Source: Voacanga thouarsii (lineage: Eukaryota > Streptophyta > Magnoliopsida > Gentianales > Apocynaceae). Taken from it: a stretch of 64,000 bases of DNA. Below are positions 1 through 64,000 of the stretch, piece after piece. Made by a program: the position numbers and the translations under genes. Numbering within the stretch: the first letter of the stretch is position 1; each line of letters starts with the position of its first letter. The notes under the pieces were generated by a model, which saw only the letters and a program-made list of their open reading frames with translations, was not told the DNA's origin and made no database searches. The stretch covers positions 310,001 to 374,000 of the forward strand of contig JANUWF010001190.1 in NCBI GenBank assembly GCA_026120185.1, given 5' to 3'.

Positions 1-834
1 GTGCTCGTTGAGCCAGCTTCATCCGGCTTCATGATTTCTCAATAATAACTCATGTTAAAGTCGTCAATTTTGGATACCCTTTTTCTCGATATTGTTATCG
101 TAGAACATGAAAAGTGGAGAATGTCTTCTCCAATATAACTTCATCAAGCAACTTTTTCTCCGTAAAATTTTTAACTAAGATGTAGTTTTATACATCACGG
201 AGTTCACGGTTTTACAATCTTGCAACTTCAGGTGCAATCATTCATACCGTGCAGTGGGTAGTACGACCATCTTCAGGTGGTCAAATCTTTCTTTTTATCC
301 ACATGACATATGGATCTCCTTTTTTTTTAACATTTAGATGCATTTCTGTATGACATATAATTTTTTTTTCAGAAATATCAAGGGCTACAAATTCGAATTT
401 AGCGAGATCAATAAATGCGTACCTGTCTTCTGGCTTTAATAACTGGCAGAGACTCGTGCCGATAACGTGTTATAAAATTAGGGTAGTGTTAGAATAAAAT
501 CTACACACTACACACTAAGAAAATTCTAACTATTCTTTGCACAAAAATTTCTCTTCAAACTTCTCTCTTTCTTTCTCTCACAATTCTTTCTCTAATCTTT
601 CTTTCACTAATCTTTCTTTCACAAAATAATGGTGTATTACAAGCTTAGAGCATAGCTCTATTTATAGAGCTCTAATTAGTGGAATACATCATGGCATACA
701 TCATCTTCAACTAATCTCAATTAATGGTGTCTCCACTAAATGGTGGACATCCATAAAAATCTTCTAATAATTCACATAAATCCATAATTAGTGGAGCCTC
801 CACTAATTAATGGAGATTCCAATAATTCATAACA
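1..834 (-). mobile_element. Truncated Ty1-copia element (gag remnant plus 5' LTR)
   Basis: This is the third copy in the window of the family seen at 49907-55481. Bases 1-467 match, with many differences, the gag start and primer-binding region of that element. They read on the minus strand and are shortened inside gag: the part between about 330 and 340 lacks over 100 bases present in the 49907-55481 copy. Bases 468-834 are the LTR, running from TGTTATAAAATTAGG to ATTCATAACA, in the orientation of a 5' LTR of a minus-strand element. The rest of the element lies outside the window or is lost. No open frame of useful length survives. Confidence 0.85.
468..834 (-). repeat. LTR (367 bp) of the truncated copia element
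   Basis: The edges were set by comparison with the two LTRs of the element at 49907-55481. It starts TGTTATAA and ends TAACA, and carries the inverted repeat AGCTCTA/TAGAGCT around a TATA-like core near 655-675. The bases just beyond it are GGTTA, the possible target duplication, whose partner would lie outside the window. The LTR ends about 585 bp upstream of the histone H3.3 TATA box. Confidence 0.85.
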
Positions 835-1418
835 GGTTAGAACTATTTATTATTGTCTCTGTACGTTTTTTACACATACATTTAGAAGTTTCTTAAACTT
901 CCCCAAAAGGGTAATTTACAATATTACCCTCCAAAATGTATGAATTTTTTAATTGATTCTTTCTTTTTATAAAAATAAAAAATTTACTTTTAAATATTAT
1001 AATTTTTGATCGCACCATTTTTAATGAAATTTTAATTTATTTTTTAAAAAGTAAAAATAATCTTAATACTTTTCTTTTTGGCAGCAAGGCTAATATTACT
1101 TAGATTTTTCACATTCGAAGTACATCATTGACGAATATGAAAGACAAAATTCAAAAGCAGGGCACAATTGAAAAATCATAACATTTGATGGGCGAAAATA
1201 CTATTTTGTAAAAATAAAGTTTCGATAGCAAGAATCATCACTTTTGAAGGGCAAGCCTGTAAATCACCAAAAAATAGTACAAAGTTTTCCAACAGGGGCT
1301 TCCTTGTAATTCGTCAAGTGAGAAGGGGTGAATATTGAAATAACCCTTCGTTTTTCATCTTTTATTTTCCTGAATCCTTTCAGATTTTATACATTTTCTG
1401 AAGGCAGCTGCGGTGCCC
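835..1418. other. Intergenic stretch upstream of the H3.3 gene
   Basis: AT-rich DNA between the copia LTR and the H3.3 TATA box. I see no open frame or repeat. It must contain the upstream promoter of the histone gene, but no element can be named with confidence. Confidence 0.6.
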
Positions 1419-1425
1419 TATATAT
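1419..1425 (+). promoter_or_regulatory. TATA box of the histone H3.3 gene
   Basis: TATATAT follows GGTGCCC and lies about 70 bp before the end of the first leader exon. This is the only good TATA box in the 600 bp upstream of the gene. It predicts a transcription start near 1450. Confidence 0.6.
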
Positions 1426-1493
1426 CGCTGGCTTCAGAAAATAGAGCTGAAGTCGAAGAATCTAGACCTACCAGCGAGCGAGAGGTTGTGCAG

Positions 1494-1610
1494 GTAAGAG
1501 AATCATCCAAACCCTAGGCAACTTTTGATCTTCTCCAACACTCCATAGCTGGTTGTTCAATGATTTGTGTTAAATTTGCTGTCTGTATTAATTTTCAAAA
1601 TTTTTTTCAG
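1494..1610 (+). other. Leader (5' UTR) intron of the H3.3 gene
   Basis: Donor CAG|GTAAGAG and acceptor TTTTTTTCAG|CTTC bound a 117 bp intron that ends 16 bases before the ATG. An AAACCCTA telo-box-like motif lies inside it near 1510. Leader introns are known in plant replacement H3 genes, where they support constitutive expression. That role here is inferred. Confidence 0.8.
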
Positions 1611-1620
1611 CTTCTTCTGA

Positions 1621-2994
<1,374 letters not shown>

Positions 2995-5900
2995 ATGTTA
3001 ATTTTGATTTGTTTGGTTAGATTCTTGTTCATGAACTCCATCTGTCAAGTTTGATATCTCAGCTGAGCTTGGTTCGCTGTAACATTTGACTTACTGAGTT
3101 AGAAAACTTGTTACTAATTGGATTAAATATCTAAACTATCTATGCCTACGTCCTCTTTTGTTTAATGTGTACCAGTGTGACTTTAAAGTCCCTGCTTTTG
3201 GCTGGTATGTAGTGTGTGCACTGATTTTCTACAGTGATTGTGCATTGGAAATTTTATCCGAAATTCCTAATCTAATATTCTTTGGACTGTGCCTAAGGTT
3301 TTTTATCTGTACATAAGAGAAACATCCCAATATATGATCATATGTAGAGCACTGTTTCTGCCTTTGAGCTATTAACTTGGTGTTGGAGTTTCTAACAAAT
3401 GTTCTATTATTGGGGGCAAGAGCAATAGAACTTGCTATGAAGTCATACTCTCAGATTGTGTACTCATCCTTCTAATAAGTGTAGTTTGTTCACCCTTGAA
3501 TTGCTATGAAGTCAAACTTCTATTTAGAGTAGTACCATTACTCGTGGTTGTAGGTCCCTCAGAAGTCAATTGTCGTATGTAGTAGTGGTGCAAATTGTCG
3601 TTCGATTAGATTGCACTCATGTGTGACATTGTCTAAGGTCGAAGTATATGTCAGAATACCGTATTGTTGTTGGATGATATATAGGTCATAAATCTATAGA
3701 TTTATTTAGGGTAATTGATTTGTTTATCAGATAGGGGCTGATTGATGAATGTCAATGTCATTGGGAGTTTTGTTATCTATTCTAATCTTCTCAAACTCAT
3801 AGAAGAATGATTGATTTAGCTTATGACATTGCTCAACTCCTCAATTTGGGTTGGAGTAATTGGACCATACTATTGAATTTTGTAGGAATGGTTTACCAGA
3901 TCAGTTGTGTGTATAAGACTAAAATCTGTTCTGAACTGGCAAAATCAGCGCTGTTGGGTCCATCAGAACAATGGGAATGAACCATGGCCTCGACTCTTGA
4001 GGCGGTAAGGTGAGTTTGCGGCCATTAAATCTCGTCCCTGGAAGGAGGCAGGGGAGTCATCGTCAGTATATATCGTGGGTGTAGAGCTGCATTTTAATGT
4101 ACCGAGTTATCATGGAGCATTGAAATCTTTGACTACCAGAAACCCAACATTCGGCGTTGACTTCAGGATAGATCCCAAAACCAATGGGAAGTGCTCTGAG
4201 AGGGTTCAGATTTCAGAAACACTATAGTTTGACGATCGGATATATTAATAATTCTAAGTCTGGCTGCGGTGCCATGCAAATGCTGAATTTGTGACAATTG
4301 AGATCTTGCTTGTAAGTTGGAATTGAAGCGTTTGACCAACTACATCTGAGTCTGTAGCCCATTCTAATAAACTAACTTTTGCCTTCTTTCATTATTGCCT
4401 GTGCAATGTGGTTCTGTGGCCCTCAGCAGTCTCTGATGACAAAGTGGGCCACTTATTGAGAAGTATGTGCAAAATTAGTATCACGATCCGGTCCAATCCC
4501 AAAGAGACTCCCATTGATTTGTTACTCATGGGAGGAGCACTTCGAAACTTGTGCAGGAGATCATTGGCACATATATCTACAGTTCCTCTTATCCTGGGGG
4601 GAGGGTTGGGCATGTTTGGTTGTCAGCAATTACAAATTTGCTATAACTTTCTGCAATTCAAAAGCGTGGTGTCTGATATTTCTAGTCTCTGCATTAGTAT
4701 GATTTGAACACTGGCATCTGCCACCATTTATATGAACATTTGATCGCTCATTTGGAAGGTGTCAAAACTGAAAATTTCATTGATCTATATTAAGTTCTGC
4801 ATTTGCCAGACAGATCGTCTGGTTTGTTGTGTTTAGATGTTATATGATGTTGTCCTTGTCATGTTTTGAGTATTGGTGGAGAACCTCAAACTACAATTGT
4901 TTGCTGTATCATTGTCATTCATCTCTTTGAATACAATTTACAGAAGAGAGCTCAAGTCTTTTTCTTCATTTTGTGTCGGTACTGTATTTATTTGTGTCTT
5001 TCTATTACTGTTTTCTTGCTTTATGTATTTCTCTCTTTTTGCCACCCATCTGTTTTCCTTTGCCTATATGGGGCACCTTTATTGTGTATCTTTCAAATGT
5101 GGGATTGAACATAGACCCCATCTTCTTCTTTTCTGCCTCCTCGCAAAACACTTGGCCAAAAATAAAAAAGGTTTGAAGCTTTTTGGTAGAGACCGGGAAT
5201 TTCCCCTACTTTCAAGGAATCCAAGGAGAAGAGCACCTTTGTGGATTTTTGGATATATGATTATTAGGGATCTTTAAGCTCAGAAGTGTTTATTGAGATT
5301 CTCCTCCATTGCATGGCTCGTATATGGTTGATGGCTTTTTCTGGTAAACCTCACAATAGAAAATGTGATTTACAGTGTAATAGAGGTTGTTGTTTTCACA
5401 GTTCCCTGGGAATACGAATCTCAGAGTTTGAAGTCTGAAGTTATCATATGAAAAACATTGTACTTGTGCAATTTGCAGTCATCCCATTTGCTAGTTTTAT
5501 TTGTTCGGCTGGCATTTAGTGAGAATCCTGGGGGGGATTTTAAGATTGCCCTTACCCGGCCTATGGAGTACTGGATGTTCCATCTTAAAGTACTTCACCT
5601 GGATAGAAACTCATCCCTATTTTCCCTTTTACATTGTTTTTGGTACTTCACCTGAACATACTTTGTGTCCGTGTGTTCAAGATAGTTTGGCATATGATAT
5701 TGGAATTGCTCTGATATGGTGTATTGACATTATGAGCATTTATTCATATGCTTACCCGAAAGTTCATATTCCTCTGCATCATCTATGTATAGACCTAAAC
5801 CTTATCTTTTACATTCTAGCTTTTAACATAGGAGAAATTTTGAACGGCTCCGGTTAGAGTGAGGGACCTCTTGTGTTTAGGTCGCATGGCTCCTCGCCTT

Positions 5901-8859
5901 TTGCTGTTTCCGAATCTTATCTTGCATGGAGCACATCAAAGTCATACCTGTTGATGTGTTGCGTGCCACTATAGGAATCATTGTTCTCTAAAAGGAAGCT
6001 TGTTTTGGTCAACCTTCATACTGTTTACCATCCGTATGCTCTCCTGTCGCTGTGCTTGTTTCCTCAAATCTTCACGCTTCAATACCCTAGAGATGCCCCC
6101 TTACAGGGAAACTTGTGGCTGGCCCATTTGTTAAACTAATTCCTTTTCTCTGTACGATAACATGTTTATCATTTTTCATTTTGAATTCTTTTAGGATTAT
6201 ACTTCTTTTGTTCTCAAACAACTGTCACTTTGGAGTATTTACACCAAAGACAGGAGACTCCTCCTGCCCCTTAAATTTTTTTTTTAAATTTATTTTTATT
6301 CTAAGATTTTTTTTTAAAAAAAATCTTTTAAATTTTATTTGTCATTTTAAAAGTTCTCAAAAATTATAATATTATCCTTTAACATATCTATTAATGTAAT
6401 TTGTTTTTCTAATCTCAAATTCTTGATTTCGTCCTTAATCCACACATATTAAGAAAATTTCAATATTTATAAAATCTTAAATGAAAAAGACTGAAATATT
6501 TAGAAAGTTGGTCTGAAAATTAAAAATCAACATTATAATTTAATAAAATAATAAATAATAAGAGTACAATTAAGAAAAGAAATACATTTTTAATTTTATA
6601 AAATGATAAATAAGTATAAAAAAAGTCTTAGAAATAATAGATAATAAAAAAAAACCGTTGAATTTTACAAACTGTATACAATTTTATATTTTTCTTTTTT
6701 CATTTTAATTCTTCCTAGTGACAAGAGAAATTCTCTTGGCACTGAATCTTTTATCTACTTTTCAATACAAGTCATATGATGAGTTAAAATGATGTAATTA
6801 GGCCTTTGAATGGAGGTGTCCCAGCTGATAGAAAGTGATTGGCGATCCGGATTTTAACTCATCACTTTCTTTACCTGGGAAAACAAAAAAAATAGTTAGG
6901 AGATGAATAGAATATGGGAGGGTGGGTGTTCGGTATACCTGGGAAAACCAAAAAAGAAAAAAGGGGTGGTGGCGGTTTGATGTTGGACAACTTGGCATTA
7001 CGGAAGAGGAGAACAATGGTGTAATGGGAGCACGTTGGTCATTATGTTTCTGCAATATAAAATATACAGAGGATGACATTGTTTATACGGAAGAGTACAG
7101 AACAATTAATGATGTGAAGTACTAGAAGGAGCAGCACCATGATTATGCAAATTGTCATTGTTCAGTTTATTATGGTAAAAAGACAGAGAAGTTGAAATGG
7201 GATTATTTTTGTAACAAGCCTTAGTTAACGTAGCTTCTTAGTTCATTGCCAAAAAAGCATGAAGGGATAATGTGGTTGACAGAATCGACAGTTCTTTGGC
7301 ACTGCATAATTTATGAAGGATATTTCCACAATTATTTTCTACAATTTATGTCTTTGTGTCTGATTTGTTGCCACAGAGAGAGAGAGACGGACAGACAGAT
7401 GACTCCAAAACCCCGGCTGAGTTTGGATTGATGGCTGCAAATGGCCGTGCAAGAGTATACCTCGCCTTCGTGTTTCCTTAACCCTTGCAAGGTCGGGAAT
7501 GGTAAAGTTGGACTAAGATGGGGAAGGGAATCATGGTTGTTATTAGTATTCACTATTAAGGATTCGATTGAATTGATTCAAGACATCTGAGAGAATCCAC
7601 TAGGTTTCTGGCTGCAGAAACACAGGAAGCTTTTCATTAACAATCATCTTGCTGAAAATGCTGCCGCCTATGCTAACCTCATTTTCTTTCTTCTTAGGTC
7701 CTACCTGTTAAGATGTACTAGGACATAAGGTGTTCAAGGGGTCCTTAATTATGATCGTTACCGTGGACACTTTTACTTAGGAGTTCAAATGGTTATTATA
7801 GCGTCAGACTTTGTTGGTTATAATCTGGAAACAATTGTGTTGTGGTAGACTAAATAAGCAGTAAATGAAGGTGGACAGCTAAGGGAAAAATACTTGTTTT
7901 TCAATCTAATTTTTTTACACCGATTCATTTTAAATTTATATAAATTGTATATTTTCAAGAATTACAGATTTATACGAAGATCGAATCTATCTAACAAGTT
8001 TTTCTATAATTTTTAAGCGTGGATTTGAATTGGCAACGATAGGGTGAGGATGGGGGGTGTATAATAAGGTGATTAAAAGGTTAGTAATGTGTGGCACTAG
8101 GAGGACAAAGTCAAGCAAAACAGATTCAAAATGTCCGTAGGAGAGGTAGAGACAAGCATGCCAAGTGGAAGCCTCCTTGCACAGCGCATGCTAGACAACT
8201 CTTGGGCCCACCAATGCACTCTACTCTAGCAGGTAATTCCTCCCCTTGGTTTCACTTCAATTCAGTCCTGCGAAAGAAAGAAAGAAAGGAGAAGAAAAGG
8301 GTATTCTTTGCTTCAAAAAAATATGCGCTTAAAGATTTTATGCATTTAAGAACATCCTATTATAGTTTTCCACACTTTCGTGTGCTGAGGCATAAGGAAT
8401 ATTAATCGTAAGGTTTGTGACTTTTTCTACTTATAGACAGTAGATAAACCAGCTATGAGGCTTCGCCTTGCGGGATGGAGTCCTACAATCTTCTATTCTT
8501 TGATATTAAAAAATATTTGAAAGATTAAATCTTATTTTTCATGAATTACAAGTTAAGTATTTAACTAATATATTATTATACATGTTTATTCTGAAAAAAC
8601 CTTTTGAATCTTGATCGTCTCCTGCTATAAAGGTAAATCAAATCTGTAATGTAAGTAATTGAGAGTTGTTTTTCTTGGTGTTTGTGTTGCTTAATCTACC
8701 AAACACGAGAGCTTATCTGATTTCCACCAAAGCAAAGAGAGCACGCGTGATGACTGTGTTAATCTCTTTGCTACGCATTCTGTAATTGTATGAACTAAGT
8801 CCTATATGTGGCCGTAGAAGGTCCGAGTCCAACCACGTAGCATTTGTAGAAACGTGACT
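2995..8859. other. Long intergenic region, no gene supported
   Basis: The first few hundred bases hold the H3.3 3' UTR. After that I see no recognisable gene. A 134-codon frame at 4873-5277 overlaps two other open frames and is rich in F/L/C from T-rich DNA. A stretch at about 4015-4227 stays open for roughly 70 codons without an ATG and resembles nothing I know. 6270-6700 is AT-rich with A/T runs. A short GA repeat lies near 7376. The 104-codon frame at 8091-8405 is Lys/Arg rich and unrecognised. None of these is called as a gene. Confidence 0.6.
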
Positions 8860-9442
8860 GGCTGTATCATTAGAGCTGATTCAAGTTAAGGGTTCAGGTC
8901 TTTCAGGAGTGGGGGGTGTCATTAGGGGCAATAAGGGGGATTTTTTTATGGCATTTGCTAGACATATAGGATTGGGAGACTATCGGAAAGCAAAACTTTT
9001 AGCTGATTGTGAATGACTGAGAATAGCTCGAAGTAATGGATTTCTTGATATTCTACTTCAGTCTGATTCAGCTGCAACTTTACATCATCTCATCCTATCC
9101 ATGGAGACGACGGGCGATCTTCATCATCTTCAGCATCATGCACAATGGTTAAGTAGATCATTTCGCTCCATTGAATTTAGGCATATTTACAAAGAGGCTA
9201 ACTAAGTAGCTGATGTCTTAGCCAACTTAGCTTGTGTTGCAGGTTTTAATCATCATTTCTCTGATTTCTTTCAACTCCCTAAGCGAGTCCAGGGTTTCTG
9301 TATCCTAGATAGTAGGGGTGTTCCTAATATTAGAATTATAAGAAAATTGTTTACCTAATCTGGTTGGGGACTTTTAGCCATATAACTGGTTTTTTATTAA
9401 TAAATTGGTAGGGGTCTAAATTTCCCTTATGAAAAAAAAAAA
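8860..9442 (+). mobile_element. LINE 3' end relic with RNase H domain and poly(A)
   Basis: One reading frame from about 8900 to 9358 encodes a recognisable plant non-LTR retrotransposon RNase H. It runs from GVGGVIRGNKGDFFMAFARH, through LLQSDSAATLHHL and FRHIYKEAN, to VADVLANLA. The frame is broken by in-frame stops at LADCE*LRIA and KEAN*VAD, and upstream the frame shifts. About 70 bp after the last stop is an A-run at 9429-9442, as expected for a target-primed LINE tail. Only the 3' end is present, consistent with 5' truncation. The upstream limit is approximate. RNase H domains of this sort also occur as free-standing plant genes, but the stops and the poly(A) favour a dead LINE. Confidence 0.75.
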
Positions 9443-10880
9443 AAGTTAAAGTTTGTAAATTCTGTCAAATACCTACTATCATGTGTTTATCTTTGCCTCC
9501 TCATGGAACACGTACACATAAGCTTGTTTATGCATATGCATGGCAGCATTATGGATTAAGCAATCGTGCTCTTCAAAGGTTCCCATCTGCTTCCCCAGTC
9601 CTTTTCTCTCTCTCTCTCTCTCTCTGTATAGGTGTGTGTTCTTTTCTTGTGGCTTGCTTTATATCATTACATAAGCCTACTGATGTATATTCTTGAAGGG
9701 CTGTCATAAAACTTGTACCACTAGGATGGAGGACCACTCTGGAGTGGCAAAATGAAGGGGGGTTGTCCTCTATAATTTCTCTGGAGCAAAAATTCCCCTC
9801 TAGAACTAACAAAAGCACTTTCCTTGGAAGTCAAAAATGTTTGAAGAAATGAGGCCAACCGGCCGGCAGACCAATTAAAGTTGTTCTTGAGGCCAAAATT
9901 CATATGCCAGCAATAACACAATTTTATCACGATAACTATCCATCATATGCATCCGATATGACCCTCTCTACTTTTTGCTTCAATTCAGCGATCAGAGAGA
10001 GAGAGAGAGGAAGGAAAGAAGATGAGGGAAAGGATGACGATTACATTAAAACAGAATCATTATAGCCTAAAATAATTTTCTTGGCAAATTACTGACATTT
10101 GATAATGAGTAGGATTTTCTATACAAAAGGAGGGGCTGTCAGAATTTCTTTACAATGCAAATATAATTAACATCAAAGTGGTTGACTCATAATTTAAGCA
10201 ATTAAAATTTAAACTCGGATTCTATTTATCTCAAAGTAAAATATTTCCTTGTTAAGATTGCTGATCATTTGGCGGCGCCAATAAGTGTTCCATTTCATCA
10301 ATTAATTAAGTCATGGTTGTTGCATGTTGTTTTAATCAAGAGCCATGGCAAATGGGACAGCATAATCAAAACCTAGATTGTCATTTACGTAGCTAGCCAT
10401 CTTTATCACTGCCTACCACTGCCTGCAGTTCTCCAAGTTTTACCGATGAACACATGGCCGTGCAAATTGGTAAGAATAATGTAGGTGATGTAGTTCAGTA
10501 AACTAAAACAAGTAAACGCCACAAATTTTATCCGGTAAAAGAATTGTTTTATCAGTTGATTAGTTATTATTTTCTTTTTAATAGATACTTTTAATCATCA
10601 CGATATACTAATTTTAACAGCAAAATGAGAAGTATAAAAAACCCGATAGGAAACTCAAATTATGTTACATTAATTAACTATGTTCCTGTATACAAAATAT
10701 TTATATGTATAAAATTCACTCACTTGTTATTAACCCCAAAGGAGAGAGATAATTCAGTTTCACCCATTCACAAAAATCTTAAATCAATATGTTTACAGGA
10801 TAATCTTTTTCCAGTATCTGTTAATTCTTGAACATAAAAAAGTGACTATAATTAAAAACATTGTCACCCCCTACATTCTT
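9443..10880. other. Intergenic region downstream of the NAC gene
   Basis: Contains a (CT)n tract near 9606-9626 and a (GA)n tract near 9993-10011. The part nearest 10880 holds the NAC 3' UTR on the minus strand. Open frames are short and unrecognised. Confidence 0.55.
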
Positions 10881-13000
10881 TCATTTATCAAATACGCAAA
10901 TTCCAATGTCACAGTCTGAGCTCGAACTCAAGAATTCACTCAACTTATTTCCTTCATCCCTACCGCTCTGCAGTAGGAGCAATCCCATGTCTGTAGTATC
11001 ATGAGCTTCAAAGCTCGATACTGCATCGCCTTCGTATCTATCTCCATGGCTCAACTGAGAAGCAACAAACTTATCGAGGGCTCTCCAATCTGTGACTTTC
11101 TTACTGCTGCTGCTGCTGCACCCTCCTCGGATCTGTTCATCTTCTTCTGTGGACTCTGATACTAGGGATATGGAACTTTGCCTTTTCGCTAGGGGCATAG
11201 ATGGGCTCTCTAGCTGTGGCAGCTGTCCAAATGGATCTGAGTTTAGGAAATTATTGATGTTTTCTGATTCTATCTCTTGCTTGCAGATGAAATTCTGGGC
11301 AAGAAAACTTGGGGGCTGCCTTGTAATGTAGTCAATAGGATCCACAACTGAGCTAACGCCGCTAGGTTCATCGTAGAAGTAGCTTGAGTCCCAAGCTTCA
11401 ACAGCTTTTGCCTGGCCCGTGGTTCGCTTCTTAAACGCTCGACAAACTACCCATCCTTCTTCCTGCAAAAACTTTTCCATTTTACTAAACTGCAAATGAG
11501 AGTTATTGTATATACGTGTTCAAAAAGGGTATGAAGTTAATGTAGTTTTTACTTTACACAGACTTTCTTTCAGCAATTATGTTGCAAAATCTTCTACTTT
11601 TTCACGGGTTGTTCGTTCTATTTTGGAGAAGGAGAGACTAGTCAATGGGTGTAAATGGAGGAATGGTTGGAGCTTTTCTTTAGAGAAGTTGAATGAATGA
11701 AGATTCACCGTCCAAAAAAAAGGACCTCCGCGTATTCATTTGCTCTGTAATTGATTATGTTTTGACTTTGATCAGAGATTCAGCTTTCTTTCCAATATGT
11801 AATTAAACATGCATAAAACGCAGGATGATTCCTTACTCACAAGTTGGAAAAATGGGCCCTTTATAGGATAGAAAAGCTGAAAGTCATGTGGACTGTAGGC
11901 CTTTGAATGGATTCATTGGTACTTTTTATCTTGTGTAAGTAATGAGAAATGAACTATACGGTAAGGATTGTCAAGACGTTTAAACACATTTCTGATATCT
12001 GGCAAAAGGCTGCTCGGCAAGAATTGGATCTATGTAGAGAAACATAAATGGAAGCCGAAAAAAAATTCACTTTCTGCTATATTTTCTGAGGGAGAGATTG
12101 CCTAAAGGAAAAGATTTAGTAATAAGCTTTGTCTCTCTGCATGCAGGAGAGAAGGATTTCAAACTATGAAATGATATCACGTAGTTGATTGGCCGAGAAA
12201 ATGAATGTTGAAACGAGGGACCAAATTTGAGTACTTGCCTGTGGAGGACCATTTTCTTCTGATTCAAGACGGTATTCATGCATGATCCAGTCAGTTTTCT
12301 GTCCATTCGGTGCCCGTCCTTTGTAGAAGACAAGAGTTTTCCTCATGCCTATGAGCTTTGATTTGTCGTACACTGCCTTATCTCTCCCTGTTGCTTTCCA
12401 GAACCCGGCAATTGTTGCTCTATTGGTCCTTGTCCCCGTTGGATACTTCTTATCCTTATGACTGAAAAAGTACCACTCATTCTGTTCTTCATATCCGATC
12501 CGGCATTTGTCTGTTCATCACAGTAGAATAAAAGTAGAGAACATGTTCAGATTACTGCTATACGGAGTATATACTTGCTCCGGATTGGACATAATTAAGG
12601 TTGGGATAAAATGTTCTGGAATTCATGGGATCACTAGAAGAGAATTTGGAGTGTCGGTGCACCAAGGTTTAATGTAACCCATTCATCCACCAAATGATGT
12701 TGTTCTTCTTCCCAGAAATGGTGGGATCAGGGGTCACTCTCAAACTCCAAGAAATAAGAAAAACGAAAAGAAAACAAAAGAAGGGAAGAGAACCCTAGAA
12801 AATTAATTAGTAGTGAAAGGGAAGAAATCCCTACCTTGGAGATCCCACGGTTCAATCCTATATAGATCAATGTCTCTGATGACGTCAAGATCAATCTTCT
12901 GAGATGCGACCTTCTTCCTGAGGTAGTATCCAACAAGTTCTTCGTCTGTTGGGTGGAACCGAAACCCTGGTGGAACACATGATTCCATGGAGTCCATCAT
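10881..13000 (-). CDS. NAC transcription factor, VND1/2/3 type (vascular-related NAC-domain)
   Basis: VND proteins switch on secondary wall and programmed cell death genes in xylem vessels. The coding exons are 13000-12835, 12510-12239 and 11462-10881, which join to 1020 nt (339 residues). The NAC domain takes about the first 165 residues: [20 protein letters not shown] (subdomain A), [16 protein letters not shown] at the exon 1/2 join, then [50 protein letters not shown] and [13 protein letters not shown]. The C-terminal half has the VND1-3 landmarks [42 protein letters not shown], and the end [11 protein letters not shown]. The last motif separates it from VND6 and VND7. The second ATG two codons in could also be used. 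Intron 2 has a GC donor. Which of VND1, 2 or 3 is the ortholog cannot be settled here. Confidence 0.94.
11463..12238 (-). other. GC-AG intron 2 of the NAC gene
   Basis: On the minus strand the exon ends CCTCCACAG and the intron starts GCAAGTAC; it ends TTTTTGCAG before GAAGAAGGATGG. Using GC keeps the conserved join [13 protein letters not shown] in frame. The nearest GT is four bases further in and would shift the frame. CAG|GCAAGT is the strong consensus context known for natural GC donors. Confidence 0.85.
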
Positions 13001-13011
13001 GACGTCCTGTT

Positions 13012-14647
13012 CTGCATCAAATTCACCACCAAGAGAAATTTCTGTTTTCTTTTAGTGAATCATATTTAAATCATAACATGTTGGTCGTATGTATATAAAG
13101 AAGCAAAATAGCAGAAGAATTATGCTAAAAGGTGAATAAAGATAGGGCAGAATTATGAAATCTTTCAAATCAAGGCGTGACATGTGTTAGAATATAGCCT
13201 TATCTGATAAGAGACATTTAACATTTTCTCTATAAGCTTATATACCTCGCGTGTCATTAGTGAAAAAAAGAAAGAAAAAGAAGACAAATGATGAGGCTTT
13301 CAGTACTCTTGATATAAACTGAGGGAGGCTTGGACTTACACCCCTGGGGCTGGGATTGTGTGGCTCAACAGAAACGGACAACTAAAGTTTTGTGCTAATG
13401 ATGCTGTTTTGTGCTGGTGATGGAAATGATGTACCAAGAACAGGGTCGTTATCACGATATTATAAAGAATTCATTTATAAAATTGCACACATATAGTTCT
13501 TAATTACAAATTAAAAAGTCAAGAAACAACATAAACAAATCTTAATTAACAGTGATGATCTCATCAGACAAAGATTATGCTGAGTTCCTGTTCAAGCATT
13601 AATAAAAGATTTGTTCAGTTATACAGTGAGAAACCGGATGAACCTAACAGGAACAAGCACGCGCTTCTTGAAAGAAAAAAAGGGTAGCAGCCGGACCAGT
13701 CAGTAAAAGGAAGTGCGGATTCCTTGGATCAAGCCTACCAGAAGAGAAAAGGAATGCATGAAAAGGAAAAGAAAGTTGTCTTTAAAGGGTTTTTTGTTCT
13801 CTTGGATCATTTTGAGTAATGAGCTCTGAGACTCTTGTCTTCCTGTCGAGAATAAACACGGCACATATCTGACTTCTACCTATGCTTTGGTAGGCTCTCA
13901 AAGATCGCTGACTGACTGGTCCTCTAACCTTGGCAACCAATTGAGCGTGTCTGAATGAAACAATTTCTACTTCTAGCTAACTGGCTAGTTCAACTTCGAC
14001 CTTAGGAATTAGGAGGAAGAGTGAGTTCTACGGGTAATTATTCCGGCAATGTTAATGGGGTTCACTCCCAGTTCCTACCTGAGTTTCATCTAGTTCCGAC
14101 TGTGAGCCAGATTGTGCCTTAAGATGTGTGTACCCACTTGAGAAAAATCCCCTCCATACAGGCGGCCAAGAGTTGAGAGATTAGATGTAAATCCTATATC
14201 ATGAGACGACACTTAAACCTCCTAAGGGAGTATATGCTTTCTGGATGATGGGATTGGCATAAGATCGCGATTGAAACAAAAGACTACCAACTGGGTTGAA
14301 ATGGGAACAGTTCCTAGTGAAGATGAAGCTGATTCTTAGCATATTGTCCGCGTAAAGAATAATGCTGATGACAGAAAAGAGACTGATAGACTGCAAAGCA
14401 AACAAACAGAAAAGGCTGAAAATAACATATGTGATCGTTTCCCTTTGAGGTAGCAAATGTATCTGGAAACTAAATATTTGGAGACTGCTACCTAATGAGT
14501 TTCCAAGATCTCATGAACAGACAAAAACTAAAGCCAGACAAAAACTAAAGCCAAACAAAGAAAATTCCATCTGAGCAGAGATGTTCATATGGAACTAATG
14601 TGAATTGGGAAGTTTCCATGCAGGACATGCAGGATGCAAAATCTTAC
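13012..14647 (-). other. Probable leader (5' UTR) intron of the NAC gene
   Basis: On the minus strand there is a donor CTCCTGCCG|GTAAGATTT at 14648/14647 and an acceptor TTTGATGCAG|AACAGGACG at 13012/13011, eleven bases before the start codon. This gives a 1636 bp leader intron. The interval contains no gene I recognise. Without transcript data this rests on splice-site reading alone. Confidence 0.6.
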
Positions 14648-14830
14648 CGGCAGGAGCTTGGTAGGTAGAGTTGAGGTCCGAAGTTTTAATTATTGGGCTT
14701 AAGACAACAAAGTTGAGTTGAAGAAGAAGAAGAAGACAAAGGTAGAAGACGATGATACTGCAAAAAGAAGAAAAGAGAGAGAGAGAACCAAGTCTACAGG
14801 GAGTGAGAGAAGCTAATATAAAAAGGAGGA
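14648..14830 (-). promoter_or_regulatory. Likely first leader exon and core promoter of the NAC gene
   Basis: On the minus strand a pyrimidine-rich stretch (CTT and CT repeats, about 14715-14780) leads into the leader intron donor. A weak TATA-like TTTTATATTA lies at about 14813-14823. This is a plausible start region, with start site near 14785, but it is not proven. Confidence 0.4.
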
Positions 14831-17800
14831 GAGCAAGGAGGGAGGGCAGAGGAGAGGAGAGGAGAGGAGAGGAAAGGGAGGACCGCTCAATTGCGCATGG
14901 CTTGATGGTTGTCCCATTGCTGACGTCATTGTTTAGCTTCCTACAGAAACCCCTCTCATTTTCCTCTTTTTTTTTTTTTTTTCTTTCCTTCTCTCTTATT
15001 CTATTTTTTCCCCTCTAAATTGTACATTGAACATATATTAAAAAATAAGTCAATCTATAAATAACGGTACTTTCATGAAATCAAGAGTTTAATTCTTAAT
15101 TTTGTATGTTACGTTTCACAATTTTCATTCTCGATAAGGTTTTAGAAAGAGAATGAGATTGTGAAACTCTCGTAATAAAACATTATCTTAAAAAAAAAAT
15201 CTATTTTTTTTATTTGGTTGGGTTCATTAGCTTGTTTTCCTCACCAATTGTTTTTTCCATGGGTTGAAGTTAATAGGATTGATATACAACAATTAAAGGA
15301 TCTTAGTATTATAGCACAGAAAGTCTTTTACCTTCTTAGTTTCGAGAATTTCTTTTCATAAAATTATCAATTCAAGTTTTGAAATTAGCTAATTAAGTAA
15401 AAACTAATTAAATTAATACATTTTTTAATTAAATTTGATTTAACTATACACATTGGTCGGAGTAATGGTAGTCTCTATTCTAAAAATGACGAGAATACAA
15501 ATTTAAACTTCGAAAATGTAATTATCAGGAGGGTTTTACCTATTCGTACTCCCTACCCCAAAGCAATTAGTTTTAGATCAATATGTCTGTAGTACTTTTG
15601 GTTAAACCACAAACTAAAAGAACCAAAACAAAAAAAAAAAGGTAGACTATATAGACTTCTCATGACAAAGAAAGATTAACAATAAATTTGGAGCATCACA
15701 AAAATTAAAAAGTCGAAATACAAAAACAAGAAAAAATGTAGTTGGTAAATTACATTTCAATTAATTGTGATTTTAAAAGATGTGTTAGTGCATAAGTAAT
15801 TAATCAAAATGTACTTCCTTCATATTGAACTAATTTTGCATTTACTGGTTCCAATAAAATTTCCTATTCTAACCACACCAAAAAAAAAAAAGAATTAGTT
15901 TTCATTTAATAATTTTTTTAAAAAAATGTTCTAATCATTCCTTTATGTTTATTTTTATAATGAAAAGTAATATATTGATCACCATTGAAAAAATAAACTT
16001 CAAGCAAAAATTTATTAACCTTTATTTAAAATATTCAAAACCATTGAATATTTGAGTCAAAATATATATATTTTTGAATCATTAGAAATTCGGACACAAA
16101 TTTAACTAAATTTGAAATTTATCAAGTATATACTTATTTCTTTCCAATTTTTAATAGCATGGAATATCTTAGAAAAAAAATCATTCAGAACTTGGATGAA
16201 AATTCATTGATGAAAAAGAAATGTGACTATTTTTTTAATTTCAAATGCAATTTTCTTTTTCTTTTTCCCCCCAAAAAGCAAAAACTATTTTCAAGAATAA
16301 AAGCCAATGCACGCCTTCCTTGACTCCTCTCCTCGTAATTACAAGATTAGTCAAACCTACTATTTTAGTCTTTAACTTTCTTGAGCAAAATTGTTCAAAA
16401 TATCACGATACGATATGAATTTCGATATATATTCCTAGATTCCCTGTGCCAAAATGAAGCCGGATCCACGTGTCAGTCGCCAACCTCCGAGCTGCTATCC
16501 CCCGCTTCTTCCGCATACGCAGGCGGCTAATTGGTTTGGTCGGCTTATTCTTCTTGTTTTCTTTTTCCCCCTTCATTTTGTTTTTATTCTTAAAAATCTT
16601 ACTCCAGAGCGTATTGAACATACTATGTAAATTATCACTTTTTAAATTTTTTTTATTAATAAAGGCCCGTATCCGCTATTTAAAAGTGCGTACAAAATTT
16701 ATATCTCAAGACAAATTTGCATCCAAAATATTTCAACATTAGAACTTATATCTCAGGAGAGGTTTGAATTTAAAATATTAATATAAAAATTCTAACATCA
16801 ATCATCCTAACCAACTCAAGGAATTAAATTATCATTTTATTATTTCTTTTTTCTTTAACTTAATAAATTGTTAATTTTTTACTAATCATAATTAATTTGG
16901 ATTGTTATCATTTTTGACTATGTCTTTATCTTATTAAATAATTTATTCTTTAATTTGAACTGAAAATATAATATTTAAAAAATACAAAAGTAGTATTAGA
17001 TTCTATTTTTTGAAAGTTTTGTGCGATTGAAATTTAAAAACATCTATTATGTATCAAATTCGAATCTTTTTAATTTTTTAAGAAAACGATTAATTGAATT
17101 ATTATTTCTTTTCTTTAACACATAAATTTTTTTTTAAACCTTTCTTTTGCTTTGATTAAAACATTTGTTTTTTATCAAGCAAGGGTTGGGGGGAAAAGTG
17201 TTAAGGGTTCGATTTGACCCATTTCATCTCCTCGTCTCCTCTTGCAAGGTTCCAATTTCAAAAATTACATTACTTCAATAAAAACAAGACGTAAATTTAA
17301 AATATATCAAATTAAAAATTTCTTAGTTAAAAAAAGAAAATTAAAATACAGTTTTGATTTTTTTTTAAATACATAGGAGAGCTTTTTTTTTTTTTTTTTT
17401 TGCTTTGGTTAAAACATTTCTTTTTTAATCAAGCAAGGGGTTGAGATGGCGCATCTTATCTCCTCCAAAGGTATTAAAAAGAAAAAAAAAATCTGGACGG
17501 AAAAAAGGAAATTGATTTTATTGTGAAAGAATGATTTCCCTCGACAAGTATTGTGCAGAAGGAACCGTAGAAAAAGGGCAATAAACGTAGGGTTCGGAGA
17601 AGAGTGGGGAGCACGTGGCGGTCAGGGGTTGGTGGGAGTGAATGTAATACAACTTTACGTAGAAGACAAAAAAGGATTTAAAGGACCCCACAAAAGTATC
17701 TATCCCAAACGCATCTCATTTCGCGAAAGTTGGTTCCCAAAGGGGTGGTGGTGAAACCTTTATACTTAACATGGAAAGTAATTATATTAACCATCATTAT

Positions 17801-18096
17801 TACTCCTATTTAGTTAGGCTAGAAGGGATTATATGTAAAAAATTATTATATATATATATAAATATATATTATTTTAATTATTGAAAAGTTAAAAATAAAT
17901 AATATATTTATCTACTATTTATTTACATTCGAATCCTTCTAAAATATGGAAGAAAATTTTGTTGATGTGGAAGGTGAGTAATTTTTCCTCCCAATTTATT
18001 TACACCCCTTATTCACTTCCAATCAAACCTTTTTTTTAAAATTTACTTCTTCTCTAAAAAATAGTTTATCTTTTCAATTCAATTAAATATAACAAT
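14831..18096. other. AT-rich intergenic region
   Basis: A GA-rich patch lies at 14840-14880. A T-run lies at about 14965-14982 and another at 17382-17401. 16440-16560 is a short GC-richer patch with a 90-codon frame that I do not recognise. No domain, RNA gene or clear transposon end was seen. Confidence 0.55.
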
Positions 18097-18529
18097 CTGT
18101 TTGGATCGAGAGAAATAGAAGGAAAGGAGAGGAAATGTTTGAATTTTAAGTGTTTGGATTAGTTCTTCTAAAATAAAGGAAATGAATAAGAGAAAAATAG
18201 AGGAATTATATTAAGTATAAAAGTTTCAACATCCTTCCGTCCAAAAGTGAATAGAAACGGAAGGAAGAAAAACCTTATTTAATGAATTTTTAAAAACAGA
18301 TTAAAATAATCGTAATAAATAAAATATTTAATATTATTACATTAAATTAATAGATAAAAATATAAACTCAAATAATATCCTTTTCCTACCCAAATGTTAT
18401 ATTTAACTTTTACTTTCTTTTCCTTCATATCTAACCAACCCTTATAAATAGCTATTAATTTTGGCTCCTTCCTTTCCTATCCTACTCCTCGCTTCTCTTT
18501 CCCTTTTCCTTTCTCTCAATCCAAACAAG
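18097..18529. mobile_element. MITE-like element with terminal inverted repeats
   Basis: The left end CTGTTTGGATCGAGAGAAA and the right end, read on the other strand as CTTGTTTGGATTGAGAGAAA, form an inverted repeat. The inverted similarity continues inward as purine-rich GGAAAGG-type sequence on the left and its pyrimidine complement on the right. The 433 bp interior is AT-rich without coding capacity. Size, ends and content fit a non-autonomous TIR element. I cannot see a clean target duplication, so the superfamily is open. Confidence 0.6.
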
Positions 18530-18606
18530 CCTAATATTATCTATAATGACTATCAATTTCATTTCAATTTTGTTTTATTTTTATTTTTTAATATAGTTCG
18601 ATCAGA

Positions 18607-18642
<36 letters not shown>

Positions 18643-21600
18643 ATAGTCACCCTATGTCGTTGAAAACCTTGGTCCGTGATCACAATGAAGAATTGTGTGC
18701 CGCCATACTCAAGAATGTTGGAAGGCATAACTATAAACTATCCCTTTTGGTTTCTGGTTTTTAAAAATACAAATTTACTACAGGAGATAACCATCCGACA
18801 GAAAAGTGAGCTTCGGTGTAGAAAAGAGAAGTTGTGGGCAACCATGTTAATGCATTACTTACATTTAAAATGGTATCCTTGCAGGGGCGGTGCTAGGTGG
18901 TGGTGATGGTGGTCGTCCTCGCAGTAGGAGGTCTCAACTAATTATTACTGCTAGCTTTGGTAACAGTAAAAATTTTCCTTTAATGGATTGAGACAGTAAA
19001 AAGAAGTGGAAAATATTGTGAAGAGGTTAGCACAGTTGGAGTAAAAAATTTGTTTTGGAATTGCCGACGACCCCTGTTCCCGACACCCTACTTCCTAATC
19101 TTTGATTGATTAAGGGCCCTCTCTTATAGGGGAGGCAGCTCTTCCAAAGGCTTTTAAGCCTCATATTACGTTTACAGAAGTTCTAGTTTAAAGAAAATAT
19201 TTATATAGATACATTTTTACATATGGAATACGTATAATACAAAAAAGTATTCATATATTTTAAAAAGATATAATATACAATATATATAATATGAGTTTTT
19301 AATATATTGATATATATAAATCAGGTTTATCTAAATATATTTTTCCGTTATTGAAAGCTAATCAATTGTATAGTCCGTATGAATAGATTTTACAGTTATT
19401 AATTTATTGAATGGGACATTATATTATGAAAAAAAGATTTATATGTAATGATGTGTTATCCATCTAAATATATGCGTGCAAGATTTTTTTTTTTTTTAAT
19501 TTGACTTTGGTTGAGGCATGTGATAGTTTTATATTACCTCTGTTTTGAAATTATTATTATTGAAAAAATATTTTATTTTTTAATATTTATTGGTTTAAAA
19601 TTTAACAATACATTTATTATTTTTTTAATTATATCTTTATTTTATTTATTATATTACTTCACTAAACTATTATATTCACTAATTTTTTAATACTCAAAAA
19701 GAGATAACACAGTTCATTGATTTTATAATTAGGAGTTTAATAATAATTTTCTTAATTTTTGTGTAAAAATTTTAAATGACAATTAAATCAAATTGAATAA
19801 CGTATTTAATAAGAATAAGCTGAAGGGTAAGAAATGCGCAATTTGAGGTAAAAACGTGCATTAACATATAGGGTAGGATATATTTTGGACCCTCCACATA
19901 TTAATTCTTGAGGTTTTTTTTTTTTTAAATTCTTGACGAGAGGACATGAGACTAATGAACATTGCTCTTGGACAAATAAGAATGTGCTAAGAGAACCTCA
20001 AATATAAGAATAAGCTTTTATCATCCAATTCTTTTTTTGAACCTGAAGGTGTGATGATATTTAGGAAAACAATGTATTTTTTAAAAAAATACATAAAAAT
20101 ATGGTTTATGCATTTTAATATAATATTAAAATTTTGAACTTATTTGATAATTGAATAATTTTGAAGCATGCAAAATATTCCTTTCATTTCACAAAAATAG
20201 ACCCAATTATTATCTTAAAATATCTCAAATTACGTAATATTTATTTAAAAAATATTTAATATATTATATATCATAAAAATTTAATATTATCATTATAAAA
20301 TAATTTTTATATTTAAATATAATATAAAGTAATAACAGGTTAGTACATATTTTCTACATTATATTATATATTAAATCTTATAAACAATCAATCAATATCA
20401 ATTTTAATAATAAAATTAAAAAAAATGAGAGGGAGAAAAGGAGCTGACGGCTGAAGCTGGTTGAACGGGCGGCTGGGTATGATGTGGACGCAGTTGTCCA
20501 CGTAGGACGGTGCGGTCGGCCGTGCTCTCCAATCATGCGGCGGACCGCATCATTGAACTCATTGAGCCTTCTGTGGTCCCCACCATTTTCCCCATCCTAT
20601 CTGGGGCGGTGTTTGGTGTGTCGACAGGCTAACCATAAAAATACACCTCTCTCGGTACCAAGTGCCTGATTCTCTACTCCCCCTAACCTTCGTCCCATCA
20701 ATCATTGTAAAACACACCAGGCAATCCTCGCCTTCTCTTGTTCCCAACTCCTTCCGTGGCAGCTTCTCACTGGCGGGCTCATGGTAAACCCATTTCATAT
20801 GATATTCTGTACAAACTGCAAAGGTTCCCGTTAGCGTAACCAGCAAAAGAAGATCCATGGGGGTCCGTCTTGAGATCTTGACTCAGCGACATTGACCTTC
20901 CTCCAAACACAAACCCCATTCCTTTCTTTCTTCCTTCCTTCTTCTTCAATCTCCCCTCCTTCCCTGAGAACGTTACAGTACCTTAATGAATTTTTTTCAC
21001 GTTAGTTAAGGAAATTGATTTATGGTTGCTGGTGGTTGGCAATGAGAAATCACAGGAAACTCTGTTGAGCTTCAAAGACTCGATGGTTCTACCCACTTCA
21101 TTTCTTCACACTAGATGTAGAAATGGTTACATCTAGGAATGAAATAAAAAAAAAATTGAGATTAGATAAAAATATGTTAGATAACAATATCATAGCTACT
21201 GAAAATCTTTGAGTAATGAAATCTAAGAAAAATTTTTAAAGAAATTTTAATTTTTTATAAGAAATATATTATTTCAAAAAATTTTGGAAACGGATTCCAT
21301 CCCTCGCCCCTATCCTTGATTCCATCAATTCTGCCCACATACAAAGGGTTACAAATTCAAACTCACTTCCGACAATTAATTCATAAATCATACAAATTTT
21401 AATATTTATAATACGTTGATAATGTTATAATTTTAAATTTATTTTTTAGGAATGAGATATATAGATAGTTCAAACAAAATGCTTAGTAGTCGGAGCAAAC
21501 ATCTTTTGGTACGTTCGAAAAGAGTTGCTATGGTTGTCGTTTATTTCACACCTCTTATTTAGCAAAAAAATAATTGCGTTGAGGTGTGAAACACAAGCCT

Positions 21601-24020
21601 TATTTTTCATAGGGCCACACACTATGATTGCATCCCTATTAGTTATAGGTAGTAATTTGAGGACAATTTCTTGATGAAAGAACTACTACCAATGTACCAC
21701 CTGTTTTACTTTTCTAGACTCCAACCTCTCACCTCAAACCATAAAAAACCATGATTGAGTTTAGCACTTTTAGGTCTGTATAATGAGCAATTGGTTCGTT
21801 TGATGCCCATTTTTCTTCATTTTGCAAGGGAAAGATTAAAAATGAAACTAATTCATTTCAAAGTAGATTGTCATTGTTTGAGATGATGATTGACCATCAT
21901 GTGAATTAGAGTGGATATCCTGTGGCTAATTAATGAATCATCAAATATAAAAAGCTTGTGACTGATTGAAAAGGGTTTGAAGCCTTCTCTCCAAATGGTT
22001 GCAGATCATCTATAGAGAGGGTAACCAAGAGGGTTGTGATATTAAAATCATTAGGAGCAAAAGTAAAATCTCATAAGGTGAAGTGTAGGGACTTTCTGAT
22101 TCATGAAGGAAGAGTACAAGCGAAGCAGCACCAGCAATACAAGGTGTAACAGAAAAAAAGTATGTCTGTGGCAGACATATAGATGAACACTTTGATGGAT
22201 CAAAACTTTGTCCAACCTAGCTAGCAACAAGATTTTGCAGGGAATAAAGCAAACTTGATAGAGAACTCGAAGAAGACGCCGCGATAAGGGGTTTCTTTTT
22301 CTTTCTAGTCCCTTTCTGAAGAACTCGATTCAATAAGGGATACCACACTATTGACCATCTAAAAAGCATACTCAAAAGATTGATACATTTGCTTTGTTTG
22401 TTATTTGCATCGAATCTTTTGCCGCAAAAAATATATACACTAATCAAAGAAGAAAAATCGATACAGGAACTCTCTAGCTATAGGGCAATATATAGTGGGT
22501 GAAGATGGTCCATTGATTGAGATGGAGAAAGAATATGAAACTTGAAGCCATATGATGGTCACAGTTTCGCTGAGGGGTCCTTCAACAATGGCGCTGGCTT
22601 GTCTCCTATACTGCCCCGTGTAAATGAACCATGGATGAAAGGATGGAGAGAGCCTAATTAAGCTAGCTTTCTTATGTTTCAATGGCAGTGGTCTGTTGGG
22701 GGACCAAATTTCACCTCAATGATAACGCGTTGGAATTGACCAGATTTAGATCTTTCTGTTGCTTGAGCTGCGTAGACACATGCTTTCTGGGATTTTAGGT
22801 CACACACATTCTTGTTTGATGATCACAAGTATGTTCCTTTTTTTGCTGTTTTGTCAAAAGCTACTATGATTCTTCTTTGGCCTAACTTTTCTTTTCTTTT
22901 CTTTTCTTTTATTTCGTTTTCTAGTTGCCAGGATTTCTTTGTAAATCCCTCATGATATTTGTCATGTACACGAGCTGATAAGACTTCTTTTCTATTATAA
23001 GCCATGATTTTACAGAGCCATTTGCTAACTTCTCATTCAAGTTGTCTCTTGCTGTTCTTCTAGATCTTCATCTTTTACTAAGTACTTTTTAGTGCCAAAG
23101 TTGGGTGTCAAGTGTGTTAGCATTGGAGTTTGTTAGTGATAATCATATATTTTTCACTTTAAAGTTCAAAACCCTCCTCTTAGTTCATGACTTTGAAAAG
23201 ATGTTTTTGTCATAACTCATATAAATGCATGCCTTATATTTTGTTCTTGAGAATAAAGTAATAGAAAATATTTGTCTAATTCGGTAGGACATATCATTTT
23301 GTCAAACCTTCACATTCTTTATTTATTCTTTTTGATAGAAATCTTAATTAGATTGAGATGAGTTGGGAAATTTCCCTTCTCCCCACCCCCACCCCTCCAA
23401 AAAAAAAAAAAAATTAACAATTAGTTAATTGATCAGATATAAGTGCAACTTTTTAAGTGAGTTTGATATTTTTTAAAATTATATATTAAATAGTTATATT
23501 TTCTTCCAAAATTTGCCTTTAGGTTAAAACTAATAAATTCATCTAAAAATTCAATAACAAAAATGAATAAAAAATGAAGTAATATTGGGGAATTACTTAA
23601 TTCCTGGCAAAAAAAAATCCATATGCTTATATAATAACTATTGATTCAATCATGGGCCTCAACTTCACGATCAATAACCATCGTGCATGACACAAGTGAA
23701 ACCCAAGGATACACACACGTTAATTGGTAGTGGATGCCAAAGTGAGCATTCCTATAACCTCCTCCATGATATTAGCCGTTCCTTTCATTTTTTTTTTTTT
23801 TTTCTTAAGGGTATATGTTGCTTTCTTTTTCTTTTTTTTTTAAAGGAATATAAGCGTTCTTTCCAGACTCTATTGCCTATGTTTTGGGCTGCTAATGAAT
23901 ACTGTCTTTCAGTCAGTTTGGCCCATAATATTTCACCCTGAAAAAGATTGAGGGCCCAGTTACTATAAAAATATAAGGCCCAAAAACCAAATGCTCATAA
24001 GCCCATATTAAAATTTTGCC
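18530..24020. other. Long intergenic region, mostly AT-rich
   Basis: A (TA)n tract lies at 18611-18638. 19180-20430 is AT-rich with A/T runs. 20440-20960 is a clearly GC-richer island with pyrimidine-rich (CTT, TTCC) sequence at 20920-20955; it might be a promoter or the edge of a lost gene, but holds no domain I recognise. 21950-22990 has several short minus-strand frames without family resemblance. No plant miRNA that I know by sequence was found there. Confidence 0.5.
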
Positions 24021-24221
24021 TAACGGAGTCTGAAGGGAAGCAACGTGTGATCGGGAGCGACCCATGCCAGCAAAGAGAATAGTCAAAGACCCAAAACACC
24101 ATCGTTTGCGCGGAGGAGAGAGAGAAAATCCCCAAATATTTTCCTAATCCCGAGGGCTCTTCGATCAATTTTTCGATCGGTCGCTCAAAATCCTCGTAGA
24201 AGAGAGTAGAAAGATCTAGAG

Positions 24222-27200
24222 ATGTCTTCGACTTTCAGTGGCGATGAAACCGCTCCGTTCTTCGGCTTCCTTGGAGCTGCTGCTGCACTTGTTTTCTCCT
24301 GTATGCTAAGAAGAAACCCTAATTGTAAAGCTGACACTGGTTCTCGCTTTTTGATGAAGCTAAACTTTGTATTCGTTTTTTGACAATTTAGGTATGGGAG
24401 CTGCATATGGGACCGCCAAGAGTGGGGTAGGAGTTGCGTCAATGGGAGTGATGCGGCCGGAGCTGGTGATGAAATCAATTGTTCCAGTTGTTATGGCTGG
24501 TGTGTTGGGTATTTACGGCTTGATTATTGCTGTCATTATTAGTACTGGAATTAACCCTAAGACCAAAGCATATTATCTCTTTGATGGATATGCACATCTC
24601 TCTTCTGGCTTGGCTTGTGGTCTTGCGGGGCTTTCTGCTGGAATGGCTATCGGAATTGTTGGTGATGCTGGTGTCAGGTAGATTCTTTAGCAATTATTAG
24701 TTGGTTATACTTATATCTATTCGGACGTCTAGAAACTAATCTGTTTCTTTAGGGGTGATTTAGCATAAGTAGCATCTTTTCTTTCTTAAAACTTGTGCCA
24801 AGTATTTATATTCATTTTCGTTGGACATGAAAAAAGATTTCAACTTTTACACAGGATGAGTATTAGTCGTCCCATGTAGATATTCTTTAGCTATTAAAGG
24901 TACAAAATTTGAACATGTCTGAGTTTATGCATGAATAAATATATGATTTTTATTGTAATAGGTCCAATATTATGGATAATTGCAGTAAAATAGAAAATTT
25001 TAGTCTCATGAAACTGATAGAACTCTGGAAAGATGGGAAAAAGTAAGTTTAAGTAATTATCATATAGCTGTGATTCTAGTAACGTAGGTATTGAGGAAGT
25101 TTATTTTCTGGTTCTAGTAATAAAGAAGGATTATGTTGGAGAGCTGGAAAGTTATTTTGAGAACTGTTGTATGAAAACAACGGCAAAATTTAGCTGCCAA
25201 AGGAGGTGATAACTGTGGGAGCAGGAAGAGAAAATTTGTACATTCAGAATAGTGCCAGAATTTATAATCTTAGTTAATAATGTCTACTTGAACATTTACT
25301 GTCTAAAAACTGAATATAAATTACATGTTCTTCTATGCATGTATGCATATTTTGCCCTTTTAACTACTTGAGGTGAAGTGAAGATGGGGCTAGCTAAGAT
25401 GGGGCAAGTCATTTCTAAGATCAGAATTGTTGGTGCTGACATTTCTCTCAATTGATAGATATTTTCCAAAATAAATGACTTCTTTCTGATCGTAATATTC
25501 AGCCGTGATTCTATTTGGTTGTTTATGTAAGGAAATTGGCATCATTTGTGAACAATCTTAGATATAAGTTATGATGATTTGTTTAGGAGGGAGGAGTGTT
25601 TTCTGTATCATGCTTTACGGCTGTATTGTATATGACACAGAAAGGTAGAAACCAGTGTTCAAGAAATATGTACTTCATGCATGAGAATATCTGGTAAGCT
25701 ATGGGAAGGGTTGGAGTATGTATAATAAAAATTACATGTTTTCAAGCCAAAATGCATTGTGATATAATGATTAGTGTAAATGTTACATATGTGACATGCT
25801 TTACTTGAACAATATGAAAAAATGAGGCGAAACCAAAAGAATCTTGTAGTCACAAGAACATGCATGCAGACGGGATTGGTGTTGCTGGTTTCCATTCTGT
25901 CTGGAAAAAGCAGTCTCTTGCCTCTTTTGGATGTCTGTCGACTAAAAATAGAAGAAGTAATGATTGGCTGGGCTTTTAACAATTCAGAATAAGATAAAGA
26001 TAATATGACATTGGCAAAGTGAGAGGAAGTGGCTCAACTGTAGAATAAAATTCAAAAGCGAAGTTACTTTTGGTTAGCAGCCCTTTTCCAACTTTCGAGA
26101 TGCTTATTCCTTGCTAGATTTCTTTGTTCTCTTATTATGTTCCTGCAAAATATTTATAGCTTCAAGGGTTGCTCTTACTTTTCACACAACATTTATATCT
26201 TGGGGCAATTTCTTTTCCCCAATTTTTTATGCTTAAACCCTTTTTAGCCTTTCTAAGTAAGATTTCTGGTTGTAGGAGAGTAACATAAGCATATATGACA
26301 GTGTTTTGGAGCAAATCATCTGCAATTGGTACAATAGTACATTACCATTACTCATCCTATGAAAGTTATGCTGATTGAATCCTACAAGGAAAAATGCTAG
26401 ATCAGCGTCTTGTATTTTTACTTCATACTTCCAATTTAAAGAAATTATTGGAGCCTAACATAGATTTACTTCATTCAGAATAGTGCCGTAAAGAACGGAA
26501 ATAATAAATATAGTACGCTGACCTTTCCTTTTGGATGCTGTTTGCCATCCTGATCTTTCTGCAGAGCTTGAGAAAAGGTTCTCTTTGGGGATTTGGACTA
26601 GGATGTTTAACTGCTTTATTATCTTATTGCACTGAAAATTTTATTTAAAAAAGATGATACTCATATTTTTTTTTTTTAAAGGAAGGAAAATTTTATTAAT
26701 ATGGCATAATGGTGACAAGGTTATATCTTAAGAAATGCCAATGGGTTTTTCAAACATTTAAAAAGTGTAGTGTAGGATATTAATGTTGTAAGGGAAGGGA
26801 AATAGCCATAGATGAAATCTAGGCTTGATAGAGAGTAAAACTCTGAAATTTAAAAGTTATTACAACAGCAACAACTAAGCTTTAGTCCAAAGGAATTTGT
26901 TGTCGGCTACATAAACTAGTACAAGACTATGTGTGGTTATCCATATGGATCCCCCTCATTCCACTTTTTTTTTTTTTTTTTTAAATTCACTGTCATATTC
27001 TCATCCAAATCCAACAGAGACATAACTCTTCTAATCATTCCCATTCATATCTTCTTTGGCCTACCTTTACCTTTGTCTAACCTGTCATGCTTTTATCCCT
27101 CAATTCTCCTAACAAGGGCATCCCTCGATCTTTTATGTATATATCCAAACTAACGTAAGCAGTTTTCTCTTATCGTATCTTCAATAGATGTCATTTTCAC

Positions 27201-27469
27201 TTTTTCTCGAATGACCTCATTTCTTGTCTTTTTTTAATATGCCCGCACAACTACCGTAACATGTGCATCTCAACTACCTTCATTTTCTGAATATGATCAC
27301 AGAGAATTCCAATTGCACTCTTCCATTTCAACCAACTAGTCTTAACTTAGTGCGTAAAGTCGTCATCGAGCTCTATCTTTTTGATGAATGAATAACGTAT
27401 AAAATATAGCAGCCATCTTTAAATAGCATTCTAAACCTTAGACTGAAGACTTGCCTTTAAAAAATAAGC

Positions 27470-27520
<51 letters not shown>

Positions 27521-28594
27521 AAAACACAAACACAACAAAAATAAATAAATAAAAAAAAAGAAAGCTACTATTTGACTAAAATCCTAAAACACATAGAATA
27601 ATATAATAATATACTGTAGTGTGAACAGGAGTTTCATGGGAAAAAAGGTCAATTTAGACTGCTATGTTTCTTTCATACAGTAAAGTGAGTCGCTAAACTA
27701 TAAGAAATGACTTTCGTAAATACGCTACTCCAAGTGTAGTATAGAACTTGGGGAAGATATTAGAATCCATTGACTTACATAAACTGCAGCATTCAGTAGA
27801 GGAAGAGAAGATTGAGATTTTAGCCATACTCAGGTGCAGTGGGTATCAGGCAGTCTCACAGATATACATAAAGTCAGAAACTTATGCCGAAGTTATAATG
27901 CGCTTCCTCTAAGCTCCAGTGGGAGTTTTGTGCTTCTGTTTAAAAGGATATTTGTGTTCACATTAGAATCTGTTTCTTCCCAAAAGTGTTCTGTGTTGGT
28001 TTTGCACCCTGAGTTTTGACTTATTGCTACGATTGGGACCATTACCTTTCTAATCTAAACAACTATGAGAGCATCTTTGACAAGGAGATTTTCCTTAATT
28101 GTTCTGGCTAGGTTGTCTATTAAACTTTTATAATATGGCAGAATTTATTAAAACTGTAGAGCATGTGTGCCTAAAGATGGGATCTAAAAGCATCCATTTT
28201 ATTTCTTCTCAGCTGCTAATATTTACATTCTGCCTTTTGACCTAATAATTCTCATTTTTATTTTGCCACCAGGAAATGTAGCTTGCTTTTTCAGAATTTT
28301 CTGATTTTCCAAACCACATAACTTTTACTATTATATTAGTCATTTTTAACAATGTATATGGTAGGATTTGGTGATAGTTGTATAACATTATTTGTTTTAT
28401 CTGATTAATACTTTATTTAACAACCTGCTAAATTTTGATAAATTTTGATTTACTTCTGTAGAGCAAATGCACAACAGCCAAAGCTTTTCGTTGGTATGAT
28501 TCTCATCCTCATCTTTGCTGAGGCGTTGGCTTTATATGGACTAATTGTTGGCATCATCCTTTCTTCCCGTGCTGGTCAATCCAGAGCTGATTAA
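24222..28594 (+). CDS. V-type H+-ATPase 16 kDa proteolipid subunit c
   Basis: Forms the proton-carrying rotor ring of the V-ATPase Vo sector in vacuole and endomembranes. Exons are 24222-24300, 24392-24677 and 28462-28594, totalling 498 nt or 165 residues, the usual length. The start [20 protein letters not shown], the loop [20 protein letters not shown] and the end [10 protein letters not shown] are typical of plant VHA-c. Four membrane segments are visible: about 12-32, 54-77, 93-115 and 131-153. The essential proton-binding glutamate is in the last one ([11 protein letters not shown], about Glu142). Both introns split codons cleanly (Cys27 and Arg122) with GT-AG ends. All parts look intact. 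Plants have several near-identical VHA-c genes, so no ortholog number is given. Confidence 0.97.
24301..24391 (+). other. Intron 1 of VHA-c, with telo-box
   Basis: A 91 bp GT-AG intron. AAACCCTAATT lies near 24313-24323. Telo-boxes (AAACCCTA) near the 5' end are common in plant housekeeping and translation-related genes and act with other elements in dividing cells. Its action here is inference. Confidence 0.7.
26870..27360 (-). mobile_element. RTE-type LINE fragment, antisense, strongly diverged
   Basis: A CAACAACTAAGCTTTAGTCC-type start followed by TGTCGGCTACAT is the widespread plant repeat that opens antisense RTE LINE fragments. The following pyrimidine-rich text (TTTGGCCTACCTTTACC, later GCCCGCACAACTACCGTAAC) fits the reverse of the C-terminal RTE reading frame, which normally encodes a GRGRPKK-like motif. 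It is too decayed to translate. The limits are approximate. The call rests on remembered family features rather than on an alignment. Confidence 0.5.
27471..27518. repeat. Poly(C) followed by (CT)n microsatellite
   Basis: About ten C then about 19 CT units within the VHA-c second intron. The pyrimidine strand is the sense strand of the gene, but it is almost 1 kb from the acceptor, so a splicing role is unlikely. Confidence 0.9.
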
Positions 28595-31500
28595 ACAAGC
28601 AAGATCTTCCCTCCTCTTGTTTGGAGGTAAATCATGCTAGTCATGAGGTGCACAAGTAAACATCTTGGCTATTCTTCACTCTATTATTTAGTGGTTTTAT
28701 GCTGCTTGTAAATTGGGAGAACCTTCTCCCTTGAATAAGGATTTGTAATGCTGGCTTTGCTCTTTCTCATTGCTGTACTTGTCCCAGGGAGAGAAAGAAA
28801 CTGTTTGGAATTAGTGCCACTGTAATAGGATTTTTTATTAATTTTTTATTGTAAACTGGAACGAACTGTAACTAAACTTGTTTATGTGCTGTGGAACAAT
28901 GAGTTGGAAGTTCATTGAAATTGTTGCTGCAAGGAACTAGTTTACTGGATTTCCTGTGGATTTTAGCACGTTGGAGATATTTTCTTACAGTTAAGAGGTA
29001 TTTTTCTGCCTTATGAATGGCTGACAAGTGCATCTTGTTATGCCAGAATGCAATGGACAATCAGTTATGATTCCTGGTCTGTTGCTCTGTGTTTTTTCTG
29101 AAAATTTGTGGCACGAGTACCTTTGTTCTGAGTTGGGTTGGTTTCCGACTTTAACATATGTTTATGAGACCATATCTGCCTATTCAAATATAATTAGGTC
29201 AGTTTCCTATTTTGTTTTAGTTATTTCTTTTGAGCTTGGAGGCAGAGGGTCGTTGAGAAGGAATATCTCTACCTTAACAAGGGAAACATTCATTTTCAAA
29301 TATATCTCACAGTGAGATTGTGAACATTTAATTCTTGACAGCACAGGAGATGTATGTTAAATGGGAATAAAGTTCTGTGGCCAGCCGACAACGCATTGTT
29401 TTTTTCAGGCTTCAAATTGATCCAGAAGAATGAAGAACGATAAAAGGGCAATAATACAAAAGATAAATGGCGGTTATCAAAATCTAAGTTTTTCATTTCA
29501 TTTATATGAACAGGGAGTTTTTATGTTGTGGAATCCGGACAACATCCGAAACGGCTTCTGATTCAGTCAATTATTTCCATAATCAGGAACGTCGTTTTGA
29601 GTTTTTACATCATTGTATAATCAATATTGGAATAGCGAGTGAAACCACAACTCTGTATTATCTATCTAAGGTCGACCATGATTCAAAAGGCTAAAATCAA
29701 ACGCGTAAAAGAGCATTCGCCTAGTAGTTTTGGGGCCTGGATGGAGGGATGGGGGGGGGGGGGGTCGTGGTGTGTGTGTGTCGGGTCGACCCCACCAATA
29801 ATTAATCAACTGCAACAGGCAACAAACGAAAAGGAAGAGGCTAACGGTCACTGCAGCATCTAATTTAATAACGTTCATCAATTACAGACTTCATAAATTT
29901 TACGTTCCAAGTGTCTCTATACTCTATAGTAATATAATATTATTCGTCCTATACGAAAAAAAAAAAAATCAATTTGTGTGCTTTGGTGCCGGGCTCGTTT
30001 TACTCTCATTATTACCCAATTCGCACCAATTAATGACTACCAAACTATGATTGCAAATATAAAAGTAGCAAATTACTATGATCTCTTCATTTCTTTTTTT
30101 ATATAGTTTTTCGTTATTACACATAGATTAAAGAAGAACTAAAATTTAAAAGGTTGTTAAGAAAAATTAAATTAATTCTTTTATAAATTTATTAAAAATC
30201 AATAACAAAATACTTATTTTTTGGTACACTTTATATGGAAGATAGTAAAATTAGTATGGAAAATTTTAAATTAGTTAATGCTATGAATTTATAAATGATA
30301 AAAGTAAACTTTTAAAAATAAAAATAAATATCTTATTGATTTTGCGAAACAATACTACGACCCAAAACGTAGTATAATTGTCAATTGTTTTAAGACAATT
30401 TTATCCGAAATTCAAAACAAAACCCCCGGCACTACCCAAAACCTCAACTTAAAAATCGCCGTTCTTTAAAAATAATACTCTTTCTATTTCAAAATATTTA
30501 TTTATAAAATTTTTTTATTTTGTTTCAAAATACTTATTCATATACATATTTTTATAACTAATGATTAATTTTTTTTATTTTACCTTCATTTATTCTAAAT
30601 CAACTGTACAACTTTTCAAAATTTTTATTTCTTCTTATTTTTTAACTAACTAATAGCTATCATGTTTTAATATGAATAGAATAGAAATTTTATTTAAATT
30701 GTAATATTATTTTTAACACCTTTAATCTATATGCAAAACACTTCATAAAGTATTTTAAAACAAGTGGATTGAGACCACGCAATTTAATATAAAGAAATTG
30801 CGTAGCCAATTATAGGCATTTATCATTATTGTATAAAATATTACTTTCAATATAATTAGTATCGATTATATAAATATTATTTATAATTACACGAGCAATA
30901 TTTACAATTTGATAAATATATGTTAGTACAATAAAAACGAAATCCTTCTATTACAAATTTCTTTTAATATATGACTACATTCACCATTATTAAATTTTTA
31001 TAATATCTATTTTAAATCATAAAATAATTATACAATTTTGGTTCCCAATAGCGTGACCCCAAATCCAAAATAAGTAATGTCAGAATCATCTTTACATGGC
31101 AGTTGAGATAATAACTAAACAGTAAAGTTCATTTCAAAATAGAATGACCTTCGGAAATCGGAACTAGTACATCAGGTGATTCTAACTAGCGGTGCAGGAG
31201 GCGTCACCATCTGACAGCACCGAGTCATTTTCCCTCGAATCTTTTTCACCTGAGGCTTATCCACCGCTTTCGCTGTTAGGTTTAGGTAAATATTAAGTAG
31301 TAATTTTTTGAATTCATCTCGAATTTTAATTTAAATACATTATTATTTTATATATTTTAATTTTTTTAAATTATTATTTATTTATAATATAATATATTTT
31401 TTCTCTATTAATTCTATCTAATCTTACACATTTTATATATGGATGGAATTTTATATTTTTATTTTAATTTAAATGTATTATTATTTCATATAATTCTTAT

Positions 31501-31992
31501 TTTTGAATATGTATTATCTACTCATAACACATATATTCTTCTTTTTTTTTAACTTTACATGACCCCATATATTTAATATTTTTTTACAAAATTTATTTCA
31601 AATAAATTTTTTTTACTTACACTTTTAATAATTTTTTATAAAATTCATTTCAAAATTCTACCAAATCCTATATATTTTATATATAAATATGAATTTTTTA
31701 TTTTCATTTCAGGTCAAAATTTTATTTTAATTTAAATATATTATTATTTTATATAATTTTTATTTTCTAATATCGATTATCTACTTACAACCCATCATAT
31801 TTTTTCTTTTTTAAACTTCACATAACTCTATATATTTAATAATTTTTATAAAACACATCTCAAACAAATCTTTTTTCACTTACATCTTTAATAATTTTTT
31901 TTACAAAATTCACTTAAAACTAAGAAAAAGCAACGCAGAGAGGACACATTTCTGACCTTACGCATCTTTGAAAAATCTCAATAATAATAATA
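28595..31992. other. VHA-c 3' UTR and AT-rich intergenic region
   Basis: The VHA-c 3' UTR probably covers the first 250-300 bp. A G-run plus TG repeat lies at 29750-29780. A direct repeat of about 200 bp occurs as 31460-31656 and 31722-31918 (units start TTATTTTAATTTAAAT), with a shorter, weaker copy near 31325. No gene was recognised. Confidence 0.55.
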
Positions 31993-32270
31993 CTCCATCC
32001 GTTCCACTAAAATTGATAGTGATTGACTTGGCACGATATTTTATGTAAAAATAAAAATTAAAATATAATAATATAATATAATAAAAATAAAAAATATGTA
32101 GGTCTTGTAATACTTTATGTCAAATCTAAAAATATAAATATAATATATGTAGAGTATATTGATTATTTTATAATAAATTGTATATTAAAAATTTTCCTTT
32201 TAAGGAAAGTATCAAATTTAGTGGAATAATCTAAAATAGTAAGTAGGTTAATTTTAGTGGGGCGGAGGGA

Positions 32271-32271
<1 letters not shown>
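31993..32271. mobile_element. Stowaway-type MITE
   Basis: The left end CTCCATCCGTTCCACTAAAAT and the right end, read in reverse complement as CTCCCTCCGCCCCACTAAAA, are the classical Stowaway (Tc1/mariner) terminal repeats. The element is flanked by TA on both sides (31991-31992 and 32272-32273), the expected duplication. At 279 bp, AT-rich and non-coding, it is typical. It sits inside a (TAA)n microsatellite that continues on both sides. Confidence 0.88.

Positions 32272-32355
<84 letters not shown>
32272..32355. repeat. (TAA)n microsatellite
   Basis: About 27 uninterrupted TAA units directly after the Stowaway element; a few more units precede the element at 31979-31992. The poly-isoleucine reading frame on the minus strand is an artefact of this repeat. 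Confidence 0.97.
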
Positions 32356-32357
<2 letters not shown>

Positions 32358-32882
32358 CTGTTAACGGTTACATTTTTAGAGGCGTGAGAGAGAAAATGCG
32401 GGAACAAGGAAAAACTCAAAAAGAAACAGCCACGTGACACGTGACGCGAACTTCCGTTCGCCCTTAGCGGGATGCTTTTTTAAGGCCCCCTCAGAAGTTG
32501 AACGCACTTTTCTCCGCTTTAACTGCGGACCTGTCCAGATCAGTTTGACCTGCGAACTAACCCACTTTCAAAACTACTAAAGTAGCCACAGGGGGTCCAA
32601 AAGCCTCATTCACTCAGCCACTATGAGCTGAGCTTATTAACACGGTCAACAAAATCTACGCCGGCACGGCCACGGGACACGAATCTCCACATTCAAAACT
32701 TGAATACTAATAAAAGCGCCAAATGTTTGAATTAGAATTAAAAATCTTGAAATTGGGATCTACCTGTTGTTACAATTTTCCTCCCTAAAAATTAATCAGC
32801 TAAAGGATGGAAAATAAAGGGCGGGGAGAAGAACCTTTTTCTAGAGGAAACGGGGGTTCTGGGGTTACAATGTGGAAGGGCG

Positions 32883-35800
32883 TTAAGCAGGTGATGGCTG
32901 TGAAGTGGGATCGGCCGAGGAGGGAATTTCGGGGCCGACCCGACAACCCTCCAGCATGAATACAATGTCTGCCATGGTGGGGCGGTCTAGGGGATCTGGT
33001 GCCGTGCAAAGTAAACCCACCTTTATTCCTAGCAAGAACTCTTCCCATTCTGAGGATTCAGGGTCTAGTTCAAGGAGTCCTGGTTCCAACAATTCTGAAA
33101 TTTGACCTATTTGCAATTGCCTCTTCACCCATTTCACTATATCCTCATCTTGAGTGAACATGACCGGCCTTTTTCCGGTTAGTAGCTCCAATAGCACAAT
33201 GCCAAAGCTGTAAACATCTGATTCTCTTGTAGCTTCCCCTGTTAATACTGCTTCTGGTGATACATAGCCTAAAGTTCCCACTGAAGTTGAAGTTGAAGGT
33301 TCAGCTGAAGCGGTAACCGTAAGCTTGTCTAGACCAAAATCCGAAAGATGGGCTTCAAAATCTGCATCAAATAGAACGTTTTGGGGTTTGATATCTCCAT
33401 GAACAATTGAGGACGAGTGGAGGAAGCCCAGACCCCGGGCAATGCCAAGTGCAATCAGGTGGCGCATAGGCCAATTTAGGACATGGCCGTCTTGGTGTGA
33501 CGCTTCTTGGAGCAATGTAGCAAGATTTCCATTGGGCATGTAATCATAAACAAGAAGTCTGAGGTCAGGAGGGCCAGCATAGTATCCTCGAAGAACTGTT
33601 AGGTTCCGGTGCTTTATTTTGCCAAGTGATTCTGCTTCTTTTCTGAACATATTTTCATCCAAAGATCCATTAGGAAGTTTGCGAATTGAGAGCACCATTC
33701 CATCATTGTAGCATGCTTTAAACACTACCCCAAATCGTGTTCTGCTTAGCACATTTTCCTCATCAAAATGCCTTGTCGCTTCTATAGTTTCAGCTAAGGT
33801 GATCTTGTTGTTAAACATGACAAGTTTGGGACCTCCATTGTCACCACTACTTCGACCTCCACTTGTTCTTGTACTCGCTCTTGCTGGACTGTGCTTCTTT
33901 TCTGCTGTTGCTCCTTGTTTGAGCTTCTGGCGCCACCTTAAGAGGCTGTAAACATAGAAGCAACAGCAAGAAAGCGTTAACAAAGTCCCACTTGCAGCCA
34001 CGGCAATAAACAATATTAACCTGTTCCTCCTATCACCCCGATCAGACGCTTCACAATTTCTGTCCAGTGGCTTCCCACAAAGGCCTTCATTACCCATGAA
34101 AGATGAGCTGTTGAACCGAGAACCTATTGTTGGCGGGATTTCACCTTCCAGGTTATTATTTGAAACATCAAAGCTTGTCAAGCTTGATATCATTGTAAGA
34201 CTTGCTGGAATATCTCCAGTCAAATTGTTCGAAGACAGATTAAGGGTTGTTAAATTAGATAGCTTAGACAAGGAGTTTGGAATATGACCTGAAAGATGAT
34301 TTCTATCTAATAGAATCGATGATAAGGATGAGCAATTGGAAATCTCTCCTGAGACTTCACCTCTTAAATTGTTTCCACTCAAATCAAGCACATTCAAATG
34401 TGGCAAACGAGAGACATCAACTGGGATTTGGCCACTCAAAGAGTTTGAATGCAAATCCAAAATTTCAAGAGCAGAGCAGCTTCCCAGCTCGGGAGGAATA
34501 GAGCCAGAAATGTGATTATTAGACAACGACAGAACAACTAAGGACTTCAAGAACCCAAATGTGGATGGAATATTACCGGAAAATAAATTTGAAGAAATAT
34601 TCAAATACCGCAATCCCATTAAGCTACTGAAGCCATCAGGAACATACCCAGACAATTTATTCTCCTGCAGTGCGATCACTTGTAAATTAGGCAGACCCGC
34701 AAGATCAACTGGCAATTCTCCAGATAAACTTTGTTTACTCAAATCAATAGATGTCAGCTTATACAGACTTCCTATACTTGCTGGGACTGCACCAGAAAAC
34801 CCATTACCACTCAAATTTAGAACTGATAGCTGCCTCAAGTTCCCGATAGTTTTGGGCAAACTCCCAGAGAACTTGTTGCCGCCTAAACTTAGTGAACTCA
34901 AATTGCTCAATAAGAGTACTTCTTCGGGCAAGCTTCCATTCAGCACATTGTCTCTCAAGTCCAGATATTCAAGCTGAGTAAGGTTACCAAAACTTGAAGG
35001 AATCGATCCTGAAAAATGATTTCCACCAAGGAACAGAGCCTTCAAACCTTTCAGGTCACTTAAGAATGCAGGAACTTCCCCAGTCAATTCATTCCCTTCA
35101 AGATCTAAAGCTTGCAAGTTCCTACATTTTGTGATCTCAATAGGAACTTCACCAGAAAACAAATTATTAGCCAACCTCAATTCCCCTAGTCTCCATACGT
35201 TTCCAATCTCAATAGGAATGGACCCTGAAAAACCATTCCCTGAAACATCCAGTGTCGTTAATGTCGTAACATTTAGTAAAACCTTCGGAAAATTACCATG
35301 AAGCCGATTCTGTTGGAGGTCCAAAACCTCCAAAGCACTGAAACAATTAGAAGGCTCTGCTACATCAATGCCAGTGAAAGCATTGAATCCCAGTTGGACA
35401 TTTCGAATAGAGGGTGGATAAATTGAAACGTTGCAGAATATTGAAACAGGTAACGAACCAGACAAGTTATTATGTGATATAGAAATGACAGCAAGCTTCG
35501 GAAGAGCACCGATCCCAGCTGGCAGAATACCGCTAATGGCATTACCCTCGGCGCTCAAATGTAAAAGAGATGAGCAGTTGCCGATAGCCGAGGGCAATGT
35601 GCCTTGCAAGTTGTTGTAGTCTAGCCACAGGTACTCTAACTGCTGAAGCTCGCCCAGACCCGCTGGAATCTCCCCAGAAAATTGATTATAGGACAAGTTG
35701 ATGAGCTGAAGCTGTGAAACATTTGAGAGGCTACTGGGAATTTCACCAGAGAATGAGTTTGAGGAAACGTCCAAGTACCGGAGACTTTTTGGGAGTTCGC

Positions 35801-36317
35801 CGGAGATTTGACCCGAAAGTTGGTTTCCGGCGAGGTTGACAATTTGCAGGTTGGTGAGGTTGGAAATCTCCGGAGGCAGGTTGCCGGAAAATGAGTTGTA
35901 TTGTAGGAAAAGAGAGTGCAACATAGCACATTTGAAGAGGGATGAAGGAATAGTGCCATTAAAAAAGTTGGACCGAATGCTTAACTTGCGCAGCCTGCGC
36001 AGGTTAGAAATTTGAGGGCTGAGTGGGCCGCTGAGTTGCAGACGAGGGAAGCGGAGCTCACTGACTTGGCCATTGTAACAAAAGACGCCACGCCAGTCGC
36101 ACGGAGCAGACGGAGTCGAGGGGTCCCAGCTGTCAAGTGCTCCAAGAGGGTCGTGGAGGCTGGCTTTGAACGCAAGAAGTGCTTGGATCTCAGCTTGGTG
36201 CTCGGCAGCGGCAGCGGCAGCCGCAGCGGCGGCAGTACAGAAAAGAACAGCAGCGGAGACAAATACTCCTGCAAGGAGGAGAACGAAGGTAAGTGGTGGA
36301 AATAGGGATGGCGGCAT
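32883..36317 (-). CDS. LRR receptor-like kinase, MUSTACHES-LIKE type
   Basis: A single-exon frame of 1144 residues, membrane receptor kinase. In order: signal peptide (about 1-40) containing a run of ten alanines; LRRNT domain with ALLAFKASLHDP and CDWRGVFC; about 20 or more plant LRRs to about residue 725 with the GxIPxxLxxLxxLxxLxLxxN pattern; a C-pair GLCGKPLDRNC; one membrane segment near 763-785 (LILFIAVAASGTLLTL); then a kinase domain from about 850. The invariant Lys is in VLSIRKL. The catalytic loop is VHGDIKPQN, so it is non-RD, followed by DFG in HLSDFGLDKL. The glycine loop is degenerate (SRTRFGVVFK). The C-terminus GPEIPSSADPTSQPSPA is very like Arabidopsis At4g36180 (MUL) and its sister MUS, involved in guard cell wall symmetry. 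The frame is complete. Confidence 0.95.
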   Translation of the reverse strand: MPPSLFPPLTFVLLLAGVFVSAAVLFCTAAAAAAAAAAEHQAEIQALLAFKASLHDPLGALDSWDPSTPSAPCDWRGVFCYNGQVSELRFPRLQLSGPLSPQISNLRRLRKLSIRSNFFNGTIPSSLFKCAMLHSLFLQYNSFSGNLPPEISNLTNLQIVNLAGNQLSGQISGELPKSLRYLDVSSNSFSGEIPSSLSNVSQLQLINLSYNQFSGEIPAGLGELQQLEYLWLDYNNLQGTLPSAIGNCSSLLHLSAEGNAISGILPAGIGALPKLAVISISHNNLSGSLPVSIFCNVSIYPPSIRNVQLGFNAFTGIDVAEPSNCFSALEVLDLQQNRLHGNFPKVLLNVTTLTTLDVSGNGFSGSIPIEIGNVWRLGELRLANNLFSGEVPIEITKCRNLQALDLEGNELTGEVPAFLSDLKGLKALFLGGNHFSGSIPSSFGNLTQLEYLDLRDNVLNGSLPEEVLLLSNLSSLSLGGNKFSGSLPKTIGNLRQLSVLNLSGNGFSGAVPASIGSLYKLTSIDLSKQSLSGELPVDLAGLPNLQVIALQENKLSGYVPDGFSSLMGLRYLNISSNLFSGNIPSTFGFLKSLVVLSLSNNHISGSIPPELGSCSALEILDLHSNSLSGQIPVDVSRLPHLNVLDLSGNNLRGEVSGEISNCSSLSSILLDRNHLSGHIPNSLSKLSNLTTLNLSSNNLTGDIPASLTMISSLTSFDVSNNNLEGEIPPTIGSRFNSSSFMGNEGLCGKPLDRNCEASDRGDRRNRLILFIAVAASGTLLTLSCCCFYVYSLLRWRQKLKQGATAEKKHSPARASTRTSGGRSSGDNGGPKLVMFNNKITLAETIEATRHFDEENVLSRTRFGVVFKACYNDGMVLSIRKLPNGSLDENMFRKEAESLGKIKHRNLTVLRGYYAGPPDLRLLVYDYMPNGNLATLLQEASHQDGHVLNWPMRHLIALGIARGLGFLHSSSIVHGDIKPQNVLFDADFEAHLSDFGLDKLTVTASAEPSTSTSVGTLGYVSPEAVLTGEATRESDVYSFGIVLLELLTGKRPVMFTQDEDIVKWVKRQLQIGQISELLEPGLLELDPESSEWEEFLLGIKVGLLCTAPDPLDRPTMADIVFMLEGCRVGPEIPSSADPTSQPSPA
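36205..36238 (-). repeat. GCN-type trinucleotide run coding polyalanine
   Basis: GCT/GCC/GCG codons for ten alanines at about residues 29-38 of the receptor kinase, at the end of the predicted signal peptide. The codons are mixed, which makes slippage less likely than in a pure repeat. Confidence 0.85.
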
Positions 36318-38671
36318 TGAGGAAGTTTTGAATTTAGGTTTTAAAAAAAGGGTGTAAGGTTATGAGAGTGCGCGGCGGGAGTGTAAGTTAACAACAGAGG
36401 TGGCCTGAGAGGGTTGACAGAGGAGGAGGATGAGGACGACAAGGTGGTGGCCATATGTTGCTACTGTGCGCATGCATCAGAGACCCATAGAGAGAGACAA
36501 TTTTATTAATTACTCAATGGATGCTCTTCAAAAGCTTTTACTCTCTCTCTTACACAGAGAGATATAACAAAACCTGGTGAAGGAACACTTTTCAAAGGGG
36601 GGCATATGGAAATGGGTTGGCACTTTTTAACCTCATATGACTTGAAATCATTCAACCCTCTTCTTTCAACTCTTTGGGAAAAAAAAAAAAATCTTTATTT
36701 TTTCAGTCGACCTCACTTTTTAATTTATTAACTCAATAATTATTTCATTTATAATTTTTTTTAATACTGATCTTGAACTTTTAAAATTATTCAAAAATTA
36801 GTACTTATAAATTTATCTCTTACTGACTTCCATTTAGTTTTTTTTTTTTTTTTGGTGAAGAAGATGACAAATGTAAATTCTTTACTTTTCAAAATGGGGA
36901 GAATCATTGATGATTAACAAGATTTGTGGGGGTTTATATGTTAAGTGACAACACAAAAGTGTCAATTAGCCCAAATAGAGGAAAGCCACAATTATTATAC
37001 CAACCTTTTACCCAAAATCACCAAACACAGGGCTTTGGCGATTTGGAAAACTGCATGGTGGTGGGAGGGTATGGGCCGTACGGCCCCATGGCTCCTTTTT
37101 TTTTTGGGGGGTGTGGCTAGATAACAGTGTGCCTTGGTTTCCAACCCTTTTTTTTTTTTCTAAAGTCTTTTTAGGTTCACGGGAGTATAGGCAACTAGGC
37201 GTGTTAAATAGCCAAAATTGAAGAAAATTACAATAAATATGCCTAGTTTGTTCCCTCGTCCCCCGCCCATTAATTAGTATAGATGAGTCTCACAGCATTT
37301 GATCAGAATTTGAACCTCTTTTTTATGTAGGTTTTGGCCTATTACATGGGAGTAAAATTTATTCAAAATATATATTTGGATAATTATTGTGAGTTTTTTA
37401 GACACACTTTGCCGTAAATTTTTTTATCAAAAAAAAATATATATATTCTTTACTTAGTCTATTTACTCTTTTTGTGTGATTTGTAAATTATTATTGACTT
37501 AGTCATGTTATGTAGTTTGTAAATGATTGTATGGACAAAAATTATTACACGGAAGTATAATTTATCTAAAATCTATATTTTGATAGTGATTACATGTTTT
37601 TTTGTTAAAAAATAAATAAAAAAGCTTGTTTTTCCCATGAACAAATGCCAGTTGATACTGCCAGTATGCATTTCCAATGCTCTATTCAAGAGCTTGTGTG
37701 TTTTAAGATCAATTTGCAATGTCTGATACACAAAATTAATATTCATCTTGTTAGGAATAAGACACAAACACAAATACACTTATAGCCAAAAATTTGATTA
37801 GAAATTCATTTGTCATTATTCAATCATTTCTTTATCGTACTAACAAGCTGTATTCATCAAATTTTTAAGCAAAAAAGATTGATTTGGCCAAGGAGACGCG
37901 ATAGAGATAGGAATATATTTGTTTCCTTCCTTTTGTTTTTCTCTTTTGTGTATTTTTTTGACTTACCCTTTTGATGATTCTCCCTCCCAACCCATGCTTT
38001 TTGCTGCACCTTTTTTCATTTCAATTGTTTTGGTCAAATTGAGTAGTGTCTAAAGGGGGAAAAGGGGAAGAATCGTGGCTACCTTTCCGGCTTGAGTACA
38101 ACATATTATCCCCCCAAAACATAATTAAGACGTTTCACCAAGTAAGTACCCAAATGTTGTTTCTTTGCTATCAAAATTCAAAGAGATGGCCCAGCAAAAT
38201 CTACAAATCGCACTCATTGGCTGACCACACTAAACAGTCTTTATTTTATCGTCTACCTAACATTATTATAAAATAGGCAAATGTGAGGCCCTGAGATTGT
38301 CGATATGAAGAATTTTATATATTTTTCTTTTGGTGGCTGTGCCTGCAATTGACAATATCTTTACTATTGAGAAGACAAATTCAAGGCTTGGGTTCTTGAT
38401 TCACTCAATTATAGATCTATTAGCTATGTGATTACTGAGTAAGATTGATTGGATATAACAAATAAAATCAGTTGCTAAGTATTATTCATTGCTTTTTGGC
38501 TTTTAGATACACAATCCAGCATTTATAATGCACGCGTAGAGAATATGATAAAGCTAGTGAAGGTGGGAGCACATTTTTTATTTATTATATTGTGTACTTT
38601 TATTAATTGAATTATTATGATATTATAGTTTTTTTTTTTAATGACTTCAAACTTTCGTTAATCTACATAAA
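36318..38671. other. Region upstream of the receptor kinase, no gene supported
   Basis: The kinase promoter and 5' UTR must lie at the left side. A CT tract lies near 36541. T-runs occur at 36838-36854 and 37147-37160. A 14 bp perfect palindrome GGGCCGTACGGCCC lies at 37073-37086. Frames of 60-80 codons are unrecognised. Confidence 0.55.

Positions 38672-38702
<31 letters not shown>
38672..38702. repeat. (AT)n microsatellite, left part of a split tract
   Basis: The tract is cut by the copia element at 38703-44082 and resumes at 44083-44115. Any 5 bp target duplication (TATAT) is hidden in the repeat. Confidence 0.85.
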
Positions 38703-38706
<4 letters not shown>

Positions 38707-39078
38707 ATGAATATATTAATGGCAGCTCTATTAATTATGAATTTATGTGAATTATTAAGGAATTAGTAGAAACTCCACTAATTATGAATTTTTATGAATG
38801 TCCACCATTTAATAGAGACACCACTAATTAAGATTAGTGGAGATGATATATTCCACTAATTAAGAACTCTATAAATAGAGCTATTTTCTAAACTTGAAAT
38901 ACATTATCATTTTGTAAAAGAATTATGAGAAAAAAGAAAGAGAGAAGTTTTGAAGAAATTCTTGTGTAAAAAATAGTTAGAGTTTTCTTAGTGTGTAGTG
39001 TGAAAATTTTATTCTAACACTATCTTCTTAGTGTGTAGTATGTAGATTTTATTTTAACATTACCTAAATTTTATAACA
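38703..39078 (+). repeat. 5' LTR (376 bp)
   Basis: Starts TGTTATGAATATATT and ends TTTTATAACA. Contains CTCTATAAATAGAGC (TATA-like core between inverted repeats) near 38868 and a direct repeat of TTCTTAGTGTGTAGT in its last 100 bases. Confidence 0.88.
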
Positions 39079-39140
39079 CGTTATCAGCACGAATATCTGT
39101 CGTTATCAAAGTTAAAAGACAAGTACTCATTTATTGATCC

Positions 39141-39721
39141 ATATGACTAACCTTACTAAACTCGAATTTGCAGCTATTGATATTTCTGGAAAAAATTATA
39201 TGTCATGGGTTCTCGATACAGAAATGCATCTAAATGCTGAAAAAAAAAAGATTTGACCACCTGAAGATGGTCGTACTACCAAGTGCACGGTATAAATGAT
39301 TGCACCTAAAGTTGTAAGATTTTAAAATCGTGAATAAATATAGCTCCGCGATGTATAAAATTGCATCTCAGTTAAAATTATGCGGAGAAAAAATATATTG
39401 GAGAAGACGTTCTCCAATTTTCATACCTCGAATATTATCCTGCAGCAACAATATCAAGAAAAATGGTATATACAGATTTACTTACTACCCTCCTCATTAT
39501 AAAGAAAAATAATGAGTTATTATTGAGAAATCATGAAGCCAGACCAATTAGCTCAACAGCATTATCAGAAGTGAATGTTGTTGGTTCCAGCAGAAGCCAT
39601 CGTTATAGTCGTAGTTGTGGCAGTGGCCGTAGTTATGGTCATGGACACACTCGATATTTTTCTTAGTATAGAGCAATACTAGCCACCTGAAGTGGAATAG
39701 AAAATATAATAAGGGAAAATG
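39141..39721 (+). pseudogene. Copia gag remnant
   Basis: Starts MTNLTKLEFAAIDISGKNYM, the UBN2-type gag N-terminus also seen at 54524-55045. A deletion removes about 45 codons after LNAE, joining into an A-run and a stop. Later pieces, from KIASQLKLCGEK to NHEARPISSTALSEVN, lie in other frames. Similarity ends near AAGGGAAAA at 39721, before the zinc knuckle. Confidence 0.8.
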
Positions 39722-39922
39722 ATATTTTCATTAATAATAAGTATCACATCTTTAAGATGTTACATTCGGATGTCAATATATACTATATTAGTGATAACAG
39801 TTAAAAAAAAAATATCCATCTCCTCTTGATTATAAGTCTTGTGTTTACTTGCATTTCCTTCATTCATCTCACTGGTGTTTACGTGAACTTAAGGATGCAT
39901 ACTTGTAGTTGCTCTTTTTCAA

Positions 39923-41272
39923 TTAAGCTGACAAATTGAGGATGAATGTTTGTAGTTGTTCTTTTTCCATGTTTGCATTAGAGGAAGACAAACAGGTAAT
40001 AATTATGGATTTCAGTTCCTCTTCTTCGGCATCCTCCTCCTCTTCCTTCTCCCTTGGGCGAGCATTTAGACTAGCAGCAGAATTAGCCGTGAAGTTACTG
40101 CGCAATGAGTTTTGAGATTTTCTCATCCCCTTAAGTTTCTTATTATATTTGGCCTTGAAACATGCTTATCTCAATTTATGTGTTTAGTCCTTCAACCGCA
40201 TATCAGGACTTTCTTCCACCAACTTCTTCTCACGTTCCAGTATCTCAATGGTTTCTCTTAACTTCTTCTCAACCATATGTCCTCTTTCGTCTTTATCTCG
40301 CTCCTATAAATCGAAGTGATATCATCGGTGGAGATACATTCATTCCAGTCATTATTTACTTATAAATCTTTCATAGTTTCATACTTGCAAATTACAAGTG
40401 TATGTATGAGAGAACCTGGACATTCTTGATTAAGGTCTCCAAGCTCATCAATTTCCTGTGAGGCCATTGACGAATTCCCAACTCTCTACATCTGTTCTTG
40501 AGAGGGGTTAAGCTAATAATCAATTCTTTGACCGCGCTCTTGATTGGCAGGTAAAAATACTACGATGGTTTCTTTTGATAGTGTCTTGGAGCTATTGCCA
40601 TTCTCCTCTCTCTGCTTCCTAATCCTCTTCTTCTCCATAGGAATTTCGTTTGCAATAATATCTTGAATTTTGATATTATGCATTTCATGGGTCCTCACTC
40701 CAAATTTGTTGCTAAGATCACTCATTATTTCTCCTATAAAAGAAAAAATAATATCAGTAAAGGTAATACCATGCAAAATCCTGATAACCTGGAACCATAT
40801 TCTGGCTTTATTCAAAATCTATTAGGGAGTAGAAATGATCATGCACAAGCATATCCTCATTCAGATGAACAGCATCAAAAGTAGTCTCTTGAATGGGTAG
40901 ATCAAATTGAAAATCCAAAGCAGCATATTCATAACTACCACTGATTTACATCACAACAAACCAAACGAGAGTTTAATTTCATTATTTCATTATTAAGCAC
41001 ACTAAAAAAATGGGGAAGCCTTCAAAAGTATCTCATATGAAATTAGGCGGAAACGGTTGGCTTGGAAAGGAAAATATATCAAACTCTTCTGCGTTAAACC
41101 TGACATTAGGCGGAAGCGGTTGGCTTAGAAAGGAAAATATATCAAAATCTTCTGCGTTAGACCTGAAATTAGGCGGAAGCGGTTGGTTTGGAAAAGAAAA
41201 CACATCAAAATTTTCTGCGTTAGAAACCAAGTCAAAATTTGACCATGTCTCAAATGAATTACGAGTCTCCAT
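39923..41272 (-). pseudogene. RKD-type RWP-RK transcription factor pseudogene inside the copia element
   Basis: Exon-like blocks on the minus strand: about 41272-41034, 40940-40789, 40733-40416 and 40303-39923. Exon 3 carries TLSKETI, then YFYLPIKSAVKEL, then PLKNRCRELGIRQWPHRK and LMSLETLIKNVQ, the RWP-RK core of RKD proteins. Exon 4 has KKLRETIEILEREKKLVEES then ACFKAKYNKK and an acidic tail, as in RKDs. Splice sites remain (CCAG|GTTATC, TTTTATAG|GAGA, GTCCAG|GTTCTC, TTATAG|GAGC). Damage: a stop in exon 2 (DFE*SQNM), a 2 base deletion and a stop just before YFY, two stops in exon 4 (RLKD*THKLR*ACF). The first base of the RWPxRK motif codon is changed (QWPHRK). RKDs control egg cell and embryo programmes. 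The exon 1 to exon 2 junction could not be resolved. Confidence 0.85.
41042..41221 (-). repeat. Three tandem 60 bp repeats in RKD exon 1
   Basis: Three copies of about 60 bp with period-preserving differences. On the minus strand each codes for FD(I/V)FSFPxQPLPPNF followed by xNAEx, so the frame was kept while the repeat grew. The plus-strand frame across it has the same period but no known family. Confidence 0.9.
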
Positions 41273-41334
41273 ATATGCTTTGAGATTTTTTTTTTTTTAT
41301 ATTTACTAATGGCTGATGACTGAGATATATATCG

Positions 41335-41338
<4 letters not shown>

Positions 41339-41407
<69 letters not shown>
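41339..41407. repeat. (CA)n(TA)n compound microsatellite
   Basis: About 13 CA units followed by about 20 TA units, upstream of the RKD pseudogene start and still within the foreign segment of the copia element. Confidence 0.95.
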
Positions 41408-41408
<1 letters not shown>

Positions 41409-41599
41409 GAGGAAAAAGAACAGGTAGATGATAGGTGGAGGGACGGAGGAGAAGAAAAGACAAGGAGGAAGGGGAAAAGATGGTACCGGGAAGAGTGAAA
41501 AAGATAGATTTTTATAATAAATTTATTGGCATTTTCTACTTGTCATCATGTTCTTACATTTCTTTTTTTTTTCCCCCCTTATTCTCTTGTGAAATCATT

Positions 41600-43570
41600 G
41601 TTCACTAAATTAGGGAGAGAACAGAAACAGTATAGAAAAATCTTGATTGGATAATATCATTAAATTATCTTGATCCGCGTACAAGCACGTGTGAACTTGA
41701 AGTTCAAAAGATAATTCATTTGTAAAGTATTACAAATCAAATGCCAAACGCTTTTGTTGACTCCAGAAAAGTAACAAAATCGCATATTCCAACTGTAAAT
41801 ACTCCTATTCGAATTGAAGTTCCAACAAAACAAAAGATTATATCTATAACTGCTGAGCCAAAAGCATGCCAGAAGCATGGCCGACCTCTTGGTTCTAAAG
41901 ATAAAAACCCTCAAAAAGAGAGATGATGAAATGATGCAGATGATCACATTAGAAAAAGAATGATAAAGATCAAGAGAGAATTGATGAAAAAGAACCAGAA
42001 GTTGATGAAAGTAATACTGAAATTTCTATTAATTATACCACTTCCGGTAGAAGTTGAAATCGGATAGAAACAATAATTGATAATATGTTTGCATATAATA
42101 TATCTCTTGATGTTATACAAGATAATGATAATTCTAAACCAATATTAGTTGATGAATGTCAGCATAGAAAAGATTAGCTACAATGGAAAGATGCGATTCA
42201 ATCGGGGTTAAATGCACTGATACAACGTGAAGTCTTTGGACCTGTAGTCCGAACACCAGAAGGTGTAAAACCCGTTGGCTACAAATGGATATTTGTGCTA
42301 AAGTGCAATAAAAATAATGAAATCGTACGATATAAAGCACGGTTAGTAGCCCAATATTTTTTACAAAGATCAGGTATGGATTATGATGAAACTTATTCTC
42401 CTGTTGTTGATACTATTACACTCCGATATCTTGTCAGTTTGGCAGTACATGAAAAGATAGATATGCGCCTATTAGATGTTGTCACTACTTACTTGTATGG
42501 AAATTTAGAAAATTATGTTTACATGAAAATTCCTGAAGGATTTCGCATGCTTGAAGCATATGAACATTATCCTCGTGAAAATTACTCCATCAAATTGCAA
42601 AAATCATTATATGCCCTGAAGCAATCTGGGCGCATGTGGTTCAATCGTCTTAGTGAATATTTATTGAAAGCGGAATTTAAAAATAATCAGGTATGTCCAT
42701 GTGTTTTTATTAAGAAATTTGGTTCTAAATTTGTGATATATGTTGATGATATTAATCTTATTGGAACTCCTGAAGAGTTCCAAGAAACAATTGATTATTC
42801 GACATCAAGGATATTGGAAAAATTACATTTTGTCTTGGTGTACAAATTAAACATTTGGCAAGTTTCATCAATCAACATATACAGCAAAAGTTCTAGAAAG
42901 ATTTTACATGGACAAAACACATCTATTGAGTATTTCAATGATCGTCCGGTCATTAGATGTGAATAAAGATTCATTCCGACCTCAAGAAGATGATGAAGAA
43001 TTCCTTGGTCCTGAAGTACCATATCTCAGTGCAATTGGTGTATTGATGTATCTTACTAACAATACACGACCTGATATTGTCTTTACTGTCAATTTATTAG
43101 TAAGATTTAGTTATTCACTAACACGACGACATTGGAATGGAATTACACAACTTCTTCGATATCTCCAAGCAACTACTTATTTAAATCATGCTGAAAGTAT
43201 AGTCATTCATGAAGCAAGTAGAGAATGTGTATGGTTACGATCCATAATTCATGATATCCGAGAAAGTTGTGGATTATCATCTATCAGAGATATTCCAACT
43301 CCTCTTTATGAAGACAATGCAGCTTGCATAACTCAAATACGAGGAGGATATATTAAAGGAGATCGGACAAAACATATTTCACCAAAATTATTCTTTACTA
43401 ATGAATTCCAGAAGAAAGGTGAAATTGATGTGTTACAAATTTGGTCATGTGACAACCTCGCAGATATTTTCACAAAGACTTTACCGACTGCAATATTTGA
43501 GAAGTTGAGATATAAAATTGGTATGCGTCGATTTAAAGATTTAAAAGAATCATCTCATCAGGGGGAGTAA
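41600..43570 (+). pseudogene. Copia reverse transcriptase and RNase H remnant
   Basis: 41600-42290 is the integrase to RT linker in broken frames (HGRPLGSKDKN). 42295-42966 keeps RT motifs ARLVAQYF, LLDVVTTYLYGNLEN and the catalytic FVIYVDDINLIG. After that the frame shifts. 42908-43570 keeps ANNTRPDIVFTVN-like text (as LTNNTRPDIVF) and the RNase H C-terminus LYEDNAACITQ and NLADIFTKTLP. About 60 residues of RNase H, including the first catalytic Asp (YADAGY in the sister copy), are deleted between LRYLQATT and NHAE. Non-functional. Confidence 0.88.
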
Positions 43571-43694
43571 TAAACAGACATATAGAATAGTGTACTCTTT
43601 TTTCTTTACTAGATTTTTTTTTCACTGGATTTTTATCTAATAAGGTTTTAACGAGGCATATTCTTTATGTAATGGATGAACATCTAAGGGGAAG

Positions 43695-44074
43695 TGTTAT
43701 AAATATATTAGTGGAAGTTACACTAATTGTGGATTTATGTGAACTATTAGGGAATTAGTGGAAGCTCCACTAATTATTGATTTTTATGGATGTCCACTAT
43801 TTAATGGAGACACTATTAATTAAGATTAGTGGAGATGATGTATTCCACTAATTAAGAGCTCTATAAATAGAGCTATTTTAAAAGTTTGAAATACACCATC
43901 ATTTTATAAAATAATTATGAAAAAAATTGTGAGAGAAAAGAAAGAGAGAAGTTTTGAAGAAATTATTGTGTAAAGAAAAGTTAGAGTTTTCTTAGTGTGT
44001 AGTGTGTAAATTTTATTATAATACTACATTTTTAGTGTGTAGTGTGTAGATTTTATTATAACACTACTCAAATT

Positions 44075-44082
<8 letters not shown>
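43695..44082 (+). repeat. 3' LTR (388 bp)
   Basis: Preceded by the polypurine tract. Ends TTTTATAATA, where the expected terminal CA has become TA. The (AT)n microsatellite resumes directly after it. Confidence 0.85.
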
Positions 44083-44118
<36 letters not shown>

Positions 44119-45255
44119 GAGAAATTTACAGAACTGGTCAATTAATTTCTAAACATTTTCTTTTTTTCCCCCTCATTCTTTAACTGTTTGACTTCGTTAT
44201 TTTTAGTTCTAATAACCATTCATATAGTAAAATGATGCAAAATAAAATCACATGCCACCCATGTAGGTATGGTAGACTAGGTTACTTGAATGATAGCTAG
44301 ATTAAAAAAAAATAAAATTATTCAAGGACAAAATAAAAAAATGATTATGCCTACTGTCAAACCAAATAAATAATTAATTGGCCAATTTTGCAAATTACTC
44401 AAACATTGAAATAGCGAATTGAATAATGGACCCTCAATTTTGGTTGGTCAAGAATAGTTACAGGGCTAAATTCCAATCAACGTACCTTATTTATAGGCTT
44501 TTTATAAAGGAAATTAATAATAGTTGGACTAACAAAAAGGAATTAGTTTTTTTTTTTTAAATGAAAAGCAAGAATTGGATTATGAACTTTTTTTTTTTTT
44601 AATGGAATGGATTCTAAATTCCAAAATTTGGTAAAATATGTAATGTGCTAAAAAATAAAAATAACATTTCGAAAGTATATGTTCATTTTAGGAGGTAGTA
44701 AGTATAATATATATATAATAAATAACTTTTTTCCAAAAAAAAAATGGAAAAACTAGGGACAATAACTACCAGGGGTGGTAGGGGTAAAGTTAGTGAAAAA
44801 TAGGAGTAATAATTTTGCTCTTCATCATAGTCTTGTTGGGTTTTATTCATAAGGTCCTGGTAATAAATTATTTGAAATAAAAATGAAAAAAAAGAAAGGG
44901 CGTCCGGTAAATTAATCAAACAAGAAATGTCAAGTCTCCCTTCGAGCACTTTTACCATGAACTTGGTGGGTAAAACAAGAGGAAAGCTTGTGAATTGTCA
45001 TCAAAATTGTAAATTAAAAAAAAAGAAGTAGAAATCAGGAATTTTATTGGGCTTTGTGCACATGAAAAGGCCCCCATGGGCTGGGCTATTGTGTTTGTTA
45101 GATCAAAAAGTAAGGTCATGATGGACTTACTTATGATAAAAGGCCCTAAAATAGAGTGCCACTTTTCTCACCTTGTGATTATTTTCGACATTCCTTTTTC
45201 CAATGCAGCCTAAAGTTGTTAGTGAACAAATATAGCAGAGGATTAAATTTATTTA

Positions 45256-45569
45256 TTTCTGTCTCATTTTATCTGTTCATTTTAATCGATTTATAAATTT
45301 TAAAAAAATAATTTTTTTATTAATTAATTAATATTTTTTATTTTACCCCCAAAAAGTCTCTCTTAATAGTAATCAAATTCTAAAATTTTATATGTGATAA
45401 GTATATTTAATTTACTTCTATTTTTCACTACAAGTGTACAATACTTGTTGTATTGAAAAAAAATATTTGTAAAAAATAACAATTAATATCGTCTTGATTT
45501 ATTAATGGGACAGATAAATTATGACAAACATCTTAATTAAAATATATAGATAAAAGAGGACGAAGAGAG
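45256..45569. mobile_element. Old Stowaway-like MITE
   Basis: The left end TTTCTGTCTCATTTTATCTG and the right end, in reverse complement CTCTCTTCGTCCTCTTTTAT, are degraded Stowaway-type inverted repeats. TA flanks both ends (45254-45255 and 45570-45571). 314 bp, AT-rich, non-coding. Confidence 0.6.
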
Positions 45570-48500
45570 TATAAATTAATGAGTTTGTATTGGATGATTA
45601 ATTCATGGAACAATGTGACATGTGGTTGGAGAGCAGTGGACATGCATAATATGTACGTAAAAGGTACTTATTCTGAATTAAGGTACTTATAAAGGCACCC
45701 TGTATTATTCTCTTAGAATGTAATTATATGCCTTCTTTTTTTTGTTTCTTGGTTTAGATTTATTATCAATATTGAAGCCCGAGCAAAATCCTAGGGGATT
45801 AACTATTAACTAGCTAAAGAATATCCAATATTAAAAGGGAAATTGTGTATTATATTTCAGAATTGATATGAAAACTTTGGATTCTTTGATAATTATATTT
45901 ATTTATTTGTTTCAGTAAATTTGATAATAAATTCTTGTAATTATTTAAGATATACTTAAATCTTATTATAAAATTTTAATAAAATGAAAATTACATATCT
46001 CTTTGAATATGCTGACCTCTTATATATTATTTTTTAACTTTTTATTTAATTTAATTTATAATTAAATATAGTGTACAAATAATAATTATTTCAAATTTTA
46101 AATTTCAAATTAAAATATAATATAGTTTATCAATATAACTAATTATCTGTTGATTAAGTGAAATTTTTCTACATGCATGTGGATGCATATCACATATGCA
46201 TCGCCCACCCACAACTCTATTAGATATAGTGAAATAAAGGCCATTCAACTCTATGAATGCGGAAATTCTAGTATGAATTTGGTTCACGTGAACTATATCA
46301 TTGAATAATTATATTTTATGTAATAAAAATTATATGGTATAATTCACTTTTCGTATGAATATACTAGCCTCATATCTATTATTGTTATTTTTTATTTTAA
46401 ATTGTAATAAAATATAATATAAAAACAAATAATAATAATGCAATCTTTAAATTTAAAACTTTAGATGTTAAATATTTAAATATTATTGTTGAAACTTAAA
46501 TTTTATCAAATATAAAACTTTAAATTTATTAAAAATATTAAAAAAAAAAAAATTCTGAAGCCCCAAGCCCGATAAAAAGGACCGGTCACTATTGTGTTTA
46601 TATCTCTCTCATATGTTACTTGTCATCCATAAAATGTGCGTGCGAGCGGTCTACGTTTAGCTCTCATTAAGGAAGGTATCATTCATTCCTTAATTTTTAT
46701 TCCCTTTTCTTTCTTGTCCACAGCGGTACTTCTATTTTTTTTTTTTTATATCTTCTTAGTTAATCATTTTTTTTTAAAAAGAACAACTAAGATTAACAAG
46801 TGAAGTTTGATAACATAATCCTGAGTTGATATGGAGATTTCATAGTTGTTTTATAATTTAATTAATTATTTTTTTACAAATATGATTAAGTGCTTATTAA
46901 TTTCGACATTTAATAACAAATTCTTATTATGATTTGAGATAAATTTAAATCTTATTCTTAATCTCTTGTGAAATGAAGGTCAGTTATCTCTTTCAATAAG
47001 CAAACCTCTTATCTATAATTGTTATCTATTTCAACTTAATTCAAATTACAATAAAATATAATATAGAAATAAATATTAATTAATTTAGCATTTAGAGTTT
47101 AAGATTCATTCTTCTAATTTCAACCTTTAAATTTTACAAATTAAAATTTAGTATTGAAATTTTATCATTATCAAACAAATCTTTTAGAAAAAATAAAGAA
47201 AATTTGTAGACATTAAATATTTAAATTTTTAGTATTGAAATTTCAACATTATCCAATATGCCCTTAAGAAAAATTTTTAAAAATTAGATTTTAAATATCT
47301 AAACTTTACTATTGGAACTTCAATATTATAAAATAATGAAGAATAAAGAAAAAAAAATTACACACAATCAAAGGAATAAAACTTTCAGTTTTTTTTTAAC
47401 AAAAAATGCAATCAAAATATAAGTTCATAGAAGAGGATGAAGTACAAATTGAAAAATTAATGTAATAATATTTTAACTGTGTAAAATTACAAAAACATGG
47501 AACTTGATATTCTCAATAGCGTTCGTTATGATTTATCAAAAGAACGAATTCGATTAGTCATGAACTATAGAGCTGGCCTGGCCAATACTGATTGAATTTG
47601 TTTTGCACCCCAAGGTCCAAAAAAGGGATTTGTTTCCCATGCATTATAACGAGAATTCGACATCAGAAACTGACAATACCTCTCTTCCAAAATTTCTTAT
47701 GTGAGAAAAGTAAAATGAGTTCTTTTAAAATAGGATGTAAATAATACAAGATTATTAATTTTACAATATTATAGGCTACGATTTAAAGTTAATTTTAACA
47801 ATAATTCATAAGCAAGAAATTCAAAAGAACGATTACATTTGGATATTGTATGTCAATAATTTCGAAATTCATTTACTACTTGTTATATTTGAATATCTCT
47901 CTAATATTTTTTATTGTTATATATAAATTTGTAATTTAGAAGGTTTATAAATAATAAATATATTCTTACTTTAAAAAAAGATAAATAATAACTTAAATAA
48001 TGTCAATCACCGTATAAAATAGTACACTAAATATGAAGAACCCAAAACGAAATAAAAAATTTGTGTTGTTTCTTCATTATTAAAATAACAACATTAAATT
48101 TATATTAAAACTCCTTTCGCATTCCTTTCGTTCCTACAATATAATACATCCAACTAATTTCCCTTTTTCTATCAAACATGTTCTTAGTGTTAAAATTTCA
48201 ATATTATCAAACACGCTGTGGTAAGTATATATTTTTATGGTAAGTCTAACTACATGTTAACAAGTTACCTCCTCTTAGAAAAGAAAAAGAAAAATAATTA
48301 TAGTTGGTGCGGGGGGGGGGATTTAGTGAAAAATAGCAGTAACAATCCTATCCATCATCATTGTTTTGGTGAGTAAATTAATCATATGAGTAATGTCACT
48401 TCGAGCACTCTTACTATGAGTTTAGCAAGTCAAAAAAATCGAAAAAAATTTCACTTTCTTTGGAAAATTAAATAGAGTGTCCCTGAATTATTTTTACTAT

Positions 48501-49901
48501 GAGTTTAGTGAGTGTCCCTCTAAGCTCTCTTACAATAAATTATTAATAGAATTGCATAAATGTGGAATTTTAACGAGGTCAATGCTTCCAAAAAGGCCTC
48601 CATGGGTTGGCAATTTTGGGTTTGTTAGATTGAAAAGTGAGTTAGATTAATGACTCGTTTGATAAAATTTAAATATAAAAATTAAATATTAAATTTTAAA
48701 AATTGAGATGTGAAGACTGAAATTTGAAATTTGTAGTATGAATATGAAGTTTGAATTAATTATAATTAATTTTTACACTATATTTTGTTCCAATTTAAAT
48801 TAAATATAAAAAAATATTGATAATTAAATGAGAATGTAATATATTTAAATTTCAAACTTAAATAATTTTCAATCTACTAAAAATTTATAATAGAATTTCA
48901 ATAGGTTTAAATCAATTAATTGATAATAAAATTATAATATCAAAAGTATTTAATTAATTTAATACTTAATATGATCTGTTATCATATACACTTAATGAAA
49001 TGAGTACATAATTAATTAATTTTGTTCTTTTATTCTTTGGTTGTCTTACTTCTGATAAAAGGCTTTAGACTAAAATATTCTTTTTCTCCTTAACATGATT
49101 TTCGAGATTCTCCTTTTTGGTATATAACTTGACATGATTAGCGACCAAATATTATAAAAGATTAAAATTCTCAATTAATCAAGTTGCATTATCGAGATGA
49201 GATTAGAATGAAGACAATGTTTCTTCTATGACATCTTAGCCATCAAAGATTAAATTACAAGGAAACAATATAATTTTTTGTTTATAAGTTTTTAAGTATC
49301 AAAACAAGGACAAAGTCAAGATATTAAAGTTTCAAGAGCAAGTAATAGAGATGAATATGGAAAGGGACACTATTATAAATTTTTTAAAGAAAATTCTAAG
49401 GAAAAATGTAAATTTTATCTTGATCAATATTTAAGGTGATTTGATTGGCTCTTTATATTCAATGCAAATTTTGTTTATTTTTACAATATTTAAGGTGATT
49501 TGAGGTAATTGTTAAAGTGAATTTTTTATTGCCAGAAAAAGTAAAATGTTGTAGATAAATTATAATTATATAGATTATTCTAAACTTATGCATCTTAATA
49601 CAATTAAAACATTATAGTATGCCTAATTTTACAAGTCCTGGAGAGAAGACATTCCCATAAAATAAAGGAAAATATTTTTACTTTGTTGTGTAGTAAAATT
49701 TGTCATCAAAGCTAAGTAATTTTGTTTCCTCATTAAAAAAATGAATGTTATTGGGCTTGCTGTTTGTAAATAGGCCTCCATGGCATGGCCCATCGGGTAG
49801 ATTAAATTGGGCACTAACATGGTTTGGGTTCTGAAAATCCACCACATGATACAAACATAAATGTGGTTATATTTAATTTATTAAAAGTGCAACTATAAAC
49901 A

Positions 49902-49906
49902 AGTAC
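49902..49906. repeat. Target site duplication AGTAC (left copy)
   Basis: Identical to 55482-55486 on the other side of the copia element, with the LTR ends directly adjoining. Five bases is the normal copia duplication length. Confidence 0.93.
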
Positions 49907-50260
49907 TGTTTTAAAATTAGGGTAGTGTTAGAATAAAATCTTCACACTACACACTAATAAAACTCTAACTATTTTGCACAAGAATTTCTCTCTTTCTCTT
50001 CTCTCACAATTTTCTCTAATATTTCTTTCACTAATCTTTCTTTCACAAAATGATGGTGTATTACAAATTTAGAGAATAGCTCTATTTATAGAGCTCTAAT
50101 TAGTGGAATACATCATGGCATACATCATCTTCCACTAATCTCAATTAGTGGTGTCTCCACTAAATGGTGGACATCCATAAAAATCTTCTATAATAATTCA
50201 CATAAATCCATAATTAGTGGAGCCTCCACTAATTAATAAAGATTTCAATAATTCATAACA
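49907..50260 (-). repeat. 3' LTR (354 bp)
   Basis: Bounded by AGTAC outside and the polypurine tract inside. Contains AGCTCTATTTATAGAGCT, an inverted repeat around the TATA-like core, near 50081-50098. Confidence 0.95.
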
Positions 50261-50385
50261 CTCCCCCTTGGATGTCCATCCATTACATAAAGAATATGCC
50301 TCGTTAAAACCTTACTAGATAAAAACCCAGTGGGAAAAAAAATCTAGTGAAGGAAAAAGAGTACACTATTCTATATGTCTGTTTA

Positions 50386-51861
50386 TTACTCCCCCTGATG
50401 AGATGATTCATTTAAATCTTTAAACTGACGCATACCGATTTTATATCTCAACTTCTCAAATGTTGCAGTCGGTAAAGTCTTCGTGAAAATATCTGCGAGG
50501 TTATCACATGACCGAATTTGTAGCACATCAATTTCACATTTCTTCTGGAGTTCATGAGTAAAGAAGAATTTTGGTGAAATATGTTTTGTCCGATCTCCTT
50601 TAATATATCCTCCTCGTAATTGAGTTATGCAAGCTGCATTGTCTTTATAAAGAGAAGTTGGAATATCTTTGATTGATGATAATCCACAACTTTCTCGGAT
50701 ATAATGAATCATGGATCTTAGCCATACACATTCTCGACTTACTTCATGAATAGCTATAATTTCAGCATGATTTGAAGAAGCAGCTGCTATAGATTGTTTC
50801 GTAGAACACCATGATATAGCAGTATTTCCACATGTAAATAGATAGCCCGTTTGAGAATGTGCTTTATGTGGATCAGATAAATAACCAGCATCTGCATAAC
50901 CTATCAATGTTGGACTGATTTTATTTGAATAAAATAATTCGAGATCAATTGTACCTTGGAGATATCGAAGGACTTGTTTAATTCCATTCCAATGTCGTCG
51001 TGTTGGTGAAGAACTAAATCTTGCTAATAAATTGACAGCAAAAGCAATACCAAGTCGTGTATTATTAGCAAGATACATCAATGCACCAATTGCACTGAGA
51101 TATGGTACTTCAGGACCAAGGAGTTCTTCATCATTTTCTTGAGGTCGGAAAGGATCTTTATCCACATTTAATGATCGAACGATCATTGGAATACTCAATG
51201 GATGTACTTTGTCCATGTAAAATCTTTTTAGCACTTTTGCTGTATATGTTGATTGATGAATAAATGTTCCACTATACAGATATTCAATTTGTAAACCAAG
51301 GCAAAATTTGATTTTATCAAAATCATTGATTTCGAATTCTCTTTTTAAATAATCAATTGTTTCTTGGAGCTCTTCAGGAGTTCTAATAAGATTAATATCA
51401 TCAACATATATAGCTAATATCACAAATTTAGAACCAGATTTCTTAATAAAAACACATGGACATACCTGGTCATTTTTAAATCCCGATTTCAATAAATATT
51501 CACTAAGACGTGTGAACCACATGCGCCCAGATTGCTTCAGGCCATATAATGATTTCTGTAACTTGATGGAGTAATTTTCACGAGGATAATGTTTATATGC
51601 TTCAGGCATATGAAATTCTTCGGGGATTTTCATGTAAACATCATTTTCTAAATTTCCATACAAGTAAGTAGTGACAACATCTAATAGGCGCATATCTATC
51701 TTTTCATGTACTGCCAAACTGATAAGATATCGGAGTGTAATAGCATCAACAATAGGAGAATAAGTTTCATCATAATCAATACCTGGTCTTTGTGAAAAAC
51801 CTTGGGCTACTAATCGCGCTTTATATCGAACGATTTCACTCTTTTCATTGCGCTTTCGCAC
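50386..51861 (-). pseudogene. Copia reverse transcriptase and RNase H segment
   Basis: Open for 491 codons. RT motifs include YKARLVAQGFSQRPGIDYDE, LLDVVTTYLYGNLENDVYMK, LYGLKQSGRMWF and the catalytic box LAIYVDDINLI. RNase H follows with YADAGY, SSNHAEIIA, LYKDNAACITQ and the end motif NLADIFTKTLP. RT and RNase H catalytic residues are all present. The start Met is not a natural start, since the domain continues upstream in a broken frame. Confidence 0.93.
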
Positions 51862-52807
51862 AAATATCCATTTGTAGCCAACGGGTTTTACACCTTACGG
51901 TGTTCGGACTGCAGGTCCGAAGACTTCACGTTTTGTCGGTGCATTTAACTCCGATTCAATCGCATCTTTCCATTGCAGACCAATCTTTTCTATGCCGACA
52001 TTCATCAAGCTGATATTGGTTCAGCATCATCATTATCCTGTGTAACATCAAGAGATATATTGTATGCAAATATATTATCAATAACGGTTTCTATCCGATT
52101 CCAACTTCTACCGGAAGTGGTATAATTGATAGAAATTTCAGTGTTACTTTCATCAACTTACGGTTCTTTGTCATCAGTTCTCTCTTGGTCTTTATCATTC
52201 TTTTCTTCAATATGATCTTCTGGATCATTTAATCCTCTTTTCTTTCGAGGATTTTTATCTTTAGAACCAAGAGGTCGGCCACGCTTCGGCGTGTTTTTGA
52301 CTCAGCAGACTATAGGTATAATATTTTGTTCTGCTTGGAACTTCAATTCGAATAGGAGTATTTATAGTTGGAATATGCGATTTTGTAACTCTTCCGGAGT
52401 CAACAAAAGCGTCGGCATTTGATTTGCAATGCTTTGCAAATGAATTATCTTTTGAACTTCAAGTTCACATGCGCTTGTGCGCGGATCAAGATAATTTAAT
52501 GATGTTGTCCAAGCAAGATCCTTTTTATGCTTGTTTTGGTTCTCCCCTAATTTAGGGAATAATGATTCATCAAAATGACAATCAAGCAAATCTTGTCTGT
52601 GAATACATCTCCTGTCGGGGGTTCAACAGATCCCGATAATAGAGGGAGAATCATATCCAACGTATATCCCCTTTCTTCTTTGAAGACCCATCTTTGTACG
52701 TTGGTTTGGTGCAATTAGAATATATACTAAGACACCTAAAAATTCTTAAATGAGCAATATTTGGTTCCGACCCAAAAGCCAATTGCAAAGGAGAGAATTT
52801 ATGATAA
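51862..52807 (-). pseudogene. Copia integrase C-terminus to RT linker, broken
   Basis: Joins the integrase and RT segments but is spread over three frames. Recognisable pieces are PASYHKFSPLQLAFGSEPN with HLRIFRC (52651-52854) and LDPRTSACELEVQKIIHLQS (52362-52589), plus GRPLGSKD-like text near 52260-52280. Several stops and shifts. Confidence 0.8.
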
Positions 52808-53908
52808 CTAGCTGGTCTTATACGTACAAGTGTTGCAAGCATGTAGAATAGCATGTCCCCAGACAGATGTTGGGAGATTTGTTTTCATTAATAATGGTCT
52901 AGCAATTAATTGTAATCGTTTAATCAAAGATTCAGCAAGACCATTTTGTATGTGAACATGAGTTACAGGATGTTCAACATTAATCCCAATTGACATGCAA
53001 TATGCATCAAAAGCATGTGATGAAAATTCACCAGCATTATCCAAACAGATATTTTTAATGTGATGGTCAGGAAACTGTGCTTGTAATTTAATTATTTGAG
53101 CAAGTAATCTCGCAAACGCCAGGTTGCGAGTAGATAATAAACATACATGTGACAATCGGGATGATGCATCAATTAAGACCATAAAATATTTGAACGGTCC
53201 ACATGGTGGATCAATAGGTCCACAAATATTTCCGTGAATCCGTTCGAGAAATGTAGGACTTTCAGCTCCTACTTTTAATGGTGATGGTTTAACAATTAAT
53301 TTTCCTAGGGAACATGCAGTACATGCGAATTTTTCTGATGTTAATATCCTTTTATTTTTTAAAGGATGACCATGTGTATTCTCAATGATTCTTCTCATCA
53401 TGGTAGATCCTGAATGACCCAACCGGTCATGCCAAATGCTAAAAGTAATAGGATCAGTAAACTTCTGGTTTACTAGATGATGAATTTCAATTGTACGTAT
53501 TTTTACAAAATATAGGCTAGTAGAAAAAGACGGCAGTTTTTCTAATATAGATTTCTTACCCAAATGCATTTGAGTAATAAAAAGATGCTCAATCCCATTT
53601 TCCTCATTTGTTTCAACATGATACCCATTTCTGCGGATATCTTTAAAACTCAATAAATTTCTTTTGGATTTTGAGAAAAATCGTACCTTATCAATAATAA
53701 TTGTTGTTTCTTTAGGCAACAATATACTAGCTCTTTCGGAGCCCTCAATTACATTTGCACTACCGTTTATCGTATAAATATTTATTTCTCCCATTTTGAG
53801 ATCAAAAAAATATTTCTCATTTTTTAGTATGGTGTGTGTAGTTCCACTATCAATAATGCATACATCATCATTAACAACAGCCTTCTGAACACAAATATAT
53901 ATATGCAA
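52808..53908 (-). pseudogene. Copia protease and integrase segment
   Basis: 366 codons. The protease site CIIDSGTTHTI is intact. The gag pre-integrase HHCC region is WHDRLGHSG to CTACSLGK. The integrase DDE triad is present as VLIDASSRLS, ICLDNAGEFSS and NGLAESLIKRL. The frame is lost just after NTCTYKTS. Confidence 0.92.
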
Positions 53909-53966
53909 ACGTAAATATTATTAGAATAGAATGAAAATGAAAATACAAAAATATCAGGGTGAGGCT

Positions 53967-54482
53967 TTAGTTCTTCTGGACACTGCCATCACCAATTAAA
54001 TGGTCTATCCTACCGTCTGGTGTGTTCAAAAAATCCGATACATCCATATGGGTAATATTGATATTAAGATCTTCAGGATCAATATCATCATCCTCAGCAT
54101 TATTTATTGGATGTTGAGAAAAATTTGCTTCCACATTTTTATTTTTCAATGAAACTTGATACAATTCAACTAAATGTTTAGCCGTACGACAGTTTCGTGA
54201 CCAATGACCTTTCATGCCACATCTATAATATATATCCTCATGCTTTTCTTCAATTTCTTTTTCTTTTCCCTTATGATCTTTTCTGTTCCACTTCAGATGG
54301 CCAGTATTTCTCACAGTTTGATTATGATTGTGATAAGGAAAATATCGAGCGTGTCTACGACCATAACCACGATCACGGCCATGGCCACGACCACGATTAT
54401 AACGATGGCTTCTGCTAGAGCCAATAGCATTCACTTCTGGGAGTGCTGTTGAGCCAGTTGGTCTGGCTTCATGATTTCTCAA
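53967..54482 (-). pseudogene. Copia gag C-terminal segment with damaged zinc knuckle
   Basis: An Arg/Gly/His-rich stretch (SRSHRYNRGRGHGRDRGYG) comes before a CCHC knuckle reading YYRCGMKGHWSRNC. The usual first Cys (CxxC) is Tyr here, so zinc binding should be impaired. The segment is in a different frame from the N-terminal gag part. Confidence 0.88.
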
Positions 54483-54523
54483 TAATAACTCATTATTCTT
54501 CTCTGCAATGAGGAGAGCAGTAA

Positions 54524-55045
54524 TTAAACTGTAAATTTTGTATACCCCTTTTCTCGATATTGTTGCTGCAGGACAATATTTGAGGCATGAAAGGTGGAGA
54601 ATATCTTCTCCAACATATCTTCATCAGTCACTTTTTCTCCGCATAATTTTAATCGAGATGTAATTTTATACATTGCGGAGCTATATTCATTCACGATTTT
54701 AAAATCTTGCAACCTCAGGTGCAACAATTCATACCGTGCAGTGGGTAGTACGACCATCTTTAGGTGGTCAAATCTTTTTTTTAAATTTACCCACAGGACA
54801 TATGGATCTTTTTCGGTAAGATATTCCATTTTCAAATTTTCATCGAGATGACGACGAATAAAAATCAAAGCTTTAGCCTTATGCTGTGCAGATGCACTAT
54901 TATTTGCTTGAATAGTTTCACCAAGGCCTTCAGCATTTAGATGCATTTCTACATCGAGAACCCATGACATATAATTTTTTCCAGAAATATCAAGGGCTAC
55001 AAATTCGAGTTTAGCGAGATTAGCCATAGAGATCAATAAATGCAT
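54524..55045 (-). pseudogene. Copia gag N-terminal segment (UBN2 type)
   Basis: 173 codons with LEFVALDISGKNYMSWVLDV, then YLTEKDPYVLW, and LRLQDFKIVNEYSSAMYKI, typical of the copia gag polyprotein. The natural start is probably the MANLAKLEF methionine, six codons into the open frame. A shift separates it from the C-terminal part. Confidence 0.9.
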
Positions 55046-55128
55046 ACCTGTCTTCTGATTTTGTTAACGGCAGAAACTCGTGCTTAGTCTTCTGGCTTTT
55101 GTGCCGGTAGAGACTCGTGCTGACAACG

Positions 55129-55481
55129 TGTTATAAAATTAGGGTAGTGTTAGAATAAAATCTTCACACTACACACTAATAAAACTCTAACTATTTTGCA
55201 CAAGAATTTCTTTCTTTCTCTTCTCTCACAATTTTCTCTAATATTTCTTTCACTAATATTTCTTTCACAAAATGATGGTGTATTACAAGCTTAAAGAATA
55301 GCTCTATTTATAGAGCTCTAATTAGTGGAATACATCATGGCATACATCATTTCCACTAATCTCAATTAGTGGTGTTTCCACTAAATGGTGGACATCCAGA
55401 AAAATCTTCTATAATAATTCACATAAATCCATAATTAGTGGAGCCTCCACTAATTAATAAAGATTCCAGTAATTCATAACA
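55129..55481 (-). repeat. 5' LTR (353 bp)
   Basis: Flanked by AGTAC at 55482-55486. The TATA-like core near 55305-55322 lies between AGCTCTA and TAGAGCT as in the other LTRs. Confidence 0.95.
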
Positions 55482-55486
55482 AGTAC
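55482..55486. repeat. Target site duplication AGTAC (right copy)
   Basis: Pairs with 49902-49906. Confidence 0.93.
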
Positions 55487-56131
55487 TTATTACTTCATTT
55501 ATTTGAATTTCAATATTTTATTTTAATTTGATATAAAAAATTTAAAAATAATATCATTATAGTATATTATCTTTATTAACTAAAGAAATTAGTGATAGAA
55601 CCATGAATTAATAGATTTGTATTCTTTAAAAAATAAATACAAGAGTGTGTGTATATATAAGAATTTGGATCTCAATGGAATATACTTTAAAATTGTTAAG
55701 GTAATTGTCCAATGGTATTGATAAATATTTAATCTAATCTACAAAGAAAAAGTTTGGTGCAGGAAAAAGAGAATGTGTGTGGTTAATAACATATGTCATT
55801 TTATGGAAAATACTATCTACCCTTTCCAAACACATTTTCATCCAAAAGAAAATGAAAGCAAAAGACTAAAATTACATCCATGAAACTAGTAACAAAGTAG
55901 CTTTCCAATTTTTTTACTAGACAAGAGTAAAAACCTTTCCGAAATTTTTTTACCGTTCCTTTTTCATATGCCAAATTCACAGTTTATTTCAAAGTGCTTA
56001 AGAAGATAAGTGATTTTTCTTGTATGATGAGAATTCATTCCATTTGTTTAAGTTAAAAAACAGAGTTCTACTGAATTCGAAAGTAACTTTTGTATAAAAT
56101 TCAACTGTTTGACCTAAAACGAAAATAGAAA
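55487..56131. other. AT-rich intergenic DNA
   Basis: No open frame, repeat end or known motif seen. Confidence 0.6.
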
Positions 56132-56930
56132 TCTATCTATCTATCTATCTATCTATCTATATATAAGGAGTTGTGGAAAACTTTTAATGCGACACTTAGC
56201 ATCATTATATGTTGACATTTGACAATATTAGTAATATTAGATTTATATAAAGATTTTTTTAAAAAGAAATATGAAGATTTTTTTTAATTTAAAATATCAA
56301 ATTTAATGGATTCGGATCTTGACAAAGATTAAGTTTATATGAAGAATAAGGGGATGTGTTCTTTCAATTAAGTTAAATTAATTTATTTACAAATTAATAC
56401 TTATTTACTAATTTAAGTTATTTGTAAATTAATACTTCTCTTAATCAAATAAAATGTCATCTCACTTGGCACCATCATATATTGACATTTGGCAATATTA
56501 GCAATATTGGATTTACATATAGATTTTTTTTAAAAATAAATATGAAGATTTTTTTTAATTTAAAATATCAAATTTATTTGAATTGAATAGATTCAGATCT
56601 TGACAAACATTAAGTTTACATAAAGAGTGAAGAACAAGGGGATGCGTTCTTTCAATTAAATTAAGTTAATTTATCTACAAATTAATACTTATCTACTAAT
56701 TTAAATTATCTGTAAATTAATACTTCTCTTAATCAAATAAAAAGTCATCTCACTTAATTGGTTACAAATGATTCTACATGCATGATATCTTATTTAAGAT
56801 TACTTTTTATTTTCTAAAATAAAAAAGGTTATCTTTTTTTTTTCCTAAATGAAATATGAAGATTATTTAAATTCATTTAATTCATATGTAAGTTATAACA
56901 ACTCGTGCAATGCACGGGGAATCAAACTAG
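56132..56930 (+). mobile_element. Non-autonomous Helitron candidate
   Basis: The right end has a short hairpin CTCGTGCAATGCACGGG at about 56902-56918, followed after some ten bases by CTAG and then T, the standard plant Helitron terminus. The left end starts with TC after A (TCTATCTATC...TATATATAAGGAG), as in plant Helitrons, giving insertion between A and T without duplication. The 799 bp contain no coding frame. Much of the interior is a diverged tandem repeat (see next entry). The left end lies in a TCTA microsatellite, so it is uncertain by several units. Confidence 0.65.
56193..56760 (+). repeat. Two diverged tandem copies of about 270-300 bp
   Basis: Copy 1 is about 56193-56460 and copy 2 about 56465-56760. 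Both run from a TGTTGACATTTGACAATATT-like start to CTTCTCTTAATCAAATAAAA with TCATCTCACTT at the end. Copy 2 is longer through small insertions. Confidence 0.85.
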
Positions 56931-57099
56931 TCAATATAAGATTACCAACTTCAAACCCTAGAGATAATTAATGATGCTATTGTATCAAAAGTATACGCTT
57001 AACTCTTGTCAAAGTGGGAAATTCTTACATGGACCCGATCCACGGCCCCACCTGTGGACAGGGTCTGTCCAAGAATGACACCTGTCAATGGGCATGATT

Positions 57100-59308
57100 T
57101 TATTCAGAAATGCTAGCTTTTTCTTTTTTTTTTTCATTCACACGTTAACCCAACCATGGTTAATTCTTTCACCAAATTCGATGGCAAAAATTTTGCAAAA
57201 GTCCGCCATTTCCAAAAAAACATCAGGTTTAATTTTGCAATTCACGAGATTGTTAGGAACTGGCAACTCTCACTCTTCCTTCTCTCTCTGATTCTCTCTC
57301 TTCCCGCCGGCTCACTGGTATCCGGGGTCATCTTCCATTCTGCGAATCGGACTGCAGCTCTCATTTCCGTTGCTGTACTCATGGCAATGCAGTGACCATA
57401 TCCCCTGCTCGACGACGACCTCTGATCTCTGTCGCTCTCTCTTTCTTGTTTCCAACAGTGTGGTGCTTTGGTGAGTGAGGTATGCTTTTTCTTTCTTCTT
57501 TTCCCAATTCTAATTTAGTGACTCTCCAAAGCACCAGATTCTCTCCTCTCGACGGACCTCTGATCTTTGTCTATCTGTTTCCGACAATGTAGCTTCCATT
57601 TTAGGTGTAGCTCCAGACATTCTTTCTTAGACTGTTTGAGTAAGGTCTGCTTTTTCTTCCTTCTTTCCCAATTATAATCTGGTGATCGCCGGACCTCCTC
57701 CCTCTCTCTCTCTTCTTCTGTCCGCACATCTCTCTAATCGACAATGTGGCTTCTTTTGTAGGCGCAGATCCAGAGATTCTACTGTCGTGAGCTTAGATTT
57801 GTAGCCCTAAAACTAATATACCAGTTTGAGGTGAGATTTCTTGCATCCCTATGTTTCATTTTGGTTTGAGGACATTTGCCAATGCTTTTCTTGGATAGAC
57901 TGATTATTTCGCATAAGTATGGTATTTGTGGCATGTACCAATAGTTGAGTCTTTTATTGCTGACCAACTGTTAGAGTGATCAGGCATTGTGCCCAATTCT
58001 GTTGCGTATTAGACTTATTCGTATGTATTATGTAATATTAAGGAATTTAGCATTGTACTGGACACTACCATGGATGTTGTTTCCATACTGCTTAGAAGTA
58101 TGAATTTTGATTTCAGATTCTATTTGTTAAAGTTTTTAAGGTTTTTATATAATTTTCATGTGTGTTTATCTCAATTGTAGCCTTTTACTAATTGATTAAC
58201 TCAGTAAAAAAGTGTCTTGATTTGGGGATGTATTCATTGGCTAAAAGTTTGTATACTTTGTCACCATTGTTTAGGAGTATTTTAATCTCAAATGATCAAT
58301 AGGCTAGTGTCCTTGGTAGTTGCAATAAGGCATTGGAGAGTAACTAGGCAGAAGCTACTTAAAAACTCTGTGCTTGGACTCCAAGATTATTACTTTATTA
58401 ATTGGTAGCTGTTAAGAGCTTGTAGGCCTGTGAAGAAGCTGGTTTATTGCAACTACCAAGTTTCAAGAACTGGTGTTTTAATATGTATTTTACTCATTCT
58501 TTTTAGCTTAAAAAGAAAATGCTCATTTCTGAAAGTTTTGCTAATACTGATTCTTTCATTCTTAATCTGATGCATTAGGTTCATTTGATGGGTCTTATGT
58601 CAAGGCAAGCAGGTGGAAGCGAAGAGGAAGGGTCTCATAGCTAGGCAAAAGTAGGAAGCTGTAATGACAGAGGTATCATTTTAAGTTTCAATCCTTTTAG
58701 TATGAATATTAGTTTGATTGGTGGTTTTGGTTTTCAAGTCTTGTCATCCTTTTTGTCAGGCTGATATGCGATCGTGTGAGTTCACTTTATCTTAGTGGTA
58801 GTCTTTTCCTGACTTCTGAAACCAAACTGGATATTCTGTTGGTACTATTCTGTTGGTACTAGTTTGGTTATACATTACAAAGCAATCATGTGCATTGTAT
58901 TATGATGCAAGCAGTCATGGTTTTACTAATACAAAAGGATAAGAATTGAATTTCAATAATTTTTCGACACATTAGTTCTTGATGCATCAAATACTAAACC
59001 ACTGTTGAGCCTATATTACATAAATTTTCATGTCTTTCTATACAGTGACTATTTTTATACTTTATGCCAATTATAATGTAGGATCAGTAAAAGGGAAATT
59101 ATATCGTAGGAATATTGTTTTTGTTTGTTTTTTGAACCTAGATTTTGTTGTTAGAACTTATCCATCTTTTTCTTGGATATTAGTTTTACTTGGAATTTTG
59201 GTAAATTTGTAGAAGTCATTCTCTAAGAGAATGATTTCTATTATTGGCTGAATTTATTTTTAACAAAGTTTGTTTACTAGTTGCCAATTTGTTGCTGGTT
59301 TCCATCAG
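57100..59308 (+). other. Probable leader exons and introns of the FAR1-related pseudogene
   Basis: CT-rich, exon-like DNA at about 57260-57480 and again to about 57830 is followed by intron-like T-rich DNA. An exon-like stretch at about 58579-58670 ends CAGAG|GTATCA, and an acceptor TCCATCAG lies at 59301-59308 just before MSSYGDS. Part of the region is a degenerate repeat: AGGT(A/C)TGCTTTTTCTT recurs at about 57479 and 57645, and CGACAATGT recurs at about 57583 and 57740. No protein is coded. This suggests the FAR1-related locus was once a transcribed host gene. Confidence 0.45.
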
Positions 59309-59323
59309 TATTTGAAAAAAGAG

Positions 59324-61700
59324 ATGAGTAGCTACGGAGATAGCATATATGTTGACGATGGCTCAGATGAGGAGGTTCAGTGTACCCGAAGATGGCACGG
59401 AAGAGGTTCAAGTATTGTATGAGACAAGGAATGAATTTGAAAATCAAGTTGATGGTCGTGATGCTATTATCTAAGAATTGGAAAAAAAAAAAAAAACTAA
59501 TGAATACTATTGTGGATTCACAAGAGGTAGCATATAAATTGTATTGTGAATATGCCCATGCTTGTGGATTTAGTGTAAGGAAGGGAAAGCAATACTATGT
59601 ACACGGGACAAATAATCTTAGATCTAAAGTATTTTTTTTGTTTAAAGCAAGGAATTAAAAAAATATGAAAATGAGAGTGAGTCTTCTCTTGAAAGGTTGG
59701 AGACTAGAACTGCTTGCAAGGCAATGGTCCAGTTTGAGGTTAATTGCAATGGAAAATGGAAAGTAAATAAAATACAAAAGGACCACAATCATGAGATGGC
59801 CAAGACTTATGAACTACATTTGCTAAGATCAGCTCAATGTGTAACAGATGCCCAGGGAGACACATTGGAGTCCTTAGTAAGCTCCGGAATCAAGACTTCT
59901 CAAACATTCTCTTACTTGTCAAAAGAGAGTGGGGGTATTGGAAATATTGATTTTTTGAAGAAGGATGCATACAATGAACTCAATAATAGAAGAAATTCAG
60001 TAATTGAAAAATGAGATGCTCAAAGTCTTGTAAATCACTTCAACCAAAAAGCTAATCAAGAGAAAATGTTTTTTTGGGATGTGGAATTGGATGACGAAGG
60101 AAGAATTCATAACTTTTTTTTGGAGAGATGGTAGATCTCAAATTGATTTTGATTACTTTGGTGATGTTGTTGTTTTTTATACTACCTGTAGGACTAATAA
60201 GTACAACTTAATTTGAGAGCCTTTCATTGGAGTAAATCATCATTGGCAAACTATAATGTTTGCATGTGCATTTTTATCTGATGAGACTTCCGCTTCATTT
60301 GAGTGAGCATTTAGATCGTTTTTAGAGTCGATAGATAACAAGCAACCTGTGACCTTTATGACTAATCAAGACAATGCAATTATGAAAGGTGCAAAGATAG
60401 TGTTTCCGGACATCCAGCATAGGTTGTGTTTGTGGCATATTTGCAAAAATGCTCCTTCATATTTGCGTGGCTCAATATTGAAACTGGTTTCCAAAATTTG
60501 TTCCACAAATGTTTGATGGGATGTGAGACAAAAGAAGAGTTCGAGCAAACATGGGCCAAGATGATTTCAGACTATAATTTACTTGGCCACAAGTGGTTGG
60601 AGAGATTGTATAATATTCGGGATAGGTGGTGCACTGGTTTTTCCAAGGAAACATTTAGTGTGGGGTTCATAATAACATCAAGAAGTGAGAGCACTAATTG
60701 TGTATTAAATGGCATTGGGAGTAGAACATGTTCACTGACGAAATTTGTTCTTGAATTTGAGTGAAAACTTGGATAGTGGCGCTAAAATAAAGCTGAGGCT
60801 GATTTTACTTGTGTACAAGGGAAACCTCTACTTTTAATACGATCTAGTGCAATGTTACAACAGGCTGCCCAATTTTATATTCACAAACTATACAAATTGT
60901 TTGAGAAGGAATTTATGGGTATATGTGTTTCATCTAGTGAAGAAGTTGTTATGGTTGAAGAATCAGTGTATAGCTTAAAAGTGACTGTGGAGACCAAATG
61001 GGGCCACCAAACAAGTAAAGTTGTTCTCAACACAAAAGATGGATCTGTACAATGTAGTTGCAAGAAATTTGAAAGTATGGGAATACTTTGTACACACTCA
61101 TTGGCAGCTTTGAAGGTAAAGAATATTGCCAAAATCTCGGATTCATATTTCCTGAAAAGGTGGGGCAAAAATGCTAGAAAGCGTATTAGTGATGTAGAAC
61201 AAAATAGGATATTTAGCATGCAAGGTACTGATTCGGACATTATTTTCACAAATCAAACCATGAAGTTTACTTATAATGTTGTTAATAAATGTGGATCTCA
61301 TGAGACAAGTAGGCTTATTTTGTGGCAAGCACTAGAAAGTGCTAATCAAAAGCTTGATGAATATTAGAAAACGCATACATTGAAGGATTCACAATCTGGA
61401 ATTAGGGATAATAGAGCACTGAACAATAAAAGTTTAGCTTGTGAAGATGGAAATGAATGTGACATTGTTGTTCAAGATCCCAATCGAATAAGAGCGAAGG
61501 GTAAAGAAATGGGTGAAAGACTATAGGGCCATTTTGAGAAGCGTCAAAGGAAATCTACCTAAGGTTTTACTGCCATTTTTAATGAAATTGTTTAATTCAA
61601 CAAAGGCTTTGCTGTTTTTTAAATTAACTGTCTTTCTTGTTGAATGCAGGAAAAAGAAGGAAATCACAAGCTGCTACAGTAAGGGGAAATAGAAGCTAAG
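59324..61700 (+). pseudogene. FAR1-related sequence (FRS), MULE-derived, broken
   Basis: FRS proteins are transcription factors domesticated from Mutator-like transposases. Domains in order: acidic start; FAR1 zinc domain at about 59520-59800 (YKLYCEYAHACGFSVRKGKQ, TACKAMVQFEVN, KDHNHEM); MULE domain at about 60120-60470 (FDYFGDVVVFYTTCRTNKYN, GVNHHWQTIMFACAFL, HRLCLWHICKNA); and SWIM zinc finger VQCSCKKFESMGILCTHSLA near 61050. Damage: frame shifts near 59385, in the A15 run at 59479-59493, near 59640, at the T-run near 60115 and near 60470; stops at 59472, 60012, 60213, 60303 and 60762. The usual Asp of VVFDTTY is Tyr. After the SWIM domain, a possible last intron runs from about 61562 to 61648. 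A MULE transposon is the alternative, but no terminal repeats were seen. Confidence 0.85.
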
Positions 61701-64000
61701 ATACTCCGGACCACGTCAATTTGCCATTAAATGAAGAAATAAGCATAGCAGCCTCCGATATACCCAATACAGGCTGGAATTATGAGGTTGTGTTGCATTC
61801 CATTTTATTTTGGTAAATGATACTTTATGCTGCATAGAATTCACTTTTATTTGTTCTATTCTCTTTAAGGCTGCTGCTTCTTACCCGTCATTCACATCCA
61901 TGTTACAAGCTTGTAATACACTTAACAGTGGTGGAATGTATACATTGTTGAAGTTTTGATTTTCTTCAAAGTTATACAACATTTAAAAATGGAGCAATAT
62001 GTTTGAATCATTTATTGTTGAATCTTAATATGATGACATAAACGATGGCATTTTGGATCGGGACCAAAATGATGCTACCTAGTGTTCTACTTCCAATAAG
62101 GAAATTGGTATTGTATTGGAGTTTAGCATGGATGTTGCTTCCAATGGAGTTTGGTTATAGTTTGCTTGCATTTTTTTTACTAAATATTGTTGTGTATTTG
62201 ACTGTCTTTTTGGAATGAGTTGGCTGGAATGTATTATTTATTTGACTTGGCTGGAATGTATTATGTATTTGACTTGGGTGGAATGTACTCTACAATATAC
62301 ATTTGAAAACATTATTGTATGTGGGACTATTTGACTAGGTTTTAAGGTTTTGATTACTGCTAATTTTTTTGTTCAGATACAACTTGTTTTTTATGTTCAT
62401 TAGATAGAATGCATTTTTCTGCTTCCACATTCACCCTAGCTTTGTCTTGTGTTCATCAAGTTTGTTCATCAGATACAACCATGTTAGTTTCATTTGTTGA
62501 TTCCTCGATGACTAAAATTTCCTTTTATGTCTTCCATTTCACAGTAAGGAATGCACCAGAACAAGGCTAAAGTAGTAAGGACTGGAGCTGCTAACATGGT
62601 TGATGGCTAATAGATTGGATAAGACATCAGAGAATTGCATTTTTTCAGCCTCTATATCTTTTTGGGATCTATCTTTCCTAACAGGTAATTGTTTAATGCA
62701 TGCTTTTCAAAATTGCTAATATGTTAAAAATAGCTAGAGGTACTTTCTAGTTAGGGGCACTTGCAGATTTCAAGGCTTTCTTACTGTTTGGTTTCACCTT
62801 ATTACTTACTTTTTGTGCAGGATGTTGATGTGGGAAGATGGGTTCTGTAGAGGAAGAGTTGGGGAGTGTTTGGATGAAATTGATGGAGAGGATCCTATTA
62901 GAAAATCTTTCAGGAAAATGTCCATTCAATTATATAATTATGGAGAAGGGTGGGTACTTGGTAGGTGCTTTTGTATTGGATTTTAATTTTGTCCTGCTCG
63001 CTCACTTCAAGGATATTTTGTGTGTTCATTTCAAGGATATTATTTCTCATGCTTATTCCTTTTTCCTTTTTGACCTTGTAAAGGCTTTGTGTGTAACTTT
63101 TTGTTTTCTACATTGTATTACTTAACATGAATTTTACTTACCCACAGTTCTTCTAAAGCAATTCATTGAGAAACATTAGTATGCACGCGAGTATCCTGGT
63201 GTTCAAAGGGATGAAAAGGTCTTCTGCTCTCTCTATCTCTCTTTCTGTCTTGTCCTTCCTTTCTAACTAGTATTTATCATATTTCAAAAATGTGCTTCCC
63301 ATGATCATATATCTCAAACGTCATCATAAACTATGACTTTCCTTTTTTTTTTATGTGCTTTTCCCCTAATAATAGCTTTTTGTTTTCTTTTATTAAAAAC
63401 ATGCTATTTGTAAAGTAAAAGTTTACCATTTCTATGTAGATGTTCCTGATCTAAGTTGTGTTACCAAGCTACCATATGTGAACTCCTTTTGTTTGTAGTT
63501 GATGATCCTCATAGCAAAATATGCGCTGCAGTTCGTATGACAGTGGCATTAGTTGCTTAGTATGACTGGCCTATGCATTGGTTGACCTTTTACCAATTCT
63601 TCTAAAGATATGGATGCTGGTACCTCCTTGAGAATACTTATGCTGATTCTAGTCATCACAAGATGATCTAGACCTTCCAAGTTGTGCTTGGAGGACATGT
63701 ATAAATAATTATAACATTGTTGTACTTTGCAGTGCATGGAGATTTAAGATGCTTGGCTTTGCTTTTTGCTAACTTGACTGATATAACAGTGCCAAAAGCT
63801 CTACCCATTTTGTTCCCTTGCTTGCATTAAATTGTATCATCTCCGCAGGTTAGTTTTGTTTCAGGACCTTGTACTTCTGTCATGCCTTTTTGGGCATTCT
63901 GACAAAATCATATGGAATGGTTAGTTTTCTATTTCAGATTTGAGGAACTGGATATGATCAAACTAGATATAGGAGTCTTTCGATGATGCTAGCCATACAT
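61701..64000. other. Right end of the window, no gene supported
   Basis: T-rich DNA with short frames. A possible acceptor (TTTTTGTGCAG) at 62820 opens into a 95-codon frame at 62838-63125, starting MGSVEEELGSVWMKLM, that I do not recognise and whose second half is hydrophobic from T-rich sequence. It could be a further exon of the transcript to the left. A CT-rich patch lies near 63225-63250. Confidence 0.5.

What the first reader, a model, noticed from the sequence alone, without database searches (positions are those of the whole stretch)
39722..41590. A multi-exon RKD (RWP-RK) gene copy sits inside a Ty1-copia element in place of its protease and integrase
Seen directly: copia gag remnant, then RKD exon-like blocks with YFYLPI, CRELGIRQWPHRK and LRETIEILEREKK, then copia RT/RNase H, all between two LTRs of the same family. 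Known: RWP-RK RKD factors govern egg cell identity and, in some plants, embryo formation from maternal tissue. Inference: an LTR element captured a reproductive regulator, giving a possible route for spreading RKD copies or antisense RKD RNA. This copy is dead as a protein (several stops and a 2 base deletion).
Basis: partly seen in the sequence, partly recalled or inferred. Interest (0 to 1): 0.87.

Follow-up and report, generated by a model that had tools for sequence, protein, structure and literature searches.

The report
Retrotransposon spreading RKD gene copies
In this plant genome a copy-and-paste mobile element has swapped part of its own machinery for a whole, back-to-front copy of a plant reproductive regulator gene (RKD) and has left it at roughly 2,500 places, some of them recent and still readable, so a gene of the egg-cell regulator type has become an abundant repeat.

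Summary
Window 38703-44082 is a Ty1-copia element in which ~1.85 kb holding a multi-exon RKD gene, antisense to the element, stands in place of the gag zinc knuckle, protease and integrase region of a relative in the same window (49909-55454). This copy is dead, but it is one of a family: 20 of 20 fetched copies share both junctions; the 35-bp gag|RKD junction matches 2,542 places, the 41-bp uninterrupted junction 2,247. Target duplications (10 of 12 callable) and LTR divergences of 0.006-0.136 show repeated retrotransposition, some recent. In 8 copies picked by junction alone the RWP-RK exon frame is open in 4, the last exon in 6. An intron is kept, so the template was not spliced mRNA. The same gene also sits in a multi-copy hAT transposon, a possible donor. 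Decay after insertion looks neutral; between element lineages no stop was fixed in 69 changes (P 0.002-0.05), a weak hint of selection. I favour one capture, mobilisation in trans by RKD-free siblings, and RKD mainly as passenger. No intact host parent was found; expression and antisense effects are untested.

The parts
38703..39078 (+). 5' LTR (TGTTATG...TATAACA), followed by a primer-binding-type sequence ~39085
   Evidence: LTR pair K2P 0.136
39080..39719 (+). gag remnant with deletions shared by most fetched copies of its subfamily; zinc knuckle lost
39720..41577 (-). captured RKD gene segment, antisense to the element; 3' limit uncertain between 41564 and ~41592
41036..41296 (-). RKD first-exon block (METRNSFETWSNF...) with three 63-bp (21-aa) tandem units
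   Evidence: (family D4)
40811..40945 (-). RKD second exon-like block (FDLPIQET...DFE)
40416..40740 (-). RKD exon with RWP-RK domain (5' end of exon not determined); 2-bp deletion in this copy
40304..40415 (-). retained intron (GT in 19 of 21 copies, AG in 14 of 21)
39926..40303 (-). last RKD exon (ERDKDERGHM...FILNLSA); stops in this copy
41593..43694 (+). remaining pol: end of integrase region, RT (RVT_2), RNase H with 166-bp deletion
43695..44082 (+). 3' LTR; both flanks are AT microsatellite, so the apparent TSD is uninformative
49909..55454 (-). RKD-free relative of the same family (LTRs 74-75% to the window element) with gag, zinc knuckle, protease/integrase region and RT

Best explanation
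One capture event put a genomic, intron-containing RKD gene (with ~0.3 kb upstream and ~0.2 kb downstream) in antisense orientation into a Ty1-copia element, in place of its zinc knuckle, protease and integrase (shown by anatomy). The resulting element cannot supply protease or integrase, so it most likely copies itself with proteins from RKD-free siblings of its family, which are about as numerous (inferred). It amplified in at least two lineages, an older one to which the window copy belongs and a younger main one, to about 2,500 detectable copies (shown). Each insertion is at once an RKD gene copy on one strand and a source of antisense RKD sequence on the LTR-driven strand (anatomy shown, transcription not tested). 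RKD is mainly a passenger: copies decay at about the neutral rate after insertion. The same RKD gene also sits in an hAT DNA transposon, which is a possible donor.
For: Same junctions in 20 of 20 fetched copies plus the window and in nine further element loci wherever they reach them (8 of 9 reach the 5', 7 of 9 the 3' junction). Four main-subfamily loci, picked by the 5' junction pattern, also run gag, RKD, pol. 2,542 junction matches, control 0; 2,247 uninterrupted gag-protease matches, control 0. Identical 5-bp TSDs in 10 of 12 copies with both LTR ends called (9 of 21 not callable), and in two of three main copies as I read. LTR K2P 0.036-0.136 in 12, 0.006-0.031 in 3 main copies. Intron kept. 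Subfamily-1 copies share gag-pol lesions (RNase H 166-bp deletion in 19 of 19 assessable of 21), so they moved while broken. Codon tests near neutral.
Against: L048 and L049 keep the RNase H segment and L048 a 395-aa RT frame, so the main lineage may supply some proteins itself. Between lineages no stop was fixed in 69 changes and the RWP-RK exon has no fixed indel, more frame conservation than a pure passenger predicts. No intact non-transposon parent was found. Trans-mobilisation was not observed directly. The two junction patterns differ in length (35 and 41 bp), so their counts are only roughly comparable.
Confidence: 0.86

Rival explanations
1. Two independent copia insertions flank a resident RKD gene, or the junctions are assembly errors.
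For: The window copy alone, in an AT-microsatellite site with an uninformative TSD, could not exclude it.
Against: Identical junctions at 20 of 20 fetched sites and 2,542 junction matches with control 0; TSDs round the whole unit in 10 of 12 callable copies.
Confidence: 0.01
2. The RKD ORF is functional cargo: the element is helped by an RKD protein, for example by being switched on in egg cell or early embryo, so selection keeps the frame open in the copies that multiply.
For: 0 stops among 69 fixed changes over 246 codons (expected 3.0-6.4; P 0.002-0.05); RWP-RK part 5 nonsynonymous to 5 synonymous, and no fixed indel in the RWP-RK exon against many non-triplet ones outside the exons; slight excess of synonymous variants in 8 unbiased copies (41 against 31.0 expected); 150 of 150 scored RWP-RK hits are stop-free (best of 3,618 candidates, other RWP-RK genes included).
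Against: Overall replacement ratio not different from neutral (46:23, p 0.22); exon divergence is within the range of the other parts in 8 unbiased copies; comparison with six subfamily-2 loci gave 25 nonsynonymous to 5 synonymous (p 0.15); copia-main against hAT 71, 28 and 6 stop differences, synonymous share as neutral (p 1.0); fixed gaps of 2, 3 and 6 columns in the last exon.
Confidence: 0.12
3. Copia took RKD from an RKD-carrying hAT transposon rather than from a host gene.
For: An hAT copy (L041) matches the captured segment from end to end, with gaps. Three fetched RKD-free hAT copies break from the RKD-hAT at one point, and copia similarity seems to run ~14 bp past it into hAT sequence (10 of 12 bases by eye with a 2-bp gap).
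Against: That overlap is short and AT-rich, and the aligner itself placed those bases differently; the midpoint-rooted tree puts copia-RKD and hAT-RKD in separate clades with no host outgroup; the host parent was not found, so both may have captured it separately.
Confidence: 0.5
4. Antisense RKD RNA from the LTR promoter silences host RKD genes.
For: RKD is antisense to the element in every copy fetched; antisense overexpression of CitRKD1 abolished nucellar embryony in citrus (PMC6090715, passages including the abstract; one transgenic line).
Against: No exact match of 18 bases or more between 21 copies and the two host RWP-RK loci L029 and L030, whereas all 21 share 21-mers with the hAT copy L041. 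No RNA data.
Confidence: 0.1

Closest known systems
LTR-element gene transduction: maize Bs1, tomato Rider/SUN, Arabidopsis TRIM (review PMC13317346, passages)
   Same: Host gene segment carried inside an LTR retroelement and re-inserted.
   Different: Here the gene is antisense, keeps an intron, replaces protease and integrase, and matches ~2,500 places. PMC7264820 (passages) says transduced genes are usually in sense and in one or a few copies.
Antisense additional ORFs of plant LTR elements: Grande, RIRE2, Retand, PvRetro13 (PMC7264820, passages)
   Same: Antisense coding segment in many copies of a family; the origin of most of those ORFs is called unknown there.
   Different: [quoted passage not shown] here it lies between gag and RT and is plainly RKD.
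Pearl millet RWP-RK expansion overlapping intact LTR elements (PMC10011142, passages)
   Same: RWP-RK genes multiplied in association with LTR elements.
   Different: A grass; the passages I saw give no element anatomy, antisense capture or hAT link, and speak of an expanded gene family.
Pack-TYPE DNA transposons, including Pack-hAT (PMC8903248, passages)
   Same: Gene captured inside hAT ends.
   Different: Pack-TYPE elements are described there as non-autonomous; the RKD-hAT copies here keep transposase domains beside RKD.

Membership tests
Ty1-copia LTR retrotransposon | paired LTRs TG...CA | tested here: met
   the window's own 3' LTR ends ATAATA
Ty1-copia LTR retrotransposon | 5-bp target site duplication | tested here: met
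   10 of 12 callable identical; window copy uninformative
Ty1-copia LTR retrotransposon | copia-type RT (RVT_2), integrase before RT | tested here: met
   RVT_2 in window element; order read from RKD-free relative 49909-55454, where rve is below Pfam's cut-off
Autonomous Ty1-copia element | intact protease and integrase | tested here: not met
   replaced by RKD
RKD subfamily of RWP-RK factors | RWP-RK domain | tested here: met
   PF02042 E 1e-16
RKD subfamily of RWP-RK factors | closest named relatives are RKD, not NLP | tested here: met
   query was the frame of sister copy L009: of 97 hits 22 carry an organism name; 10 of these are called RKD1/RKD2, one Nin-like, 11 hypothetical, unnamed or RWP-RK
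RKD subfamily of RWP-RK factors | egg-cell or ovule function | not testable with these tools
   no expression data
Transduced host gene in an LTR element | same junctions in independent insertions | tested here: met
Transduced host gene in an LTR element | identifiable host parent outside transposons | tested here: inconclusive
   closest non-copia relatives are in hAT elements; only best-scoring candidates were shown
hAT transposon (the RKD-carrying relative) | hAT transposase domains | tested here: met
   PF05699 2e-26, PF14372 5e-18, zf-BED 1e-4 in separate frames of L041 and L043
hAT transposon (the RKD-carrying relative) | TIRs and 8-bp TSD | tested here: met
   TIR TAGAGCTGTCAAAATGGG; flanking 8-mers match at 7 of 8 in the C861 copy, 5 of 8 in the C2 copy

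The most novel reading that the evidence does not exclude
The copia family keeps RKD as a working gene: an egg-cell or embryo regulator carried by a retrotransposon that uses it, through protein or antisense RNA, to gain expression in the cells that pass to the next generation, while adding hundreds of readable RKD copies to the host.
Probability: 0.12. Interest if true: 0.96.

Novelty: new variant of a known kind. Interest (0 to 1): 0.8.

Why it matters
It turns a gene of a reproductive regulator family into a high-copy, partly recent repeat, carried by both a retrotransposon and a DNA transposon in one genome. It offers an origin model for antisense ORFs in LTR elements whose source is called unknown (PMC7264820), warns that RWP-RK gene-family expansions in annotations may be transposon cargo (compare pearl millet, PMC10011142), and gives a direct test of whether a mobile element can profit from carrying a germline regulator.

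Tried and rejected
Host parent: L040/L041 first looked like the plain host RKD gene; a wider search showed it is a repeat with hAT transposase, TIRs and TSD, so that reading was dropped. L043b/L046 is only an RKD fragment beside an unrelated copia pol (that pol read by eye). L029 and L030 are other RWP-RK loci with no nucleotide match to the element pieces.

The RNase H deletion as a mark of the whole family was dropped: L048 and L049 keep that segment. Strong purifying selection on RKD was tested and not found. My note says 3 of 8 unbiased copies have exon 1, RWP-RK exon and last exon open; rechecked against it is 3 of 8 for the RWP-RK and last exons (L051, L055, L056) and 2 of 8 with exon 1 as well (L051, L055).

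Capture mechanism: no decisive microhomology at the junctions. Organism not identified. Searches failed on coordinate order and were redone. L062 was cut at the wrong place and not used. L016's TSD mismatch comes from an LTR start that was probably miscalled; it is counted as a mismatch.

Full report
What is there. Window 38703-44082 is a Ty1-copia element: LTRs of 376 and 388 bases, a gag remnant, then a segment read on the opposite strand as RKD exons, then RT and RNase H. Pfam confirms RWP-RK (PF02042) in 40395-40559 and RVT_2 in the RT. A relative without RKD lies on the minus strand at 49909-55454 of the same window and has gag, zinc knuckle, Pol_BBD, GAG-pre-integrase, rve and RVT_2 (zinc knuckle and rve are below Pfam's cut-offs). 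Aligned to it, the RKD segment (39720 to about 41577) stands in place of 1,696 bases holding the zinc knuckle, protease region and integrase. The window copy is dead: a 2-base deletion in the RWP-RK exon (368 against 370 nt in 19 of 21 copies) and several stops.

It is a family. The window is G000:C585:310001-374000 of a 1.346-Gb assembly. The RKD segment as query gave 3,845 first-look candidates, 40 scored, 91 match rows. All 20 and the window run gag, insert, pol with the same two junctions. Nine further element loci found by the RWP-RK search show the same junctions wherever they reach them (8 the 5', 7 the 3'). A 35-base pattern across gag|RKD with up to 3 mismatches matches 1,255 + 1,287 = 2,542 places, control 0; a 41-base pattern of the uninterrupted gag-protease sequence, also with up to 3 mismatches, matches 1,091 + 1,156 = 2,247, control 0 (repeated). 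PF02042 gave 3,618 candidates; the 150 that were scored were all above cut-off with no stop inside; they include two or more that are not this element. For scale, Zanthoxylum armatum is reported to have 36 RWP-RK genes (PMC11202622, start of abstract in the listing).

It transposed as a unit. Of 21 subfamily-1 copies both LTR ends could be called in 12; 10 have identical 5-base flanks (the window one inside an AT microsatellite), two do not. LTR K2P was 0.036-0.136 there and 0.006, 0.025 and 0.031 in three main-subfamily copies. At 7e-9 (recalled) to 1.3e-8 (rate used in PMC10011142) per site per year this is roughly 0.2 to 10 million years.

Two lineages. Subfamily 1 (window type) shares gag-pol lesions against the RKD-free relative: a 166-base RNase H deletion in 19 of 19 assessable copies and, in most, short gag and RT deletions; a 146-base gag deletion found in most is absent from L012 and L021. 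Subfamily 2, to which the main young copies belong, has a shorter RKD 3' flank, and two of four sampled main copies keep RNase H. No fetched RKD-bearing element showed the protease/integrase piece between its gag and RT (in L050 that piece belongs to a nested element). That the family copies itself with proteins of RKD-free siblings is inference from this anatomy and their abundance.

Is RKD still readable? Their mean pairwise identity is 95.4%. The 120-aa frame of the RWP-RK exon is open in 4 of 8, the last exon (153-155 aa) in 6 of 8, both in 3 of 8, and with the first-exon piece in 2 of 8 (recounted; the second exon was not scored). Four others, chosen from hits with an intact RWP-RK and a 120-aa frame, all show it, as expected from how they were chosen. 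So hundreds of readable copies are likely, but this is extrapolation. In subfamily 1, 9 of 21 copies show no stop or frame shift in the 123-codon block round the RWP-RK domain (counted by eye).

Selection. Among the eight, exons diverge by 0.047 and 0.044 and the other parts by 0.026-0.060, with 68 nonsynonymous, 41 synonymous and 4 stop changes in exons against 75.8, 31.0 and 8.6 expected from the other parts, which include some gag and second-exon sequence. Among 21 subfamily-1 copies the counts for the RWP-RK exon were 115, 51 and 10 against 140.6, 65.8 and 10.7. Between subfamily 1 and 12 main copies there are 46 nonsynonymous, 23 synonymous and 0 stop fixed differences in 246 codons (p 0.22 for the synonymous share); an earlier comparison with six subfamily-2 loci gave 25 and 5 (p 0.15). 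Main copies against three hAT copies gave 71, 28 and 6 stops (p 1.0). Zero stops in 69 has probability 0.002-0.005 with the decay spectrum and 0.014-0.049 with simple spectra. No fixed indel falls in the RWP-RK exon, while other parts have many not divisible by three; the last exon has fixed gaps of 2, 3 and 6 columns. Verdict: near-neutral decay after insertion, at most weak frame maintenance in the lineages that multiplied.

Capture. The intron after LIKNVQ is kept (GT in 19 of 21, AG in 14 of 21), and upstream and downstream gene flanks are included. The template was therefore genomic DNA or an unspliced antisense transcript. PMC7264820 (passages) states that transduced genes in plant LTR elements are usually in sense, and in one or a few copies; this case differs on both.

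A second carrier. The best non-copia relative that I fetched, L040/L041, matches the captured segment from end to end with gaps. It proved to be repeated, with hAT transposase domains on the other strand, TIRs TAGAGCTGTCAAAATGGG and flanking 8-base repeats matching at 7 of 8 and 5 of 8 positions in two copies. With a query across the transposase/RKD boundary, 40 loci were scored of 1,141 candidates, one of them the query's own: of the 39 others 23 carry the RKD side, 13 stop at query 1338-1376 (two of these with small later matches), three are partial. Three of the 13 that I fetched break from the RKD-hAT at the same point. Copia sequence may share about 14 bases beyond that break (10 of 12 by eye with a 2-base gap), which would make hAT the donor, but this is thin. 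A midpoint-rooted tree separates copia-RKD from hAT-RKD (support 0.99 and 1.0) without a host outgroup.

Host genes. L029 and L030 are other RWP-RK loci and share no exact 18-mer with 21 copies, while all 21 share 21-mers with L041. An intact host parent of the captured gene was not found; the listings show only the best of thousands of candidates, so it may exist. RKD identity rests on PF02042 and on the names of relatives of a sister copy (10 of 22 organism-named hits are RKD1/RKD2). The plant is a eudicot by its nearest proteins: for a receptor kinase in the window the top hit is unnamed (81%), then by score Solanum chilense 76%, Nyssa 64%, Withania 74% and tobacco 72%.

In print. Searches and 121 of the held open-access library listed no paper that, by its listing, describes RKD inside a eudicot copia or hAT element. 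The nearest is pearl millet, where RWP-RK expansion overlaps intact LTR elements (PMC10011142, passages). Most subscription papers and preprints were not searched. RKD roles in egg cell and nucellar embryony are from PMC6090715 (passages including the abstract).

Noticed in passing
window 41038-41226: Three tandem 63-bp units (21 aa each) in the first RKD exon; unit number varies between copies, with at least five repeats of the motif in L051.
   Followed up: partly
window 107-807 (-): Another LTR/gag fragment of the same copia family at about 71-75% identity at the left edge of the window.
   Followed up: no
L012 / L026 (C474:250807-263094): Two RKD-bearing copia elements inserted head to head about 10 bases apart.
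   Followed up: no
L050 from about position 3120 (element orientation): An RKD-bearing element interrupted by a nested RKD-free relative that has the protease/integrase region (94% to the window relative).
   Followed up: partly
L041, L042, L043 (C2, C1087, C861): hAT transposon carrying an RKD gene head to head with its transposase region; RKD-free hAT copies also exist.
   Followed up: partly
L046 1155-2358: Partial RKD fragment next to what reads like an unrelated copia pol, close to the RKD-hAT copy on C861.
   Followed up: partly
window 32883-36317 (-): Open 1144-aa LRR receptor kinase frame (At4g36180/XIAO type by named hits) about 2.4 kb from the element.
   Followed up: partly
window 60852-61367 (+): ORF with a CSC...GILCTHSLAAL motif that looks like a FAR1/SWIM-type, transposase-derived protein (label recalled, not searched).
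   Followed up: no
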